A DNA stretch of 64,000 bases, taken from positions 1-64,000 of the forward strand of contig NZ_CZPZ01000003.1 of the NCBI RefSeq assembly GCF_001458775.1, written 5' to 3'. Shown here piece by piece: positions 1-64,000 of the stretch; position 1 is the first letter of the stretch, and each line of letters opens with the position of its first letter. The stretch comes from Candidatus Nitrospira nitrificans. GTDB taxonomy: Bacteria > Nitrospirota > Nitrospiria > Nitrospirales > Nitrospiraceae. Both the position numbers and the translations under genes were made by a program. Under the pieces are notes generated by a model that worked only from the letters and a program-made list of their open reading frames with translations, did no database searches and was not told the origin of the DNA.

Positions 1-479
1 GGCGTGCGGAAGCCATCGAAGGTCGCATGGTAGAACGGCCCGTTCAACTCCCCCCGCTCGCTCGGCACCAAGGTGCGGCCCACCCAGAGGTTGACCCGCT
101 CGTTGATCTCGAATTTCCCGATCGCGTCGAGCAATCCAATGTTGGAGTTCCCGCCGAACTGGGTCCCCCCGGCGCCGACGTTACAGTTGAAACAGTCCGT
201 GTTGAAGGTGAACTTCACGTACTTGTGAATTTGCCCGTTGATGTAGATACGAGCGTTGTCGATTTTGAAGTCGTTGCTATAATGCCCGCCTGCGGCCCCT
301 TCTTGGCTGTTGAAGCTGGAGCGGATGCCCATGCCGATCGAAATCCATTTGTCCTCGTCGGCCTTGATCGTGCCCCCCGCATAGGCACTCGGCAGCGTGG
401 TTCCCATTCCAGCCACCAGCGCCGTCACGGCCCCAGCAACTAAAACCTTGCTCCACCGCCTCGCAACATGTTCCTTCAT
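1..479 (-). CDS. Putative outer-membrane porin, N-terminal part (runs off left edge)
   Basis: Open frame on the minus strand from ATG at 479 to the window edge with no stop (159 codons visible). An AGGGAGGGCG ribosome binding site lies at 481-490. The protein starts with a basic segment, a hydrophobic helix and a likely signal-peptidase site after SAYA (about residue 34). It continues with alternating short strands: KWISIGMGIRSSFN, then FKIDNARIYINGQIH, then KFTFNTDCFNC, then INERVNLWVGRTLVPSERGELNGPF. This pattern resembles phosphate-selective (OprP/OprO-type) or related beta-barrel porins, which probably makes it a general or anion porin of the outer membrane. Substrate cannot be told from this fragment. 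Two closely spaced Cys in the first third are unusual for a barrel. The C-terminal barrel and stop are outside the window. Confidence 0.7.
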   Translation of the reverse strand, partial: MKEHVARRWSKVLVAGAVTALVAGMGTTLPSAYAGGTIKADEDKWISIGMGIRSSFNSQEGAAGGHYSNDFKIDNARIYINGQIHKYVKFTFNTDCFNCNVGAGGTQFGGNSNIGLLDAIGKFEINERVNLWVGRTLVPSERGELNGPFYHATFDGFRT

Positions 480-1085
480 ACGCCCTCCCTTGTGAGTATT
501 AAGAAACCACTGCCCACCTGCACTGATATCCAAAAACGTATACATTCAGGAAGTTGGTGGCGAGTATGCCTAAGTACTCGAAAGATAGCAAGAAACATTT
601 CTCTAATTGCTTCCACATGTGACAAATATACATATGTATTTCTGCTTGTCCATGTAAATGCGGAAAGCGGTCGGGCGGAATACTGATGTGGTTGTCACTT
701 GCGCGTTTCGCCATAGCCCGAGCGGATCGCGTGCAGACCGCATCGTCGCTGACTCTTTCTTCAGTTGCCAACTTAGGTGCCTTTCCTCGCCTACGCAGGG
801 TGCACCGCCGTGAAGCGCTGGAAGAACGCGTAACGAGTGTCCTCTGCCTCATCGGCCAGGGCCTTTTGGCGGCCGAAACCTTGGTACAGCGAGGACAGGT
901 TTCAGCGAGGACCAAACGAACCGCCGCTGTAACAGCATAGGCTCGACCTGCCTCAAAGCAATCCTTGTACCCTACGCACTAGGTACGCGACGACTCTACC
1001 GTCTGAGAGAAGAGGAGACGGACAGCTGTTGAAATTTATGACAGCACGTAAAAATATTGGAGGAGATAACTTATCGATAAATAAG
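480..1085. other. 606-bp intergenic region, no convincing gene
   Basis: No start with a ribosome binding site and a protein-like frame was found. On the minus strand at about 791-898 a 36-codon stretch, ending in a stop at 791 and read without a start codon, looks coding (YQGFGRQKALADEAEDTRY, then FFQRFTAVHPA). It could be the decayed C-terminus of a gene, but a stop lies just upstream. The A/T-rich part near 560-660 presumably holds the porin promoter on the minus strand; no clear -35/-10 pair stands out. Confidence 0.3.
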
Positions 1086-1122
1086 AGCCAGGCAGAAGAA
1101 GTTCATCGCTCTCTGCCTGGCT
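1086..1122 (-). terminator. Stem-loop terminator after peroxiredoxin gene
   Basis: AGCCAGGCAGA (1086-1096) and TCTGCCTGGCT (1112-1122) form a perfect 11-bp stem with a 15-nt loop. It lies 23 nt past the stop of the minus-strand peroxiredoxin gene. The minus-strand tail is CTTATTTATC, so the U-tract is short and broken. Confidence 0.7.
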
Positions 1123-1144
1123 TTCTCAGTGCTCTGACAAGAGC

Positions 1145-1780
1145 CTAGCGGTTCGGCTGAGGGGTGTAACGGAGATACGGCTTCACAGTCGTGAAGCCTT
1201 TAGGAAACAGTTGTTGCGCTTCCGCATCACCCACTGCGGGTGTAATAATGCAATCTTCACCTTCTTTCCAGTTCGCCGGAGTGGCGACCTTGTACTTCGA
1301 GGTCAGTTGCAGCGAATCGATCACTCTCAATAACTCATCGAAGTTCCGGCCGCAGGAAGCGGGGTACGTCAAGGTCAGTTTGACCTTCTTGTCCGGTCCG
1401 ATAATAAAGACCGACCGCACCGTCATGTTGTCAATGGCATTGGGATGGATCATGTCATACAACGTCGCGACCTTCTTATCCGGATCGGCGATGATAGGGT
1501 AGTTCATCGTCGTCTTTTGCGTTTCGTTGATATCGTTGATCCAGCCTTTGTGGGAATCCATCGGATCCACACTGACGGCAATCACTTTTACGCCCCGCTT
1601 TTTGAACTCCGGCGAGATTTTTGCCACCGTGCCCAGTTCCGTCGTGCACACCGGGGTATAGTCCTTGGGGTGTGAAAACAAAATCCCCCACCCGTTGCCC
1701 AACCATTCGTGAAAATTGATCGTGCCTTCCGTTGTCTCTGCCGTAAAGTTCGGCGCGTCATCGCCCAGCCGTATAGCCAT
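1145..1780 (-). CDS. Peroxiredoxin, 1-Cys (Prx6) type
   Basis: A 211-aa thiol peroxidase that reduces hydrogen peroxide and organic hydroperoxides in the cytoplasm. The start is placed at 1780 (MAIRLGDDAPNF) because an AAGGAGG site lies just upstream; the frame extends 14 codons further without one. The peroxidatic site is PVCTTE with Cys45, preceded by FSHPKDYTP. The C-terminal extension (about residues 160-211, with KVATPANWKEGEDCIITP) is typical of the Prx6 subfamily. The gene stands alone, with its own terminator downstream. Confidence 0.93.
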   Translation of the reverse strand: MAIRLGDDAPNFTAETTEGTINFHEWLGNGWGILFSHPKDYTPVCTTELGTVAKISPEFKKRGVKVIAVSVDPMDSHKGWINDINETQKTTMNYPIIADPDKKVATLYDMIHPNAIDNMTVRSVFIIGPDKKVKLTLTYPASCGRNFDELLRVIDSLQLTSKYKVATPANWKEGEDCIITPAVGDAEAQQLFPKGFTTVKPYLRYTPQPNR

Positions 1781-2053
1781 GAGATACCTCCTTGTATCGT
1801 GATCACCTACAACAAGATTCAACTATCTTCATACATTACTGTGCCCCAACGGATGAGTTCAAGAGGTCGCAGTGTAAAATGTCAGCCGCCTGACCTCATC
1901 GATCGAACAGCAGTGATCGGGAAAGCTATTCCGCCCACCAGCCTTGGTTGCTGACGGTTGACGCGTGGTCCTCGACACTGGGCTTACTCGACTCAAGTTT
2001 CTCGATAGCCTTGCCGATATGATTCACGAGAACCTGCATAAAAGGAGTCGAAC

Positions 2054-2419
2054 ATGGACGGCATGGACACGGCGCGCGCAAAGCTCCATATCTCAAAAGA
2101 TCCGATGTACCTCATGCTGCGCGAAGGCTGTATCAAGGAGTTCAACGTCAAGAAGGCGGCCGGAGACAAATGCGAGCTCCGAGGCTGCGATCTGCGCGGC
2201 CTTGACCTTCGAGGCTTGGATGCGGATGGGCTGGATTTCAGCGACTGCTATTTTCGACAGTCCGATTTGCGCGGAGTCGATTTCAGCAAGGCCACTATGG
2301 ACGGAGCCAGCATCAACGCCTGTAAGATCTCAGGGGTCCTCTTCCCCCCAGAACTCAGCGCGTCGGAAATTGAACTCTCCCTCTTACATGGAACCCGCAT
2401 GCGGTACGGAACGAAGTAA
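2054..2419 (+). CDS. Pentapeptide-repeat protein
   Basis: A 121-aa protein with an AAGGAG site (2040-2045) before ATG 2054. A non-repeat N-terminal part (KDPMYLMLREGCIKEFN) is followed at about residues 40-80 by pentapeptide repeats of the A(D/N)LXX type (CELRG CDLRG LDLRG LDADG LDFSD, later SDLRG VDFSK). Such repeats form a right-handed quadrilateral beta-helix. The block is short, roughly eight repeats. No signal peptide is visible, so it is probably cytoplasmic. Small proteins with this N-terminal arrangement are widespread, but their function is not established and is not assigned here. Confidence 0.8.
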   Translation: MDGMDTARAKLHISKDPMYLMLREGCIKEFNVKKAAGDKCELRGCDLRGLDLRGLDADGLDFSDCYFRQSDLRGVDFSKATMDGASINACKISGVLFPPELSASEIELSLLHGTRMRYGTK

Positions 2420-2439
2420 CACCAGTTCCAAGTTTTTCA

Positions 2440-2501
2440 TTCGAAGTTTCAAGTCATGCATAAACCGAAGACCTCAACGTGAAACATGAAACTTGAAACC
2501 G
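2440..2501. repeat. GTTTCAAGT/ACTTGAAAC extragenic repeat
   Basis: GTTTCAAGT (2446-2454) is mirrored by ACTTGAAAC (2491-2499), with GAAACATGAAACTT overlapping the second arm. The same arms and the GAAACATGAAACT core recur at 55573-55640. The element lies between two convergent genes, so it could fold in RNA from either side. Confidence 0.55.
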
Positions 2502-2531
2502 TGGTCCGATTCGCTTCACGAACGACACGGC

Positions 2532-5465
2532 TTATAAACCGGCGGACAAGGACAACTGCGTCCGCACCTTCTCATGACCAGACTCAGCCGAACCCGTATC
2601 GAGAAGCGCAACTCGTTCCTCTGTGAGCTTCCCCCCCTCCAAGAGATGGCTACGGATCGCCTCAGCACGCCGGCGGGCGAGCTCCTCTAATTCGCTCGGA
2701 GAAATTTGGATGGCCGCCGCGAGTTTTCGTTTCATGCCTTCCACGGTCGGCTGGGCAGGTTCCGCCGATGCCACCGACGGATCAGGCGCAGGAAGTTTCG
2801 CATACAGTTTTTCCACCAACCGCTGCTCCTCTTTCGGCGACAACTCTTCCTGGTCCGGCTTCTTCTCGCCGCTCATCTCGAACAGCTGAGCTCGAAGTTT
2901 CATCGTTTGAAGCACCGCCACATCACGCGTTGCATCGGTGGTTCCCCTGATGTCAAGTCGGAGTCCCGCCCGCTCATCCAACGCCTTCTCCAATGCCTCG
3001 AGCTTCGTCAGTTCAGTATCAGCCAGCAAGGCGCTCCCTGGTTGGAATTCGATAAATTGAAGATCTTCCTCGCTCCCGCCTCCTGGCACGAGCTTCCCCA
3101 TCAATGCAAACGGCGAGGCCACGACTTTTCCAAGCAGATTGAGCAGCGTCGAAATGACCACCTTGCCGTACTTGAAGTCCGGGTCATTCAGATTGCCCCG
3201 AATCGGCATGTCGACCTCGATCACACCTTTACGATCCTTCAACAGTCCCACAATAAGCGGCACCGGCAGCGACGTGGCATCCGGACTGTTTGTTTTGTCG
3301 CCGAATGTCAGTTGATCGACGTGCACGAGGTTCTCCGCTTCCAACACCTTTTGCGAGACCTTGTACTTCAAATCAAGCGACAGTTTCCCCTTTGACAACC
3401 CATAGCCTGCATATTTGCCGCTGTAAGGACCAGCCGGTATGAGATCCATTCCTCCCAACGTAATGACCAAGTCGGTGAAGGCGTCCTCGCTCAGCGGATT
3501 AATCGTTCCCACGATTTTGAGCGGGGCCGCCCTGCCGACTTTTCCCGACAAATTGACGTCGGCTTTCTTCAGTTGCTTGGACGATAGCCCCTTGACGGTC
3601 CCGCCGAACTCGGTGAGGCTGGCCTTGACGTTCGGCTCGATGGACAAGTCTTGAAACCTTGCAGCCAGTTTGATCAATTTGACTTGGTCGATCGTCACAG
3701 GCACGGGCTCCGCCGGTTTGGCATGCGACTTCTCGGTTTCGAGTTCTTTGGTGGGCGCCGCCTGATCGCCGGATGGAGGCGAGGCAGCCAGATGAGCAAG
3801 ATTGAGTTGGCCGTCGGCTTCCACCACCATCTGCACGGACGGCTCTTGCCAGACCACTTCGGCGATGTTCACAGCGGTCGGCTCCACATCCAAGGCCACG
3901 CGGTTCACGGCCAACCGCTTCCACGTCAACACATTGTCAAACTCTTTGCGATCGACAACGGCCAACTGATTGACCGCAAGGTCACCCTGAAACCGCAGCA
4001 TGGGCTCATTCGGATGAGCTTTGGCAAAGTGCACCGATCCCCTCAAGTCGATCGCGCCATCCTGCACATCGGCATTGAGAAACCGATCGAAGTAGGGTTG
4101 AAACGGCTGGATCTCGATATGCTCCAACTTGAGCGTGGCATCCGCAACCAATGGCTCGACCGTGACTTTTCCTTGCACGCCGATCGTGCCCGTTTCATTC
4201 AGTTTCAGTGCCAGATCCACCGGCAACGGTTTTCTGAAGGGAATCTGCACATCTTTGACCGTGAGGTTCATCGCCGACACATCGACATGACCTGGTCGCG
4301 AGAGAGTTCGATCCTCAAACGCGGCTCGATAGTTCCGCAGCGCGACCTCGTCGACGACAATGGTCCAGGGCTTTGATGCTTGCTCGGGTTTGGCCTGCGC
4401 CGTGGAGGATTGATTCGATGCCTCATCCCCGCCGACCGGCGTAAAAAGCGTTTGATAATTGATCACCCCGCCTTGGTCCATCCAGGCCTCGAATCGCGCA
4501 TCGGCTGAATGCACCTTCGCGACCTCGATGGTCTGTTTTTGCAGATCCAGCTGAATCCCGCCCACATCAAAAGCCGGAATGCTGATGACTGGCTCAAGCC
4601 CGCCTCGTTCCACGATCGCGAGATTCTGAATCGATATGTGTCCATTCTTGACCGTTGCCTGAGGAGCCTGCCCGCGAAGATCAAAATGGTACGAGGCGGA
4701 AAGGCCAATGGTGCCCTGCGGAATGTCGAACTGGAACAGGTCGTGGACGACTTGATACAACGTCTTGAGTTTGATGCCGGACAGATTCACCCGACCATCG
4801 GATTCCACCGGCTCCAGAAAGATGGTCCCCTCCCATGAAATTTTCTCTCCCTTACCGATCTCCGCCGTGAACGCATGGGCACTCTCGCCTCCCTCGGCCT
4901 GCACCGTGCTGAAGTTGCGCAGCACAATTTCAAACGGCACCACGTCGATCACTACCGGCCGCGCCTTTGAATCATCTCGATATTCAATAATGCCTTGTCC
5001 GATCTCCAAGAGATCGATCTGCACCGGCATCATCTTCTTCGGCTCGTTGGTTGGAGCAGGAGGCTGGGGCGCCTCATCCGGAGGCGGAACCAACGACATC
5101 AGATTCAGCTTGCCCTCACGATTGACCTTGGCCGCCACGAACGGCATGACGAGACGGATCTCATCGAACGCGACTTTTTGCAAGAGCAGCGTCGTCGCGC
5201 GTAGATTCACGACCAGCTCTTCAAAACCTAGGATCGGCGTCTCATTCTCCCCCCGTACCTCTAACCCAGTGAGGCGGAGCGAGAGCGCAAACGGATTGAA
5301 GACGGCCTCGCGCAAGACGACCGGGTGCTTGATCTGATCCGAGACCGTGGGAATGACATACGATGTAATCAGATAGGGAAGCAGAAAAAACCCGACGAGC
5401 GTATAAAGCGTGAGAAGGCCCAGCAAGATGCCGATCAGCACTCGGGGGCGGAGTATTCGGCGCAT
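2532..5465 (-). CDS. DUF748 (AsmA-like) envelope protein
   Basis: A 977-aa protein. An N-terminal helix (about residues 7-35, VLIGILLGLLTLYTLVGFFL) anchors it in the inner membrane and the rest should be periplasmic. The part after the anchor (VVLREAVFNPFALSLRLTGLEV) matches the DUF748 family, which is related to AsmA/TamB-like proteins that bridge the periplasm and help lipid or outer-membrane protein handling. Repeated beta-rich segments fill about residues 60-790. The C-terminal 190 residues carry an OmpA-like pattern (FQPGSALLADTELTKLEALEKAL, with LDIRGTTDATRD), which might contact peptidoglycan. Proline- and acid-rich linkers occur near 130, 350 and 570. It is a single gene. Its exact cargo is unknown. 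Confidence 0.85.
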   Translation of the reverse strand: MRRILRPRVLIGILLGLLTLYTLVGFFLLPYLITSYVIPTVSDQIKHPVVLREAVFNPFALSLRLTGLEVRGENETPILGFEELVVNLRATTLLLQKVAFDEIRLVMPFVAAKVNREGKLNLMSLVPPPDEAPQPPAPTNEPKKMMPVQIDLLEIGQGIIEYRDDSKARPVVIDVVPFEIVLRNFSTVQAEGGESAHAFTAEIGKGEKISWEGTIFLEPVESDGRVNLSGIKLKTLYQVVHDLFQFDIPQGTIGLSASYHFDLRGQAPQATVKNGHISIQNLAIVERGGLEPVISIPAFDVGGIQLDLQKQTIEVAKVHSADARFEAWMDQGGVINYQTLFTPVGGDEASNQSSTAQAKPEQASKPWTIVVDEVALRNYRAAFEDRTLSRPGHVDVSAMNLTVKDVQIPFRKPLPVDLALKLNETGTIGVQGKVTVEPLVADATLKLEHIEIQPFQPYFDRFLNADVQDGAIDLRGSVHFAKAHPNEPMLRFQGDLAVNQLAVVDRKEFDNVLTWKRLAVNRVALDVEPTAVNIAEVVWQEPSVQMVVEADGQLNLAHLAASPPSGDQAAPTKELETEKSHAKPAEPVPVTIDQVKLIKLAARFQDLSIEPNVKASLTEFGGTVKGLSSKQLKKADVNLSGKVGRAAPLKIVGTINPLSEDAFTDLVITLGGMDLIPAGPYSGKYAGYGLSKGKLSLDLKYKVSQKVLEAENLVHVDQLTFGDKTNSPDATSLPVPLIVGLLKDRKGVIEVDMPIRGNLNDPDFKYGKVVISTLLNLLGKVVASPFALMGKLVPGGGSEEDLQFIEFQPGSALLADTELTKLEALEKALDERAGLRLDIRGTTDATRDVAVLQTMKLRAQLFEMSGEKKPDQEELSPKEEQRLVEKLYAKLPAPDPSVASAEPAQPTVEGMKRKLAAAIQISPSELEELARRRAEAIRSHLLEGGKLTEERVALLDTGSAESGHEKVRTQLSLSAGL

Positions 5466-5831
5466 GCGGTCTCAAACCCCTCAGAAGCCAATATGGAGAT
5501 GAAACTATAGGGGACGGAGGAGTGAATGTCTACTGGGAGATCCCCCACTGGGTCATGCAATTTATTAGGGAATGCAACCCGCTGTCCATTTGACTTGAAA
5601 ATCAAGAGGTCATAAAAATGTTTCGCTCACACATCTTGCAGACAGCGCGAAAGAAGGCAAACCCAGAACCCTCTAACCACCGGAATTAGAAAACTGAGGG
5701 CATGGACGAGGAAGGCCTGGGCTTGGGATCGTCGAAGATTCCGACTCCAAGACGACCGGGATGTGCGATGGTCTGCAAGGGCTCATCATCCGCAATATGA
5801 CAGAAGTTTTTGTGAGCGAGTGCTCTTACCG
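5466..5831. other. 366-bp intergenic region, nothing identified
   Basis: Lies upstream of the DUF748 gene and downstream of the small minus-strand gene that ends at 5832. No RNA gene, strong hairpin or credible frame was seen. Confidence 0.4.
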
Positions 5832-6200
5832 CTAAGCTCCTGGCGTTCTCTGCAGGATGTCCCTAAAAATTTTCGCTGCAAGGTACTGGGCTACAGCTTG
5901 CTCATAGCGCCATTGTCCATCTATCGAAATGGAGTATTGTTGACCAACGACCAGCGAGTCGGCTGTATCCACATAGTGATCGATATCGCCGCCGTTCCGA
6001 GCCACATGGACCACCTGCGCAGGACCGATCCATCCTCGATCCGCCGTCTGACATTGTGCCTCCGGAAGAAATAACGTGTGAGATAACCGCACAATAGGGC
6101 GCTCTCCAAGCTCAATGGCTGTGACTGTGGCAAAAGTCCGTAAATCAGGATCGGGAAGCTCCTCTTGTCGAATAGTGTCAACCATGCGGGTGTCCCTCAT
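5832..6200 (-). CDS. Hypothetical protein
   Basis: A 122-aa protein that I do not recognise. The start at 6200 is chosen because GAGGAG lies 6-11 nt upstream of ATG (MRDTRMVDTIRQEELP); the open frame runs 31 codons further without a site. There is no signal peptide or membrane helix. The composition is protein-like, with a central beta-type region (TFATVTAIELGERPIVRLSHTLFL) and a C-terminal helix (QAVAQYLAAKIFRDIL). No functional neighbours help. Confidence 0.5.
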   Translation of the reverse strand: MRDTRMVDTIRQEELPDPDLRTFATVTAIELGERPIVRLSHTLFLPEAQCQTADRGWIGPAQVVHVARNGGDIDHYVDTADSLVVGQQYSISIDGQWRYEQAVAQYLAAKIFRDILQRTPGA

Positions 6201-6503
6201 ACGCTGCTCCTCGCGGTGAGTAGAGCTGAACGCGGACTTCGCTCGAAAGGGCACGAACGGAACGGATTCATGACAGCTTGGAACACCGTGCATTTCAACA
6301 GAGGCTTCATGAGGCCAGTCATATCTGGCTCACCCTGTTCAACGTGGTCATGGTAGATTAGCCGTTCAGTGCGAGGTGCACCACACGCGACAAATCTCAT
6401 GTTTCCACTGCTGGAAAAGGCGGTGACGGAGGGGCTTATTTCATTCCAAGGCTGCTCTGATCAACGGAAGATTATGTGGAGCCGACGGTACATGTACCGT
6501 CGC
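6201..6503. other. 303-bp intergenic region, nothing identified
   Basis: Between two co-directional minus-strand genes. A CGGTACATGTACCG palindrome (6485-6498) sits just after the propeller gene stop and could act in termination, but it has no U-tract. Confidence 0.3.
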
Positions 6504-7955
6504 TTATTGTCCGCCTGGCTCTTTTTGCAGGACAGCACCAGGCGCGTGCTGGAGCGGATTAGAGACCTTAAGCGGCGGCGGAAAGATGAACAGGATGTCC
6601 GAGGCGATCGCGTAGACGCGGCCGTCTGGTCCGATCGCAGGCGGCGATTTCCCGCCCCCGACCCAGTCAAACCTCTGCAACTCCAACTGCGCGTCCGCGT
6701 CTAGAGTAACGAACGCGTCGATCGTCGAGACGAAGACATGGGTGCGGGACGCCGCAGCCGAGGTATAAGACGATGGGAGCGACGCTTGCGACACCACTTG
6801 GCCGTTGTTCAAGGCCGCAAGCCCGGACGTGCCGACGACAACGGCGAAGCCGTTCACCGTGAGTGTCGCCGGTCCATACACTATGCCCGGACTCGCGACT
6901 GGCGCAAGCTTGCTCGCGTTCGGTCCGGAGAAGACTATTTCTCCCCCGCCGGTGCTGACAAGCGTGTGGCCGTCAGGCAAGACCATCGGCGCGGAAACGA
7001 ACGATCGCCCGTCATCGCGTAGCCGAAACGTCTCTGTCAGACCGGCCGCGGAGGTGGCGGTGAATCCTTTAATGATGTGACGCTGGTCGCTGACAACGAC
7101 ATGCGGTGCGCCGCCGCCGGCGAACGTGAAGACACCGACGCCGGGCATGGGTGGGGGGGCCTCCGCCTCCCGAGGCGGATTGTAGTCACATTGGCCGAAT
7201 CCGCAAATCGCGCAATAGACGAAGCCTCCAGGAGGAATAAGGCAAAGAGCATCGGATGCGCTGATTCCCTTGCCTTTGGCCGTCGCCCCGCCGGTTGCAG
7301 TCCCCGGCTGTCCTGCCACCAACCGATCGATTACGACGCCCCCATCGGGAGAGAATCCGATAAGCCGCATCTCCACGCCGCTTATGTTGCGATTCCTATA
7401 GATCGCGGGCGCGAGAATGATCTCTCGACCGCCGACACTGACGATGTTGGGCGGCGCGGTAGTGGGGGCGCGAAGCCCCTTCATGGGGAAGGGCGTCCGT
7501 GTCAGCAAGGCGCCGGTGGCGTTGAACGCATATAACGTCGATCCGATTTGAGTTTTCTTGATAGCTCCTATTTTGGTAATCTTCAACTTGGCGCCGATCA
7601 CATAAACTCTGCCGTCTGCTCCGATGGCCGGTGAGGCAACAATGGTCTCGCCGGCGTCGATGTCCCGGCTCCAGAACGGTTTGCCGTCCGCATGTAGAGC
7701 GATAAGCTTCCCTTCCTGCGTGCCGAGATAGACGCTTCCATCGGTGGCGATGACAGGACCAGCGCCCAGTGCGAACGTGCCGAGACCCGGAACGCTGAGG
7801 GAGCTCCCGGCAGCCGGCTTCGTATCCACATCGGCGAACCCCCGATTGGCAGCGTCGCCATGGAAACCTTCCCAGGCGCCGATCGCCGGAGTCGTCATCT
7901 GCACGATCGCCCCACACATCATGGCAGCCGCCATTCGGACGAGCGATTGGATCAT
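6504..7955 (-). CDS. Secreted PQQ-type beta-propeller protein
   Basis: A 483-aa protein. The start at 7955 is set by AAGGAGG just upstream (MIQSLVRMAAAMMCGAI); the frame upstream overlaps ordinary intergenic sequence. A signal peptide ends near TTPAIGA. The mature protein carries repeated blades of the form DGSVYLGTQEGKLIALHADGKPFWSRD, DGRVYVIGA and GIVYGPATLTVNGFAVVVGTSGLAALNNG, as in the PQQ/YncE-like propellers. There is a Cys-rich loop (LCLIPPGGFVYCAICGFGQCDYNPP) around residues 235-260 that could form disulphides or bind metal. No catalytic PQQ-dehydrogenase residues are obvious, so a binding or assembly role in the periplasm is more likely than an enzyme. Confidence 0.75.
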   Translation of the reverse strand: MIQSLVRMAAAMMCGAIVQMTTPAIGAWEGFHGDAANRGFADVDTKPAAGSSLSVPGLGTFALGAGPVIATDGSVYLGTQEGKLIALHADGKPFWSRDIDAGETIVASPAIGADGRVYVIGAKLKITKIGAIKKTQIGSTLYAFNATGALLTRTPFPMKGLRAPTTAPPNIVSVGGREIILAPAIYRNRNISGVEMRLIGFSPDGGVVIDRLVAGQPGTATGGATAKGKGISASDALCLIPPGGFVYCAICGFGQCDYNPPREAEAPPPMPGVGVFTFAGGGAPHVVVSDQRHIIKGFTATSAAGLTETFRLRDDGRSFVSAPMVLPDGHTLVSTGGGEIVFSGPNASKLAPVASPGIVYGPATLTVNGFAVVVGTSGLAALNNGQVVSQASLPSSYTSAAASRTHVFVSTIDAFVTLDADAQLELQRFDWVGGGKSPPAIGPDGRVYAIASDILFIFPPPLKVSNPLQHAPGAVLQKEPGGQ

Positions 7956-8156
7956 TTGAACCTCCTTCCTCGGCTTACAAATCGGTGAGAACGAATACAT
8001 AGCACCTGGTGCCGAACGATCCGGGATACTCGGGGGGGACATATCTGTATCTGTCGTACACATCTTGGTTGTCAAACCATATCCTGCCCTACTAACCAAG
8101 CGCGTTACCGAGAGGATTATAAAGCTTGCATATAACTATCGAGTAGGTTGGACAAG

Positions 8157-8234
<78 letters not shown>

Positions 8235-8239
8235 CGTTG

Positions 8240-8428
8240 CTATTTCAACGAGTTAGGGTCTGGCAATTTTCCGGCCAATCCCTCTAGTGTTCCCGGCGTG
8301 TTCTCTTGAAGGTATTTATGCACCTTCAATGCAGCTTCATGCAAGTCTCTTTCCTCTATGGCGTTGTACCGTTTCCACATCTTCTCTGACTTATGGCCGA
8401 TGATCTTCGTCAGACTGCGTGTAGTGCT
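8240..8428 (-). pseudogene. Tyrosine recombinase (integrase) C-terminal stub
   Basis: The minus strand reads 61 codons without a start and ends at a stop at 8240. The text TRSLTKIIGHKSEKMWKRY, then NAIEERDLHEAA is the classic C-terminus of a phage-type tyrosine recombinase: the GH of the active site and the nucleophile Tyr in MWKRYNAI. The catalytic core upstream is gone; the frame is cut where IS5-type sequence begins at about 8430. It lies directly next to the tRNA-Arg target, which is the usual place for the integrase of a tRNA-borne island. Confidence 0.8.
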
Positions 8429-8451
8429 CCCCTGAAATCAAGCCACCTGAG

Positions 8452-9141
8452 TTAGGCGCAGGCAAGCCACGTACAGATTCGCCAAGCCTCAAGCTGATGA
8501 ACAGTCAGTGGGTATTCTTCGCCAACCCACGGTACCGGACTTTGGCCCATCCAACGATCCGCTTGATCACCAAGAACACATGCTCGACTTTGGCGCGGAC
8601 CTTCGACTTCGTGCGATTGCGGGCACGCTCGGCCTCGCTCAAGGGCCGATGGCGATAGGCTTTCGTCTGGATAAAGCTCTGGACATCGGTGGCGACCTCC
8701 ATGATGGGTCCTCGGCTCACCTGCAAGCCTTGCTTGACCAAATGCTCTCGGATTCGCACAAAGAGTTGTTCGCCCAGCTGGTGGGCTTCCCAGCAACTGG
8801 CGAAACTTGCAGATCGTCGTCTCATCCGGCACAGGCTCGCAGACCAGATCAATGCCGACGAATTGCCGCATGGCCCGTGAGTCGTACAGCGCCTCCTCCA
8901 TCGTTGGATCCGACAGGGTGAACCACTGTTGCAGACAATGGTGGCGCAGCATGCGTTCGATGCCCACCGGCGGACGCCCCGGCCCCTCGGCCTTGGGAGA
9001 CACCGGCGCAATCGTGGCGACCAGGTCTGTCCACGGCACGACGCGGTTGCTCTCGTCGAGAAACCGCTCCCGGCGAGCAATCTGCCTTCGCCCACCGAGC
9101 CTTGGGGTGGTCCTTTGCACCAGGAGCGTGATCCACCTCAT
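8452..9141 (-). pseudogene. IS5-family transposase remnant
   Basis: The N-terminal 118 residues (RRERFLDESNRVVPWTDLVA, PPVGIERMLRHHCLQQWF, EEALYDSRAMRQFVGIDL, VPDETTICKFRQLL) match IS5-type transposases. The frame then shifts near 8795: residues AHQLGEQLFVRIREHL and SRGPIMEVATDV lie in another frame. These jump straight to the family's C-terminal end (KSKVRAKVEHVFLVIKR, GWAKVRYRGLAKNT), so most of the DDE catalytic middle is deleted. It is non-functional. It separates the integrase stub from the toxin-antitoxin genes. I could not define terminal inverted repeats with confidence. Confidence 0.85.
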
Positions 9142-9153
9142 CAGACATGATTC

Positions 9154-9182
9154 TTGCCATTATTACAATTCTGTCATATCAT
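9154..9182 (+). promoter_or_regulatory. Sigma70-type promoter of toxin-antitoxin operon
   Basis: TTGCCA (9154-9159), a 17-bp spacer, then TATCAT (9177-9182): five of six bases correct in each box at optimal spacing. Transcription would start near 9189, just before the GTG at 9211. That supports the shorter toxin start. Confidence 0.6.
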
Positions 9183-9210
9183 TGGTGGGTATCGGCAAGG
9201 AGAACAAGAC

Positions 9211-9576
9211 GTGTCGAAAGATAGTGTGCTCCGGCCTGTGGTTTGGATGGGCGATAGCAAGAAGCAATTGAAAAAGATGCCGGAAGACGTACAAAAACAA
9301 ATGGGCGGCGAGCTGTATCTGGCTCAGCGAGGCGAAGATCCGCCGCACAGCAAGATGTTAACGGGACTAGGCAGCGGCGTATTTGAAATCAGGGATGATT
9401 TCGACAGCAACACGTATCGGCTGGTGTACGCCGTCCAGATCGGCAAGCGGCTCTATGTGCTGCATGCGTTTCAGAAGAAGAGCAAAAAGGGCATCGCGAC
9501 ACCCCCGAGAGACGTGGAGTTGATTACGCGGCGATATAAGGAAGCAGTCGTCATGGAAAAGGAGTGGCAGTCATGA
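9211..9576 (+). CDS. higB: HigB-type toxin (Gp49-like, DUF891)
   Basis: A 121-aa protein, probably an mRNA interferase of the RelE/HigB superfamily that cleaves mRNA on the ribosome when its antitoxin is lost. GTG 9211 is chosen: AAGGAG sits 8 nt upstream and the promoter would start transcripts after the alternative TTG at 9154. Family features visible are KKQLKKMPEDVQKQMGGEL near the start, the beta-strand TYRLVYAVQIGKRLYVLHAF, and KKSKKGIATPPRDVELITRR at the end. The stop overlaps the antitoxin ATG (ATGA), so translation is coupled. Toxin-first order is typical of higBA. The pair sits in the tRNA-Arg island and may be why its remains persist. Confidence 0.85.
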   Translation: MSKDSVLRPVVWMGDSKKQLKKMPEDVQKQMGGELYLAQRGEDPPHSKMLTGLGSGVFEIRDDFDSNTYRLVYAVQIGKRLYVLHAFQKKSKKGIATPPRDVELITRRYKEAVVMEKEWQS

Positions 9577-9905
9577 AGAAAAAGAACACCAGCAACTATG
9601 AAGTCAGTTCCGGGAATGTCTTTGCGGATTTAGGCTTGAAGGACTCCGAGAGCCTGCTCATGCGGGCTGAGCTAGGCCATCAAATCTTCAAAATCCTCAA
9701 AAGCCGAGGACTTAAGAAACAAAAAGACGTGCAGGATGTGCTGGATATTGGACAGACGGAGGTCTCCCACCTGATGAATGCGCGGTATTACCGGTTTTCC
9801 GAAGCCCGGTTGATGGCATTCTTGAACAAGCTGGACCGCAAAGTGACGGTGCAGGTCTCACGACGCCGGAAAAATGAACCGCTCCAAGAAGTGGTCCTTG
9901 CGTAA
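9573..9905 (+). CDS. higA: HigA-type antitoxin, XRE helix-turn-helix
   Basis: A 110-aa DNA-binding antitoxin. ATG 9573 overlaps the toxin stop, and GGAG at 9560-9563 provides the ribosome site; a GTG nine bases upstream is less likely. Residues about 45-95 form the XRE-type helix-turn-helix (KKQKDVQDVLDIGQTEVSHL, followed by MNARYYRFSEARLMAFLNKL). The fold with the ending DRKVTVQVSRRR is that of the HTH_37/HigA2 group. It should neutralise the toxin by direct binding and repress the operon promoter at 9154-9182. Confidence 0.85.
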   Translation: MKKKNTSNYEVSSGNVFADLGLKDSESLLMRAELGHQIFKILKSRGLKKQKDVQDVLDIGQTEVSHLMNARYYRFSEARLMAFLNKLDRKVTVQVSRRRKNEPLQEVVLA

Positions 9906-9997
9906 GCCGGACTTTGCCTGGCCCAGAGCAACCACGACAGGGACGCTAAACCGAGCACGTACCGGTAGTGAAGGAGGCCTCGTGAGAATCGTTACCT

Positions 9998-10204
9998 ATG
10001 GTACTCGGGGTCACTTCTGCCTTCCTCAATAACCGCCTTCCTACGGTCAGGATCAACGATCTCCTAACACTGAAGCAGTATATCGGTCCAGAAGAACAGC
10101 GTGCGTTCTGAGTGCTTGATCTCTTACATGAGCCAGTCTTTCTCAATATTCTAGGTACCAACCCTACATATTACCGGCGTGTTATCACCACAGCAAAATT
10201 TTGA
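9998..10204 (+). pseudogene. Possible decayed gene fragment in island
   Basis: From ATG 9998 a frame reads MVLGVTSAFLNNRLPTVRIN, continues to a single in-frame TGA at 10109-10111, then resumes as VLDLLHEPVFLNILGTNPTY to a stop at 10202. The residue choice is protein-like on both sides of the stop, which suggests a gene with a nonsense mutation. No family is recognised and no ribosome site is near the ATG. It may be a chance open stretch. Confidence 0.25.
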
Positions 10205-10317
10205 CCTATTTCCCCTGAACTGGATTGAACCAAACTGAACTCTCAAAATAGCTAAACGCCGCTCCTGGAGCATCGTTTCAGAGTTTTCACAAGGAGATAA
10301 GGGGAGGGCTCGGAACG

Positions 10318-10359
10318 GCTTAGAAGGCTGATGCTCTATCCGACTGAGCTACGGGCGCA
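10318..10359. repeat. Attachment-type direct repeat, copy 2 (partial tRNA-Arg)
   Basis: Identical over 42 bp to 8193-8234: the 5' half of the tRNA-Arg without the T arm and acceptor 3' strand, so it is not a functional tRNA. It marks the far end of the island. Confidence 0.8.
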
Positions 10360-11165
10360 TTTTTCAAAGTGCCGGCAGCTAGTCTGAAGTGGAAGGCCGG
10401 CCGACGTCAAGTGGAGCGGCAACGGCAGTGAGTTCCCTGTCGTTACGTCCGTGTCCACGCCATGTCTCAACTATGAATGATTCGATCACGTCCCCCATCT
10501 TGAGGTGAATCGAATTGGATTCAGGGTGTATCGCTTTAGGTTCATCACCAACCTTCCCCCGTATCTCATTCGCATCTCATCGCGAGAAATCTTCTATTCA
10601 AAGAAACTGCTGTATTATCGAGGCAGTCCAACTGTTTTACGTATTTTTGTTGAGTTGTCTATTCCCTAATCCGATCAGTGGCTCGTCTATTGCTGGAGCG
10701 AGGCACGTGTAGGGCCTGGATGGATCACGGCCCAGGCACAGTTGAATCAGCCGGTTGCCGACCCGTTTCTCTCTGACCGCCTCCACCGGGGGGACAGTCA
10801 CTTCAGGGCTCGATACGCATGGGGACATGAAAACCGGACTATTGGAGTTATCATTTTTCAAGAAAACTATTTCTCTCCGGAGAACACCTGTGAGGAGTAA
10901 AACGGATTCGCTGTAACGAATGTGGAAGACGAGAACTACAGGATGCCCGGAAAAATTTTCAGGGGTGATGTGGGGAGCAGGGCGATGAAGGGACGAGGAA
11001 TCACCTTAAAGGGTTATTGTGCAAAATACGTAACAGGAATAGTTAGGCGGCCAAGAACGGAATGCCATACCCTGGTGCGGACCTTTTGTGAACGATGCAT
11101 ATCCGGTTGTGACTGTGAAGAGTACTCGGACGATTCATTCCAGGGTCAGGAGGAGAACTGCCCCC

Positions 11166-13853
11166 ATGCGCCAGTTTCATCAATCTAGCCGAAGCCTATG
11201 GTGTGTCTTTACGATCTCCATCGTAGCGATGCACTTCGCATGGGTTTATGCGGATGCATCAGCTCAGACTGCTCCCATTACCTCCTCTGGCCTACACACA
11301 CAGATCAGTGCTCCGATACAAGTGGATGGCCAGACGCAATACAACATTACAGGCGGAACCAGACCGGGAGGAGGAGTGAATCTGTTTCATAGCTTCGGCG
11401 AGTTCGGAGTTCCCGATAACAACATTGCAAATTTTCGCAACGATTCCCCTGGGCTTCAGACAGTCAACATCCTCGGGCGTATCACAGGCGGCAGTGAATC
11501 ACATATTTTTGGAGCCATTCGAACCAGTGAGTTCGGGAGCGTCAATCTCTTTCTCATGAACCCGGCGGGATTTTTGTTCGGCCCGAACGCCACGGTCAAC
11601 GTCGGCGGAATGGTGAGCTTCACCAGCGCCGACTATCTCAAGCTCGGGGACGGGAAACGATTCAACGCAATCACCAACATGACCGCCGACGCGCTGCTGT
11701 CTGCATCTCCGGTGGCGGCGTTTGGATTTTTGGGCTCCAATCCTGGCGCGATCGTCGTTCAAGGCAGCGAGTTCAATGGAGCGAGCATCTCGCTGGTCGG
11801 AGGAACTATCACGATCGAATCCGGCACGCCGAGCAGCGGCACGGCTCAACAAGCACAACTCTCCGCACCGAACGGCGTCATTCAGTTGGCCGCCGCAGCA
11901 TCTCCGGGAGAATTCGACGCTCAACACATAGGCGGGACCTCATTTACCTCCTTCGGTACCGTCTCCCTCGCCCCAAACTCAACCATCAACGTCAACGGCG
12001 CGAATACGGTTTCGATCAGAGGAGGCCAATTCGTCCTGACCGTCAACGATGCGATCCTCAACACCGCTGAAAGCACAGGAGCGCTGAATTCGATTTCGCT
12101 AAGCCCAAACAGCGCGATCGTCTCCTCACACAACAGGAGCGGGGCCGGCGCTGACATACAGATCGCAGCAGGAACGCTGCTGATTAAGGGGGCACAGGTA
12201 ACTACCCAAACCACCGACGAAGGTAACGCAGGCAGCATTCGCATCGATGCAGACCTGGTGGATATCATTGAGGGCAGCACTCTCAGCACCCTGAGCGAAG
12301 GCAAGGGGCGGGCTGGGAATATCTTACTCAATGCAACAGACTCGATCGATTTGACCACGTCTTCCATTAACAGCGACGCTGCGTCTTTCTCCATCTTACC
12401 TGAAGCCGCAGGTGACGGCGGCCTGATTCACTTAAAGGCGCCACGGATCAATATTCGCGAATCGCTCTTGAGCACCTCGACACTTGGCGCCGGGAATGCA
12501 GGCACCATTCTGTTGGAGACCCAGCGACTCAACGTCGGAGTCGACGCAGACATTTCTACGTTTACACAAGGCCCAGGCAACGGAGGGAAGATTACCATCC
12601 AGGGTCTCGGCGGAGAGGGAAGTCGTGCAAACGATGTGGCAATTACAGGAAGCGTACTCAGGAGCCGTACGAGCAATGCGGGGGCCGCAGGAGAAATAAG
12701 GATCGCTGCGGACAGGCTGATGATCTCGGATAACAGTCAAATCAATGCCAACTCCGAGACAGGCAGCGGCGCGGGCGGAAACATCCATATCAATGCCGAC
12801 TCCATTACACTCCAAAATGGAGGTACAGTTTCGGCCACGACCTCTGGCACGACGCCATCAGCCTCCGGCGGGACCATCTCGGTTGAAACAAACCATTTGC
12901 ACCTTAGAACCGGTGCAAAAATAACCACTGAAACGACCGGCGCGGGCGAGGCGGGCAAGATTCTGATTGGAAAGATAAACCCAGCTCAGCTGGTCCTCAT
13001 CGATGACAGTGCGATATCCAGTAACACAACAGGCGCCGGAACTGGCGGAGAAGTTTCCATCGCAGCTGCTTCTGTGGCTCTTTCCAATGGCGCTGCCATC
13101 ACGGCGAACAGCAACGGCGCGGCAAATGCCGGCAATATCAATGTCGTCGCGACCGCCGGCCTCGCCATGCAAAACAGCTCGATCACGACACTCGTGCATC
13201 CGAACAACAACGGCAATAACGCCGGTGGCGGAGACATCAAAATAACGACCTCTCCTAACGCGACGGTTTATCTCCGGGACAACAGCACGATTAGCGCGTC
13301 GGTTGCCGACGGACCCGGCGGCGGCGGGAATGTGACGATCGACCCCCAATATGTCATCTTGCAAGGCAGCCGGATTCTGGCTCAAACCGACCAGGGCACA
13401 GGCGGTAACATTACAATCATTGCCAATATGTTTCAGAAGGATGCCACTAGTATCGTGAATGCGGATTCCAGAACTGGGGTGAACGGCACCGTGACGATCC
13501 AAGCGCCATATGCTCCAGGCAGCGGCAAAATTCAGCCGCTTGGCTACCGACCTCTACAAGCGGGGTCACTCCTCAATCAGCGCTGCGCAGCACTGGCCGG
13601 AGGCGAGTTCAGCAGTTTCACCCTGGCAGGTCGGGATAGTCTACCTGTAGAACCAGGTGGCTGGCTCTCAAGCCCATCGGCGCTCGCCATATCGCAATCC
13701 CATGGCGACACGATACCCAACATAGGCTCGCAAGCGAACCCCTATGAACTGCGGGGAGAGCGTTTTCTTCTGTCGTTGCGCCAAATTGTACCGCCTGGTT
13801 TCTTGTTGCGAGCTTATGCCGTGGGGTCGTCGTCGGAGGGTTGCCGCTCATGA
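11166..13853 (+). CDS. Two-partner secretion exoprotein (TpsA, haemagglutinin-type)
   Basis: An 895-aa large exoprotein. The start at 11166 follows AGGAGGAG with a cleavable signal peptide ending near ASAQ (residue 34). Residues about 35-270 form the TPS (filamentous haemagglutinin N-terminal) domain, with the hallmark NPAGFLFGPNATVNVGGM at 132-149 and the upstream VNLFHSFGEF/FRNDSPGLQTVN pattern seen in cyanobacterial and Nitrospira members. The rest is a repetitive beta-helix (SNTTGAGTGGEVSIAAASVAL-like turns, GNAGSI, GAGGNIHI). It should be exported by the TpsB-type barrel encoded at 14842-16642 and act as an adhesin or surface layer. The C-terminal 100 residues (CAALAGGEFSSF, VPPGFLLRAY) are non-repetitive and typical of this subgroup. 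No toxin domain is visible. Confidence 0.88.
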   Translation: MRQFHQSSRSLWCVFTISIVAMHFAWVYADASAQTAPITSSGLHTQISAPIQVDGQTQYNITGGTRPGGGVNLFHSFGEFGVPDNNIANFRNDSPGLQTVNILGRITGGSESHIFGAIRTSEFGSVNLFLMNPAGFLFGPNATVNVGGMVSFTSADYLKLGDGKRFNAITNMTADALLSASPVAAFGFLGSNPGAIVVQGSEFNGASISLVGGTITIESGTPSSGTAQQAQLSAPNGVIQLAAAASPGEFDAQHIGGTSFTSFGTVSLAPNSTINVNGANTVSIRGGQFVLTVNDAILNTAESTGALNSISLSPNSAIVSSHNRSGAGADIQIAAGTLLIKGAQVTTQTTDEGNAGSIRIDADLVDIIEGSTLSTLSEGKGRAGNILLNATDSIDLTTSSINSDAASFSILPEAAGDGGLIHLKAPRINIRESLLSTSTLGAGNAGTILLETQRLNVGVDADISTFTQGPGNGGKITIQGLGGEGSRANDVAITGSVLRSRTSNAGAAGEIRIAADRLMISDNSQINANSETGSGAGGNIHINADSITLQNGGTVSATTSGTTPSASGGTISVETNHLHLRTGAKITTETTGAGEAGKILIGKINPAQLVLIDDSAISSNTTGAGTGGEVSIAAASVALSNGAAITANSNGAANAGNINVVATAGLAMQNSSITTLVHPNNNGNNAGGGDIKITTSPNATVYLRDNSTISASVADGPGGGGNVTIDPQYVILQGSRILAQTDQGTGGNITIIANMFQKDATSIVNADSRTGVNGTVTIQAPYAPGSGKIQPLGYRPLQAGSLLNQRCAALAGGEFSSFTLAGRDSLPVEPGGWLSSPSALAISQSHGDTIPNIGSQANPYELRGERFLLSLRQIVPPGFLLRAYAVGSSSEGCRS

Positions 13854-13956
13854 TCCACTGGATGAATTCACCGTCCTGCTGACAAGGATGAAAGGGGATC
13901 TACTGTTTGCGTGTCGGTAAGCAAAACCATATGTCCAACAGCAAAGGAGGAATCAT

Positions 13957-14274
13957 ATGCCACTTCCAAAAGTTACCACGCCCGCCCTAGGATCAATACA
14001 CCGCCATGGAAATCCAGCCCAAAGGATTTTCTATTGGAATGCAGGAAGCCCTCAGGTTGTTCCTACCCATTGGCGTTTAAAGGTAGGAGGAACACCGGGT
14101 TCCGGGAACTACTATACGGGAATAGTTCCGGAGCCTGCCCATCAAGCAACGGTTATATTCAATCAGAACCCACCGACTGGGAAAAAAGTCTATGCGTTAG
14201 TCGAGTGGTCAACAAACGGCGGCGCTACCTTTCCCAATCAAGGAGACATAATAAGTTTTACCTGCAACCCCTAA
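13957..14274 (+). CDS. Small beta-sandwich-like protein in exoprotein locus
   Basis: A 105-aa protein with a strong AAAGGAGG site ahead of ATG 13957. There is no signal peptide. The core FYWNAGSPQVVPTHWRLKVG, then GNYYTGIVP, ATVIFNQ and KKVYALVEWSTNGG resembles the single-domain beta-sandwich found repeated in some surface proteins (pattern F-W-x-L-x-V-G, then a phrase like DGRTLYVRLWS). The next gene looks like a second copy of the same fold. Both sit between the exoprotein and its transporter genes, so they may serve as accessories or cargo. No catalytic residues are seen. Confidence 0.6.
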   Translation: MPLPKVTTPALGSIHRHGNPAQRIFYWNAGSPQVVPTHWRLKVGGTPGSGNYYTGIVPEPAHQATVIFNQNPPTGKKVYALVEWSTNGGATFPNQGDIISFTCNP

Positions 14275-14347
14275 TATAAAAACCACGTTATGACTTCTTC
14301 GGTTACCTGAAGCAAAGTCATTATGGATGAATCAAGGAGAACGAGTC

Positions 14348-14713
14348 ATGGTCAACCATGAAAATCCTAAAGATGACATTAGATTCATCGAGCCGCTAGG
14401 ACCGCAAATGTTTTCTCGCCCATTCAGCATCGCATGGGAAAGTAGGTCGAGCCTCACCATCGCCGAATCGATGCTCCTCGTAGGCACCTCAGATGATGAT
14501 TGGGACGTCATGTGTGCATACACGGGCACGAGAAACCGCTGTGCCATTGATATCTCTGATATGAATCCTCAGCCACAACGAATATTTGTACGGCTACGTT
14601 ACGCCATATATGACCCAGATCATCATAATGCGACTGAGAAGGGCGGTGAAAACAAGTGGTACATAACTCTTACGCCATTGGAAATAAACAATAAGGAACA
14701 TGGTGCGGAATGA
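14348..14713 (+). CDS. Small beta-sandwich-like protein, second in locus
   Basis: A 121-aa protein. ATG 14348 has AAGGAG 8 nt upstream, better than the ATG 21 nt earlier. Strand pattern FSIAWESRSS, ESMLLVGTSDDDWDVMCAYTG, RCAIDIS, QRIFVRLRYAIYD parallels the preceding protein (core W, LxVG, then a VRL strand), so the two are probably distant paralogues. There is no signal peptide or membrane helix. Function is not known. The conserved order between the exoprotein and its transporter argues for a shared role. Confidence 0.6.
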   Translation: MVNHENPKDDIRFIEPLGPQMFSRPFSIAWESRSSLTIAESMLLVGTSDDDWDVMCAYTGTRNRCAIDISDMNPQPQRIFVRLRYAIYDPDHHNATEKGGENKWYITLTPLEINNKEHGAE

Positions 14714-14841
14714 TGCACGACGTCTGTTCGTGTAACTTCTGCCCGTGCTTCTCTTAATAGTATCGATAATGGTTTCTGAGTGAAAGTTCCAGAAAGCTTG
14801 GATCGAGAAGTCGGCAAGCCATCCCTAAAGGATCGTGAATC

Positions 14842-16642
14842 GTGACGGCAGGCGCTCGAAATTCAGCGCCTGCCTCGTTTGCTCACTTTGTTCATCAATA
14901 CTTCCTGTGCCTCCTTATCGGGCTCGCCATGATCAGCACGTTGTTAGACGCCTCCGTCTTTGCTCAAACGGCGATTGATCCGACGGGACGGTCCGGCCAA
15001 CCGCCTGGACCATTGAAAGAGGAATTTCAACGCGCCCAGCCCTCTCCGCGTCCGGTTCTCCCCCCCCTCCCCCCGGCTCCTCCCGAGGAAGACATGCGGA
15101 AAGAGCTCGGTGTGTTGCAGGTTTTCGTTCGCGAGGTGCGTGTAATCGGTAACACGGCCTTCTCAAACATTGAGATTGATGAGGTAACTGCCCCATTCAA
15201 GAATCGGACGGTGATGACCGAGGATCTCGAGCGGCTTCGGCTGGCCCTCACGCTGCTGTACATCAATAGGGGATATCTGACCTCCGGCGCGATTATCCCC
15301 GACCAGGACGTGATCGACGGGGGTCGTGACGGTTCAAATCATCGAGGGGAAGCTGACAAGGATCAATATTGAGGGGAACCGCTGGTTTAGCTCATCGTTC
15401 TTGAGCGATCGGCTGTCGCTGGGCAGCCGCACACCGGTGTTGCTCGCTCCGCTTCAAGAACAGCTGCAACTGTTGCAACAAGATCGCAGGATTGAACGCA
15501 TCAATGCCGAGCTGCGGCCGGATGAGCAACGCGGCCAAAGCGTGCTGAACGTGCGCGTGACCGACAAGAATCCGTTTCACGCCACGCTTGAGGTCAATAA
15601 CTACCAAACGCCTCTGGTCGGGGAAATCCGCGGAATGGGCACACTCGTCCATGACAACCTGACCGGTCGAGGAGATCCGCTCAGCGTCAGTTATGGCCAC
15701 TCGAGCGGAGGCTTCCCGATTATCGACGTTTCGTATGCCTTCCCCTTGAATCGATACGGGACCACCTTTTCTCCGCACTATCGGCGATACGACTTCAAAC
15801 TGGTCGAGCAACCCTTCGAACCGCTCGATCTCAATACCAACACGGAAATCATCGGGATGACGCTCCGACAACCGATCTATCGGACCATTACAGACGAGGT
15901 GGCCCTCTCGCTCATCGGTGAGCATCTGTTTACCCAGAGTTTTATCTTTGCAAATGTTCCGTTCAGCACATTCCCTGGCTTTCAGAACGGCGCGGCCACC
16001 GTCTCCGCGCTCAGGTTTGTTCAGGAGTGGACTCACCGAACCATCGACACGGTCTTTGCCGTGCGTTCACGCTTCAGCATCGGGCTGAATGTCCTCGGTG
16101 CAACGATCAACGGTCCCCCCGACACGCCGGACGGACGTTTTTTTTCGTGGTTGGGACAGATCCAGGCCATCAAGCAATACGGCGAAAAGCTATTCGGGAT
16201 GCAACTTCTCGGACGCATGGATCTCCAACTCACCGATTCGCCGTTGTTTCCACTCGAGCAGATTTCGCTTGGCGGCCGGTATACCGTGCGGGGCTACCGA
16301 GAAGTGACGATTCTGCGCGACAATTCGTTCATCGTGTCCTTTGAGTCCCGATTTCCGTTGATCCGATGGAAGAACGGCGAGCCGATGGTGCAATTCGCCC
16401 CTTTCGTGGATGTGGCGCACGGATGGAGTCTCGGGGAAAACCGCCCTTCCGCCATCGCGCCTGCCACGAACTTCCCCGACACACTCGCCAGCGTGGGCGC
16501 CGGCCTCCGTTGGAACATTCTCCCACAGGGTCGAGCGGTCTTCGAGGTCTATTGGGGACAGAAGCTGCGCGGCGTTCCACGCATCGGACATACCGCTCAG
16601 GATCATGGAGTGCACGCGGGAATTGTGGTCAATCTTTTTTGA
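14842..16642 (+). pseudogene. TpsB-type (FhaC/ShlB) transporter, frameshifted
   Basis: Outer-membrane beta-barrel that would export the exoprotein. GTG 14842 follows AAAGGA; a signal peptide ends near VFAQ. A proline-rich linker (about residues 55-85) leads to POTRA domains (VREVRVIGNTAFSNIEIDEV, LTLLYINRGYLTSGAIIPDQD), then the barrel (DNLTGRGDPLSVSYGHSSGG to the final HAGIVVNLF). The reading frame breaks at a run of five G at 15319-15323. With four G the text would read DQDVIDGVVTVQIIEGKLT, joining both parts perfectly. Thus one extra G splits the gene into 176- and about 438-codon frames. It may be slippage-based phase variation, a true mutation or a consensus error. Confidence 0.85.
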
Positions 16643-16661
16643 TACGACGGTTACAGCAGAC

Positions 16662-19013
16662 ATGCCCAACGTACAATCTCGGCCGACATTCAATCAACCA
16701 CGCTACCTGTTCATCTTCTGCAGAACCTGCCTCTTTTTGTTGCTGAGCGCTCTCCTCTTCACCGTCACACGATCGGAATCGCATGAGGCCTCGTCGTCCA
16801 CCGACTCGGTGATGAAGGAAGGTGGGCGGTATTTTGAACGGGGAGCCTTGAGCGAGGCCTTGTCCCACTGGAAACAGGCTGCCGATCTGTATAAAAACGA
16901 GGGAAACAAACCGGCGCAGGTCGAAGCCCTTGTTCTTTCGGCTCAGGCATCAATGGGCTTGGGGCAATCGAAACAGGCGCTCCAGTCCTTGGAACTGGCG
17001 CTCTCACTCGCTCGGAAAAGCGATGATCCACTCGCGGAGGCCTCCGTGCTCGGGCAACTGGGGCGGACCTATTCGACGCTCCGGCAACTCCCTGAGGCCT
17101 CGGAATATCTCCAACAGGCCCTGACCTTGGCGAAACAGCGACAGGCTTCGCCGCTCCTTGCGACCATACTGAACGATCTTGGCATTCTTTTGGGGTTCAA
17201 GCGGCAGGATCGAGACGCGCTGGTCGCATTTCAGGAAAGCCTGACCCACGCGCACAATGCCGACCTTCACTTGCTTGCGGCGACAGCCCGGACGAACGCC
17301 GCGCGTGTCTTGTTGCGAGTCAACCAGCCGACCGACAGCCGCCTCGCCCTTGACGCAGCGCTCACTCAATTGCAGGACGTGATCCCCCCTTCCAGAAATA
17401 CAGCACTCGGGCTGATCGGCATCGCGTTGGCCTACCAGCGACTGATTCCTCACCTGCCGCAGGAGCGCGATCCTCTTGCGCTGAGAACCGCCGGCGCGCT
17501 CCAGGAAGCGGCCGCCATCGCCGAGCGACAAGGCGACAAGAGAACGCTGTCCTATGCTCTCGGGCATCTTGGCCGTCTCTACGAAACAGAATTTCGCATG
17601 GACGAAGCACTGCGGCTCACCAGACGGGCGATCTTCTCCGCGCAATCCGTGGATGCTCCGGAATCGCTCTATCGCTGGCAATGGCAATTGGGGCGCCAGC
17701 TGGCGGCAACCGGACAGCCGGATAAGGCCATCGATTCCTATCGGCAAGCGGCCTCGACACTTCACCCGATTCGCGTCGAGGTAACCAGAGCCTCGTTCGA
17801 AGATCCGACAGCCGACCAGGACAGCGTCAAACCGTTGTTCTTCGAACTGGCCGACCTGCTGCTGCAGCGGGCATCGCTCACTGGTGACAACCACGCGGTG
17901 GAGGACTCTCTCTTCGCCGCTCGCGATGCGATCGAAGCCTATAAAACGGCCGAGTTGCGAGACTACTTCAAGGATGATTGCGTCGACGCCGTGCGGTCCA
18001 AGCTTGCCCTGTTGGATCGGCTGTCATCGGACACCGCCGTCGTCTATCCCATCATGTTCAGTTCCCGGCTGGAACTGCTCATAAGCCTACCGACGGGACT
18101 CACGCGCATCGCTGTGCCCGTGACAGCCGATCGTCTGACTCTGGAAATCCGCGCGTTTCGTCGATTGGTGGAAAAACGCACCACCCGAGAATATCTGCCC
18201 CACGCCCGACAGTTGTACGATTGGCTTGTGCGGCCATTGGAGACGGACCTCTCTCGACTCGGGATCACGACATTGGTGTTCGTGCCGGACAGCGCTCTAC
18301 GGACGATTCCTTTGGCGGCGCTTCACGACGGCTCGTCCTTCCTGATCGATAAATTCGCCCTCGCGATGACCCCCGGCCTGACCTTGACCGATCCACGGCC
18401 GCTGAACCGCGATAAGTTGCGGTTCCTTGCCGCCGGCTTGACGAAGTCCGTGCAAGGATTCCCTCCCCTTCCCTACGTCGCCGAGGAGGTGGCTTCGATC
18501 GAGCAACTGTATAAAGGCGATCAACTCCTCAACAGCGACTTTCAAGCCACCAGGCTGGAAAAAGAATTGCGTGACGGACGGTATGGGGCCTTGCATATTG
18601 CGACACACGGTAAATTTTCCACCGACGCGAACGATTCGTTTCTCCTGACCTTCGACGGCAAGTTGACGATACAATCACTCGACCAATTGGTCGGTCTTTT
18701 TCGATTTCGGCAAGAGCCGTTGGAACTGTTGACCTTGAGCGCCTGTCAGACCGGGGTCGGCGACGATCGCGCGGCGCTCGGCCTGGCCGGCGTGGCCCTC
18801 AAGGCCGGCGCCCGCAGCGCGCTGGCCACTCTGTGGTTTATCAATGACGAAGCGGCGGCGGCATTGGTTTCCGAATTTTATCGCCAGCTGCGGAATCCGT
18901 CTCTATCCAAAGCCGTGGCACTCCAGCGCGCGCAAATGAAATTATTGAGCGACCGAGTGTACGAACACCCGGCCTACTGGTCGCCGTTTCTGTTGCTCAA
19001 TAATTGGCTGTGA
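16662..19013 (+). CDS. CHAT-domain protein with TPR repeats
   Basis: A 783-aa protein. ATG 16662 lies 20 nt after the transporter stop and gives an N-terminal hydrophobic helix (LFIFCRTCLFLLLSALLF, residues 16-33) that is either a signal peptide or an anchor; no strong ribosome site is present. Residues about 45-440 hold tetratricopeptide repeats (GALSEALSHWKQAADLY, QALQSLELALSLA, LPEASEYLQQALTLA). The C-terminal 270 residues form a CHAT domain, a caspase-like protease: His649 in ALHIATHGKF and Cys695 in LSACQTGVGD. CHAT/TPR genes beside TPS exoproteins are common in cyanobacteria. It may process or control the exoprotein, but the substrate is unproven. Confidence 0.9.
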   Translation: MPNVQSRPTFNQPRYLFIFCRTCLFLLLSALLFTVTRSESHEASSSTDSVMKEGGRYFERGALSEALSHWKQAADLYKNEGNKPAQVEALVLSAQASMGLGQSKQALQSLELALSLARKSDDPLAEASVLGQLGRTYSTLRQLPEASEYLQQALTLAKQRQASPLLATILNDLGILLGFKRQDRDALVAFQESLTHAHNADLHLLAATARTNAARVLLRVNQPTDSRLALDAALTQLQDVIPPSRNTALGLIGIALAYQRLIPHLPQERDPLALRTAGALQEAAAIAERQGDKRTLSYALGHLGRLYETEFRMDEALRLTRRAIFSAQSVDAPESLYRWQWQLGRQLAATGQPDKAIDSYRQAASTLHPIRVEVTRASFEDPTADQDSVKPLFFELADLLLQRASLTGDNHAVEDSLFAARDAIEAYKTAELRDYFKDDCVDAVRSKLALLDRLSSDTAVVYPIMFSSRLELLISLPTGLTRIAVPVTADRLTLEIRAFRRLVEKRTTREYLPHARQLYDWLVRPLETDLSRLGITTLVFVPDSALRTIPLAALHDGSSFLIDKFALAMTPGLTLTDPRPLNRDKLRFLAAGLTKSVQGFPPLPYVAEEVASIEQLYKGDQLLNSDFQATRLEKELRDGRYGALHIATHGKFSTDANDSFLLTFDGKLTIQSLDQLVGLFRFRQEPLELLTLSACQTGVGDDRAALGLAGVALKAGARSALATLWFINDEAAAALVSEFYRQLRNPSLSKAVALQRAQMKLLSDRVYEHPAYWSPFLLLNNWL

Positions 19014-19027
19014 GAAGGAGCGTCGCC

Positions 19028-19771
19028 ATGAGATATGTGTTGACATTGGGGCTGAGTCTTCTGCTGACCGTCTCGGGAATGCCTATCCTGGACGCCGCAG
19101 ACGGAGCGATAACGGTAACGACCGCTGAACGGGATGACGAGCAGCTTCCCGTCTATGCACCGCCGAAAAAACTGACCCCTCGCGCTCGAGTCGGCGGGAC
19201 ATTGCGGGGAACGGATAGCAGTGAACCGGAACTCGTCGCCTTGGTGCCCGACCATGTCGGATTGACCGTCAAGCAAACACCGACCCTGAACTGGTACCTT
19301 TCAAAACCGACCACTTATCCGCTACGATTTACGCTCAATGACACTCAAAAAATCATTCCGATCTACGAAGGCTCCCTCCCCATTCCGACGCAAGCAGGGG
19401 TTCAATCCATCGATCTCAAAAGACTGGGACTGACACTCGAACCCAACGTCCAATATCGATGGTTTGTGTCGGCCAGCCCCAATGCTGAGTCCCCCTCCAG
19501 GGATATCGTCGCCGGCGGGATGATCGAGCGATGTGAGTTCAGCGAATGTCTGACGGTGACCTCGGTGAATGTGAGCTGTGACCGGGACAGTGTCCGCACG
19601 AATGCCCTCATCGGGTTCTGGTATGACGCAATGGGTTGCGTGTGTTCTCTGATCGAAAAGGAACCAAATGATCCGTCGCTTCGCAGGCTGCGCGCAGCCC
19701 TCCTGAGACAGGTGGGACTCAACGGGGTGGCAGACTGGGATCTGCGTTCGATTCAGAGTCATACCAAATAG
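19028..19771 (+). CDS. DUF928 protein
   Basis: A 247-aa exported protein. ATG 19028 follows AAGGAG; the upstream in-frame start overlaps the CHAT gene. The signal peptide ends near PILDA. The central part (TPRARVGGTLRGT, LVPDHVGLTVKQTPTLNWYL, PLRFTLND, LEPNVQYRWFVS) matches DUF928, a family found next to CHAT and TPS genes. Four Cys follow (CEFSEC, SCDRDS, MGCVCS). Its likely place is the periplasm, as the last gene of the exoprotein locus. Biochemical role unknown. Confidence 0.82.
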   Translation: MRYVLTLGLSLLLTVSGMPILDAADGAITVTTAERDDEQLPVYAPPKKLTPRARVGGTLRGTDSSEPELVALVPDHVGLTVKQTPTLNWYLSKPTTYPLRFTLNDTQKIIPIYEGSLPIPTQAGVQSIDLKRLGLTLEPNVQYRWFVSASPNAESPSRDIVAGGMIERCEFSECLTVTSVNVSCDRDSVRTNALIGFWYDAMGCVCSLIEKEPNDPSLRRLRAALLRQVGLNGVADWDLRSIQSHTK

Positions 19772-19807
19772 CCGCTTGCATGCCTTTGTACCATAGCCTC
19801 AGCCGAC

Positions 19808-19846
19808 TGAATCTATTTTGATTCAGCATGAATACATTTAGATTCA
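19808..19846. promoter_or_regulatory. Tandem operator A (2 units, 21-bp pitch)
   Basis: TGAATC-TATTTT-GATTCA (19808-19825, perfect inverted arms) and TGAATA-CATTTA-GATTCA (19829-19846, one mismatch). Both fit GNATC-N6-GATTC, which also occurs at 31281, 39280 and 42993. It lies 106-144 bp upstream of a -24/-12 promoter, where enhancer sites for sigma54 activators normally sit. Confidence 0.7.
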
Positions 19847-19951
19847 CCATCCGTCTCAGATCCGTGGCCGAAGCATCATCTCATATCAAGATTCGCTAGG
19901 GTCCCGCACGAATAATTTCCCCACTGCGGCTGTTGGCGATCAAGACGCTGA

Positions 19952-19966
19952 TGGCATGTGGCTTGC
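19952..19966 (+). promoter_or_regulatory. Sigma54 (-24/-12) promoter of TonB receptor operon
   Basis: TGGCATG-TGGC-TTGC: GG and GC are exactly 10 bp apart, and ten of twelve consensus positions match TGGCACG-N4-TTGCA. The predicted start is near 19978, 70 nt before the first receptor gene. A sigma54 response regulator is encoded in the same gene group (29716). Confidence 0.72.
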
Positions 19967-20048
19967 CATATGAAACAGAACTCACGTGGAGAGGTGTGTC
20001 TCGCCTCGCTGAATCGGCGAAGCGGGCGCACCCTGGTTGGACGAGTGA

Positions 20049-22091
20049 ATGGTACGATATCGGCAAATCTTCTCTCTTGCTTGCCTATCCTTTGTCGCCA
20101 TTGTCTTGTTGATGTTGTTCCCCGTCGCTGCCCGGGCAGAAGACCGCAAGAACACATCGGGCGCGCCGCTCGACCAGGGCATCCCCGTCGAGCTCCAACT
20201 GCTCAAAGAGGAAGAGACGGTCAGCATCGCGTCGCGCTATGAACAGCCGATCTCTCAAGCGCCGTCGAATGTCTATGTGATCACCGACGAGGATATCCGC
20301 CATTCGGGCGCCACTGACCTTCCGACGATTTTACGCCGTGTCCCGGGGATCGAGGTCATGCAGGTCACGGGAGCCGACTTCAACGTCAGTATTCGCGGAG
20401 ACAATCAGTTGAACGCCAACAAGTTGTTGGTGATGGTCGACGGACGATCGATCTATGTCGACATGCAGGGCGGGTTGTCTTGGAAGAATATTCCGGTGAC
20501 GTTGCCGGAGATTAAACGCATTGAGGTATTGAAAGGCCCTGCGTCGGTGATCTATGGGTTCAATGCTTTCGACGGGGTCGTCAACATCATCACCAAGTCC
20601 CCGAACGAGATCAACGGGACGACGGTTCAGCTTGGTGGAGGTGAGCTGGGCACGATTTCGAGCGCCGCCATCCATGCCGGCACACAGGGCCAATTCGGAT
20701 ATCGGCTTTCGTTCGGTCATGACCAGAATGCGCAATGGCGCAATCGAGACGCCTTGGCGTTTCAAAACAACAAAGTTCACGTCCAAACAGACTATGCGGT
20801 AACGGCCGACTCTCGGATACGACTCTCCGGGGGGTGGGCCGACGCCACTCGCTACGATGGCCCGGTGTTCAACCTACAAACTCCGTCGACTCCACTCACG
20901 CAAAGCTTTGCCGACATCGGTTACGAACGCCCGAACTTCTATATTCGCGGCTGGTGGACACAAAACGACATCAACGCAGACCTCATCATGCACCCGTTTC
21001 TGAACAATCGATTGCAAGAGGTCAACCAATTCGGCGAACGCAGCCTTGCCTTCCTGACCAATACCTATAATGTCGAAGCACAACACAGTCTGGACCTGTG
21101 GTCGAATAACCGGCTCACCTATGGAACCAATTATCGTCTCAATACCGTTTCAGGAAACGGCGTGGCCAATACCGGCGAGGAAACCCGCTTCGGCCTCTAT
21201 CTCCAAGACGAATGGAGATTCACGGACCGCTTCAGCGCGACCGCCGGTGTCCGCTACGACCTGAATTCCTTCATCAACCCGACCATCAGTCCGCGTCTCG
21301 CGCTGCTCTATATCATTGCGCCTGAGCACACCCTTCGAGCGACGGTATCCGTCGCCTATCGGCCACCGACACTCTTTGAACGTGAAAGCATCGCGCGGTT
21401 CGTGACCACGCTTCCGCCGCCGTTCCCCTCTCCATCACCTTTTCCGCTTGTGGGATCGCAAACGCTCAAGCCGGAGCAGATCGTCTCGTACGATCTTGGC
21501 TATCAAGGGTGGTGGTTCAAACACCGTCTGCGCGTGCGAGCCGATCTCTTCTTCAACCATATTTCCGATTTGATCAACTTCGTCTCCGTCGGAACAACAC
21601 GCACGTTTGCCAACGGAGGGATAGCCGACATTTATGGTGGGGAAATCGGCGTCGAGTTCTTGGCGACTCCGTGGCTCAACGGATTTGCGAATGTCTCCTA
21701 CCAGGAGATCGGTCAGACATTCGTGGGAACCAGTCGGAGAGGCGCTCCTGCGTGGAAGGTGAATGCCGGGTTGCGGGGTGAGTGGGATAACGGCCTCAGC
21801 GGCGAGGCAACCGTTCATTACGTGTCTGGAGCGACCTATCCCGTCGTCGGGACCTACCAAACGCTCGCGCCGTTCGGGGCGACAGTGCCGAATTCCCGTG
21901 TGGACGGCTACACCTTGCTTAACCTTCGAGGCGCCTACAAATTCTGGAAACAGAAAGCTGCCGGGGGATACCTGCGGGACGCCGAAGTGGCGGTTTCCGG
22001 GTTTAACTCATTGAACGACAGACACACCGAACATCCCTTAGGGAATATGATCGGCAGCCGCGTCATGGGGTGGTTGACGGTGCGGTTTTAG
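20049..22091 (+). CDS. TonB-dependent receptor 1
   Basis: A 680-aa outer-membrane receptor. ATG 20049 gives a signal peptide ending at ARA (residue 30); no strong ribosome site is seen. A likely TonB box (EETVSIA, about 55-61) is followed by the plug (NVYVITDEDIRHSGATDLPT, GVVNIITKSP) and a 22-strand barrel ending in WLTVRF with terminal aromatic residue. It is small for the family. It is the first of three tandem paralogues that share a nearly identical N-terminal region but differ in predicted extracellular loops. Substrate unknown; vitamin, siderophore or metal complexes are all possible. Probably driven by the sigma54 promoter at 19952. Confidence 0.9.
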   Translation: MVRYRQIFSLACLSFVAIVLLMLFPVAARAEDRKNTSGAPLDQGIPVELQLLKEEETVSIASRYEQPISQAPSNVYVITDEDIRHSGATDLPTILRRVPGIEVMQVTGADFNVSIRGDNQLNANKLLVMVDGRSIYVDMQGGLSWKNIPVTLPEIKRIEVLKGPASVIYGFNAFDGVVNIITKSPNEINGTTVQLGGGELGTISSAAIHAGTQGQFGYRLSFGHDQNAQWRNRDALAFQNNKVHVQTDYAVTADSRIRLSGGWADATRYDGPVFNLQTPSTPLTQSFADIGYERPNFYIRGWWTQNDINADLIMHPFLNNRLQEVNQFGERSLAFLTNTYNVEAQHSLDLWSNNRLTYGTNYRLNTVSGNGVANTGEETRFGLYLQDEWRFTDRFSATAGVRYDLNSFINPTISPRLALLYIIAPEHTLRATVSVAYRPPTLFERESIARFVTTLPPPFPSPSPFPLVGSQTLKPEQIVSYDLGYQGWWFKHRLRVRADLFFNHISDLINFVSVGTTRTFANGGIADIYGGEIGVEFLATPWLNGFANVSYQEIGQTFVGTSRRGAPAWKVNAGLRGEWDNGLSGEATVHYVSGATYPVVGTYQTLAPFGATVPNSRVDGYTLLNLRGAYKFWKQKAAGGYLRDAEVAVSGFNSLNDRHTEHPLGNMIGSRVMGWLTVRF

Positions 22092-22154
22092 CCTGGTGGT
22101 TTCAAGTCCCAGTGCGCGGGGTTGCTCATAGCTGGCTCAATTACCGAGGCGCGC

Positions 22155-24212
22155 ATGGCACGATATCGGCAAATCTTCTCTCTTGCTTGCCTATCCTTCG
22201 TCGCCATTGCCTTGTCGATGCTGTGCCCCGTCGCTGCCCGGGCAGAAGACAGCAAGAACAAATCGGGCGCCCCGCTCGATCATGGCATCCCTGTCGAACT
22301 GCAACTGCTCAAAGAAGAAGAGACGGTCAGCATCGCGTCGCGCTACGAGCAGCCGATCTCTCAGGCCCCGTCGAACGTCTATGTGATCACCGACGAGGAC
22401 ATCCGAATGTCCGGAGCGGCGGACCTCCCCACCATCCTTCGCCGAATCCCTGGGATGGAAGTCATGCAAATGAGCGGTGCCGAATTCAATGTGAGTGCAC
22501 GTGGCAATAACCAACCGCTTGCCAACAAGCTGCTCGTCATGGTGGACGGTCGCTCGATTTATGTGGATGCCCAGGGTCTTACGTATTGGAAGTTACTGCC
22601 CATTACCTTGCCAGAAATCAAGCGGATCGAGGTCCTCAAGGGGCCTGCTTCAGCAGTCTACGGATTTAATGCGTTTGATGGGATCATTTCAATCACCACG
22701 AAATCTCCGGCGGAAATGCGAGGCGCGACGCTGCAATTCGGCGGCGGAGACGTGGGCACCCTGAGCGGCGCTGCCGTTTACGCCAATGTGGTGAACAAAC
22801 TCGGCTACCGTCTGTCAGTCGGCCACGACCAACATGGCCAATGGAGAAATCACGATGCACTAGCCTTCCGTTCAAATAAATTCAACGTTTCCACTGAATA
22901 CGCCCTCACAGAAGACTCTCGACTGGTAATCAATGGTGGACTCGCAAACGCAAACCGGTTTGACGGCAATATTGGAGAATCTACCATGAATGCCGGTTCA
23001 TCCTCGCAGCGCTATGCCTCAATTGCTTATGAGCGCTCTCATTTCTTTCTACGTGCCAACTGGACAGGGTTCTCCGACTCTACGGATATTATGTTTAATC
23101 CGCTCGTCGCCTCATTCATCAAACTTTTTAATCTGACGGGAGAGCCACTCTCGCGCAATGATAGCCGGTCCAATACCTACAACCTGGAAGCTCAGCATTC
23201 ATTGGCACTGACCCCCTCTAATCTCCTGACATACGGTGCTAACTATCGGCGCAACACCTTGGACCACCAATTCATATCGCAGCCAGGCCGTGAGGATCGT
23301 TTTGGAGTGTACCTCCAAGATGAATGGAGCATGTCCACTTCTCTCAGCCTTATCGCCGGTGCGCGCTATGATCTCCATAGTGAAATCAATGGCACGTGGA
23401 GTCCACGCGCGGCGCTGCTTTATAAGCCTACCCCTAACCATGTGTTCCGGCTTGGACTATCGGTGGCTTACCGTCCCCCTACAATGCATGAGTCATTGGC
23501 TACGTCTCAAGCAGTCATCACATTACCATCACCAGCCAATTCACCTCCTCCAACTATCCTACGGCCCTCTTCGAATCTTGATCCTGAACGGATCATTTCC
23601 TATGAACTCGGCTACCAAGGCTGGTTCTGGGCGCACCGGCTGCGACTTCGCGGCAATCTCTTTTTCAATCACATTACTGATCTTATCAACTCCATCACGG
23701 TGTCACCCGGAGTCGCCTCCTATGTCAACATTCCAGGCCAGGCGGATATCTACGGAGGCGAGATCGGCATTGAAGCACTGCTCACGCAATGGCTTACCGG
23801 CTTTGCGAACGTCACCTACCAAGATGTCGGACAGTCGTTTATCGATACGAGTCAACGGGGGGTGCCCCATTGGATCGCCAATGCCGGATTGCGAGGCAAC
23901 TTGGGCACGACGTGGAACGGCGAGCTGCTGTTTCATCATGTCGCCGGCGCCGACTATCCGCTGACCAACACCATTTTACAGCTGGCTCCACTCAGTGGAA
24001 TGGGCCCTCCAAATCAGACAGTCAGCAGCTATAACTTGCTGAACCTCCGACTCGGGTATCGGTTCTGGCAAGAAGCAGCGGCGGCCGGTTATCGCCGCGA
24101 GGCGGAGGCCGCAGTATCTGTGTTCAACGCGCTCAACGACACGCACAAAGAGCATCCCTTGGGCGATCTCATCGGAAGCCGCGTCATGGGGTGGCTGACG
24201 GTGCGTTATTAG
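22155..24212 (+). CDS. TonB-dependent receptor 2
   Basis: A 685-aa paralogue. The start at 22155 (MARYRQIFSLACLSF) is chosen by exact agreement with receptor 1; the frame is open 11 codons further upstream. Signal peptide, TonB box (EETVSIA) and plug are nearly identical to receptor 1, down to DNA level in the first 240 bp. The barrel diverges, for example in DHQFISQPGREDRFGVYLQD and the proline-rich loop LPSPANSPPPTILRPSS. It ends WLTVRY. The gap to receptor 1 is 63 bp and to receptor 3 only 20 bp, so the three are likely co-transcribed. Divergent loops suggest different ligands for one shared TonB system. Confidence 0.9.
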   Translation: MARYRQIFSLACLSFVAIALSMLCPVAARAEDSKNKSGAPLDHGIPVELQLLKEEETVSIASRYEQPISQAPSNVYVITDEDIRMSGAADLPTILRRIPGMEVMQMSGAEFNVSARGNNQPLANKLLVMVDGRSIYVDAQGLTYWKLLPITLPEIKRIEVLKGPASAVYGFNAFDGIISITTKSPAEMRGATLQFGGGDVGTLSGAAVYANVVNKLGYRLSVGHDQHGQWRNHDALAFRSNKFNVSTEYALTEDSRLVINGGLANANRFDGNIGESTMNAGSSSQRYASIAYERSHFFLRANWTGFSDSTDIMFNPLVASFIKLFNLTGEPLSRNDSRSNTYNLEAQHSLALTPSNLLTYGANYRRNTLDHQFISQPGREDRFGVYLQDEWSMSTSLSLIAGARYDLHSEINGTWSPRAALLYKPTPNHVFRLGLSVAYRPPTMHESLATSQAVITLPSPANSPPPTILRPSSNLDPERIISYELGYQGWFWAHRLRLRGNLFFNHITDLINSITVSPGVASYVNIPGQADIYGGEIGIEALLTQWLTGFANVTYQDVGQSFIDTSQRGVPHWIANAGLRGNLGTTWNGELLFHHVAGADYPLTNTILQLAPLSGMGPPNQTVSSYNLLNLRLGYRFWQEAAAAGYRREAEAAVSVFNALNDTHKEHPLGDLIGSRVMGWLTVRY

Positions 24213-24232
24213 CGCTTCCTGATAGGATTTGC

Positions 24233-26251
24233 ATGGCACGATATCATCTAACCTTCCTTCCCGCTTGCCTATCCTTCGTCGCCATTGCCTTGTCGATGCT
24301 GTGCCCCGTCGCGGCCCGGCCAGAAGACAGCAAGAACAAATCGGGCGCGCCGCTCGATCAGGGCATCCCTGTCGAACTCCAACTGCTCAAAGAGGAAGAG
24401 ACGGTCAGCATCGCGTCGCGCTACGAGCAGCCGATCTCTCAAGCGCCGTCGAATGTCTATGTGATCACCGACGAGGACATCCGCCAATCAGGCGCGGTGG
24501 ACCTTCCGACCGTGCTGCGGCGCATTCCCGGCATGGAAATCATTCAGATGAGCGGCGCCGACTTCAACGTCAGCGTCCGAGGGGACAATCAGTTGCTGGC
24601 CAATAAGCTGCTGGTCCTGGTCGACGGTCGCTCCATCTATATCGACGCGCAGGGCACGACCTTTCTGAAAATGCTGCCCGTGACATTACCGGAGATCAAA
24701 CGGATCGAGGTCCTGAAGGGTCCAGCCTCCTCCATCTATGGATTCAATGCGTTCGACGGCATCATCAACATCATCACGAAATCTCCGGAAGAGATGAAGG
24801 GCACGACCATGCAGATCGGCGGTGGAGAGTTCGGCACGCTGACCGGCTCGGCCATTCATGCCGGCCGGGCCGGAAAATGGAATTATCGCCTTTCCGCGGG
24901 AGAGGAGCAAAATCAACAATGGCGGAATCGGGATGCGCTCGCCTTTCGAACCTATAAATTCAACGCCCACACGGAGTACGCGCTGACATCGGACTCGACA
25001 CTCAAGGTGTCAGGCGGATTTCTTGATAACAACCGATTTGACGGACCCACCTTCCGCGGCGCCGTCGTTCTGAACTCCCAGTTCGTACTTCCCTACGCCA
25101 ACATCGTCTACGAACGCCCCGATTTTTTTGTCCGCGCCTATTGGAACCAGTTCAATGCACTGTCCGATATATTGACCGACCCTCTGCTGGCTGCGTTTCT
25201 CCGCACGACCGACAAAAACGGCGGCACGCGCTTGGACTTTCTCGGGAATACCTACAACCTTGAGGCCCAGCATACCCTGGAATGGGGTGGACATCGACTG
25301 ATCTACGGCCTCAACTACCGACTCAATACATTTTCAGGAAACAGCATCACGGGCGCGAGTCAGGAGAACCGCCTCGGTATGTATGTACAGGATGAGTGGA
25401 AAGTCACCGACCGGTTCACTGTGGTGGCCGGCGCCCGCTACGATCTCCATACGGAGATTAATCCCACGATCAGCCCGAGAGCATCGTTATTGTATCAACT
25501 GACTCCTGCCCACACTTTGCGGGCCTCCGTGTCGATGGGTTATCGTCCACCCGCGCTCTTCGACACTCACGAGGACTTACGAGTACAGTTTCTTCCTCCG
25601 TCGGGAGTCACAGCCAACGTGCCGGTCCGCGGCTCGCATAATTTGCACCCGGAACAAATCATCGCCTATGACATTGGGTATCAAGGCTGGTACTTCAACC
25701 ACCGTGTAAGATTACGGACCGATCTCTTTCTGAATCACATTTCCGACCTCATCGATACCGGCGGGAACCCTCTGACCGGGTTCAACAATTCCAACGTCGG
25801 GGAGGCGGACATCTTCGGCGGGGAGGCCGGCGTTGAGTGTATGGCAACGAGTTGGCTCAGCGGTTACGCCAACTATACGTACCAGGAGGTCACCCAACGG
25901 GGAGCCGATCGCGGCGCCCCTCGCTTTAAAATCAACGCCGGCGCGCGCGGCCTGTGGGAAAACGGCCTCAGCGCCGAGATCAACTATTTTCACGTGGGCT
26001 CGGCTACTTACCCGATCGAAGGATTCTACTCGCTTTCACCCACGCCCCCGAACGAGCGGGTGCGGAGCTATGATTTGTTGAACCTACGGGCAGCCTATCG
26101 TTTCTGGCAACAACCGGCTGCGGCGGGATACCTGCGGGACGCTGAAGTCGCGGTTTCCGCGTTTAATGCATTGAACGACACACACAAAGAACATCCCTTA
26201 GGGGACACACTCGGGAGCCGCGTCATGGGCTGGTTGACGGCACGCTACTAG
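24233..26251 (+). CDS. TonB-dependent receptor 3
   Basis: A 672-aa paralogue. ATG 24233 follows AGGATTT and aligns with receptors 1 and 2. The TonB box EETVSIA and plug (PGMEIIQMSGADFNVSVRGD, GIINIITKSPEEMKG) are conserved; the barrel ends WLTARY. It differs from the others in the extracellular parts, such as RGAVVLNSQFVLPYANIVYE and FLPPSGVTANVPVRGS. The next gene, a periplasmic binding protein, begins about 90 bp downstream, consistent with one operon running to the response regulator. Confidence 0.9.
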   Translation: MARYHLTFLPACLSFVAIALSMLCPVAARPEDSKNKSGAPLDQGIPVELQLLKEEETVSIASRYEQPISQAPSNVYVITDEDIRQSGAVDLPTVLRRIPGMEIIQMSGADFNVSVRGDNQLLANKLLVLVDGRSIYIDAQGTTFLKMLPVTLPEIKRIEVLKGPASSIYGFNAFDGIINIITKSPEEMKGTTMQIGGGEFGTLTGSAIHAGRAGKWNYRLSAGEEQNQQWRNRDALAFRTYKFNAHTEYALTSDSTLKVSGGFLDNNRFDGPTFRGAVVLNSQFVLPYANIVYERPDFFVRAYWNQFNALSDILTDPLLAAFLRTTDKNGGTRLDFLGNTYNLEAQHTLEWGGHRLIYGLNYRLNTFSGNSITGASQENRLGMYVQDEWKVTDRFTVVAGARYDLHTEINPTISPRASLLYQLTPAHTLRASVSMGYRPPALFDTHEDLRVQFLPPSGVTANVPVRGSHNLHPEQIIAYDIGYQGWYFNHRVRLRTDLFLNHISDLIDTGGNPLTGFNNSNVGEADIFGGEAGVECMATSWLSGYANYTYQEVTQRGADRGAPRFKINAGARGLWENGLSAEINYFHVGSATYPIEGFYSLSPTPPNERVRSYDLLNLRAAYRFWQQPAAAGYLRDAEVAVSAFNALNDTHKEHPLGDTLGSRVMGWLTARY

Positions 26252-26344
26252 CCCAGAGAACCGGACGACGATGCTGAACGTTTTGCCGGGCCATACTGAT
26301 TCATCGATTGCAGAGCCTGTGATCTCTGCTCGGACGATACGATT

Positions 26345-27313
26345 ATGATGCTTCTCGCCCGTACAAGCCGAAGAAAGACGAGCTTGCGCTCGTGGCATGC
26401 CTGGCTGGCGTCGTTTACCCTCATCGCTATTTTTTGCTCCGTCCCGACCAGGACACAGGCTGGAGGCGTGGAGATTGCCATTCTGAGATCGTCCGATCTG
26501 AAGGCCTACAATGATGCCGTTGAAGGATTCAAGACGACGGCGCCCGTCGGAACGACCTATACCGAATACGACCTGCGAGGCGACCTTGAACGGGGAAAGC
26601 AACTCGCCAGAAAACTCCGCGCGTCGGACACGGCGCTCGTGGTCGCGGTCGGCCTGAAAGCGGCATTGGCGGCCAAGCTGGAGATCGTGGACACTCCGGT
26701 CCTGTACATGATGATTCTCGACCCCTTGAAACATCGCCTCACCGCTGACAATATGACCGGAGTTCTACTGGAAATTCCGACGGACCGTCAGTTCAAGATC
26801 ATGCGCACGTTCCTCCCCACCCTGCGCCGGATCGGCATGATGTACGACCCCGATAAGTCCGCGCCCAAGTTGAAGGAGGCGGCGGCGCGAGCCTCCGTCT
26901 ATGAGTTTCGCTTGCAGGGGTTTCCGGTCGAGAATGAGAAAGATGTTCCACAGCAACTACGGACGCTCTTGTCCGAATCGGAAGCGTTGTGGCTCATTCC
27001 GGACTCGACCGTCCTGACGGACGAATCGATCCGCTTCATCCTCGAATCGGCAGTGGCCAAACAGGTTCCCGTCATCGGCTTTTCCTCCGAGCTGACGCGC
27101 CTTGGCGCCCTGCTCAGCATGTCGATCGACTACGGCGAAGTCGGCCGAGAAGCCGGTCTCCTCGCCAAACGTATCGTGAACGGCGAACAACGGCTCCCGC
27201 TCAATCCTGTCTCGGTCCAGCGGGTCAAAATCACGGTGAATCAGAAGACCGCGCGATATTTAGGCGTGACGATTCCCAAAGAGCTCGACAACCTGATCGA
27301 CGAGACTTATTGA
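26345..27313 (+). CDS. Periplasmic ABC-type substrate-binding protein (PF04392-like), orphan
   Basis: A 322-aa protein. A basic start and hydrophobic segment end at RTQAGG, giving a periplasmic mature protein. Typical elements of the ABC_sub_bind family are seen: VEIAILRSSDLKAYNDAVEG, VVAVGLKAALAAK, TPVLYMMILDP, RIGMMYDPDKS, ALWLIPDSTVL, VIGFSSELTRLGALLSM, GREAGLLAKRIVNGE. No ABC permease or ATPase is nearby. Instead its TGA is followed at once by the ATG of a sensor kinase. That order, repeated in the second module (45429-48234), suggests the protein carries ligand to the kinase sensor domain rather than to a transporter. Confidence 0.85.
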   Translation: MMLLARTSRRKTSLRSWHAWLASFTLIAIFCSVPTRTQAGGVEIAILRSSDLKAYNDAVEGFKTTAPVGTTYTEYDLRGDLERGKQLARKLRASDTALVVAVGLKAALAAKLEIVDTPVLYMMILDPLKHRLTADNMTGVLLEIPTDRQFKIMRTFLPTLRRIGMMYDPDKSAPKLKEAAARASVYEFRLQGFPVENEKDVPQQLRTLLSESEALWLIPDSTVLTDESIRFILESAVAKQVPVIGFSSELTRLGALLSMSIDYGEVGREAGLLAKRIVNGEQRLPLNPVSVQRVKITVNQKTARYLGVTIPKELDNLIDETY

Positions 27314-29677
27314 ATGGACCAATCCATGCGCGACACCACGATCCAGGAGAAGCCGAATCCGGAACCCAGACCGACCGCGCGGTTCTTCGGCCTCCGCATG
27401 AAGTTCGTGGTCCTGTTCAGCCTGATCCTCATCATGACCTGTTCGTCCTTGAGCTGGTATTTCATTGAGACCAGACGACAGGCCATGACCGATAATCTGG
27501 AAGAACTTGGAACGATCTTATTGACCAATACCGTCCGCAACGAGCACTTTCGCGTCGCCGGCGTCGTCCTTGAAGATCACGTCACGCTCGAGCAATTCAT
27601 TCAGAGCCTCATGGCAATCGACCACGTCGTCTATGTGGTCATCGCGGCGTCCGATGGCCGGATTCTTGACCGACAAAGCAAACGAACTCGGAACGCGTCG
27701 AACGGATTCTCTCCTGCCACGGAACAACCGCTCTATCCGAACGACCGAATCTCACAATCGCTGTTCCAGGCTCCATTGACGACTCCGCTGATCACGCGGG
27801 TCGTGCTCTCGCCTGAACAGACATTGGTCCCGCAGGATGCGTCTTCAGACTGGCTCCTGCCATTTCTCCTGGGAAAAGAAACTCTGTTCGACTTCGCGAT
27901 GCCTATTCTTCGGGAATCCCCGGCTGCGCCACCCATACCTCAGCTTTCGGTTGAATTGGAAGAAAAAACACGCTCTGCTCTCCCGAAACAATCCTCTCCG
28001 ATCATCGGCCTCGTCCGCATCGGAATCACCGACATGCAGGCCAAGGAGGCCCTATCGGTGATCGTCCGCAATGTCTCGATCCTTACCCTCCTCATCATCG
28101 CGGGAGGCATTGTCGGCGCTCATCTGTTGACATCACGCATTACGACGCCGCTGCGGAGTCTCGCCAACTCTGCTCGCCAACTTGCCAAAGGAAATGATGC
28201 GCCGGTTGCTCTTATCGCATCCACTCACGATGAGGTCGGTGAACTGACCGATGTGTTCAACGCGATGACACAGTCCTTGCATGATCGCAATCACGCCATC
28301 ACCATGAACCTCGAAACGATCCGGCGTCAGGTTACGCAATTGACCACGGTGCATCAGGCCAGTGCCGCCATCGCCAGCGCCAACATGCTTAACCTGGACC
28401 AGTTGCTTGACACGGTGCTCCAGTTGCTTGCCGCGAATCTAGGGTTTTCTAAGATGGCGATCGTGCTCTACCACGCGGAGCGGAACAGTTGTTCCGTCGC
28501 CCATATCATCGGCGTTTCCCCGGAGATAGAGCATGCGGCGCGCCGAATACACATACCAGTGCATGACGGCAGCACCACGGCCGATCTCCTCATTCACGGC
28601 AAACCACTGCTGATCCACGATATTGAAGCCGTCACGTCACGCGTGCACCCTCCGGTGCTTGAATTGCTGCGCCGTTCCAAGACGCGCTCGGTTGCGTGCG
28701 TGCCGCTGCAAAGCCATGCCAAGATCCTCGGCTATCTGGCAGGTAGCCGAGGCGTGCAGCAATGCAGCGACGAGGACCTCCATATTCTGCTGACGATCGC
28801 CGGCCATGTGGCGGCCGCCATCGACAATGCCAAGGCCTATTCCGATTTGACGGAGTTGACGCAGCATCTGGAGGAACGCATCGAGCAACGGACCGAAGAG
28901 CTCTCGCGCGCCAACACCCGGCTGCAAGAACATGATCGGCGCCGGTCGACGTTTCTTTCCGTCGTTTCGCATGAGCTTCGAACACCCATGACGGCGATTC
29001 GAAGCTTTTCAGAAAACATGCTTGACGGCGTCACAGGCCCGCTGAATGATCTACAACACACTTACCTCTCCCGCATCGAACACAACGTCGCCCGGCTTGG
29101 GAGAATCATCGTGCAACTGCTCGATTGGTCGCGCCTCGACACCAAAAACATCCAGCTTCGCTTGGAGGACGTCTGCATCCACCAGATCGCAACGATCACG
29201 GCTGACAGCTTGCAGATGATGGCCGCGGAGAAAACCGTCACCCTTGCCGTCGCGCCGGCCGAGTCGCTTCCACTTGTTCAAGGCGATCGCGACAAATTGG
29301 AACAAATTCTGTGGAACCTCATCGGCAATGCGATTAAATTCACCCCAGCCGGGGGTCGTGTGACGGTGGAGTGTCGCGTGTCGCCGCCGGGCTTCGTACA
29401 GACCTGTATCGCCGACACCGGTTGCGGAATCGCCCCGTCCTATCTGTCGAACATCTTCGAAGAGTTTTCCAGAGTGCCGTCGGCCATGCCCACATCGCAA
29501 GGCGCGCAACTTGGTCTCTGCATTACAAAGACACTCGTCACCATGCATCGCGGACAGATCTGGGTGGAGAGCCGGCCGGAGGTGGGGTCCCGTTTTTATT
29601 TTACACTCCCACTCGCCGGATCACAGGGTGAGTCGAGCGAAACAACTCGACAGGCCGATGGCATCCCCATCGTGTGA
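27314..29677 (+). CDS. Sensor histidine kinase (HAMP-GAF-HisKA-HATPase)
   Basis: A 787-aa inner-membrane kinase starting directly after the binding-protein stop. The first helix is at about 35-52 (FVVLFSLILIMTCSSLSWYF), then a roughly 200-residue periplasmic sensor region, and a second helix at about 255-275. Next come HAMP (RITTPLRSLANSARQLAKG), a coiled coil, a GAF domain (about 350-510), and a HisKA box with phospho-acceptor His553 (SVVSHELRTPMT). The ATPase domain has its N (LWNLIGNAIKF), G1 (ADTGCGIAPSY) and G2 (GAQLGLCITKTL) boxes. It should phosphorylate the adjacent sigma54 regulator at 29716. Confidence 0.92.
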   Translation: MDQSMRDTTIQEKPNPEPRPTARFFGLRMKFVVLFSLILIMTCSSLSWYFIETRRQAMTDNLEELGTILLTNTVRNEHFRVAGVVLEDHVTLEQFIQSLMAIDHVVYVVIAASDGRILDRQSKRTRNASNGFSPATEQPLYPNDRISQSLFQAPLTTPLITRVVLSPEQTLVPQDASSDWLLPFLLGKETLFDFAMPILRESPAAPPIPQLSVELEEKTRSALPKQSSPIIGLVRIGITDMQAKEALSVIVRNVSILTLLIIAGGIVGAHLLTSRITTPLRSLANSARQLAKGNDAPVALIASTHDEVGELTDVFNAMTQSLHDRNHAITMNLETIRRQVTQLTTVHQASAAIASANMLNLDQLLDTVLQLLAANLGFSKMAIVLYHAERNSCSVAHIIGVSPEIEHAARRIHIPVHDGSTTADLLIHGKPLLIHDIEAVTSRVHPPVLELLRRSKTRSVACVPLQSHAKILGYLAGSRGVQQCSDEDLHILLTIAGHVAAAIDNAKAYSDLTELTQHLEERIEQRTEELSRANTRLQEHDRRRSTFLSVVSHELRTPMTAIRSFSENMLDGVTGPLNDLQHTYLSRIEHNVARLGRIIVQLLDWSRLDTKNIQLRLEDVCIHQIATITADSLQMMAAEKTVTLAVAPAESLPLVQGDRDKLEQILWNLIGNAIKFTPAGGRVTVECRVSPPGFVQTCIADTGCGIAPSYLSNIFEEFSRVPSAMPTSQGAQLGLCITKTLVTMHRGQIWVESRPEVGSRFYFTLPLAGSQGESSETTRQADGIPIV

Positions 29678-29715
29678 GAGCATAACGTTGTTTATTGAAA
29701 AAGGAGCGACAGACG

Positions 29716-31167
29716 ATGCGCGCTAAAATTCTTGTTGTCGACGATGACCCCGATATCCTCCTGAGCCTGCAGAATCGTGTCAGTTTTATGGGACACGAAC
29801 CCCTGACGGCAACGAACGGCAAGGATGCCTTGCGCATGATCGGGGAAGAAGAGCCCGATCTCGTCTTGCTCGACTTGAAAATCCCGGAGATCTCCGGGCT
29901 TGACGTATTAAGGCAAATCGGTGCGGCATCCATTCCGAGTGAACCCAGAAACGAGGAGACACCCCAGCCCACACCCCCCTATACCACCCCATTGATCATC
30001 ATACTCACTGCCTATGGAACCATTGAACTCGCCGTACAAGCCATGCAACTTGGCGCCTTCGACTTTGTGCCGAAGCCGTTCACCGCGGACCACCTCGCCA
30101 TCGTCATCAACAAGGCCTTGGCCACCGTCTCCCTCCACCGACACGTGGATACGCTCCGCAAGGAGGTTGATGATCAGTTCGAACCGATCGTCTCGACCAG
30201 CAAACCGATGAGCGAACAACTGACGGTGGCCAAACAGGCGGCGGCGTCCTCCGCGACCGTCTTATTGCTCGGCGAAACGGGGACCGGAAAAGAAGTCGTC
30301 GCCCGCGCTATTCACCGATGGAGTCCTCGCTCCGCGAAACCGTTTATTGCCGTGAATTGCGCCGCCTTTCCGGAACACTTATTGGAGAACGAGCTGTTTG
30401 GCCATGAGAAGGGCGCGTTCACCGGCGCCATCAAGCGGGAGCCCGGCAAAATCGAGATCGCCGAAGGAGGCACGCTGTTTCTTGACGAAATCGGTGACAT
30501 GCCGCTCACCATGCAAAGCCATCTCTTGCGAGTCCTGCAAGACCGGACCTTCTACCGGGTCGGCGGCACGCAAGAAGTCCGGACCAACGTCCGGTTTATC
30601 GCCGCGACGAATAAAGATCTGAAACAGGCCATTCAGCAAGGCACGTTCCGTGAAGACCTGTATTTTCGCCTGGCCGTGATTACCGTCGCTCTGCCGCCGC
30701 TGCGGGAACGGATGGACGATCTTGCCGCGCTCATCCACCATTTTCTCACCCGTCCCAGCAACATAGGCCTGTGCAAACGCTTGACCCTCAGCGACGAAGC
30801 CTTCCAGGCGCTGCAACAGTACGCCTGGCCCGGCAATGTCCGTGAGTTGGAAAACGTGCTCACTCGCGCGATGATCTTATGCCCCGGCGACACGATTGAC
30901 CCGGAGCACCTCGCCTTGACGGCTTCCACGACGTCAACGATCGCCGCTCCTCCGGTGAATCAAGAGCCCGCTACCGAGATCCTGTTTTTCTCATATCACA
31001 AGAGCATGGATGCCTACAGCCAGAAGCTGATTGAGGAAGCCTTGCGTCGGAACGGGTGGAATCAGACGAAAGCGGCAGCCGAACTCGGCTTGCAACGAAC
31101 CTACTTGACCAAATTGCTCCGGCAGAAGCAGATTCCCGGCAAGCCGCCTGTTCCTCCTGCCGATTGA
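29716..31167 (+). CDS. NtrC-type sigma54 response regulator 1
   Basis: A 483-aa enhancer-binding activator. ATG 29716 has AAGGAG 12-17 nt upstream; the frame is open a few codons earlier from a TTG. The receiver domain has acceptor Asp53 (LVLLDLKIPE) and contains a proline-rich insert of about 20 residues (PSEPRNEETPQPTPPYTTP) not present in regulator 2. The AAA+ domain shows Walker A GETGTGKE, the sigma54-contacting GAFTGA loop (EKGAFTGAIKRE) and Walker B FLDEIGD. A Fis-type helix-turn-helix ends the protein (NQTKAAAELGLQRTYLTKLL). Likely targets are the operators at 19808 and 31281, which bracket this module. Confidence 0.93.
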   Translation: MRAKILVVDDDPDILLSLQNRVSFMGHEPLTATNGKDALRMIGEEEPDLVLLDLKIPEISGLDVLRQIGAASIPSEPRNEETPQPTPPYTTPLIIILTAYGTIELAVQAMQLGAFDFVPKPFTADHLAIVINKALATVSLHRHVDTLRKEVDDQFEPIVSTSKPMSEQLTVAKQAAASSATVLLLGETGTGKEVVARAIHRWSPRSAKPFIAVNCAAFPEHLLENELFGHEKGAFTGAIKREPGKIEIAEGGTLFLDEIGDMPLTMQSHLLRVLQDRTFYRVGGTQEVRTNVRFIAATNKDLKQAIQQGTFREDLYFRLAVITVALPPLRERMDDLAALIHHFLTRPSNIGLCKRLTLSDEAFQALQQYAWPGNVRELENVLTRAMILCPGDTIDPEHLALTASTTSTIAAPPVNQEPATEILFFSYHKSMDAYSQKLIEEALRRNGWNQTKAAAELGLQRTYLTKLLRQKQIPGKPPVPPAD

Positions 31168-31280
31168 AGGCTGGCAAGTGTTCGTCTCATAGTTCCGTCT
31201 CTCCGAACAACGGCGGACACCCGTCGCCCGCCGGCGTGCCGTTTCCTCGGTCGTTCAAGAATCAATTCATCTCGCCCGCT

Positions 31281-31318
31281 GCATCACATCCGATTCACCT
31301 AGCATCCGTTCGGATTCG
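31281..31318. promoter_or_regulatory. Tandem operator D (2 units, 21-bp pitch)
   Basis: GCATC-ACATCC-GATTC (31281-31296, then A) and GCATC-CGTTCG-GATTC (31302-31317, then G) repeat with a 21-bp pitch, the same as operator A. Both units fit GNATC-N6-GATTC. It sits about 75-110 bp before the -24/-12 candidate at 31392. Confidence 0.6.
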
Positions 31319-31391
31319 GAAGCGAATGATCCGATCTGCGAGCGGATCACAGAGGTGATGCAACTACAAGTCTTTATGCGCGGATCGGCTG

Positions 31392-31406
31392 TGGTCCGAA
31401 AAATGC
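31392..31406 (+). promoter_or_regulatory. Candidate sigma54 promoter before micropeptides
   Basis: TGGTCCG-AAAA-ATGC has GG and GC 10 bp apart and about nine of twelve consensus bases. A start near 31418 would give a leader of about 100 nt to the first micropeptide. GG-N10-GC occurs often by chance; the operator upstream is what lifts this candidate. Confidence 0.45.
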
Positions 31407-31525
31407 TTCAGCACTCCTCATCAACAAGGATCAGGCCACCGTGGGATCACGGGATTCCGAGCGATGACGGCTCAAGATCCGGAGAACCACACGTTACGAA
31501 ACGCACAGAAAGGACGGGTACAAAT

Positions 31526-31615
31526 ATGATGAGTGATGAGATGGCCATGGTGACGATTTTGGGCGCGATCATTTTTGCAGTGGTGATGATGGTGATGTTC
31601 ATGCGCGAGGCGTGA
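31526..31615 (+). CDS. Methionine-rich single-helix micropeptide 1
   Basis: A 29-aa membrane peptide: a short acidic, Met-rich start (MMSDEMAMV), one hydrophobic helix of about 18 residues and a charged end (FMREA). AAAGGACGG lies 8-16 nt before ATG 31526. Eight of 29 residues are Met. Peptides of this size often act as small subunits or stabilisers of membrane complexes (as CydX and KdpF do). Which complex is unknown. Met clusters could bind Cu(I), but that is speculation. A second micropeptide follows, after a strong ribosome site. Confidence 0.6.
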   Translation: MMSDEMAMVTILGAIIFAVVMMVMFMREA

Positions 31616-31694
31616 CGCGTGAGGAAATAGGTTTGCCTCAATCTCGCGCGATGCAGCATCGCGACGAACTCTTCATGAAAGGGGGTGAGAGGTG

Positions 31695-31784
31695 ATGATA
31701 CTGCTGATGTTGTTGAACATTGGAGCGCTGGTGATCGGTGCGCTGTTCTTTATGTATGGGACGTTTCGCCCTGAGCGCGAGTAA
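31695..31784 (+). CDS. Single-helix micropeptide 2
   Basis: A 29-aa peptide (MILLMLLNIGALVIGALFFM, then YGTFRPERE): one transmembrane helix with a basic/acidic C-terminal tail, expected to face the cytoplasm. AAAGGGGGTGAGAGG precedes ATG 31695, an unusually strong ribosome site. It lies 79 bp after micropeptide 1 on the same strand. It resembles other tiny membrane-complex subunits only in form; no family is recognised. Confidence 0.6.
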   Translation: MILLMLLNIGALVIGALFFMYGTFRPERE

Positions 31785-32068
31785 TCGTGGTGAGGCGTGC
31801 GGCTTTGATCCCTTACCAAAAGGTTTTCATCGTGGGGAATAGATCTAGATGCGAGCCGGGATGGGTTCTACTACCTACCGGCTCGCGTTGAACAGCTCGA
31901 ACGAGGCAGAAATGAAAGAAGATACTGAAGAGGTTTATCCCGTCGCCTTTATGGAAGAGGAGGCTCCGTGTCGAGCACGATTGGAAATTCGAATCACTAG
32001 GAGGTGTTTATCCGTGCGTGTCAATCACGATACGGCGATGATCAGCGCACGGCCCACACGAAGTGCGG

Positions 32069-32147
<79 letters not shown>

Positions 32148-32274
32148 ACGGACTCTCCACCTTCACGCTTCCTAGCGAAGCGGCACGAAACTACAGATCC
32201 TTATATACAGGAATGTTCCGATTGGTGTCCAGGCAATGTCCGCCTTCGCATACCGTACCAGCGCGCCACGCAGC

Positions 32275-32889
32275 TCACGACGTTCCTGCGGAAAACGGTC
32301 GAAGAATGTCGGCCATGGCTCGAAATGCCTTGGCTCGATGGCTGATACGGTTTTTTTCTTCAGCCGTCAACTCGGCCAACGTGCGACCCAGCTCCGGAAC
32401 GAAGAACACGGGGTCGTACCCGAATCCTTGCATACCAATCGACGCTTCAGCGATGACACCAGCCAGAGTTCCGATGGCGACTCGAGTATCTCCGCCCGGC
32501 ATCGCCAAGGCGGCGACGGTTATGAAGCGGGCAGTCCGCCTGGCTCGCGGTACGCCATGCAGTTCCTTGAGCAGCTTCCGACAGTTGTCTTCGTAGGTTG
32601 CGCCGTCCCCCGCATATCGAGCCGCAAATACACCGGGCCTCCCCCCCAGCGCGTCAACTTCGAGTCCTGTATCATCCGCGAGCGACGGAACGCCTGTCGC
32701 AGCGGCGATCACTCCGGCCTTTTTCAGCGCGTTGGCTTCGCAGGTTGCGCCGTCTTCTTCGACTTCCGGCGCGGCGTGAAAATCGACCAGCGTACGGATG
32801 CGAATCCCAAGATCTCCGAGAAGAGCCGTCAGCTCCCTGACTTTATCCGGGTTTCTGGTCGCGAGGAGGATTTGTTCGATCGGTCTCAT
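32275..32889 (-). CDS. rdgB: XTP/dITP diphosphatase (non-canonical purine NTP pyrophosphatase)
   Basis: A 204-aa house-cleaning enzyme that hydrolyses dITP, XTP and related nucleotides to monophosphates so they are not built into DNA. The start at 32889 (MRPIEQILLATRNPDKVREL) fits the family N-terminus, where LATxNxxKxxE binds the phosphates; an ATG 15 nt upstream is equally open and neither has a clear ribosome site. Other family signatures are SLADDTGLEVDALGGRPGVF (catalytic Asp pair), SARYAGD-like FAARYAGDGAT, and GFGYDPVFFVPE with ISHRAKA near the end. It follows rph on the same strand, a common pairing. Confidence 0.95.
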   Translation of the reverse strand: MRPIEQILLATRNPDKVRELTALLGDLGIRIRTLVDFHAAPEVEEDGATCEANALKKAGVIAAATGVPSLADDTGLEVDALGGRPGVFAARYAGDGATYEDNCRKLLKELHGVPRARRTARFITVAALAMPGGDTRVAIGTLAGVIAEASIGMQGFGYDPVFFVPELGRTLAELTAEEKNRISHRAKAFRAMADILRPFSAGTS

Positions 32890-33079
32890 GCCCGCATTAT
32901 TCATGACGGTTCGTGACGAAATCGCGCAGTCGCGTGGCGAGACAGGTACGCGGAGTCCCGAGGAGCCGAAGCATACGTGAAACTGTATGTCGAGGTTGCG
33001 AGGGGCGAGCTTGCCCGCCGAAGGCTTGTCGCAGCAGCGAATTCGCGATTGCGGTTGAAACGCTCATGAATAATGCGGG

Positions 33080-33823
33080 TTAGTCGAGCGCACCGATCAG
33101 CTCTTTCTGAATGGCGGTCAATCGTTGGATGGCCTGCCAGCCAAAATTCAGAAACTCATCCATATCTTGCTTCGCGAACGGGGTGCGTTCCGCCGTGCCC
33201 TGTACCTCGACATACCGGCCACGACCAGTCATCACGAGATTCATATCCACTTCCGCCATGGAATCTTCGGTATACGCCAGATCCACCATGACTTCTCCGC
33301 CGACCTTTCCGACGCTGATGGCCGCCAAATAGTCGGTCAGGGGAATCTTTTTCAACAGATCCCTTTTTTTCAGCACGGCACAGGCATCGGCCAATGCGAT
33401 AAAAGCCCCGGTGATAGAGGCAGTTCTGGTGCCTCCATCCGCTTGGATCACATCGCAGTCGATCCAAATGGACCGCTCGCCCAGTTGCGACATATCCGTC
33501 ACCGACCGCAGCGCCCGTCCGACGAGACGTTGAATCTCCAGAGTTCTGCCGCCTTGCTTTCCCTTGACCGCCTCTCGCGGCGATCGCTCATGAGTTGCGC
33601 GCGGCAACATCGCGTATTCGGCCGTCACCCATCCGGTCCCCTTGCCTTTGAGAAAAGGCGGTACCTTTTCTTCAACGGACGCCGTGCAAATCACCTTCGT
33701 GTCTCCCATTTCGATCAGAACAGCCCCTTCGGCATGTTTGGTAAAGTTGCGGGTGACTTTCACGGGACGGACCTGATCTCGGCGACGCCCATCGAAACGG
33801 ACCAACCCTGAAATTGCGCTCAT
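33080..33823 (-). CDS. rph: Ribonuclease PH
   Basis: A 247-aa phosphate-dependent 3'-5' exoribonuclease that trims tRNA 3' ends. The start at 33823 ([20 protein letters not shown]) follows GAGGAGG; the longer frame upstream lacks a site and has no family match. Recognisable segments are [92 protein letters not shown]-type text, and the conserved [26 protein letters not shown]. It is followed 190 bp later by rdgB. Confidence 0.97.
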
Positions 33824-34269
33824 TCGTACGCCCCTCCTCAAGAGTAAGGTCGGAATTATAGTGAAGGCCCTAAGAAAGCGCAAACCGATCGGTTGTCCCG
33901 GCATCGTCGGCGTTGTTGAGGGGTCGGACCATCCCTATGCCCCTGCCCATCCTGTACAAATCCCGCCCCTCGCGTTTGGTGAATTCCGCACATCACACAG
34001 GCATAGCCGTTCGAGAGCACCACTGATGTTTGACTCTGATCGCGGCAGCCCCACGATGAAAACCGTTCCAGGCGGAAGGATTCAGACTTTTTCCCCCGCG
34101 CAACCTTGATAGGTAGACGAGCCGATAGCTCAAGACACGGAGGAATGCAATGGCACAAAAAGTGCACACGTCTACGAAGGTCTGACGGCACTCAGGTTAA
34201 TCGCCAATGAGCCGATAAAGAAGAAACAACACGATTCTCGACCCAGACAATCCAAAGAACACCCGACTC
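33824..34269. other. 446-bp divergent intergenic region, nothing identified
   Basis: Between rph (minus) and the HD-GYP regulator gene (plus). It must hold both promoters. No hairpin, repeat or credible small gene was seen; the minus-strand frame at 33856-34191 has no protein-like composition. Confidence 0.4.
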
Positions 34270-35412
34270 ATGGCGATCCTGCTAAACCAAACCGCTCATC
34301 AAGCCTTGCTCGACAATCGCAACATTCTGGTGGTCGACGATGAAGAACCGATCAGGCGCCTCCTCGCCTATTTACTGCAATCCCATGGGTATGAGGTCGA
34401 CTGCGCCGCCGATGCCCGAGAGGCCCGGCAAAAGCTGAGCGACCAGCCTTTTGCCTTGATGCTGTGCGATGTCAATTTACCGGGAGAATCCGGCATGGAC
34501 CTGGTGCGTAGCATTCTCTCGGACCAGAACCATACAGCGGCCATCATGGTCACAGGCCTCGATAGCTCCGTCCTGGCCAACGCGGCGCTCGACGGTGGCG
34601 CGTTCGGATACATCGTCAAGCCGTTCGAATCCAATGAAGTACTCATCGACGTCGCCAATGCCCTCCGCCGCCGCCGGCTTGAGATGGAAAACCGTCTCCA
34701 TCGCGAAAATCTTGAGGATGTCGTCCGAACAAGAACTCTCGCATTACAGCAGGCCTTGGACTGGCTCGAACGGAGTGAAAAAGAACTCCGCCTATCTCGC
34801 GAGGAAACCATTCAGCGGCTCGCCATTGCGGCGGAATTCAGGGACAACGCCACCGCTCAGCATATTCAACGCATGAGTCACTACTGTGAAATGCTCGCGC
34901 GCAAAGCCGGCTTATCGCCTGAACGATGCGACTTGATCCGGACCGCCAGCCCCATGCACGACATCGGCAAAATCGGCACCCCGGATCATGTGTTGCTGAA
35001 ACCCGGCAAATTCACGCAGGAGGAATTCGGAGTGATCGCGCAGCATGCCGAAATCGGGTACAAAATCCTCAGCGGGTCGGAGGCGGAACTGCTGAAAGTC
35101 GCAGCCGTCATCGCCTACACCCACCATGAGCGTTTCGACGGGACGGGGTATCCCCGCAGATTACAAGGCGAGGCCATTCCCATCGAAGGCCGCATTGCCG
35201 CGATTGCCGACGCGTTCGATGCCCTGACCACGCAACGGGTCTATAAGCCGGCCTTTGAAGTCAGTCATGCCATTGAGCTCATGCTCAAGCACCGGAGCGA
35301 ACATTTCGATCCCGAGCTGCTGGACATCTTCGTCGCCTCGAACGAGGAACTGACGCGCATCCATGATCAATATGCGGACCGCGTGCATTCCAATACCTTC
35401 CGCCAACCATAA
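34270..35412 (+). CDS. Response regulator with HD-GYP domain
   Basis: A 380-aa protein that most likely degrades the second messenger cyclic di-GMP. The receiver domain (about 18-135) has acidic pocket VVDDEEP and acceptor Asp67 (LMLCDVNLPGESGMD). A coiled coil (about 138-185) leads to an HD-GYP phosphodiesterase domain with the metal ligands HD of SPMHDIGKIGTPDHVLLKPG, the HH of AYTHHERFDGTGYPRRLQGE (the GYP motif itself) and DAFDALTTQRVYK. All key residues are present, so it should be active. No partner kinase is adjacent. Confidence 0.93.
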   Translation: MAILLNQTAHQALLDNRNILVVDDEEPIRRLLAYLLQSHGYEVDCAADAREARQKLSDQPFALMLCDVNLPGESGMDLVRSILSDQNHTAAIMVTGLDSSVLANAALDGGAFGYIVKPFESNEVLIDVANALRRRRLEMENRLHRENLEDVVRTRTLALQQALDWLERSEKELRLSREETIQRLAIAAEFRDNATAQHIQRMSHYCEMLARKAGLSPERCDLIRTASPMHDIGKIGTPDHVLLKPGKFTQEEFGVIAQHAEIGYKILSGSEAELLKVAAVIAYTHHERFDGTGYPRRLQGEAIPIEGRIAAIADAFDALTTQRVYKPAFEVSHAIELMLKHRSEHFDPELLDIFVASNEELTRIHDQYADRVHSNTFRQP

Positions 35413-35554
35413 GTCTCTCAGCCGGCCCCACCCATTGCTCGATTGTCGGCAATTCGTTGACCGACTGTGACACCACCGATATACTTTTTCGACCGACCGA
35501 AGACTTTGATGAACTCACAGCCATCGGGGCCATGGGAAGAAGGAATTGCCGAGT

Positions 35555-36061
35555 ATGGCGAAAAAGTTGGCTGCCGTTCGCAAACGTCTCCGGAACCGTA
35601 ATTGGATCGCCTACCTCTGCGAAGCACTGGTGGCCTCAGGCACCATGCCGACCTGGGAAGCAGCCACCTATCTGACCGAGAACTTATTCGGAGAAAAGCC
35701 CAATCCTCGCCTGCTGACCCCTGCCAACCCACACGAGGTCACCGCGCAATTGCTGCATCGTCTCTATCAACCGCTCGTTGAAGCCGCTTCGCGAGAAGTC
35801 ATGCTCCCCTCCACCTCCCTCCTGCACATCTTCACCGACATCAGTCTGACCGGGAACTCCGCCGTCCTCATCGTCTTGTTCCCCGGACACAACAAGCCGC
35901 AGCAGCTCTTGATGCTGGAAGCCGCCAAGGCCTGGGACCTCGTGTTCCCGAACGCCGAGTCCTTCAATGCCTGGGCCGAGGAGCGGTACCGACAGCTCGT
36001 GAATGCGCTGCGGAGTAAGATAACGGAATTCGAGGACGATCTATTGAAATCAGTTGTGTAG
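35555..36061 (+). CDS. Hypothetical protein
   Basis: A 168-aa protein, start at 35555 (MAKKLAAVRKRLRNRNWIAY) with AAGGAAT ahead. No signal peptide. A helical N-terminal half (LCEALVASGTMPTWEAATYL) is followed by beta-rich text (HIFTDISLTGNSAVLIVLFPG) and a C-terminal helix (ERYRQLVNALRSKITEFEDD). No family is recognised. It follows the HD-GYP gene by 142 bp on the same strand. Confidence 0.6.
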   Translation: MAKKLAAVRKRLRNRNWIAYLCEALVASGTMPTWEAATYLTENLFGEKPNPRLLTPANPHEVTAQLLHRLYQPLVEAASREVMLPSTSLLHIFTDISLTGNSAVLIVLFPGHNKPQQLLMLEAAKAWDLVFPNAESFNAWAEERYRQLVNALRSKITEFEDDLLKSVV

Positions 36062-36235
36062 GCTGACTTAACATCTCCCTCCGCACAACAACCGTCAGAC
36101 CCACCTTCACCATCACCGGCTCATACCGGACCACGGAGCGCGTCGGAGGCGCAACGTTTCTGATCGATTTGACGAGAACACCTCCGCCAGGCCAGGACAA
36201 TGCTTCGGGCGAGCTGGGCAGAGGGCAAGAGGGGA

Positions 36236-36272
36236 CCCTGGTGACGATAGCGGCAAGCCATCGTCACCAGGG
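36236..36272. terminator. Strong hairpin between convergent genes
   Basis: CCCTGGTGACGAT (36236-36248) pairs perfectly with ATCGTCACCAGGG (36260-36272), 11-nt loop. It lies 43 bp after the stop of the copper-protein gene (minus) and 175 bp past the hypothetical gene (plus). No U-tract on either side, so it may be a processing or stability element. Confidence 0.6.
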
Positions 36273-36314
36273 ATGTGACATTGCGGGGCCAGGGGGCCTA
36301 TTCTTCACTCAGCC

Positions 36315-38306
36315 CTATTCGTCATGCGGGTTCCGGCCAGGAAGTGGCCCGATTGGATTCCGCTGTTTTCTCGTGAGCTGAGCCTTGTACCCCACCGGCA
36401 GCTCTTGCACCCAACCGTTGTAGACGTTGGGGACCGGTTGCACACCCTGGGCACCAAAGCCCTTGTTGCCGATGATCTGGTCATCCTTCGGCACATTGTC
36501 GTTCGCCAGCACCACGGTCCCGGCGATCACGGCGTCATTGACGTTACCATCATTGTTGGGATCATAGTCCAATACGATCAGCCGGTTGGCAAACTTGCTG
36601 GTGACATAGGCATAGTACCCGCCACCTTTCTTGGCGCCGAAGTTCACCCCGTGGCAGCCAGGATCGCAGGGCACCATCTTCACCAGCGTATCCGTCGCCG
36701 TATCGATGATGGTGATCGTCCCCGTCAACGTATTGCCCTGAATCACGAATTTCCCATCCGGGCTCACCGGGGTTTGGACCGAAAAGCCACCGATCGGGCC
36801 GGTGATGTCGCCGGTGACCGGATGATAGTTCCCATTGAGGAGCAGGCTGATGTCCTTGATCTTCTGCCCAGGAACGCAGCTCCCCGCCGGCTTCGGATAC
36901 TGCCCACACATCACCGAGATGGTGTGGCCCAGGTAGTTGGACACATAGTTTTTGCTCGAATCCGGCATCATGCCGGTCGCAATAGGCAACACGCCACTCG
37001 GCTCTTGATCCAGAATGACGTTATTGTTGAAATCATAGAGCGTGGAGTCGCCCGTGTTCGAATTCGGAGTGATCATCGACTTACCGTCGAACCCCATCCA
37101 GTGGGCATGGGGCTGGGTCTGTTTGCTCCCTGCGACCATGGACATCGGAATAAACCGGTTGATGCTCAGCAGGCCGGTGGCGGGATCGCGATTCAACTCC
37201 ACCACGGTATCGTCACCATTGCACCCCGCATGCACTTGCTGCGTGTCCACCCGCGTCATCACATGGGCGGGGTCATAGCATTTCTTGCCGTTGAATTTGG
37301 GATCGTTGACCTCAGGTCCGTTGACGAGATCAATCTCCTGCATGAGAGTGCCGTTCCGCCGATTGATCACGTAGAGACTGTTGCCGTGCCATTCCGTCTG
37401 ATAGATCTCCTTCTGATCATGGCTGGTCCAGAAGTTGTGTCCATTGTTCATCTTCTGCTCGGGCAACGCAATCTTCCGCTTCACGCCCCAGCCCGTGGCC
37501 GACACCACGGTCATTGTCCCGGGAAACTGCTCCGGCTTCCCAGCCGTCAATTCGTAGGCGGTATCGACCCATACCTCGCCGATGCCGTTCTTCTTGGGCT
37601 TGTCTTGCTTCTCAATGACCCCACCGTCAATGTGCTTGGTCGTCACGAAATAGGCTTGCATGGCGGTATTCAGGTTGGCGATCGAGAGGCTACCAAGCTT
37701 GACCGGCACCTCGGGATATTTCGGCTCGTACGGGGTGCCGACCTTCGTGTAGTCTTTCCAATTGCCTGGATTGGTCACAATGAAGAAGGCTCGCAGAACG
37801 CGCAGGGCAATATCTGTCGGCGCGCCGCCAACCACAGTGGGGAACGGGACTGTTCCGCCTGGTCCGCCTAACAGGACCAGATTTTCACCGAGATCCAGCC
37901 CTGGCGTGTTGGGATCATCGACGATGGCAGCGCCCAGCATGTAAGGATGCAGCTTGCAGACGAAGACATGCAGGCCCGGCGTCTGGAGCGTAACCTGATG
38001 GTCCAGCATATTGGCGCTGTCTTGATCGATCTGCTCGGAAGCTTGAGAACCGGCCGGCCAGATCAGACTGGTCACGGTGTGGCGGCTCTCCACGGCCTTC
38101 GGTCCTTGTGTCTGCGTGAAGAACACCGTATCGCCCGGAGTCACGACAACCAGTGACCGGGTGCCTCCCAAGTCCCACGCGGAACCCGCGTCGAACCAAT
38201 GGCCTGGCGTATCATTGACGACAAACGTCTGATTCGCCGCTACCGCCAGCTGGCTCGCTCCCAGCAACAGTCCTGCGGCCAGGGGTAATACACGACTCAT
38301 TTTCAT
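36315..38306 (-). CDS. Exported cupredoxin / beta-propeller copper protein
   Basis: A 663-aa periplasmic protein with AGGGAGG before ATG 38306 and a signal peptide ending at AVA (residue 23). Residues about 25-130 form a cupredoxin with all type-1 copper ligands: His76 (ESRHTV), Cys117, His120 and Met123 (FVCKLHPYM). The C-x2-H-x2-M spacing is that of amicyanin. The rest is a beta-propeller (VNGPEVNDPKFN, THAHWMGFDGKS-like and VSPDGKFVIQGNTLTGTITI blades). Residues 547-552 read CDPGCH, a CX3CH pattern that could be an unusual haem site or a disulphide. The nearness of haoA suggests electron transfer in nitrification, but that is inference. It might instead be a copper-dependent enzyme. Confidence 0.8.
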   Translation of the reverse strand: MKMSRVLPLAAGLLLGASQLAVAANQTFVVNDTPGHWFDAGSAWDLGGTRSLVVVTPGDTVFFTQTQGPKAVESRHTVTSLIWPAGSQASEQIDQDSANMLDHQVTLQTPGLHVFVCKLHPYMLGAAIVDDPNTPGLDLGENLVLLGGPGGTVPFPTVVGGAPTDIALRVLRAFFIVTNPGNWKDYTKVGTPYEPKYPEVPVKLGSLSIANLNTAMQAYFVTTKHIDGGVIEKQDKPKKNGIGEVWVDTAYELTAGKPEQFPGTMTVVSATGWGVKRKIALPEQKMNNGHNFWTSHDQKEIYQTEWHGNSLYVINRRNGTLMQEIDLVNGPEVNDPKFNGKKCYDPAHVMTRVDTQQVHAGCNGDDTVVELNRDPATGLLSINRFIPMSMVAGSKQTQPHAHWMGFDGKSMITPNSNTGDSTLYDFNNNVILDQEPSGVLPIATGMMPDSSKNYVSNYLGHTISVMCGQYPKPAGSCVPGQKIKDISLLLNGNYHPVTGDITGPIGGFSVQTPVSPDGKFVIQGNTLTGTITIIDTATDTLVKMVPCDPGCHGVNFGAKKGGGYYAYVTSKFANRLIVLDYDPNNDGNVNDAVIAGTVVLANDNVPKDDQIIGNKGFGAQGVQPVPNVYNGWVQELPVGYKAQLTRKQRNPIGPLPGRNPHDE

Positions 38307-38454
38307 AACACAGCCTCCCTATTGATTGAAGAACCGGCCCAGGACTTGGAACCTAGGCCACCACATACCGCCCTGGTTGAGGACGGTCACTAATTCGGCA
38401 CACTGATCATGTTTCACAACAAGATGCGCTTCCGTGCCTAGCCTCCCTCTTGAT

Positions 38455-38943
38455 CTATTGTTTCTCCCTCTCCTGCTCCGCCGCCCAGTATTGTTCGACA
38501 ATCGCCGTGGCCTTGGCCCGCACGGCGGGATCGTCATCCTCCATCGCATCGAATACCGGATCGAGCGGCGCCTTGCTGTCCTTTGACTCCCAGTGATCCA
38601 ACGCTCGGTACCGGTCGCGAGCATTGGAGGAGCTGAGATCCTTCTCGACAGACGATGGAATGGAGGAATTCAAGGACTGGGTGGGACTCTCTTCCTGCTC
38701 GGAGACTCCGGCTCGAGATAGAACCTTCTCAAGCTTGCGCTCCTGCATGGTTGTCGAGCCCATTGGCTGCGACTCATGTATCTGTGCAATACCGGCCTCG
38801 ACGGTACTTCCTCTCGGCAACGACCGGGCACGCACATCCTGATCCGATACCGATGACCCGCAGCCTCCGAAAGCCAGTAGCAGCGCACAGGCTCCGATAG
38901 ACATGGAGACGTGCGTTAGGATGCATGGCTTCACATCCTTCAT
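38455..38943 (-). CDS. Lipoprotein with HEAT-like C-terminus
   Basis: A 162-aa protein. The start at 38943 (MKDVKPCILTHVSMSIGAC) gives a lipoprotein signal ending in LLLAFGGC, so it should be lipid-anchored and periplasmic or on the outer membrane inner face. The middle is polar and Ser/Glu-rich. The C-terminus (NARDRYRALDHWESKDSKAP, then VFDAMEDDDPAVRAKATAIV) resembles one HEAT repeat. It lies 148 bp upstream of the cupredoxin gene on the same strand and may be co-transcribed. Operator B sits about 340 bp upstream. Confidence 0.65.
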   Translation of the reverse strand: MKDVKPCILTHVSMSIGACALLLAFGGCGSSVSDQDVRARSLPRGSTVEAGIAQIHESQPMGSTTMQERKLEKVLSRAGVSEQEESPTQSLNSSIPSSVEKDLSSSNARDRYRALDHWESKDSKAPLDPVFDAMEDDDPAVRAKATAIVEQYWAAEQEREKQ

Positions 38944-39091
38944 AAACAGCCATCCATTGCACCAATGCCTCATGACGTCGGCGAAGCACGGGCTATTCAT
39001 GGGATTCGGTCTCGAAAGATTCGGCAAGAGAGCAACGTTCACTATCCGTCGTGAGCTAATATGTAAACCAGTGGTAGTCCCGTAGTTCCGA

Positions 39092-39106
39092 TGCGAATTT
39101 CATTCC
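39092..39106 (-). promoter_or_regulatory. Candidate sigma54 promoter for lipoprotein/copper protein
   Basis: The minus strand reads GGAATG-AAAT-TCGCA with GG and GC exactly 10 bp apart; about eight of twelve consensus bases. It lies about 175-240 bp downstream of operator B in the reading direction and 150 bp before the lipoprotein start. The match is modest and could be chance. Confidence 0.3.
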
Positions 39107-39279
39107 TGCATGCAATACCCGGGTGCCATCGAAAATGTCCTACTCCAAAACGGATCTCCCCTTGGTCGAGCAACGCAGCCAATCAGTAGTTTTGATACGG
39201 TATTCATTACCTGCCTGGTATGGTGCCTCAACTCTCGGAAAGCCAACCAGGCAAGCGGAATGATCGTCAGGCGCCAAAT

Positions 39280-39330
39280 ATATCTAAATAGATTCAGTAT
39301 CTAAATTGATTCAGTATCTAATTCGATTCA
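39280..39330. promoter_or_regulatory. Tandem operator B (3 units, 17-bp pitch)
   Basis: Three 17-bp units in direct succession: ATATCTAAATAGATTCA, GTATCTAAATTGATTCA and GTATCTAATTCGATTCA. Each is a pseudo-palindrome GTATC-N6-GATTC (first base A in unit 1). The pitch is 17 bp with no spacer, the same as operator C at 42993 and unlike A and D. Confidence 0.75.
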
Positions 39331-39434
39331 CATCATCAAATCTAGAACCGTATGCTGTGAAGCGATCCTTCAGGAAGGCAATCAGTCAATATGGTAATTG
39401 ACTCGGTCTAGAACCGATGGTGATGAGATAGCCG

Positions 39435-40127
39435 TTAAGAAGAATAGTTCGTGCGCCCAGACAGTCCTTTCTCCCACTGCACGAAGTATCTCACCGCTTC
39501 CGATCTCCTTGAGATCTTCAACCGCTTGTAGACCGTCCGGAGGCGAACCGTCACAGCACTCGGCGTGATGTTCAGTTCTCGGGCGATCTCTTTGTTGCTT
39601 TGTCCCGCGGCAATGGGCGAGAGGACTCGACGGTCGGCATTTGAGTAATTTTCCACTCGCTCGCGTGGCGCAGTCCGTTTTCCATCCCGGACCCACGCCA
39701 GAAGCCGCGGCGTCAATCGCTGGTCTATGGTTGCTTTGCCGGCTGCGACGATTTCAACGCTCTTCACGATGGACTCCTCCGACGCACTCTTCAGCAAGTA
39801 GCCCTGAGCGCCAGCAAGGATGGCAGATTGCAGAATGTGCCTGTCGTCCTCGCCGGTGAAGAAGCGAACGGCGGTGTTCGGATACGATTCGCGAATGACC
39901 CCGCAGAGAGTGATGCCGCTCGCATGCCCCACTCGAATATCCAAAATCACTACATCCGGCTGACAGGTCCGTACCAGAGCGACGGCCTCCTGTTCGGTGT
40001 GCGCGGTGCCAGCGACAAGAATACGACTGCTCTTTGACAGGGCCACCTGGAGCCCTTCAAGCACGACACTCGACTGGTCGATCAGAACTACACGAGCTCG
40101 TTCTTGCATTCGAATCAATTGCTCCAT
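39435..40127 (-). CDS. LuxR/NarL-type response regulator
   Basis: A 230-aa transcription regulator; start taken at 40127 (MEQLIRMQERARVVLIDQ) with a weak GGAT site, while the frame extends 42 codons further. The receiver domain has acceptor Asp63 (VVILDIRVGHASG) and conserved Lys in GYLLKSASEE. The C-terminal LuxR helix-turn-helix is clear: VLSPIAAGQSNKEIARELNI, then TPSAVTVRLRTVYKRLKI. No kinase is adjacent. It lies between the cupredoxin group and haoA, so control of one or both is a reasonable guess. It is one of four response regulators in 20 kb. Confidence 0.9.
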   Translation of the reverse strand: MEQLIRMQERARVVLIDQSSVVLEGLQVALSKSSRILVAGTAHTEQEAVALVRTCQPDVVILDIRVGHASGITLCGVIRESYPNTAVRFFTGEDDRHILQSAILAGAQGYLLKSASEESIVKSVEIVAAGKATIDQRLTPRLLAWVRDGKRTAPRERVENYSNADRRVLSPIAAGQSNKEIARELNITPSAVTVRLRTVYKRLKISRRSEAVRYFVQWEKGLSGRTNYSS

Positions 40128-40550
40128 CAAGCGATATCCATACGAACAGCCGATAGATCGGCTCGGACGTGTTTCGCAAATAACCTTCCACATTGCTGAA
40201 AGGTCTTTCTTGAGGGGTTGGCTCGTGAATAAAAGAGGGAGCATGGCCGGCACGGCTGCTGGTTGAGCCTGAATCGACGCCGCGCCCTACCTGATACTCG
40301 CCAAAAACGCAGGGTCTGTAGCACAATTTCTGGATACTTCGCTCACGCCTCTATCCTGTACGCCACATTTCGCCACCGTAATCGTCACTAGGGCAACATT
40401 GGAAAGGTTCAGCCACGCCCTGACTAAGCAACGACTCTGCGTCCATCAGAAACAGCCCTCCCGTCACCAGGAGGAACCCTAGTGACGGGAGGATCTTAGT
40501 CCCTGACGGACGTGATACCGATTCGCTCAGGGACGGCGTCGCGCTCACTG
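40128..40550. other. 423-bp region between haoA and LuxR regulator
   Basis: Both neighbours are on the minus strand. It holds two hairpins after haoA (40457-40492 and 40499-40534) and must hold the promoter of the regulator. No gene was seen; in particular no haoB or cytochrome gene is present. Confidence 0.5.
40457..40492 (-). terminator. Terminator after haoA
   Basis: CCTCCCGTCAC (40457-40467) pairs with GTGACGGGAGG (40482-40492) over 11 bp with a 14-nt loop; on the minus strand it is followed by GCTGTTTCTG. A second stem, GTCCCTGA (40499-40506) with TCAGGGAC (40527-40534), lies between it and the stop codon. Confidence 0.65.
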
Positions 40551-42284
40551 CTACTTCTTGTGACGCCGCCACCCTGCGAGGGCAAGGGTCCCGGCGAGCA
40601 TCATGCCGCCGCCGATCCCGCCCAGCGAGATCTTGCCGGTCTCCGTATCGAGATCCAGCAGACTATGCTTCATCTGGCCTTCGAGCTTGGCCACCCGCGC
40701 TTGAAGATCCAGCTTTTCCTTAAGGCGCGTATCATCGTCCATGATTTCCACATAGGCCCGATTCATCGCCGCCCAACCCACCGTATAGGTATAGCCCCAA
40801 TACTGGTGCGCCAAGCTGACGTGTAATTGCACCAAGTGGTCTTCCGCCATTTCGAACAGTTTCAATTCATTGGCCGCTGGATTGTTTCCCTTCGACCAAT
40901 AGATCTGGAAGAACTTTTCAAAGCCATCCGTCTCCGGCGCCGGTGGTGCCGGACGGTTCGTCTTCTGACCGGTCAACAGCCCGGACTTATACTGCTCCTC
41001 GACGACATGATGGGCTTCGTCGTACTTATCGATACCTGAGAAGGTTCCGTTATCCATGAACTCCAACCACGCGCGGGCATAGGTCTCGGAGTGACACTGG
41101 GTACAGGTTTTCACCCAGGCATCGTTCCGCTTGTCGGCCCATTCGGTCTTGATGTTCTCCCGAATGCCCGGCACGAACGGATAGTTCGCCCAACGGACCT
41201 TCCGCACGATGTTGTGGGCAATCTTGCCCTGATATTCCATGTGGCAGTACTGACACGTTGGGGCCGTTTCGGCGCCCTTCGCGATGGCTTCCTTGATGGG
41301 GATATTGAAGTTCCAGTGATCTTTAGCGCGCTGATACTTCAACCCATGCTTGGAGAGTGAATAGGCTTCCCAGTTGTTGTGGTCGGCCCCGCTATGGCAC
41401 TGCGCACAGACTTCCGGCTTGCGTGATTCCGCCACCGAGAATTCATGCCGCGCATGGCAGGTATCGCACTTATTTTGATTGACGTGGCAACCCGTGCAGC
41501 CATCGGCGATTTCTCGCTGCGGCATCCCGGCATAGACTTCCACTTCCACATTGGCCCTATAGTCCAATGCGTGGGACGGACGTCCCTTGGGCCACTGATC
41601 CTTCGGCCACGTAATCGTATCCCGCTCGGATTCGCGCTCGGCAAACTCTTGCAGGTGACAGGTCCCGCAGGTATCGGCGGTGGCCAGCTTGATATCCTTC
41701 CGGTGATCGGCCTTGTTCTTGGTATTGATGTCGAAGTGACAATCAATACAGCCGACTTCCTTCAGGTTCTCCCCCTTGCCCAGCTTCCCGATCGAGCGGA
41801 GGTTGGCTTCAACCGCTTCCAGCTTCGCCTTCTTATAGAAGGTCTCATCTTTCGGGGTCAGCTTACGGATCTTGTCCAGATTCGCATGGGTGCTCTTCTT
41901 CCAGGCCGCCACCCATCCGGGTGATTCATCCGTGTGGCACTTCACGCACTGCTCACGGCTGGCGACTTCTTTCACCGCCTGGGGGGGCTTATAGAAGGTA
42001 TGGGGATCGAAATACTTACTGAAGGAGACCGGCTGCCAATAGTCGCCGTATTTCCCTTTTCCCACGCCCTGCTGCGCCGGATCCATATACCGCTTGACCA
42101 ACGCTTCATACAGTTCCTTCGGCGAGGCTGAGCGATCAATCTTCAAGGCCTCGTAGGTTTCCTTCGGCACGGTGGGGAAATCCGCCTGCGCCTGCGCCGC
42201 CAGGACAACACCGCAGACGACCAGCAGCGCACATACCCGCATGAGGTTGACGCTCATCGTCCACATGCTTTGTGTCCATACCAT
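40551..42284 (-). CDS. haoA: Hydroxylamine oxidoreductase (octahaem)
   Basis: A 577-aa periplasmic multihaem enzyme that oxidises hydroxylamine in ammonia oxidation. AAAGGAG lies ahead of ATG 42284; the signal peptide ends near AQA (about residue 34). Eight CXXCH motifs start at Cys113, 179, 206, 263, 273, 293, 344 and 394. The fourth (263-267), close to the fifth, would be the P460 catalytic haem; its cross-linking Tyr should be in [10 protein letters not shown] (Tyr 498 or 500). The last residues form a helix ([20 protein letters not shown]) that could anchor it in the membrane. No haoB, cycA or cycB follows. Upstream are two small co-directional genes. I am confident of the octahaem HAO family; true HAO rather than a relative rests on the Tyr segment. 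Confidence 0.9.
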
Positions 42285-42345
42285 GATGCGATACCACTCC
42301 TTTCATTGAGGGGCCCGAGGCAGACCCCTAGGATAACCACCGTCC

Positions 42346-42564
42346 TCATACGCTCCGGAGGCTTTGACACAAGTCATCGAGTGTCATCAGCACTCCCCCG
42401 GTGATTTGACGAAGCTCTTGCCCTGTACATTGCAGCGGAACCATCCGCCGTCGTTGCCAGCCCCTGAGCGCGAAGACTTTTCCCGGCTGCCTATACGGCT
42501 TCTCGCATACCACGACGAATTCCTTCCCATGGTCGTCTTCCATAATGAACCCCTTCACCGTCAT
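42346..42564 (-). CDS. Small hypothetical protein upstream of haoA
   Basis: A 72-aa protein; AAAAGGGGAT precedes ATG 42564. The text (GFIMEDDHGKEFVVVCEKPY, then RMVPLQCTGQELRQITGGVL) reads as a compact soluble domain with two Cys; no signal peptide. It ends 61 bp before haoA and starts 18 bp after the preceding small gene, so the three may form one transcript. Function unknown. Confidence 0.5.
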   Translation of the reverse strand: MTVKGFIMEDDHGKEFVVVCEKPYRQPGKVFALRGWQRRRMVPLQCTGQELRQITGGVLMTLDDLCQSLRSV

Positions 42565-42582
42565 GCGACCTGATCCCCTTTT

Positions 42583-42864
42583 CTAGAATACGTCCGTCGG
42601 CGAACCTGTGGCCCACACGCCCAGACGATAAGTCCCAGCGACATCCTCTTTCCCCATGTCCTTACCACGAATCACGACGACGCCCGGCAGTGAGACGGGG
42701 AAACCACCGCCGGACTCGCCGGTCCAGGTCGGAGCCTCACAAGGATATGGGCTGGATAGGGCGATCCAGTCCGGCTGCGGCCTGGGATTGATAAAGGTAA
42801 ATGCACTGCCAGTCTCATGCCAGAAATCCTCATTCGATCCTTCACAGATCTTACCGATTATCAT
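42583..42864 (-). CDS. Small hypothetical protein, first of haoA group
   Basis: A 93-aa protein from ATG 42864 (MIIGKICEGSNEDFWHETGS); the open frame extends another 35 codons but the text there is Arg-rich and less protein-like. The rest (AFTFINPRPQPDWIALSSPY, PCEAPTWTG, GTYRLGVWATGSPTDVF) suggests a small beta-rich domain with two Cys. No ribosome site is obvious, so the start is uncertain. No family is recognised. Confidence 0.45.
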   Translation of the reverse strand: MIIGKICEGSNEDFWHETGSAFTFINPRPQPDWIALSSPYPCEAPTWTGESGGGFPVSLPGVVVIRGKDMGKEDVAGTYRLGVWATGSPTDVF

Positions 42865-43252
42865 GATGTGCACTGATGGCTCAAACCGCCGACACCACGC
42901 GCGTAAACGCCAACGGGAGAGATCAACGAGACGCGTCCTGGCTAGAAGAGCAACCATGTCACAGGGCAAAAAAATCGCTTCCTCGGTGAAATGTATCGAA
43001 ATAGATTCGGTATCTGATTCGATTCACCTGGAAGAAAGGTTCATGTTCCGGATCGGTTCCTGTGAGACGATTGCGAACATCCAGTGAACTTCTGTAGCCA
43101 AACGCTATTTATTCCTAACCATGGCAACCTCCCTCGAATTACTGTAAATTCCCGGACCCGTTCCCGGAGTTTTGCGAATCTTTCGATCGAATTCGTTGCT
43201 TAACCATAGGAAAGGTGTCAGCACCCTACTACAAGTCGAGCCTCTCCTCTGA
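42865..43252. other. 388-bp divergent region with operator C
   Basis: Between the haoA group (minus) and TonB receptor 4 (plus). It contains operator C (42993-43026). Toward the receptor, GGAAAGGTGTCAGC (43209-43222) has GG and GC 10 bp apart but few other -24/-12 bases. Toward haoA no GG-N10-GC was found. Confidence 0.5.
42993..43026. promoter_or_regulatory. Tandem operator C (2 units, 17-bp pitch)
   Basis: GTATCGAAATAGATTCG (42993-43009) and GTATCTGATTCGATTCA (43010-43026): two abutting 17-bp units of GTATC-N6-GATTC, the same form and pitch as operator B. It lies about 230 bp before TonB receptor 4 and 130 bp from the first gene of the haoA group, so it could serve either side. Confidence 0.68.
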
Positions 43253-45290
43253 ATGTGTATGAAATGGTTACGAACTGTCCTGATTGCCGTCTGTTGGTGG
43301 AGTGGTCCGCTCGACGGCTGGGCTGAGCCTTTGTTCTCAATCCCTCGTCCTTCTTCAGCAACTGAAAAGCAGCTCCACGAAGAATCGCTCTACCTAAAAG
43401 AAGAAACCGTCAGCATCGCGAGCAGGTATGAACAACCGATTTCTAAAGCCCCATCGGATGTCTACGTCATCACCGATGAAGATATCCGCAAACTCAGGGG
43501 CAACCGATATCCCGACTCTGCTGCGGCAAGTCCCTGGCATGGAAGTCATGCAAACGAACGCGGTCGATTTCAACGTCAGTGTGCGCGGAAATAATCAGCT
43601 GGCGGCCAATAAGCTCTTGGTCCTGATTGATGGCCGCTCCATCTATGTTGACCAAGCTGGTCTCACCTTGTGGAAACAGTTGCCCACATCACTGCTCGAG
43701 ATCAAACGAGTTGAGGTCCTGAAGGGCCCAGCATCGGCTGTGTATGGATTCAATGCCTTTGACGGAGTCGTGAACATCATCACCAAATCTCCCGAAGAAT
43801 TGAAAGGAACCACACTTCAGGTGGCAGGTGGTCAAGTGGGCACGTTACTCACGAGCGCGGTCCAAGCGGGAACTATTGGAAATTGGGGCTACCGTATATC
43901 AGGCGGACACGAGCAGGCCCAACGTTGGTCTAACCACGACGCGCCAGCACTGAGTGGCCAACGAATTGGTGGGCTAGCCGAATATCGCCTGTCAGGAGAT
44001 GGAAAGATCCGAGCCGAGACAGGGCTAGGACGATCAAGCCCCTATAGTGGGTTCGTGAACCAAATTTCCACTTCAGATAATCATCTTTCTCAGGCCTATG
44101 CACTTGTCAGTTATGAACAGAATAGGCTCCTAGTCCGCGGCTGGTGGAACGGGCTCTTCTCAGAAAGTAGTCCGCGAATATTTCCAACGCTGGTGCCGCT
44201 TCTCACTCAAACCGACCGCTTTGGACGAACAGACCAGGAACACCACCTTAATACCTATGACTTCGAGACACGATACCGCTTGGCACCGTTTCAGACACTT
44301 AACCTAAGTATCGGTGCAAACTTCCGTCACATCCTTCACTCCTCGAACATTCTTACAAGGCGCACAACGGAAAATCGTCTAGGACTCTATGCCCAGGGAG
44401 ACTGGCTGGTGCTTCCTTCCCTGGAGCTGAGCGCCGGACTGCGCTATGACCTTGAGACCTTCCTTGCCCCCACCCTCTCTCCTCGTGGTGCGCTCGTGTA
44501 TCATATGAATGCGAACCATGCGCTTCGGCTGTCCGCCTCGGTCGCCTATCGTCCGCCGACCACGACTGAGGCTAGCCTCAGTCTACTAAACCCTGTCACC
44601 CTTCCCGCCTTGCCACCTCAGATTACCGTCGTTACGGGCACAGCCGACGTGAAGCCAGAACAGATCATCTCCTATGAAGTGGGCTACCAAGGCTGGTGGT
44701 GGGAGCATCGATTACGGACCAGACTGACGGGGTTCTACAACCACATTTCGGATCTAATTGCCTTTCGGAATCCGACCGGTAATCATTTGAATCCGGTGCG
44801 TCCGGTGAATGGCGGCGTGGCCGATGTGTACGGTGGAGAAATGGGGGTTGAGGTCTTGATGACCTCCTGGCTGTCGGGATTTGCCAACTATGCATATCAG
44901 GAGATCGGACAAAGCTCCAGTGGATACAGCCGGCACGGGTTTCCACACCACAAAGTCAATGCCGGACTCCGTGTGACATGGCATCCATTTACCGGAGAGG
45001 TGCTCTACCACCACGTAGGTGCCGCATCCTATCCCTTAGCTGATGCCTTTACGAATCTCGCTCCATTTTTCCCCACCGGGGCTATCATTCCCCAAGAACA
45101 TGTTCCCGCTTATAACTTACTGAACCTCCGTTTTGGCTACCTCATCTGGCAACAACGATCTGGCGACAACGTACGGGAAGCTGAGCTGGCGCTTTCGGTC
45201 TTCAATGCCCTCAATGACAACCATCGTGAACACCCACTGGGCGATCTTCTCGGTTCCCGGGTGATGGGGTGGCTCACGGTGAAGTTGTAA
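43253..45290 (+). pseudogene. TonB-dependent receptor 4, frameshifted
   Basis: Paralogue of the three receptors at 20-26 kb. The signal peptide ends near GWA; the TonB box EETVSIA and NVYVITDEDIR-like text (DVYVITDEDIRK) lie in the first frame. An extra C at 43493, inside CGCAAACTCAGGGG, moves the reading to another frame, where SGATDIPTLLRQVPGMEVMQ continues the plug without loss. The barrel then runs intact to WLTVKL at 45290. One base deleted would restore a receptor of about 678 residues. As written the receptor is not made, unless the shift is a consensus error or is bypassed. The next genes (binding protein, kinase) copy the order of the first module. Confidence 0.85.
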
Positions 45291-45428
45291 ACCAGATGTC
45301 GCACAGATTCCCTGGCCCAAGAGTTGCTTAATTATTCATCTTCATCGCACTCTCGAGGTTGAGGATGTTGGCAGTCCTCGGAGAGAATGCGTTATGATGG
45401 TCCGTGGCCGATAAAGCGTGGTGACCTT

Positions 45429-46394
45429 ATGCTGCCCGTCTTTTCTCTTCTCGTCATACTGTGGCTTACGAGCCTATCGAGCTTCGTGGATGCCACAGAG
45501 ATTGTCATCCTTCAATCTTCGGAGCTGCCCTACTACGAACAAGCCGTTCAAGGCTTCAAAGCAGCCATCCCCGCGACAACCAAGGTGCAGGAGTACAACC
45601 TCAGCGGCCAGCTGACACGAGGACGGGAAATCGGCAAGTCCTTGCGCGCCTCGCCTCCCGATCTGATCCTGGCTGTCGGACTCAAGGCGGCTATCGCCGC
45701 GAAATTGGAAATTTTCGACCAGCCGGTGGTGTTCTGCCTGGTGCTCAACCCTGACGCGCATGGGCTCCCTGCCTCGAACATGACCGGGATTGCGGTCCGC
45801 ACCCCGCCGGAAACTCAACTGACCGCGCTTCGCTCGGTCATACCCCATCGCCGACGGATCGGTGTGCTCTACGACGAAGAACACAGCGGGACCTTTATCC
45901 GTGACGCGCATCGCGCCGCGAAACAGCAGGGGCTTGAGCTTGTGGCCGTTGCGATCCGCGGACAAGACGATATTCCCCAAGCGGTTCGAAACTTACTGCC
46001 CGCGATCGACGCGCTCTGGCTGATTCAGGATCAGACCGTCATCTCCGAATCGGCCATTCCGTTTTACTTGGAATCGACGCTTGACGCGAAAGTGCCCCTC
46101 TTTACCTTCTCGTCCACGCTGGTCCAACAAGGAGCGCTGGGCGCGCTGGTGGTCGATGCTTGGACGGTGGGGCAGCAAGCCGCGCGGATCGCGCAGACGC
46201 GGCTCAAGGAACCCAACACCGCAACGAGTTCCATGCAGGCGCCCGAACAGCCGCAATTAGCCGTGAACGTGAGTTCCGCCGAATATTTGGGCCTGTCTCC
46301 CTCTCCTGAGACCATGCGCCTCGCGCATCAGCGTTTTGGTGGACCAGGGGCGATAGCCCGGAAACCAGGTCCGGCGTCGGATTTGATTCCCTAG
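45429..46394 (+). CDS. Periplasmic ABC-type substrate-binding protein 2, orphan
   Basis: A 321-aa paralogue of the protein at 26345. ATG 45429 (MLPVFSLLVILWLTSLSSFV) provides a signal peptide ending near VDA; an ATG 42 nt upstream is less likely. Shared text includes EIVILQSSELPYYEQAVQGF, LAVGLKAAIAAKLEIFDQPV, RIGVLYDEEH, ALWLIQDQTVISES and FTFSSTLVQQGALGALVVD. A Pro/Gln-rich tail of about 40 residues is extra. Again no permease or ATPase is nearby and a sensor kinase follows, 49 bp downstream. Confidence 0.85.
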   Translation: MLPVFSLLVILWLTSLSSFVDATEIVILQSSELPYYEQAVQGFKAAIPATTKVQEYNLSGQLTRGREIGKSLRASPPDLILAVGLKAAIAAKLEIFDQPVVFCLVLNPDAHGLPASNMTGIAVRTPPETQLTALRSVIPHRRRIGVLYDEEHSGTFIRDAHRAAKQQGLELVAVAIRGQDDIPQAVRNLLPAIDALWLIQDQTVISESAIPFYLESTLDAKVPLFTFSSTLVQQGALGALVVDAWTVGQQAARIAQTRLKEPNTATSSMQAPEQPQLAVNVSSAEYLGLSPSPETMRLAHQRFGGPGAIARKPGPASDLIP

Positions 46395-46443
46395 CGCGCA
46401 TCGAAAGGACCCCGACCACTTGCCGGTTTCTAGGCGAGCTGCC

Positions 46444-48234
46444 ATGTTTGAAGTCCTGACTCCGCGCCGCTCTCTGTTTTCGTTCGCCCTCAGAACGAAG
46501 CTCGTCCTCAGTATGTCCGTCATTCTGGTTGTCGCCTGTCTCGTCTTAGGCTGGCTGTTTATTCACCAGCAAGTGCGATCGGTTGCCGAAGGCCTGAGAC
46601 AAAGCGGAACGCTCCTCGCGCAACATCTCGCGCACATGGGTCGATTGAGCCTCGTAGCCGGCGACACCCAGCGGCTGAGTCATCTGGTTCAAGAAATTCT
46701 CGCTGTCGATCCGGTGGCCTACGCAGCCGTCCTTTCTTCCGGCGGGGAACTTCAGACGGGGTTCGGCAAAGGCATGTGGGCGGAGCAGTTCTCCGTTCAG
46801 CCGAGCGGCCGGCGTCAGTTTTCTTTGACGAGCGTGACGTGGCCTCCTCGGCTTCACACTGATTCCGATGCTCCGCTCATCAGCGCCGTCCAGCTCAAGG
46901 ACGACCGGCCCCTGCTTCGTCACAACATTGAATTCACCCTGGAAGAATTGCTGAGTGTCGCGGGCGGATTCGAACTTCCCATCGTGTACGACATCATCGT
47001 TCGCGTTCCGCAACGCCCCTTCATGACCCCACGAGACCCTGCCCTGAGTCTGACATTGGATGAACGAGGAGACGGGCCGCTTGCGGGAGAGATCCAGCGC
47101 GCTCTCGCTCCGGCCCTGGTGCAAGTCGGACTGTCGACCTCGCGCCTTCAGCACGTCTTGCGCCAATTATTGTGGCAGGCGGCCGCGATCACCATCAGCA
47201 TCATGGCCGCCGGACTGCTGATGGCGCTGCTGTTGGCCCGCCGCATCACCACGCCGTTGCGAGAGCTGACGCAAGCGGCCACCCAGCTCACCGCCGGAGA
47301 AACCGTGCCGCCTGTCGCGGGGCGCACGGGCGATGAAATCGGGACCCTCACGGGTGTCTTTAATGCCATGGCCATGACATTGCAAGCGCGCGAGCACGAG
47401 TTGCGTGAACTGACCCACACGTTGGAGGACCGCATTGTGACGCGCACACAGGAGCTTGTCGCCGCGAACGCCAAACTTCAAGAACTCGACCGACGCAAAT
47501 CCTTTTTCGTTTCCACGGCATCCCACGAGCTCCGCACACCGCTGACATCCATGAAGGTCCACTTGGCGAATGTGCAGGATGGCATCGACGGAACCGTCAC
47601 CGACGATCAGCGTCGCTCGCTAGCCCGTGTCGAGGCCAACCTTTCGCGTCTCCAGAAATTGATCGATGAGCTGCTGGATCTCTCCACCATCGAGATGGGC
47701 CAAGCGTCGTTGCGTCCGGAGCCGGTGGCTCTGGGGAACGTGATCGCCAAGGCAGTCGAGGATCTTCACCCGCTCGCGTCCGAACGCCGAGTGAGCATCG
47801 TGATCTCCCTCCCATCCGACCTGCCATCCGTGTCAGGCGATCCCAACAAGTTGCACCAGATCATCCTCAATCTCATTCACAATGCCATCAAATTCAGCCC
47901 GCCGCACTCAACAGTCGACGTTGAGATCGCTTCGCGGCGGGGCCGCGAGATCCAAATCTCCGTGCGGGATGTCGGCCCGGGTCTCGCTCCGGAGGAAATC
48001 GAGAAAGTCTTTCAACCGTTCTATCGGGCCGCCGCTACGCCAAAGCAGGCAAAGGGCGCTGGGCTTGGATTGACGATCGCCAAGTTACTCGTCGAGCTGC
48101 ATCACAGCCGGCTCGAGGTTGAGACCACTCTCGGGAAAGGGAGCTGTTTTTACTTCACCCTGCAGCCGGCTGTCTCGAAACAGGAACTGCCGTTGCTTCA
48201 ATATGCTCCGATCGCCCATGCGCCTGGAGCATGA
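46444..48234 (+). CDS. Sensor histidine kinase 2 (HAMP-HisKA-HATPase)
   Basis: A 596-aa kinase; start at 46444 (MFEVLTPRRSLFSFALRTKL), with a TTG in frame 24 nt earlier. Two helices (about 18-40 and 245-268) bracket a periplasmic sensor part of about 200 residues. HAMP (RITTPLRELTQAATQLTAG) and a coiled coil lead to HisKA with His361 (STASHELRTPLT), then the ATPase boxes LNLIHNAIKF, VRDVGPGLAPEE and GAGLGLTIAKLL. It lacks the GAF domain of kinase 1. The cognate regulator is encoded just downstream on the opposite strand (stop to stop 19 bp). Confidence 0.92.
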   Translation: MFEVLTPRRSLFSFALRTKLVLSMSVILVVACLVLGWLFIHQQVRSVAEGLRQSGTLLAQHLAHMGRLSLVAGDTQRLSHLVQEILAVDPVAYAAVLSSGGELQTGFGKGMWAEQFSVQPSGRRQFSLTSVTWPPRLHTDSDAPLISAVQLKDDRPLLRHNIEFTLEELLSVAGGFELPIVYDIIVRVPQRPFMTPRDPALSLTLDERGDGPLAGEIQRALAPALVQVGLSTSRLQHVLRQLLWQAAAITISIMAAGLLMALLLARRITTPLRELTQAATQLTAGETVPPVAGRTGDEIGTLTGVFNAMAMTLQAREHELRELTHTLEDRIVTRTQELVAANAKLQELDRRKSFFVSTASHELRTPLTSMKVHLANVQDGIDGTVTDDQRRSLARVEANLSRLQKLIDELLDLSTIEMGQASLRPEPVALGNVIAKAVEDLHPLASERRVSIVISLPSDLPSVSGDPNKLHQIILNLIHNAIKFSPPHSTVDVEIASRRGREIQISVRDVGPGLAPEEIEKVFQPFYRAAATPKQAKGAGLGLTIAKLLVELHHSRLEVETTLGKGSCFYFTLQPAVSKQELPLLQYAPIAHAPGA

Positions 48235-48253
48235 GGTTGTCACAAAGAGACGA

Positions 48254-49645
48254 TCAGGCGGCGGGAGGCTTCATGGTGACGCCTCGCTGTTTCATGAGCC
48301 TGGTCAGATAGGTCCGTTGCAAGCCCAGCAGCTCCGCCGCTTTCGTTTGGTTCCCCCCTGTTCGCCGCAACGCTTCCTCAATCACTTTCCGGCTGTACAG
48401 TTCCATCACGGCATGGTAGCTCAGGTTGTTTTCCTCCGATAAGTTTGTTTCAACCGGCAACTTCCTTCGAATCGCGATGCCGAGATGTTGAGGCTCGATA
48501 CAGTCCCCTTCACACAGGGTGACGGCCCGGATCAGGACGTTTTCCAACTCCCGCACGTTCCCGGGCCAATGGTACTCACAAATCAGGTCCAGCGCATCCT
48601 GACTCACGACGAACGATCGCCGGCCCATCGTCGCCCCATGTCGGCGGACAAAATACTCCACCAAGAGTGGGAGATCATCGACTCGCTGGCGCAAGGGCGG
48701 GAGGGTAAGCGAGATCACGTTGAGGCGGTAAAATAAATCCTCGCGGAACAGTCCATCCTGAATGGCCTCTTTCAGATCTTTGTTCGTCGCGGCCACAAAA
48801 CGCACATCCGTGCGGATCGGCTGCGCCCCGCCCAGACGGTAAAACTCCTGATCCTGCAACAAGCGCAGCAGCCGCGTCTGGAGTCCCGCCGGCATATCGC
48901 CGATCTCATCGAGAAAGACGGTCCCGCCCTCCGCCGCTTCGATTTTGCCTGGTTCGCGTTTCACCGCTCCGGTGTAGGCCCCCTTCTCATGTCCGAACAA
49001 CTCATTTTCCAGCAAGCTTTCGGGGAACGCCCCGCAGTTCACGACGACAAACGGCTTCGAGGCGCGCGGGCTCCACCGATGCAGCGCGCGCGCCATCACT
49101 TCCTTACCCGTCCCTGTTTCCCCCAGTAAGAGCACCGTGGCAGACGAACCGGCGGCGCGCCGCGCCGTGTCCAAAAGCTCAACCATGCGCGGACTCTGCC
49201 CGACCACATGTTCATACCGCCCCCCCACTTCTGCTTGCAGGAGACCGATCTGACGCGTAAGGGCCATCTGTGCCATGGCCTTCTCAATCACAACGGAGAG
49301 GTGATCGGGTTCAAACGGCTTTGTCAGGAAATCGCAGGCCCCGAGCCGTATCGCCTCTACGGCTCGATCGATCGTCCCGAATGCCGTGATGACGATCACT
49401 TCCGGGACAGTCTGTGGCGGAGTGCCGGAACGTTTTTCACCGAGCTGTTTGAGCACATCGAGTCCGCTGAGTCCCGGCAGTTCGATATCCAGCAGCATCA
49501 GATCCGGTTGCTCCTCTGCCGCCAGCCTCAGCCCCTGCTCGCCGTCCTCAGCCGTGAGCACCTCATGCCCCATCCAGATCAACCGCTTCTTGAGCGCAGT
49601 AAGGATATCGTGGTCGTCGTCGACAATGAGAATACGAGCCTGCAT
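48254..49645 (-). CDS. NtrC-type sigma54 response regulator 2
   Basis: A 463-aa activator; AGGAGCG precedes ATG 49645. The receiver has acceptor Asp53 (LMLLDIELPGLSG). The AAA+ domain has Walker A GETGTGKE, a GAYTGA loop (Tyr for Phe, a tolerated variant) and FLDEIGD. The Fis-type helix-turn-helix (NQTKAAELLGLQRTYLTRLM) is nearly the same as in regulator 1 (QTKAAAELGLQRTYLTKLL), so the two probably recognise similar half-sites. It lacks the proline-rich insert of regulator 1. Operators B and C, with 17-bp pitch, are the closest candidate targets. Confidence 0.93.
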   Translation of the reverse strand: MQARILIVDDDHDILTALKKRLIWMGHEVLTAEDGEQGLRLAAEEQPDLMLLDIELPGLSGLDVLKQLGEKRSGTPPQTVPEVIVITAFGTIDRAVEAIRLGACDFLTKPFEPDHLSVVIEKAMAQMALTRQIGLLQAEVGGRYEHVVGQSPRMVELLDTARRAAGSSATVLLLGETGTGKEVMARALHRWSPRASKPFVVVNCGAFPESLLENELFGHEKGAYTGAVKREPGKIEAAEGGTVFLDEIGDMPAGLQTRLLRLLQDQEFYRLGGAQPIRTDVRFVAATNKDLKEAIQDGLFREDLFYRLNVISLTLPPLRQRVDDLPLLVEYFVRRHGATMGRRSFVVSQDALDLICEYHWPGNVRELENVLIRAVTLCEGDCIEPQHLGIAIRRKLPVETNLSEENNLSYHAVMELYSRKVIEEALRRTGGNQTKAAELLGLQRTYLTRLMKQRGVTMKPPAA

Positions 49646-49736
49646 CAGACGCTCCTGGTTTCCATTCGTGAGGCGCTATTGTAGGGAAAGATATAGTTGA
49701 AGAGAAAGCGCCTTGGCTACTGGGCTCAACCACGCA

Positions 49737-52700
49737 TCATTCAGGCTCGTAATTCAGATTCGGCGAAAGCCATCGCTCGACCGTGCGCAGATCCATTCCC
49801 TTGCGGCGGGCATAGTCTTCGACTTGATCCTTCCCGATTTTTCCGACCGCGAAATACTTCGCGTCCGGATGGGCGAAATAAAATCCGCTGACCGACGCGG
49901 TCGGCAGCATCGCGTAGCTTTCCGTCAGGGTAATGCCGGCATTCACCTCCACCGATAAGAGATCGAACAGCAGCCGCTTTTCCGTATGGTCCGGACAAGC
50001 CGGATATCCCGGCGCCGGACGGATGCCACGGTATTTCTCTCGAATCAGATCGTCATTCGTCAGCTGTTCATATGTGCCGTATCCCCACTCTTCTCGGACT
50101 CGCTTATGGAGACATTCGGCAAAGGCTTCGGCCAGTCGATCCGCGAGGGCCTTGGCCATGATCGAATTATAATCATCATGGTCGTTGTCAAACTCCCGAC
50201 AGAGTTCATCCATCCCGATGCCGGTCGTCACGGCGAACGCTCCGATGTAATCCTGACGACCGCATTCCTTCGGCGCGACGTAATCGGCCAGTGCGAGATT
50301 GGACTGGTCGGAAGGCTTCCCCGATTGCTGTCGAAGATGATGGATTGTGGCGAGCACCGTCTTCCGAGACGGATCCCGATAGAGCTCGATATCATCCCCC
50401 ACGCTCGACGCTGGGAAGAGCCCATAGACACCCTTGGCGTTAAGTTGTTTCTTGCGAACGATCTCATCCAGGAGGCGTCTCGCGTCCTCATGCAGTTCCT
50501 TCGCCCGAGGGCCGACGGTCGGGTCGTCAAAGATCGTCGGATACCGCCCTCTCAGTTCCCATGTATGGAAGAAGGGCGACCAGTCGATGTAGGGGATCAA
50601 CTCGACCAGCGGTTGATCGGCAATCGTCCGAACGCCCAACGCCGTCGGCATGGGAATATCGACGCTCGCCCAGTCGGGCATGAACCGATTGGCGCGCGCC
50701 TGGGCAATCGTGAGAAGCGGCTTGGCTCCTCGATCCTGATGCGCTTGTCTCATCCGCGCATAGTCGTCCCGCACTTGCCGAACGAAACCTTCCTTCTGGG
50801 TCTGGCTCACCAAACTCCCCACGACACCCACCGCGCGAGAGGCATCCAACACGTGCACCACGCCCGGCGCATAGGAGGGAGCGATCTTGACCGCGGTATG
50901 GGCCTTGCTGGTCGTCGCGCCGCCGATCAAGAGGGGCACATCGAACCCCTCGCGCGTCATTTCCTTCGCCACATGGACCATTTCGTCGAGCGAGGGCGTA
51001 ATAAGCCCGCTCAGGCCGATGATGTCGGCGTTGTTCTCTCGAGCCGCGGCGAGAATTTTCTCGCAGGACACCATCACGCCAAGATCGATGACCTCATAGT
51101 TGTTGCAGCCAAGAACGACCCCGACAATGTTTTTTCCGATGTCGTGCACATCGCCCTTCACGGTCGCGAGCAGGACCTTCCCCTGCGCCTTGAAATTGCC
51201 GGACCGCTTTTTCTCTTCTTCCATGTACGGCATGAGATAGGCTACCGCCTTCTTCATCACGCGCGCGCTCTTCACGACCTGCGGCAAGAACATCTTGCCT
51301 GACCCGAACAGGTCGCCGACGACGTTCATCCCGGCCATCAGGGGGCCTTCGATCACCTCCAGCGGCTTTGGGTATTTCCGACGCGCCTCTTCCGTATCCT
51401 GATCGATGTAGTCGGTGATGCCCTTGACGAGCGCATGGGAGAGCCGCTCCTCAACCGTCCCCTGCCGCCACGCATCGTCCTTGACGGCCGTTTTCCCCTT
51501 CGTCTTCACCGTCTCGGCGAAATTCACCAGACGCTCGGTGGCATCGGGCCTACGATTGAGCAACACGTCCTCGACCAGTTCGAGCAAGTCTTTCGGAATC
51601 TCCTCATACACCGCTAACTGGCCGGCATTCACGATGCCCATATCCAACCCGGCCTTGATGGCGTGATAGAGGAAGGCGGCGTGCATCGCTTCCCGCACCA
51701 CATGGTTGCCTCGAAATGAAAAGGAAATATTGCTGATCCCCCCGCTGACCTTTGCACCCGGTAGATGCTGTTTGATCCAGCGCGTCGCCTCGATGAAATT
51801 GATCGCATAGTCGTTGTGCTCGTCGATCCCCGTTGCGACGGTCAAGATGTTGGGATCGAAGATGATATCGTGCGGCGGAAATCCGACTTGCTCGGTGAGG
51901 ATCTTGTATGAGCGCGCGCAGATCTCCTGCTTCCGCTCAAGCGTGTCGGCCTGGCCCTTCTCATCGAACGCCATAACGACGACCGCCGCGCCATAGCGAC
52001 GGATGAGGGTCGCCTGGTCGATGAATTTCTGTTCGCCCTCCTTCAAGCTGATGCTGTTGACGACGGCTTTGCCCTGGATATTCTTCAGGCCGGTCTCCAA
52101 CACCTCCCACTTGGAGCTGTCGACCATAATAGGTACTTTGCAGATATCCGGCTCCGACGCGACCAGGCGAAGGAACTTTTCCATGGCCGCCTTGGAATCG
52201 AGCATGCCTTCGTCCATGTTGATGTCGACAATCTGGGCTCCGCCCTCGACTTGCTGACGCGCCACCGACAACGCCGCCTCGTAATCACCGGCCAGAATCA
52301 GCTTCGCAAAGGCCGGCGACCCGGTTACATTCGTTCGCTCACCGACATTGACGAAATTGGAATCCGGCCTGATGGTGACGGCTTCAAGGCCGCTCAATCG
52401 CGTATAGGGCTCGACCTTCGAGAGCGCATGCGGCTTCACCCCGCGCACGGCTTCGGCAATGCGCTTGATATGAGCCGGCGTGGTGCCGCAGCAGCCGCCG
52501 ACGATATTCAGCCACCCGTTTTCGGCCCATTCGCGTAGTTGCGGCGCCAAGGTTTCCGGCGTTTCGGGAAACCCCGTCGGCAACAACGGATTCGGCAGGC
52601 CGGCGTTGGGATGGGCGCTGACATAGATCGGCGCGATCTGCGATAACTCTTCGATCAACGGGCGCATCTCTTTCGGGCCAAGCGCGCAATTCATCCCGAC

Positions 52701-53432
52701 GCTCAACAACGGCACATGGGAGATCGAATTCCAGAAGGCTTCGACGGTCTGCCCGGTCACCCCGCGATTACTGCCGGCCTGAATGAACGTCACCGACGCC
52801 ATAATCGGAACCCGTCGCGCGCCGGACGCAAACGCCTGCTGGATCGCAAAGAAGGCGGCCTTCGCGTTCAACGTGTCAAAGATCGTCTCCACCAGCAGCA
52901 GATCCACACCGCCGTCCAAAAGGCCCCGCACCTGCTCGCCATAGGCATTCACCAACTCTTCATAGATCGCCCCTCGAGCCGCCGGATTGTTCACATCGGT
53001 AGAAATCGACGAGGTCTTGGTCGTCGGTCCGATGGCGCCGGCGACAAAACAACGCCGTCCGGGTTGCGCTCGCTGCACCGTCGCCACGGCCCGCTTGGCG
53101 CACACTGCGCCGGCTTTGGACAGTTCATACCCCAGCGTCTCCATCTTGTAATCGGCAAGCGAGATCGTCTGGGAATTGAAGGTATTGGTCTCGATAATGT
53201 CCGCGCCGGCCTCCAGATACTGTCGGTGAATGTCCTCGATGATCGACGGTTGCGTGAGATTCAAGAGATCGTTGTGACCTTTGAGATCTTTCGTCCAATC
53301 CTTGAACCGTTCCCCTCGAAAGGCCGCCTCGTCCAGCTTTCGCTGCTGAATCATCGTGCCCATCGCTCCGTCGAGGATGAGGATACGCTCCCGCAAGAGC
53401 GCTGCTATGGAACTCTCGTGTGATATCGGCAT
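49737..53432 (-). CDS. metH: Cobalamin-dependent methionine synthase
   Basis: A 1231-aa enzyme that moves the methyl group of methyl-tetrahydrofolate to homocysteine through cobalamin. The start at 53432 ([20 protein letters not shown]) follows AGGGTGA; the frame extends 49 codons upstream with no family text. All four modules are visible: the homocysteine domain (DGAMGTMIQ, zinc ligand Cys in GMNCALGP and the pair [11 protein letters not shown]), the pterin-binding domain ([14 protein letters not shown]), the cobalamin domain with DVHDIGKN, and the C-terminal reactivation domain ([14 protein letters not shown]). Full length for the family. No B12 riboswitch was recognised upstream. Confidence 0.97.
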
Positions 53433-53562
53433 AATCACCCTATTGAAATCACCGGGCTGTTTCTCCGATCGGCTGTGCGCGATCATACTGGAACCGCTTC
53501 GGAACGAGCAAGCACACTCGTTCCTTGACATGAATTCAGCGGCCTGGCTACGATGCCACCTC

Positions 53563-54348
53563 ATGCGCGTGTGCACCATCCTACGTGCCGGAGCCTTGCA
53601 CTTTCTTCTCGGCCTCGCCTTCCTTGAGACGCTCCCTTCGTCGGCCGCTGCCGCCCCTTATTTTGAGGACGGTTTCTTGGGACTCTCTCAGAAGGAGTTG
53701 CATGAACGACTCGGCAGGCCGCAGGCCGTGCGGGACCGAAAATCCGCCCTGCGCGTCTTCACCTATTATCCGATTACCGATTGGTCGACGTACTTCAGTA
53801 AACTCGTGTCGCCTGAAAACGGCGAAGATGTCTATACATTTAGTCGTGAGGGCATCGAGATCCGCTATTCCTTCAGCTACGCGGTCGATCCGAATGATCA
53901 CAATGAGAACAGACCGCTGACCGTACGGCTGGTGGACATCGAATTTTCCTCGGCCATGCCGATCACTCGACTCCCCGGCTTGATTCCGGAGTTTCGTCCT
54001 TCGACTGATCCGTCCAACCCCGCCTTTCGATCCAATATTTGGGTGCTGTTGTGCAAAGGCCCCGCTTCATCCGATGCCCGTTTCATTGTGAGGGAGCAAG
54101 GGAAAGAACAGCTCGATTGGACGCTCTGCTACCAACTATTCTCGATGCAAGGGCTTCCCGATCGCTTAACGAGTGAGGCCTTGATCGACCGTGTGGAGAT
54201 CAGTACCCAGAGCCTGCAGTTGGTGACCCACCGGCAACGGCATACTCATGAACGGATTCCGAACCCATACTCTCACCAGTTCGACAAACAACCTGATCCC
54301 CTCAAGCCACCATCCAAATCAATACCGGTTCCCAAGTATGCGGAGTAA
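53563..54348 (+). CDS. Exported hypothetical protein
   Basis: A 261-aa protein. ATG 53563 ([20 protein letters not shown]) begins a signal peptide ending near SAAAA. It is divergent from metH. The mature start ([20 protein letters not shown]) resembles the SmpA/BamE-like phrase in which a small outer-membrane-related protein senses a sequence G-x-x-x-x-E-L-x-x-x-x-G-x-P, but no Cys lipobox is present. The C-terminus is basic and Pro-rich. Function unknown; a periplasmic role is likely. Confidence 0.6.
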
Positions 54349-54378
54349 GGTTCGGAAGAGACACCGAAAGAGAGGGGC

Positions 54379-54930
54379 TTACCGCGGGACTTGCTGAAGT
54401 CGATCTTGTTGCGCTTGTCCGGACGAGACCGCTTTCTTCTTCATGGTATCCATTGGACCACTATCACTCACATAGATCAGCAACGGGGCTCCGATTCCAA
54501 TCACGATGAGCAGGAACAATCCTAACATCCTCAGGAACTGACTCGCGCTGAGATACATCATCAGCAACAACACCACCGCCGCGGCGCCGGCATAGGTCAC
54601 GATCTTGGATTGAGCCGGGGTCAGCCCTTCCATCGCGAAGTGGAACGACGGCATGCTCCATCCATAATAATTCTTGGCGTGCTCTCTGAATTTCTGTTGC
54701 ATCGACTGCATCGCAGACTGAGTTTTCGAAACGGAATCAGGCTGCTCATGCGTCTGTACTTTCGATCGATATTTTACCGGGATCGTAGCGGAGTCATCCG
54801 TGTACACAAGATTCCCTCGATCATCGATATAAGAATAGATGGTCGTAGCCCAGGTCTCAGCCCAGGCTCCTTGACCGAGTACCAGACAGAGACCCATTAG
54901 GAGGATCAGCTGTTGAGGTCGTGTGGACAT
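54379..54930 (-). CDS. Membrane protein with DUF4124-like N-terminus
   Basis: A 183-aa protein. The start at 54930 (MSTRPQQLILLMGLCLVLGQ) gives a signal peptide ending at WA; ATGs at 54945 and 55005 are alternatives. The segment IYSYIDDRGNLVYTDDSATIPVKYRS matches the DUF4124 type, short exported domains of the form Y-x-W/Y-x-D-x-x-G-x-x-x-Y-T-D. A polar helix (SAMQSMQQKFREHAKNYYGW) is followed by two hydrophobic helices (about 118-160). Convergent with the gene to its left, 30 bp apart, no terminator seen. Function unknown. Confidence 0.65.
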   Translation of the reverse strand: MSTRPQQLILLMGLCLVLGQGAWAETWATTIYSYIDDRGNLVYTDDSATIPVKYRSKVQTHEQPDSVSKTQSAMQSMQQKFREHAKNYYGWSMPSFHFAMEGLTPAQSKIVTYAGAAAVVLLLMMYLSASQFLRMLGLFLLIVIGIGAPLLIYVSDSGPMDTMKKKAVSSGQAQQDRLQQVPR

Positions 54931-55085
54931 CTTGCTGTCGTGCATGACGATAATTTTCAACATGCTCAGAAATCGCTGGGGTAAGTATAGCGCGTTTCCT
55001 ATCACTATGATTTCATAGGATATTACTGGACGATCCTTGACTCGTGAGAACCCTCGCTGGTAGCATCCAAACTTTCTTGCGCTCC

Positions 55086-55526
55086 ATGACCACCGAATCT
55101 CAACCCCTCGCCCTTGATCCCAACGCTGAAGAGCCGTCGTTCATTCGCCGCCGCTCGGTTCGGATCATCATTTATGTCGGACTTGTACTGTTTGTCCTTA
55201 TGGTCGTGGTCTGGCCCCAGATCGTTCAGCTGAGTGACCCGGACTTTCACAAGCACATCGAACAACACCGTGTCATGGTGGGAATGACCAAAGAACAGGT
55301 TCTGCAATCGTGGGGCGGACCACAGACCATCAATACGACGTTCACCAAAGACGGCATACGGCAGGAAGAATGGATTTTCGAAGATTGGGAAAGCTCGGCG
55401 GTCGTCCGTCACCGCTATCTTTATTTTGAGGAAGGAGTCTTGATGGGAGGATGGTACGAAGGGTCGCGCGAGCGCCGTTCGAAAGACTTTCCGACGGACA
55501 AACCACACCCCAAAATTCAGCCGTAA
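55086..55526 (+). CDS. Membrane-anchored SmpA/OmlA-like protein
   Basis: A 146-aa protein from ATG 55086; a GTG 42 nt earlier is possible. One membrane helix (about residues 25-47, IIIYVGLVLFVLMVVVWP) precedes a small domain with VGMTKEQVLQSWGGPQTIN, then EEWIFEDW and YLYFEEGVLMG. This pattern is typical of the SmpA/OmlA (BamE-like) fold, yet it is membrane-anchored and not a lipoprotein. It may work in envelope assembly; that is inference. The repeat at 55573-55640 follows it. Confidence 0.65.
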   Translation: MTTESQPLALDPNAEEPSFIRRRSVRIIIYVGLVLFVLMVVVWPQIVQLSDPDFHKHIEQHRVMVGMTKEQVLQSWGGPQTINTTFTKDGIRQEEWIFEDWESSAVVRHRYLYFEEGVLMGGWYEGSRERRSKDFPTDKPHPKIQP

Positions 55527-55572
55527 CCGGCCGGCCGTATCTCGCCAACCAGGCAAGCGGTTCAGGTTGCTG

Positions 55573-55640
55573 GTTTCAAGTTTCGAGTCGGGCAAAAATA
55601 TACTTTTCGAACTTGAAACGAGAAACATGAAACTCGAACT
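55573..55640. repeat. GTTTCAAGT/ACTTGAAAC extragenic repeat, second copy
   Basis: GTTTCAAGT at 55573-55581 and ACTTGAAAC at 55611-55619, then GAAACATGAAACTCG. Arms and the GAAACATGAAACT core match the element at 2446-2501. Again it lies between convergent genes. Confidence 0.55.
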
Positions 55641-55669
55641 GGTGCCGGAATACGATCTTCACCCGGGAG

Positions 55670-55900
55670 TTAGGCCGATGTCTCTCGGATAGACAATCTG
55701 AGGCGGCTGAGTAGCACTTCGGCACGCGCCTGGTCTGATGCGTCGACCATGACCCGGCTGACAAAAAACGGCACACCGGGATAGAGGCTGCTGATATGTT
55801 CACCGTGGACGACATAGGCGATACGATTACCATCGAGCAAGCTCTTGATCATCGCAAGCTCGCCGACGTCCTGCGCATCGGTGAGATGAATCATCCGCAT
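55670..55900 (-). CDS. DUF2007-type small protein
   Basis: A 76-aa protein starting MRMIHLTDAQDVGELAMIKS (ATG 55900 or two codons later). The layout fits DUF2007: an N-terminal strand, a helix (EAQLIKSLLE-type) followed by a strand and the phrase ISSLYPGVPFFVSRVMV, then a helix ending in LLSRL. The family is described only as a putative signalling domain. No membrane part is present. Confidence 0.7.
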   Translation of the reverse strand: MRMIHLTDAQDVGELAMIKSLLDGNRIAYVVHGEHISSLYPGVPFFVSRVMVDASDQARAEVLLSRLRLSIRETSA

Positions 55901-55985
55901 GAGCGATCCGCCGATCGATCGTTCATGCGTGAAACGTGTCCATTCGTTGCACTTTGCCGTCTCTCGCTTTACACTCGACTACGAG

Positions 55986-56270
55986 TTACGGAGTTTCCGT
56001 AATTCGCGCGCGCCGCTCCTGGCCCGGACCGCCCGAGACAGTCAATACGCGCTTCCACTCACGGATCTGGTAAATGGCCCAGGCATTCGGTTGGCCCTTG
56101 AAGAACGCCGCGGGGTCGACGCCGCTGGCATGGAGGAAGATCGGCTCAGTGAATCCCTCTTCCAACACGTAGTCGAGTAACGATTCGGTCGTGAAACCCG
56201 TCCCACGAAGGGTCACGTCGGCCAACACAGTGAGGATTTCGTCAGGATTCTGAATCGTTATGGGATTCAT
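55986..56270 (-). CDS. Hypothetical protein
   Basis: A 94-aa protein (MNPITIQNPDEILTVLADVT). A helix-rich N-terminal part (LRGTGFTTESLLDYVLEEGF) leads to FLHASGVDPAAFFKG and AWAIYQIREWKRVLTVSG. No family recognised and no signal peptide. It is divergent from the haem-oxygenase-like gene 57 bp away. Confidence 0.5.
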   Translation of the reverse strand: MNPITIQNPDEILTVLADVTLRGTGFTTESLLDYVLEEGFTEPIFLHASGVDPAAFFKGQPNAWAIYQIREWKRVLTVSGGPGQERRARITETP

Positions 56271-56327
56271 CGGTTGTTATCTGTCATCCTAATTGTAACG
56301 ACGCTCCACTGAAGAAGGCAAGGCGCC

Positions 56328-57077
56328 GTGCTCGTTCACATGAAGAAATCCGTGTTTCTTGAAGCGCTCCTCCGGGTCATGGACGACAAGCATCACTGGG
56401 CATGGGAACATTTTTCTTCCGGTCGGCTCAGCAAAGCCCAGCTCAAAACTCACTTTCAACATGAGTATGCCGTCTACGTGCGAGACTTTCCCGTCTTCTT
56501 ATCACGGATCCTTGGAACGAATCCTCCGTTTTCAGTCCGCCATATGTTGGCGGAAAACATCTATGAGGAAGAAACCGGAGGGCTTTCGCTGGGGCACTCT
56601 CATCCTGATCTTTTCCTGACGATGATGGAAGGATTGGGGTTCCGTCGGCGGGATTTTGAACGTACCCGTCTGCTGCCGGCGGCCCGAACCTATCGCGCCT
56701 GGCTTGAGCGCATGTCGAACCATCGCCATTGGATGGTTGCCGCGGCAACCTTGACCATTTTCGTGGAAGGCAGCGTGAAGGATCGCCAGGAGATTCTTGC
56801 GCCTCCTGAGAAAAAACATCCGGAAGACATCGAATCCATCATCAGCCTTCACCCCTTGGTCCGGTATCACGGGGTGTCGCCGAGCCGAATGGATTTGATT
56901 CGAGCTCATCAAATGGTTGAAGCAGGCCATCGGCACGATGCGTATGCCATGGTCGTCAATTACACCGCGCCTGCGCTTCGACAATCGGTTCTGACCTGCG
57001 TCAAAAAAAGCTTGTCTCTGTGGCTGAGCTATCGCGATGCGGTCGCCCGAGCCTGTGGTATCAAGCACCCCTCATGA
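56328..57077 (+). CDS. TenA/PqqC-like (haem-oxygenase-fold) protein
   Basis: A 249-aa protein; GTG 56328 follows AAGGCAAGG, with an ATG four codons on. The all-helical text KHHWAWEHFSSGRLSKAQLK, HMLAENIYEEETGGLSLGHS and HPDLFLTMMEGLG has the Glu/His ligands of the haem-oxygenase-like superfamily (PqqC, TenA and the di-iron redox group). The second ligand set may be TIFVEGS and a later His (HRHDAYAM). A di-iron oxygenase or oxidase is likely, but no product can be named. Its TGA overlaps the ATG of the next gene, so they are translated together. Confidence 0.75.
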   Translation: MLVHMKKSVFLEALLRVMDDKHHWAWEHFSSGRLSKAQLKTHFQHEYAVYVRDFPVFLSRILGTNPPFSVRHMLAENIYEEETGGLSLGHSHPDLFLTMMEGLGFRRRDFERTRLLPAARTYRAWLERMSNHRHWMVAAATLTIFVEGSVKDRQEILAPPEKKHPEDIESIISLHPLVRYHGVSPSRMDLIRAHQMVEAGHRHDAYAMVVNYTAPALRQSVLTCVKKSLSLWLSYRDAVARACGIKHPS

Positions 57078-58012
57078 TCCGAGCCTTCTTCTCCTGCTGT
57101 GTATTCGTCCTTGCCGTCGGCCCGCTTTGCCTCCTCAGCCCACATCGCCAACTTTGCGAGGCGTGCGAGGCGAGCCATCACCCGCAGGTTACCGGCGCTG
57201 ATATTCCCACGGACATGGCCTTAATACCTCCGGGCGAGTTTACAATGGGGACCCCTGAGGGAAGCGAGGGCTTCCCTGACGAACGTCCGGAACGACGGGT
57301 CTTCCTCAGTGGATACCTCCTTGACCGTTTTGAGGTAACGAACCACGCTTATGCCGCTTTCGTGCAAGCCACGGGACATCGCTCTCCGGTGAATGCAAGC
57401 CCGGCCGCGACTCTCTGGATGAATGATCGCCCCATTCCGGATATCGAACACCATCCCGTCGTCAATGTGAGCTGGGAAGATGCTGACGCTTATTGCCGCT
57501 GGGCCGGGAAACGCCTCCCCACCGAAGCCGAATGGGAAAAGGCCGCACGCGGGACCGACGGCCGACGCTACCCCTGGGGAAACGACTGGGACTTTTCCAT
57601 AGCCAACAGTGCCAGCTACTGGGCGCAACGGACGATCGAATTCAAGAGCGGAGCGGATTGGGATGCATTCTGGGTCAGCGGCGAGGGCGCTCGTCTGGCC
57701 AAGGAGAAAGGAATACGGGGAGAAATCCTGACGACGCCGGTCGACAGTTTTCCACACACCGTAAGCCCCTACGGCCTATTCGGCATGGCCGGCAATGCGT
57801 CGGAGTGGGTGCAAGACTGGTACGACCCGAATTATTATAAAAACGCTCCGCTCACAGACCCCACTGGTCCGGTTCGAGGCGCGATTAAGGCCATGCGTGG
57901 CGGGTCATGGCTCAAACCGGCTGCCAGCCTCCGCGCCAGTGATCGCGATTGGGGCACGATGGACAGCCGTCCCAGTGGGACCGGCTTTCGCTGCGCAAAA
58001 GACGCGTATTAG
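57074..58012 (+). CDS. Exported formylglycine-generating-enzyme-like protein
   Basis: A 312-aa SUMF1/FGE-sulfatase family protein. ATG 57074 overlaps the stop of the haem-oxygenase-like gene (ATGA) and begins a signal peptide. Family text is clear: MALIPPGEFTMGTPEGSEGF, RVFLSGYLLDRFEVTNHAYA, PVVNVSWEDADAYCRWAGKR, LPTEAEWEKAARG, PYGLFGMAGNASEWVQDWYD and RGGSWLKP. The two active-site Cys of true FGE are not found; near the C-terminus only FRCAKDAY remains. So it is probably a non-enzymatic or differently acting member. The close pairing with a di-iron-type protein suggests one pathway. Confidence 0.88.
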   Translation: MIRAFFSCCVFVLAVGPLCLLSPHRQLCEACEASHHPQVTGADIPTDMALIPPGEFTMGTPEGSEGFPDERPERRVFLSGYLLDRFEVTNHAYAAFVQATGHRSPVNASPAATLWMNDRPIPDIEHHPVVNVSWEDADAYCRWAGKRLPTEAEWEKAARGTDGRRYPWGNDWDFSIANSASYWAQRTIEFKSGADWDAFWVSGEGARLAKEKGIRGEILTTPVDSFPHTVSPYGLFGMAGNASEWVQDWYDPNYYKNAPLTDPTGPVRGAIKAMRGGSWLKPAASLRASDRDWGTMDSRPSGTGFRCAKDAY

Positions 58013-58017
58013 CAGGC

Positions 58018-58229
58018 TGTTGAAAAAATCCTCCAGCTTCGTTCCCCGCCTTGCCGAAGCGGCTTCGCGAGGCGTGCGAGCGTATCTCGTGAAGCGGACA
58101 GACGCTGCGGCCTTGGCCGGTGAAATGCGTGTCTTAGCCATCGGCTTCGCTGCGCCGGGCGCCGACTCAGGCGCGCTGGGGGTGGGCAGGTGAGAATGAC
58201 GGCCTTTTTGACCGTCCTGCAAAGCGACG
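58018..58229. repeat. Probable dispersed intergenic element
   Basis: A non-coding stretch of about 210 bp that opens with GCAGGCTGTTGAAAAAATCC and holds GC-rich partial hairpins, such as GCCGAAGCGGCTTCGC (58057-58072). It ends near GACGGCCTTTTTGACCGTC (58199-58217), itself a stem. Openings of this kind are often seen in dispersed repeats of Nitrospira-like genomes; no second copy is in the window, so the call rests on appearance. Confidence 0.35.
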
Positions 58230-58955
58230 TCATTTGATTGGAGCCTTCCCCGGTTGTGCGTAGTTGCCAGGCGATCTTCTGAGAAGAACCTCCACCTGTT
58301 CAACCCTCACGACAGGCATGATGAGTCCAACCCCCTCCTCCTCGTGCGAGAAATCATAGATAACCGACTCAGAGGGAATCAGCACACCGGCCATCACGAC
58401 GAACACATGGACCTTCTCATGCCGTGCGAGGCTTCGACCGATCCGATCCGCGAGTTTTTTCTCCGGCCTCACACGCAGATTGCTTGGAAACTCCTCAGGT
58501 TTGAATCGGACCATCCCCCACTGTGTTGCATTGAACTCCGGCCCGACCGCCACCCCATAGCTCCGGGATGTGGGATCAAATTGCGATACTTCTCCAGACC
58601 AGACGAATGCCATATGCCAATTCAGAACAGGGTTCCCATCGCGAGCGGTGTCCCGTTCACGGTTCAGGTTGAAGAGCCGCTCGTCATGGCCGGGATCCTG
58701 GTGGCCCCGGCCATAGACTGTCGCCCAATCGGGAGGCGTCCCTTCCAGTGCCACAAGAAACGCCTCGATCGCGCTCGGCTCGACCAGGATATGTGTCCCC
58801 GCGGGAAGAAGTGAATCGAGTTTGTTCAGAGAAAGGGTTCTCAGCGGGCGAAGCTCGGCCGCATCTTCCGATCGGGTTGGAGACGGCACAAGAAACAGAC
58901 CGGAGAGGAGGAAACAAACCAGCAGCCGCGTGAAGGGTTTACTCACCACCGGCAT
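58230..58955 (-). CDS. Exported hypothetical protein
   Basis: A 241-aa protein with a signal peptide (RLLVCFLLSGLFLVPSPTRS, end about residue 29). The rest is soluble (LSLNKLDSLLPAGTHILVEP, ATVYGRGHQDPGHDERLFNL, LVRFKPEEFPSNLRV-like text). No family recognised. Its start overlaps the end of the upstream gene by 17 bp, indicating an operon. Confidence 0.6.
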   Translation of the reverse strand: MPVVSKPFTRLLVCFLLSGLFLVPSPTRSEDAAELRPLRTLSLNKLDSLLPAGTHILVEPSAIEAFLVALEGTPPDWATVYGRGHQDPGHDERLFNLNRERDTARDGNPVLNWHMAFVWSGEVSQFDPTSRSYGVAVGPEFNATQWGMVRFKPEEFPSNLRVRPEKKLADRIGRSLARHEKVHVFVVMAGVLIPSESVIYDFSHEEEGVGLIMPVVRVEQVEVLLRRSPGNYAQPGKAPIK

Positions 58956-59265
58956 GAGTCAGTACTCGGTTATACGAGGTCTTCAGGGACATCACGCCCT
59001 GATGGTCATCGCTGAGTACTCCGGCATCGATCAAGACTGAGAGCCGAGGAGCGGGATCGAGTCGGCGCAGACCGGACTGCGACAGGCCATCCGTGGCCAA
59101 GGCCTGTTCATAGGCACTGAGCCACGATTCCGTCACGGCGAGCAAGCCCGCATCGGTCGGTTTCATGCGGCCCAATCGCACCTGCTGCAGGAGCTTGATC
59201 AGGGGATCGGATTGAGCGATGCTCGCGATCGCGCGCTCCACTGCCTGTTCATCCGGCGCAGCCAT
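58939..59265 (-). CDS. Small hypothetical protein
   Basis: A 108-aa soluble protein (MAAPDEQAVERAIASIAQSD, then PLIKLLQQVRLGRMKPTDAG), rich in helix-forming residues. It overlaps the next gene by 17 bp and follows the FmdB-type zinc-ribbon gene by 7 bp, so the three are probably one transcript. No function can be assigned. Confidence 0.55.
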   Translation of the reverse strand: MAAPDEQAVERAIASIAQSDPLIKLLQQVRLGRMKPTDAGLLAVTESWLSAYEQALATDGLSQSGLRRLDPAPRLSVLIDAGVLSDDHQGVMSLKTSYNRVLTHAGGE

Positions 59266-59272
59266 CGGCTCT

Positions 59273-59497
59273 TCAATTCATCGAGCAGGCGCCGGGCCCG
59301 CGGGGATCGCCGCAACTGCCGCAGGCGCCGGGTCCGGCTGAGGACGTCCAGCTGGTCGTGGCTCCGACTCCAAAGGCGGAAAACTGTTTATCCACCTTGA
59401 TCGCCTTGCACTGAGGACAAGCCGCCTCCGCTGACCCCTGGATCAACAGCTCAAAACGGTGATTGCATTCACGGCACACATATTCGAAGATAGGCAT
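59273..59497 (-). CDS. FmdB-type zinc-ribbon protein
   Basis: A 74-aa protein with GAAGGAG before ATG 59497. The N-terminal text MPIFEYVCRECNHRFELLIQ and AACPQCKAIKVDKQFSAFG gives four Cys (CxxC...CxxC) of the FmdB family regulatory zinc ribbon. The Gly/Cys-rich C-terminus (ACGSCGDPRGPGAC) may bind a second metal. The family is widespread and its role is poorly known. Confidence 0.88.
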   Translation of the reverse strand: MPIFEYVCRECNHRFELLIQGSAEAACPQCKAIKVDKQFSAFGVGATTSWTSSAGPGACGSCGDPRGPGACSMN

Positions 59498-59568
59498 GGT
59501 TGAGGACTCCTTCGTTTACTGAGACCATTATAAAATCACCCCGGCTGAATCGCAACGATAGGGATCGC

Positions 59569-59841
59569 ATGTACCAGGAAGACAAAACGTTCACGCTTCG
59601 CTTCACGCTGGAAGCCTCGTTTCCGGACGACTATGCCGAGGACGACGATGAGCGCAACTGGCTGCGCGAATGGGAAGCCCGCATCAAACCGCAACTGCTC
59701 AAATCCGTCTTTGAATCGCTTCGCCGGCATGAGGGGTGGGCGTCGCACATCCGCAACCGAGGCGTCTCGCCCGCCGATGAAGTCGAAATCGTACTGGCCA
59801 AGGATTTCTCACAACCTCCTCCCTTCTCGCTGAAACGATGA
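59569..59841 (+). CDS. Small hypothetical protein upstream of hemW
   Basis: A 90-aa protein; AGGGATCGC precedes ATG 59569 (MYQEDKTFTLRFTLEASFPD). It reads as a compact alpha/beta domain (DDERNWLREWEARIKPQLLK, then WASHIRNRGVSPADEVEIVL). Its stop overlaps the start of the HemW-like gene (ATGA), so the two are translationally coupled. No known family. Confidence 0.6.
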   Translation: MYQEDKTFTLRFTLEASFPDDYAEDDDERNWLREWEARIKPQLLKSVFESLRRHEGWASHIRNRGVSPADEVEIVLAKDFSQPPPFSLKR

Positions 59842-60968
59842 GCCCCTCGGATCAAGACCTCGGTCTCTACGTCCATATCCCATTTTGCCGCCGCCGTTGC
59901 CACTTTTGCGCCTTCTATCTCGAAATCGCTCGCGCTGAGCGAATGGCGCTGTTTTACTCCGCCCTCAACCAGGAAATTGCGCTCCATCGTCGGCATGAGT
60001 CCCTGAATCGCCGCGCCCTCCAGAGTATCTACTTCGGTGGAGGGACGCCGACATCCCTCCCCGCTGATCAGCTGGCTGCACTACTGGCGCTGATTCGAGC
60101 GACCTGGCAGACCCGTGTTACGGCCGAAATCACGGTGGAGGCTCACCCTTCTTCCGTCACTGTCGGAGACCTCACCGTCTTGGCTGAGGCCGGATTCAAT
60201 CGGATCAGCTTTGGAGCGGAATCCATGACGGACAAGGATCTCGCGCCCATCGGTCGTGTTGGACAAGCGCAGGATACGGTGGCTGCGATTCATGCCGCGC
60301 GCCGCGCCGGGTTCAGCAATATCAATCTCGATTTGATGTATGGGCTCCCGGGCCAGTCGTTGCAAGATTGGAAACGCACTTTGGAATCGCTCATGACGCT
60401 TGCCCCCTCACATATCTCCTGCTATGCCCTGACCATCGAGGAAGGGACCAGGCTTGCCCAGGACATCGCTCGAAATCTTGTTCTGCCGCCTGACGACAGG
60501 CTTCAGCTCGACATGGAATCCGTGACAGAGCGCTTCCTGGCCGACGCGGGATTTTCCCGTTACGAAATTTCCAACTATGCCAAGCCCGACCATGCCTGTC
60601 GCCATAATCTCCTCTACTGGACAGGTGGCGAGTATCTTGGGCTCGGCCCGAGCGCGCAGTCCTATCTCCATGGGACCCGGTTTGGGAATATTGCAAACCT
60701 CGACGCCTATGCGGCAAGCGTGAACGACGGCCGGCTCACGGTAACCGACCGCATAATCCTTTCGACCTCCGAACGCCAGCGAGATGCCCTTGTCTTCGGC
60801 TTGCGTCTTCTTGATGGGGTCCCCCGAAAGACCATCAAGGCCGCGGAGCGAGATCCTCAGATCGCCGAACTTATCGCGAAGGGCCTGCTCGATACCGATC
60901 ATGACCGGGTACGACTGACTTCCTTAGGGCGGCGCTACGCTGATACAGTGGCTGAACAGCTCTTCTGA
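59838..60968 (+). CDS. hemW: Radical-SAM haem chaperone HemW-like protein
   Basis: A 376-aa protein of the oxygen-independent coproporphyrinogen oxidase-like family. The [4Fe-4S] cluster is bound by Cys17, Cys21 and Cys24 (PFCRRRCHFC). Other family motifs are SIYFGGGTPTSL, EANPxS-like VEAHPSSVT, NRISFGAESM, NINLDLMYGLPGQ and the later ISNYAKPDHACRHNLLYW and GLGPSAQSY. HemW proteins are thought to insert haem into respiratory proteins and not to make coproporphyrin III oxidase product. That fits a genome rich in cytochromes. Confidence 0.93.
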   Translation: MSPSDQDLGLYVHIPFCRRRCHFCAFYLEIARAERMALFYSALNQEIALHRRHESLNRRALQSIYFGGGTPTSLPADQLAALLALIRATWQTRVTAEITVEAHPSSVTVGDLTVLAEAGFNRISFGAESMTDKDLAPIGRVGQAQDTVAAIHAARRAGFSNINLDLMYGLPGQSLQDWKRTLESLMTLAPSHISCYALTIEEGTRLAQDIARNLVLPPDDRLQLDMESVTERFLADAGFSRYEISNYAKPDHACRHNLLYWTGGEYLGLGPSAQSYLHGTRFGNIANLDAYAASVNDGRLTVTDRIILSTSERQRDALVFGLRLLDGVPRKTIKAAERDPQIAELIAKGLLDTDHDRVRLTSLGRRYADTVAEQLF

Positions 60969-61106
60969 GTGGGGCCATGAACACCGGCGCATCGAGCGTA
61001 CGGCAGGGCAGTAAGAATCATTCTGGTTCCGGGCATCGAGCCTCTGTCCACGATTGACAAGACGGTCGTAATTGGAGAAGACTATTGTCATTCTCAGGAG
61101 GACCTC

Positions 61107-61319
61107 ATGCCGGTCAATATGGATCCGTCGAAAAAGCGACGTCGCCCCCAGACGAGCGCCGCCGCAGCGGCTGAAGACAGACAGACAGGCGCCACAGCGA
61201 CATCCCCGCGAAGAAGTTTTGGAGAGGAAACGGAAGCGGATCGTGAAAAAGATTTGGCTGAGGCCGAGCTGAAAAACTTATGGGACGCCACTGAAGTGAT
61301 TGATATGGACAAAGTCTAA
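61107..61319 (+). CDS. Small charged hypothetical protein
   Basis: A 70-aa protein with AGGAGG ahead of ATG 61107. The sequence is low in hydrophobic residues: a basic start (MDPSKKRRRPQTS), an Ala run, then an acidic helix (EETEADREKDLAEAELKNLW). It is likely disordered or binds a partner. No family recognised. Confidence 0.55.
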   Translation: MPVNMDPSKKRRRPQTSAAAAAEDRQTGATATSPRRSFGEETEADREKDLAEAELKNLWDATEVIDMDKV

Positions 61320-61387
61320 GTCCTTGCATGACGTCCAGCGACTCAGCATTGAACTGTTTCCACCGGGCCTGCTAGAAACTCCGCTCC

Positions 61388-61684
61388 ATGCCGACACCCG
61401 CCATGCCCCAGACAACTCCGGACACCACCGAAGATGTGCAAATCGGTTCGGGAACCGGATTTGAATCTCGTGTCGTCGTCTATAACTGCGACTGCCACAC
61501 ATACCAACAAGTGATTGAGCTGTTTTGCCGATTTATTCCCGCCATGACCTCGACCAAAGCATTTGAGTTGGCCTACCGGATCGACCATGATGGGGAAGCC
61601 ATCGTCTTCACCGGATCGACGGAACAGGCGGATGACATTGCAGCAAAACTCGCGGGAGGTGGGCTCAGAGTGGCCGTACAGTAA
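61388..61684 (+). CDS. ClpS-like adaptor
   Basis: A 98-aa protein that looks like the ClpS core: VVVYNCDCHTYQQVIELFCR, then FIPAMTSTKAFELAYRIDHDG and AIVFTGSTEQADDIAAKL. In ClpS the corresponding N-D-D/E-x-T loop holds Asn and Asp that bind the N-degron; here it reads NCDCHT, so Asp is replaced by Cys at one place. It may keep ClpS-fold function with a different specificity. ClpA is not in the window. No ribosome site is obvious. Confidence 0.75.
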   Translation: MPTPAMPQTTPDTTEDVQIGSGTGFESRVVVYNCDCHTYQQVIELFCRFIPAMTSTKAFELAYRIDHDGEAIVFTGSTEQADDIAAKLAGGGLRVAVQ

Positions 61685-61700
61685 TCCGACTGCCCGTACC

Positions 61701-62042
61701 TTAATGTTTCGATGTGCGCGCGGCCGTTTTCTTGGCTGAGCTGGTCGGCGCCTTTGAGGCAACGGGCTTGGAAGCCTCGCCCGATTTCTTCACGGTCTTC
61801 GACGCGCTTGGTTTTTCCTTTTTCTCCGCAACCTTGGACTTGCCGCTCGAACGCTTCACGGGAGTCATGTACGCGGAGGTGCGGTTGACCTTCGCTAATT
61901 GGTCTCCGCTGAGCACGCGGACTTGATACAGCTCAAACAGCTTGCCGATGGCTTTCGTGTCGCCTCGTCTCGCCGCATTCAAGAGTTTGCGACGTTGATT
62001 CATCTCTTCTTCTTCGGTATGCGAAGCAGCTCGTCGTTCCAT
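61701..62042 (-). CDS. Lysine/alanine-rich basic protein
   Basis: A 113-aa protein; ATG 62042 has AAGG six bases upstream (an ATG two codons earlier is possible). The start (about 1-60, NQRRKLLNAARRGDTKAIGK, VRVLSGDQLAKVNRTSAYM) is a short folded-type segment; the last 55 residues (SSGKSKVAEKKEKPSASKTV, then KAPTSSAKKTAARTSKH) are a Lys-Ala-Ser-Pro tail like that of histone-H1-like DNA-binding proteins. A nucleic-acid-binding role is likely, not proven. Confidence 0.6.
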   Translation of the reverse strand: MERRAASHTEEEEMNQRRKLLNAARRGDTKAIGKLFELYQVRVLSGDQLAKVNRTSAYMTPVKRSSGKSKVAEKKEKPSASKTVKKSGEASKPVASKAPTSSAKKTAARTSKH

Positions 62043-62301
62043 GCCCATCCTTCCCTCAACACAGGCTGACCAACTGATCGTGGCGGCTGCGGTACGATAC
62101 CCAGCCAGCCTAAAATTGCCGAAGTATATCAGAATTATGATGATTTTTGGAATATCGAATATCGCGCAACCGTGAGAGGCCTCACCCTATGACTCTCTAT
62201 AGAGAAAGAGGCCGGCGGCGCGTGAATTTCACTCTTGAGTGGCATCACAAGCACCGGTATAAGTATATAAGGATGATAGTTTGTCTAAGAGGAGCGCCAT
62301 C

Positions 62302-62973
62302 ATGGAACATACACCGGAACCTTCGACCGTCGCCGATGATCCTCGCGCGCGCGATCTCCTGCGCCGAGCGTTCGAAAAGACCGCCCGGTGGCCGAAAGGC
62401 TTTACGGGATTTACGGCTGACCTCACCGTCAATGTGAACGGAAAAGAGACCAGAGGCCCGGTCATCGCCAAGGGTCCCCGCGAGGTCTCCGTTCAGCTGG
62501 ACAACGGCGAGATTCAAAAGTGGGCGCAAGAGCAGCTGAGCATGATCGCGGTCCATCGTGGACCACGAAGCTTTGAAGAGTCTGATGGGAAATATTCACT
62601 CACGATGGAGGAAGACGGTCACCCGTTCGGCACTAAACTGAACATCCACGGCTCTCACTCCTTCTACCGGATCAAGGACGACCGCATCACGCAGATCAAC
62701 CGGAAGATGGCCCATCCCGGCATGAACCCGTTTGCCTTTACGATCAATGTCGAGGAGAGCGCGATCACGCAGGACCAGAAAAATCTGACAACCAAATACA
62801 CGGTCTACTACTATTCGCCGACCGACGGCCGATTGACCAACGTGGAAAGCTTCACCGATACCCATGTCCGCGTCGGCCCAGCCGACCTCCCGGCCACGAG
62901 ACGGATTATTACCTACGAAGAGGGACAGGTCGTCGTGAAGAATCTGACCTTCACGAACCACCAACTGCTCTAG
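62302..62973 (+). CDS. DUF3386 family protein
   Basis: A 223-aa soluble protein; start at 62302 with AGAGGAG ahead. DUF3386 text is visible: RDLLRRAFEKTARWPKGFTG, TADLTVNVNGKETRGPV, SVQLDNGEIQKWAQEQLSMI, YSLTMEEDGHPFGTKLNIHG, SFYRIKDDRITQINRKM. The family is known from cyanobacteria without a proven role. The next gene starts 3 bp after the stop. Confidence 0.8.
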   Translation: MEHTPEPSTVADDPRARDLLRRAFEKTARWPKGFTGFTADLTVNVNGKETRGPVIAKGPREVSVQLDNGEIQKWAQEQLSMIAVHRGPRSFEESDGKYSLTMEEDGHPFGTKLNIHGSHSFYRIKDDRITQINRKMAHPGMNPFAFTINVEESAITQDQKNLTTKYTVYYYSPTDGRLTNVESFTDTHVRVGPADLPATRRIITYEEGQVVVKNLTFTNHQLL

Positions 62974-62975
62974 CC

Positions 62976-63425
62976 ATGGACTTGAGGACGAGCTTCCCTC
63001 GCAGCATGCGATTCACGCTGGCAGGCTATGCCCATCTTGCGCGCATGATCGACAAATGTCGGGCCGTGCTCGCCGGGACAGAGGGGGACTACATCTACCC
63101 TTGCCCCATGGACGAACGGCTCATGGAGTTCGCGGGAATCACCAACGACCAGTTCATGGCGGCGGTTCAGGCCCATCCGACCGACGAGGGGGTCGTGAAG
63201 TGGTTTGAGCAGACGACAACACCGCGCCAACCTGCCGAGTTAGAGAAATGGAATCAGCAGCTGTTGGCACGCGAACCGAGCTCACCTGAGAGTGCGGCCA
63301 GATTCAAACAATACCTGGCCGCCATCGATCCCTCGCGCACCGACATCACCGCCTGGTCGGATTTGCAAGACTTGGAAGAAGGGCGAGTTGTTCCGAGACG
63401 AGAGCCGGCACATCAATCTCAATAG
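62976..63425 (+). CDS. DUF5069 family protein
   Basis: A 149-aa protein beginning MDLRTSFPRSMRFTLAGYAH, then LARMIDKCRAVLAGTEGDYI, which is the hallmark N-terminus of DUF5069. A C-terminal part (KQYLAAIDPSRTDITAWSDL) is also family-like. Probably cotranslated with the DUF3386 gene 2 bp upstream. Function unknown. It is convergent with the NAD(P)-binding gene, overlapping its end by 7 bp. Confidence 0.8.
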   Translation: MDLRTSFPRSMRFTLAGYAHLARMIDKCRAVLAGTEGDYIYPCPMDERLMEFAGITNDQFMAAVQAHPTDEGVVKWFEQTTTPRQPAELEKWNQQLLAREPSSPESAARFKQYLAAIDPSRTDITAWSDLQDLEEGRVVPRREPAHQSQ

Positions 63426-64000
63426 GTGAGCGCCGGATATTTGCCAAGATAGGTCGGGTGCTCTGCCTGCGCCAGCATGAAATGCGCCACATCAGAGCGA
63501 GAAACAGCGCCCACCTTCATTCCGTCCACAAGGCTATCCAGAATTCGATAGTGGCCGGTCATCGCGCCGTTGGTCAAGCGGCCCGGGCGCACGATCTCCC
63601 AACGAGAATACCCGCCGGCAATCAGGCGCTCCTGCTCACTTTTGTCTGCATAGACGTTCTTGAGAAGCAGCGTGAATAGGAGTCTCATGGGGAGCGAATT
63701 GTACCCCGAGCTGTCGCCTGCGCCAAAACCGGTCAGCACAAGGAGCGTGGGGGAAGCATTCGTCTCCTGAAGCACTTGTAATAGAAGGCGCGCGGAGTCG
63801 GAAAACAACGTGGTGGCAAAGGGGCTTTTCACGCCGAGCGTCACGAGGACGGCTTCAGCCCCTTGCACGGCAGTCCTCACATCGTTGAGTTTTGTCGCAC
63901 TCCCCTGCACCATTTTTAATTTTGGGCGATCCGGAAGCGGAACGATTCGGCGCGACAAGGTGGTGATCTCATGCCCTTTTGCAAGGGCGAGACGCGTGCA
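63419..64000 (-). CDS. NAD(P)-binding (SDR/NmrA-like) protein, partial
   Basis: The frame on the minus strand is open from 63419 to the window edge (193 codons); its first codons in the window read ARLALAKGHEITTLSRRIVP, which is the helix and strand after a Rossmann GxxGxxG that must lie outside. Further family text is VQGSATKLNDVRTAVQGAEA, VLVTLGVKSP, LLVLTGFGAGDSSGY, EIVRPGRLTNG and SRSDVAHFMLAQAEHP. This is the atypical short-chain dehydrogenase group related to NmrA and NAD(P)-dependent sugar-type epimerase-like proteins. Substrate not predictable. The true start is beyond the window. Confidence 0.85.
   Translation of the reverse strand, partial: CTRLALAKGHEITTLSRRIVPLPDRPKLKMVQGSATKLNDVRTAVQGAEAVLVTLGVKSPFATTLFSDSARLLLQVLQETNASPTLLVLTGFGAGDSSGYNSLPMRLLFTLLLKNVYADKSEQERLIAGGYSRWEIVRPGRLTNGAMTGHYRILDSLVDGMKVGAVSRSDVAHFMLAQAEHPTYLGKYPALTY

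Follow-up and report, generated by a model that had tools for sequence, protein, structure and literature searches.

Two tandem reading frames of 29 residues each, P1 and P2, occupy the interval between the stop codon of a response regulator gene (RR1) and an opposite-strand tRNA gene (32074-32147) in the 64,000-nucleotide stretch of Candidatus Nitrospira nitrificans DNA analysed here (the window). Comparison with related genomes gives good support for both as real, conserved protein-coding genes missed by conventional annotation. P1 (MMSDEMAMVTILGAIIFAVVMMVMFMREA) contains eight Met and P2 (MILLMLLNIGALVIGALFFMYGTFRPERE) follows it, each with one hydrophobic helix, and the ATGs of both are preceded by a Shine-Dalgarno-like stretch. 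An initial annotation of this DNA had described tandem 29-residue membrane micropeptides with ribosome sites, preceded by an operator and a sigma54-like promoter; both frames were found as it described them, and the operator and promoter are not only present but conserved in relatives. The features of the locus, all on the + strand, are as follows.

20049-26251, +, three tandem TonB-dependent receptors (TonB1-3), recognized as open reading frames in the same gene run, with a Pfam match for the third
26345-27313, +, ABC_sub_bind periplasmic binding protein (PF04392; synteny), with no permease alongside
27314-29677, +, HK1, membrane sensor kinase with HAMP, GAF, HisKA and HATPase domains (Pfam; synteny)
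29695-31167, +, RR1, sigma54-activating response regulator of the NtrC type with receiver, AAA+ and Fis HTH domains (Pfam)
31281-31296, +, operator (UAS) copy 1, GCATCACATCCGATTC, an imperfect dyad of the GAATC-N6-GATTC type
31302-31317, +, operator (UAS) copy 2, GCATCCGTTCGGATTC, an imperfect dyad whose block GGAATCCATTCAGATTCAG is conserved in relatives
31392-31407, +, predicted sigma54 -24/-12 site, TGGTCCGAAAAATGCT, with GG-N10-GC kept at the same place in relatives
31526-31615, +, P1, Met-rich single-helix micropeptide of 29 residues with homologues in about 20 other Nitrospira
31695-31784, +, P2, single-helix micropeptide of 29 residues; two variants of the same length class with an R-E/R-K end in relatives
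31848-31887, +, G+C-rich hairpin 3' of P2 (centroid fold), with no U-run

Protein searches revealed P1 homologues with 62-79% identity in 11 relatives of the same genus and weaker matches in others, and a profile search gave strong P1-like matches (E at or below about 1e-9) in about 30 of 79 Nitrospira genomes. All matches among the named records of a separate collection belong to Nitrospira or Nitrospiraceae. A profile search of 395 genomes of the phylum yielded no significant match to the P1 family outside the genus; two marginal extra-genus matches in the phylum-wide search (E about 0.008) were not accepted as homologues. Neither P1 nor P2 matches a Pfam or NCBIfam family, and profile searches of the PDB with each matched no chain. 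Among 13 distinct 29-codon P1 sequences pN/pS is 0.30, and third codon positions account for 53% of the differences compared with 34% when columns are shuffled, a share that 0 of 300 shuffles reached; P1 thus appears strongly to be under selection at the level of the protein. The initial annotation had named loss of the frames in relatives as the outcome that would speak against it. The P1 frame is instead conserved, with synonymous changes favoured, and the P1-P2 unit follows RR1 orthologues in about 20 other Nitrospira. In two genomes that have RR1 and an intact P2 (G020 and G059) P1 is broken, so P1 is evidently dispensable and can be lost.

P2 or a variant of it lies 3' of P1 in 19 of 21 distinct loci. 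Its two sequence types have pN/pS values of 0.65 and 0.51, and an excess of third-position differences was found in the smaller type only. The last 28 residues are identical across five distinct DNA versions, and the length is kept at 27-30 residues while the spacer between P1 and P2 ranges from 40 to 181 nt. P2 appears more relaxed than P1, yet frame-preserving, with a weak signal of selection on the protein. These patterns bear on whether the conserved unit might instead be a regulatory RNA in which the reading frames are incidental. The predicted sigma54 transcript is short and a hairpin similar to that at 31848-31887, probably the 3' end of the transcript, is present 3' of P2 in most relatives, as such an RNA might have; but the codon-phase selection on P1, the conservation of ribosome sites and frames across so variable a spacer, and an Rfam search that matched tRNA only make this explanation highly improbable. 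A longer open reading frame (31355-31615), in frame through P1, was rejected because its start precedes the promoter and its frame is not conserved, being much shorter in most relatives.

The predicted promoter region is conserved as well: the operator, the sigma54 site and the ribosome site are kept in 19 of 19 aligned upstream regions. Across these loci the operator consensus is GGAATCCATTCAGATTCAG and the sigma54 site is close to TGGCYYAAGAAMTGCTTAG. The two operator copies are repeated with a period of 21-23 bp in all 19 loci that have P1 first, and 73-76 nt separate copy 2 from the sigma54 site in relatives. The arrangement expected of a sigma54-type promoter, GG-N10-GC together with upstream activator sites, is thus found here and conserved in relatives, and the window's own promoter and operators match the consensus more poorly than do the relatives' versions. 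A genome-wide scan for the sigma54 pattern was uninformative (159 matches compared with 200 in a reversed control), and the argument therefore rests on the pairing of such sites with operators at near-constant spacing.

RR1 is the presumed activator of this promoter. Genomes compared at the protein level have an RR1 orthologue with about 75% identity or more immediately 5' of P1, and in one genome (G101) the regulator at the corresponding place aligned at 65%. Linkage of the pair to a regulator, as the initial annotation had it, is therefore borne out in the P1 genomes examined. In several relatives the TonB receptor is absent or reduced and the two-component genes and peptides are retained; P1 and P2 stay with ABC_sub_bind, HK1 and RR1 even there. 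Within the window the three tandem receptors TonB1-3 are closely similar to one another, with near-identical N-terminal regions. In its architecture the system resembles PrsK/PrsR, a sigma54 system of PEP-CTERM genes with an NtrC-type response regulator, in which a sometimes repeated upstream site is followed by a spacer of about 60-75 nt and a -24/-12 promoter, mostly in front of single-gene operons (PMC1569441, PMC9850573). RR1 is likewise NtrC-type, with a repeated upstream site, a similar spacer and a -24/-12 promoter. Its predicted targets are different, comprising micropeptides, TonB receptors and a secretion gene. RR1 matches the PrsR model TIGR02915 below threshold, scoring 399.9 bits against a curated cut-off of 502.6. 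Among the best 25 kinase models listed there is none for PrsK.

Two further sets of operator and promoter were found in the window.

19809-19967, +, tandem UAS (19809 and 19830) and a strong predicted sigma54 site (19952), 5' of TonB1-3, ABC_sub_bind, HK1 and RR1
10507-10694, +, UAS (10507) and predicted sigma54 site (10679), 5' of a gene at 11088 that we judge from its sequence to be two-partner-secretion-like

The UAS pair and sigma54 site of the RR1 operon are conserved in ten relatives, and where TonB1 is absent the same arrangement sits directly before ABC_sub_bind. Allowing up to three mismatches, the window contains six operators against a shuffle mean of 0.94, and 0 of 100 shuffles reached six. 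With a stricter pattern the whole genome of this organism gives 11 matches at nine places compared with none for a reversed control. A sigma54 site accompanies not all of these nine places, and at the window's operator sites 39297 and 43010 no convincing sigma54 site was found in the expected direction. The tandem UAS and sigma54 sites common to P1/P2 and the RR1 operon strongly suggest that P1 and P2 are expressed under their cognate regulator, RR1. Since such sets precede both the RR1 operon and the micropeptides, RR1 probably activates its own operon and has several micropeptides among its outputs.

Known small hydrophobic toxins resemble P1 and P2 in size and hydrophobicity, and the pair could on those grounds belong to a type I toxin-antitoxin unit. 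Against this are the constant position beside one regulator, the dedicated activator-type promoter and the finding of no known antitoxin RNA family in the Rfam search, and we give the toxin explanation almost no credence.

The Met content of P1 had led the initial annotation to suggest Cu(I) binding or a role as a small subunit of a terminal oxidase, to which ammonia monooxygenase (AMO) may be added. The richness in Met is genuine: P1 orthologues carry 5-9 Met in 29-31 residues, whereas Met makes up 3.6% of the hydrophobic segments of the window's proteins, and Met21 and Met26 are invariant in the 13 distinct sequences. However, in some relatives positions 2, 6, 8, 20 and 24 carry non-ligand residues (Leu, Ile, Phe, Thr or Val) instead of Met. 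P1 also fails to track AMO: 12 AMO genomes are without P1, and among the 13 genomes with P1 at the locus an AMO match is present in eight and missing from five, in some cases perhaps owing to assembly gaps. Oxidase subunits of the CydX and CcoQ type are, like P1 and P2, membrane proteins with one helix and a few dozen residues, but P1 and P2 differ from them in having no Pfam, NCBIfam or PDB match and no oxidase gene alongside; the P1 neighbourhoods listed showed neither an oxidase gene nor a copper gene. We therefore see no support for the copper or oxidase role and consider it very unlikely.

Taken together, the coding and regulation of P1 and P2 are well supported by sequence comparison, whereas RR1 binding, translation, topology and the partner, or target, of the peptides are matters that we infer. 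We marginally favour a model in which P1 and P2 form a sigma54 operon activated by phosphorylated RR1 and their membrane helices tune a larger membrane protein, likeliest HK1. Phosphorylated RR1 would bind the two tandem sites about 75-110 bp 5' of the -24/-12 promoter, and a transcript from near 31418 would carry both reading frames and probably end at the hairpin near 31888. Once translated, each peptide would insert its single helix into the inner membrane, with the acidic N-terminus of P1 probably outside and its basic C-terminus inside according to the positive-inside rule. There they may bind the larger protein by helix-helix contact and tune it; with HK1 or related kinases as the likeliest single partner, they would act as a brake on the system that activates their own operon. 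HK1 leads on two grounds: it is ABC_sub_bind-HK1-RR1, and not TonB1, that the peptides accompany, and two-component systems that activate themselves can have a brake, as PhoQ has in MgrB. In Escherichia coli MgrB is a membrane peptide whose expression the response regulator induces and which inhibits the corresponding kinase, PhoQ (PMC2789325; PMC7808668). By analogy, P1 and P2 would share with MgrB a small size, an inner-membrane location, induction by the regulator of a membrane kinase and a feedback logic within a self-activating system. MgrB differs in having 47 residues, in not being known to be under sigma54 control and in having no recognized sequence relation to P1 or P2, a comparison made through the Pfam and NCBIfam libraries only, where neither peptide matches any family. 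P1 and P2, for their part, are two peptides encoded in tandem next to the regulator, with contact to the kinase as a proposal.

The peptides could alternatively be outputs of the regulon that act on some other membrane target, such as TonB/ExbBD energization, a transporter or a respiratory complex, and not on HK1. That the regulon takes in TonB receptors and a two-partner-secretion-like gene accords with such a target, as does the occurrence of related peptides away from HK1 (P1b, which is P1-like, and the unlinked P4, both described below). We nevertheless consider it unlikely, though a serious contender, given that P1 and P2 remain with ABC_sub_bind-HK1-RR1 even without TonB1 and that neither a transporter gene nor a respiratory gene accompanies them consistently.

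Feedback on HK1, the model we prefer, has to be set beside these additional micropeptides. In two genomes (G006 and G011) a P1-type promoter precedes P3 (MRSELTILALWATIYLTGLILAMFLIAV...), visibly related to P1, in place of P1; in two others (G024 and G016) a P1-like reading frame flanks P3 on either side, and in G032 a stop interrupts the P3 frame as read from the printed sequence. P4 (MRGSLWLNMELNIGWLLLLLAVTLAAR) is a membrane peptide of 27 residues (L169:1501-1581; C3:105669 in this organism's own genome), about 41 kb beyond the window and unlinked to HK1; one of the nine places with the stricter operator pattern lies 5' of it. Six loci retain its operator pair together with the sigma54 site, and the peptide, encoded 5' of a lipoprotein-like gene, is conserved and duplicated in relatives. 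P1b (MFGD(M/I/V)AMITI...) is a sister family of P1 at other Nitrospira loci (L071-L090), away from HK1/RR1 and often flanked by a reprolysin-like metallopeptidase on one side and a holin-like membrane protein on the other. About 112 nt 5' of the start, most of its members carry a near-perfect sigma54 site, and its operator, GTATC-N6-GATAC, is distinct from that of P1. The ATC-N6-GAT common to P1b and RR1 operator half-sites suggests that their activators are related, and a search with the P1b operator in four genomes identified no single regulator. Since P1b lies away from HK1/RR1 with another operator and P4 is unlinked, the range of targets may extend beyond HK1. Tentatively, and at somewhat less than even odds, P1, P2, P3, P4 and P1b may constitute a class of membrane micropeptides that is peculiar to the genus and switched by sigma54, outputs of under about 60 residues each placed behind the operators of related two-component activators and tuning either their own sensors or some membrane machine that they share.

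Few parts of bacterial genomes are annotated as poorly as small membrane proteins, and most nitrifiers are hard to manipulate genetically. Regulator-induced small membrane proteins are a known kind of system; this family, its control by sigma54 and a regulon with several peptides look new as far as the open-access literature and the named libraries show. Here the evidence of coding comes together with an operator, a promoter, a presumed activator and several paralogues in one testable package, which gives a concrete regulon to an orphan sensing system that many Nitrospira possess, some of them with AMO. If the feedback model is true, the pair would be a sigma54 counterpart of MgrB.

Several other features of the window deserve mention. 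A second copy of the sensing module (43428-49645) comprises TonB4, ABC_sub_bind 2, HK2 and RR2, with RR2 convergent to HK2 and 59% identical to RR1; operator-like sites lie near 43010 and a sigma54-like site (45313) precedes ABC_sub_bind 2. The two module copies enclose an HAO-type multihaem cytochrome gene (40551-42284, - strand; Multi-haem_cyto). Between the sensing modules and this HAO-like gene sits the gene for a 663-residue exported protein (36315-38306, - strand) with an apparent cupredoxin-type N-terminus and weak beta-propeller matches, and with an operator-like site upstream at 39297. Finally, overlapping frames at 8452-9141 (- strand) resemble a transposase remnant split by a frameshift.
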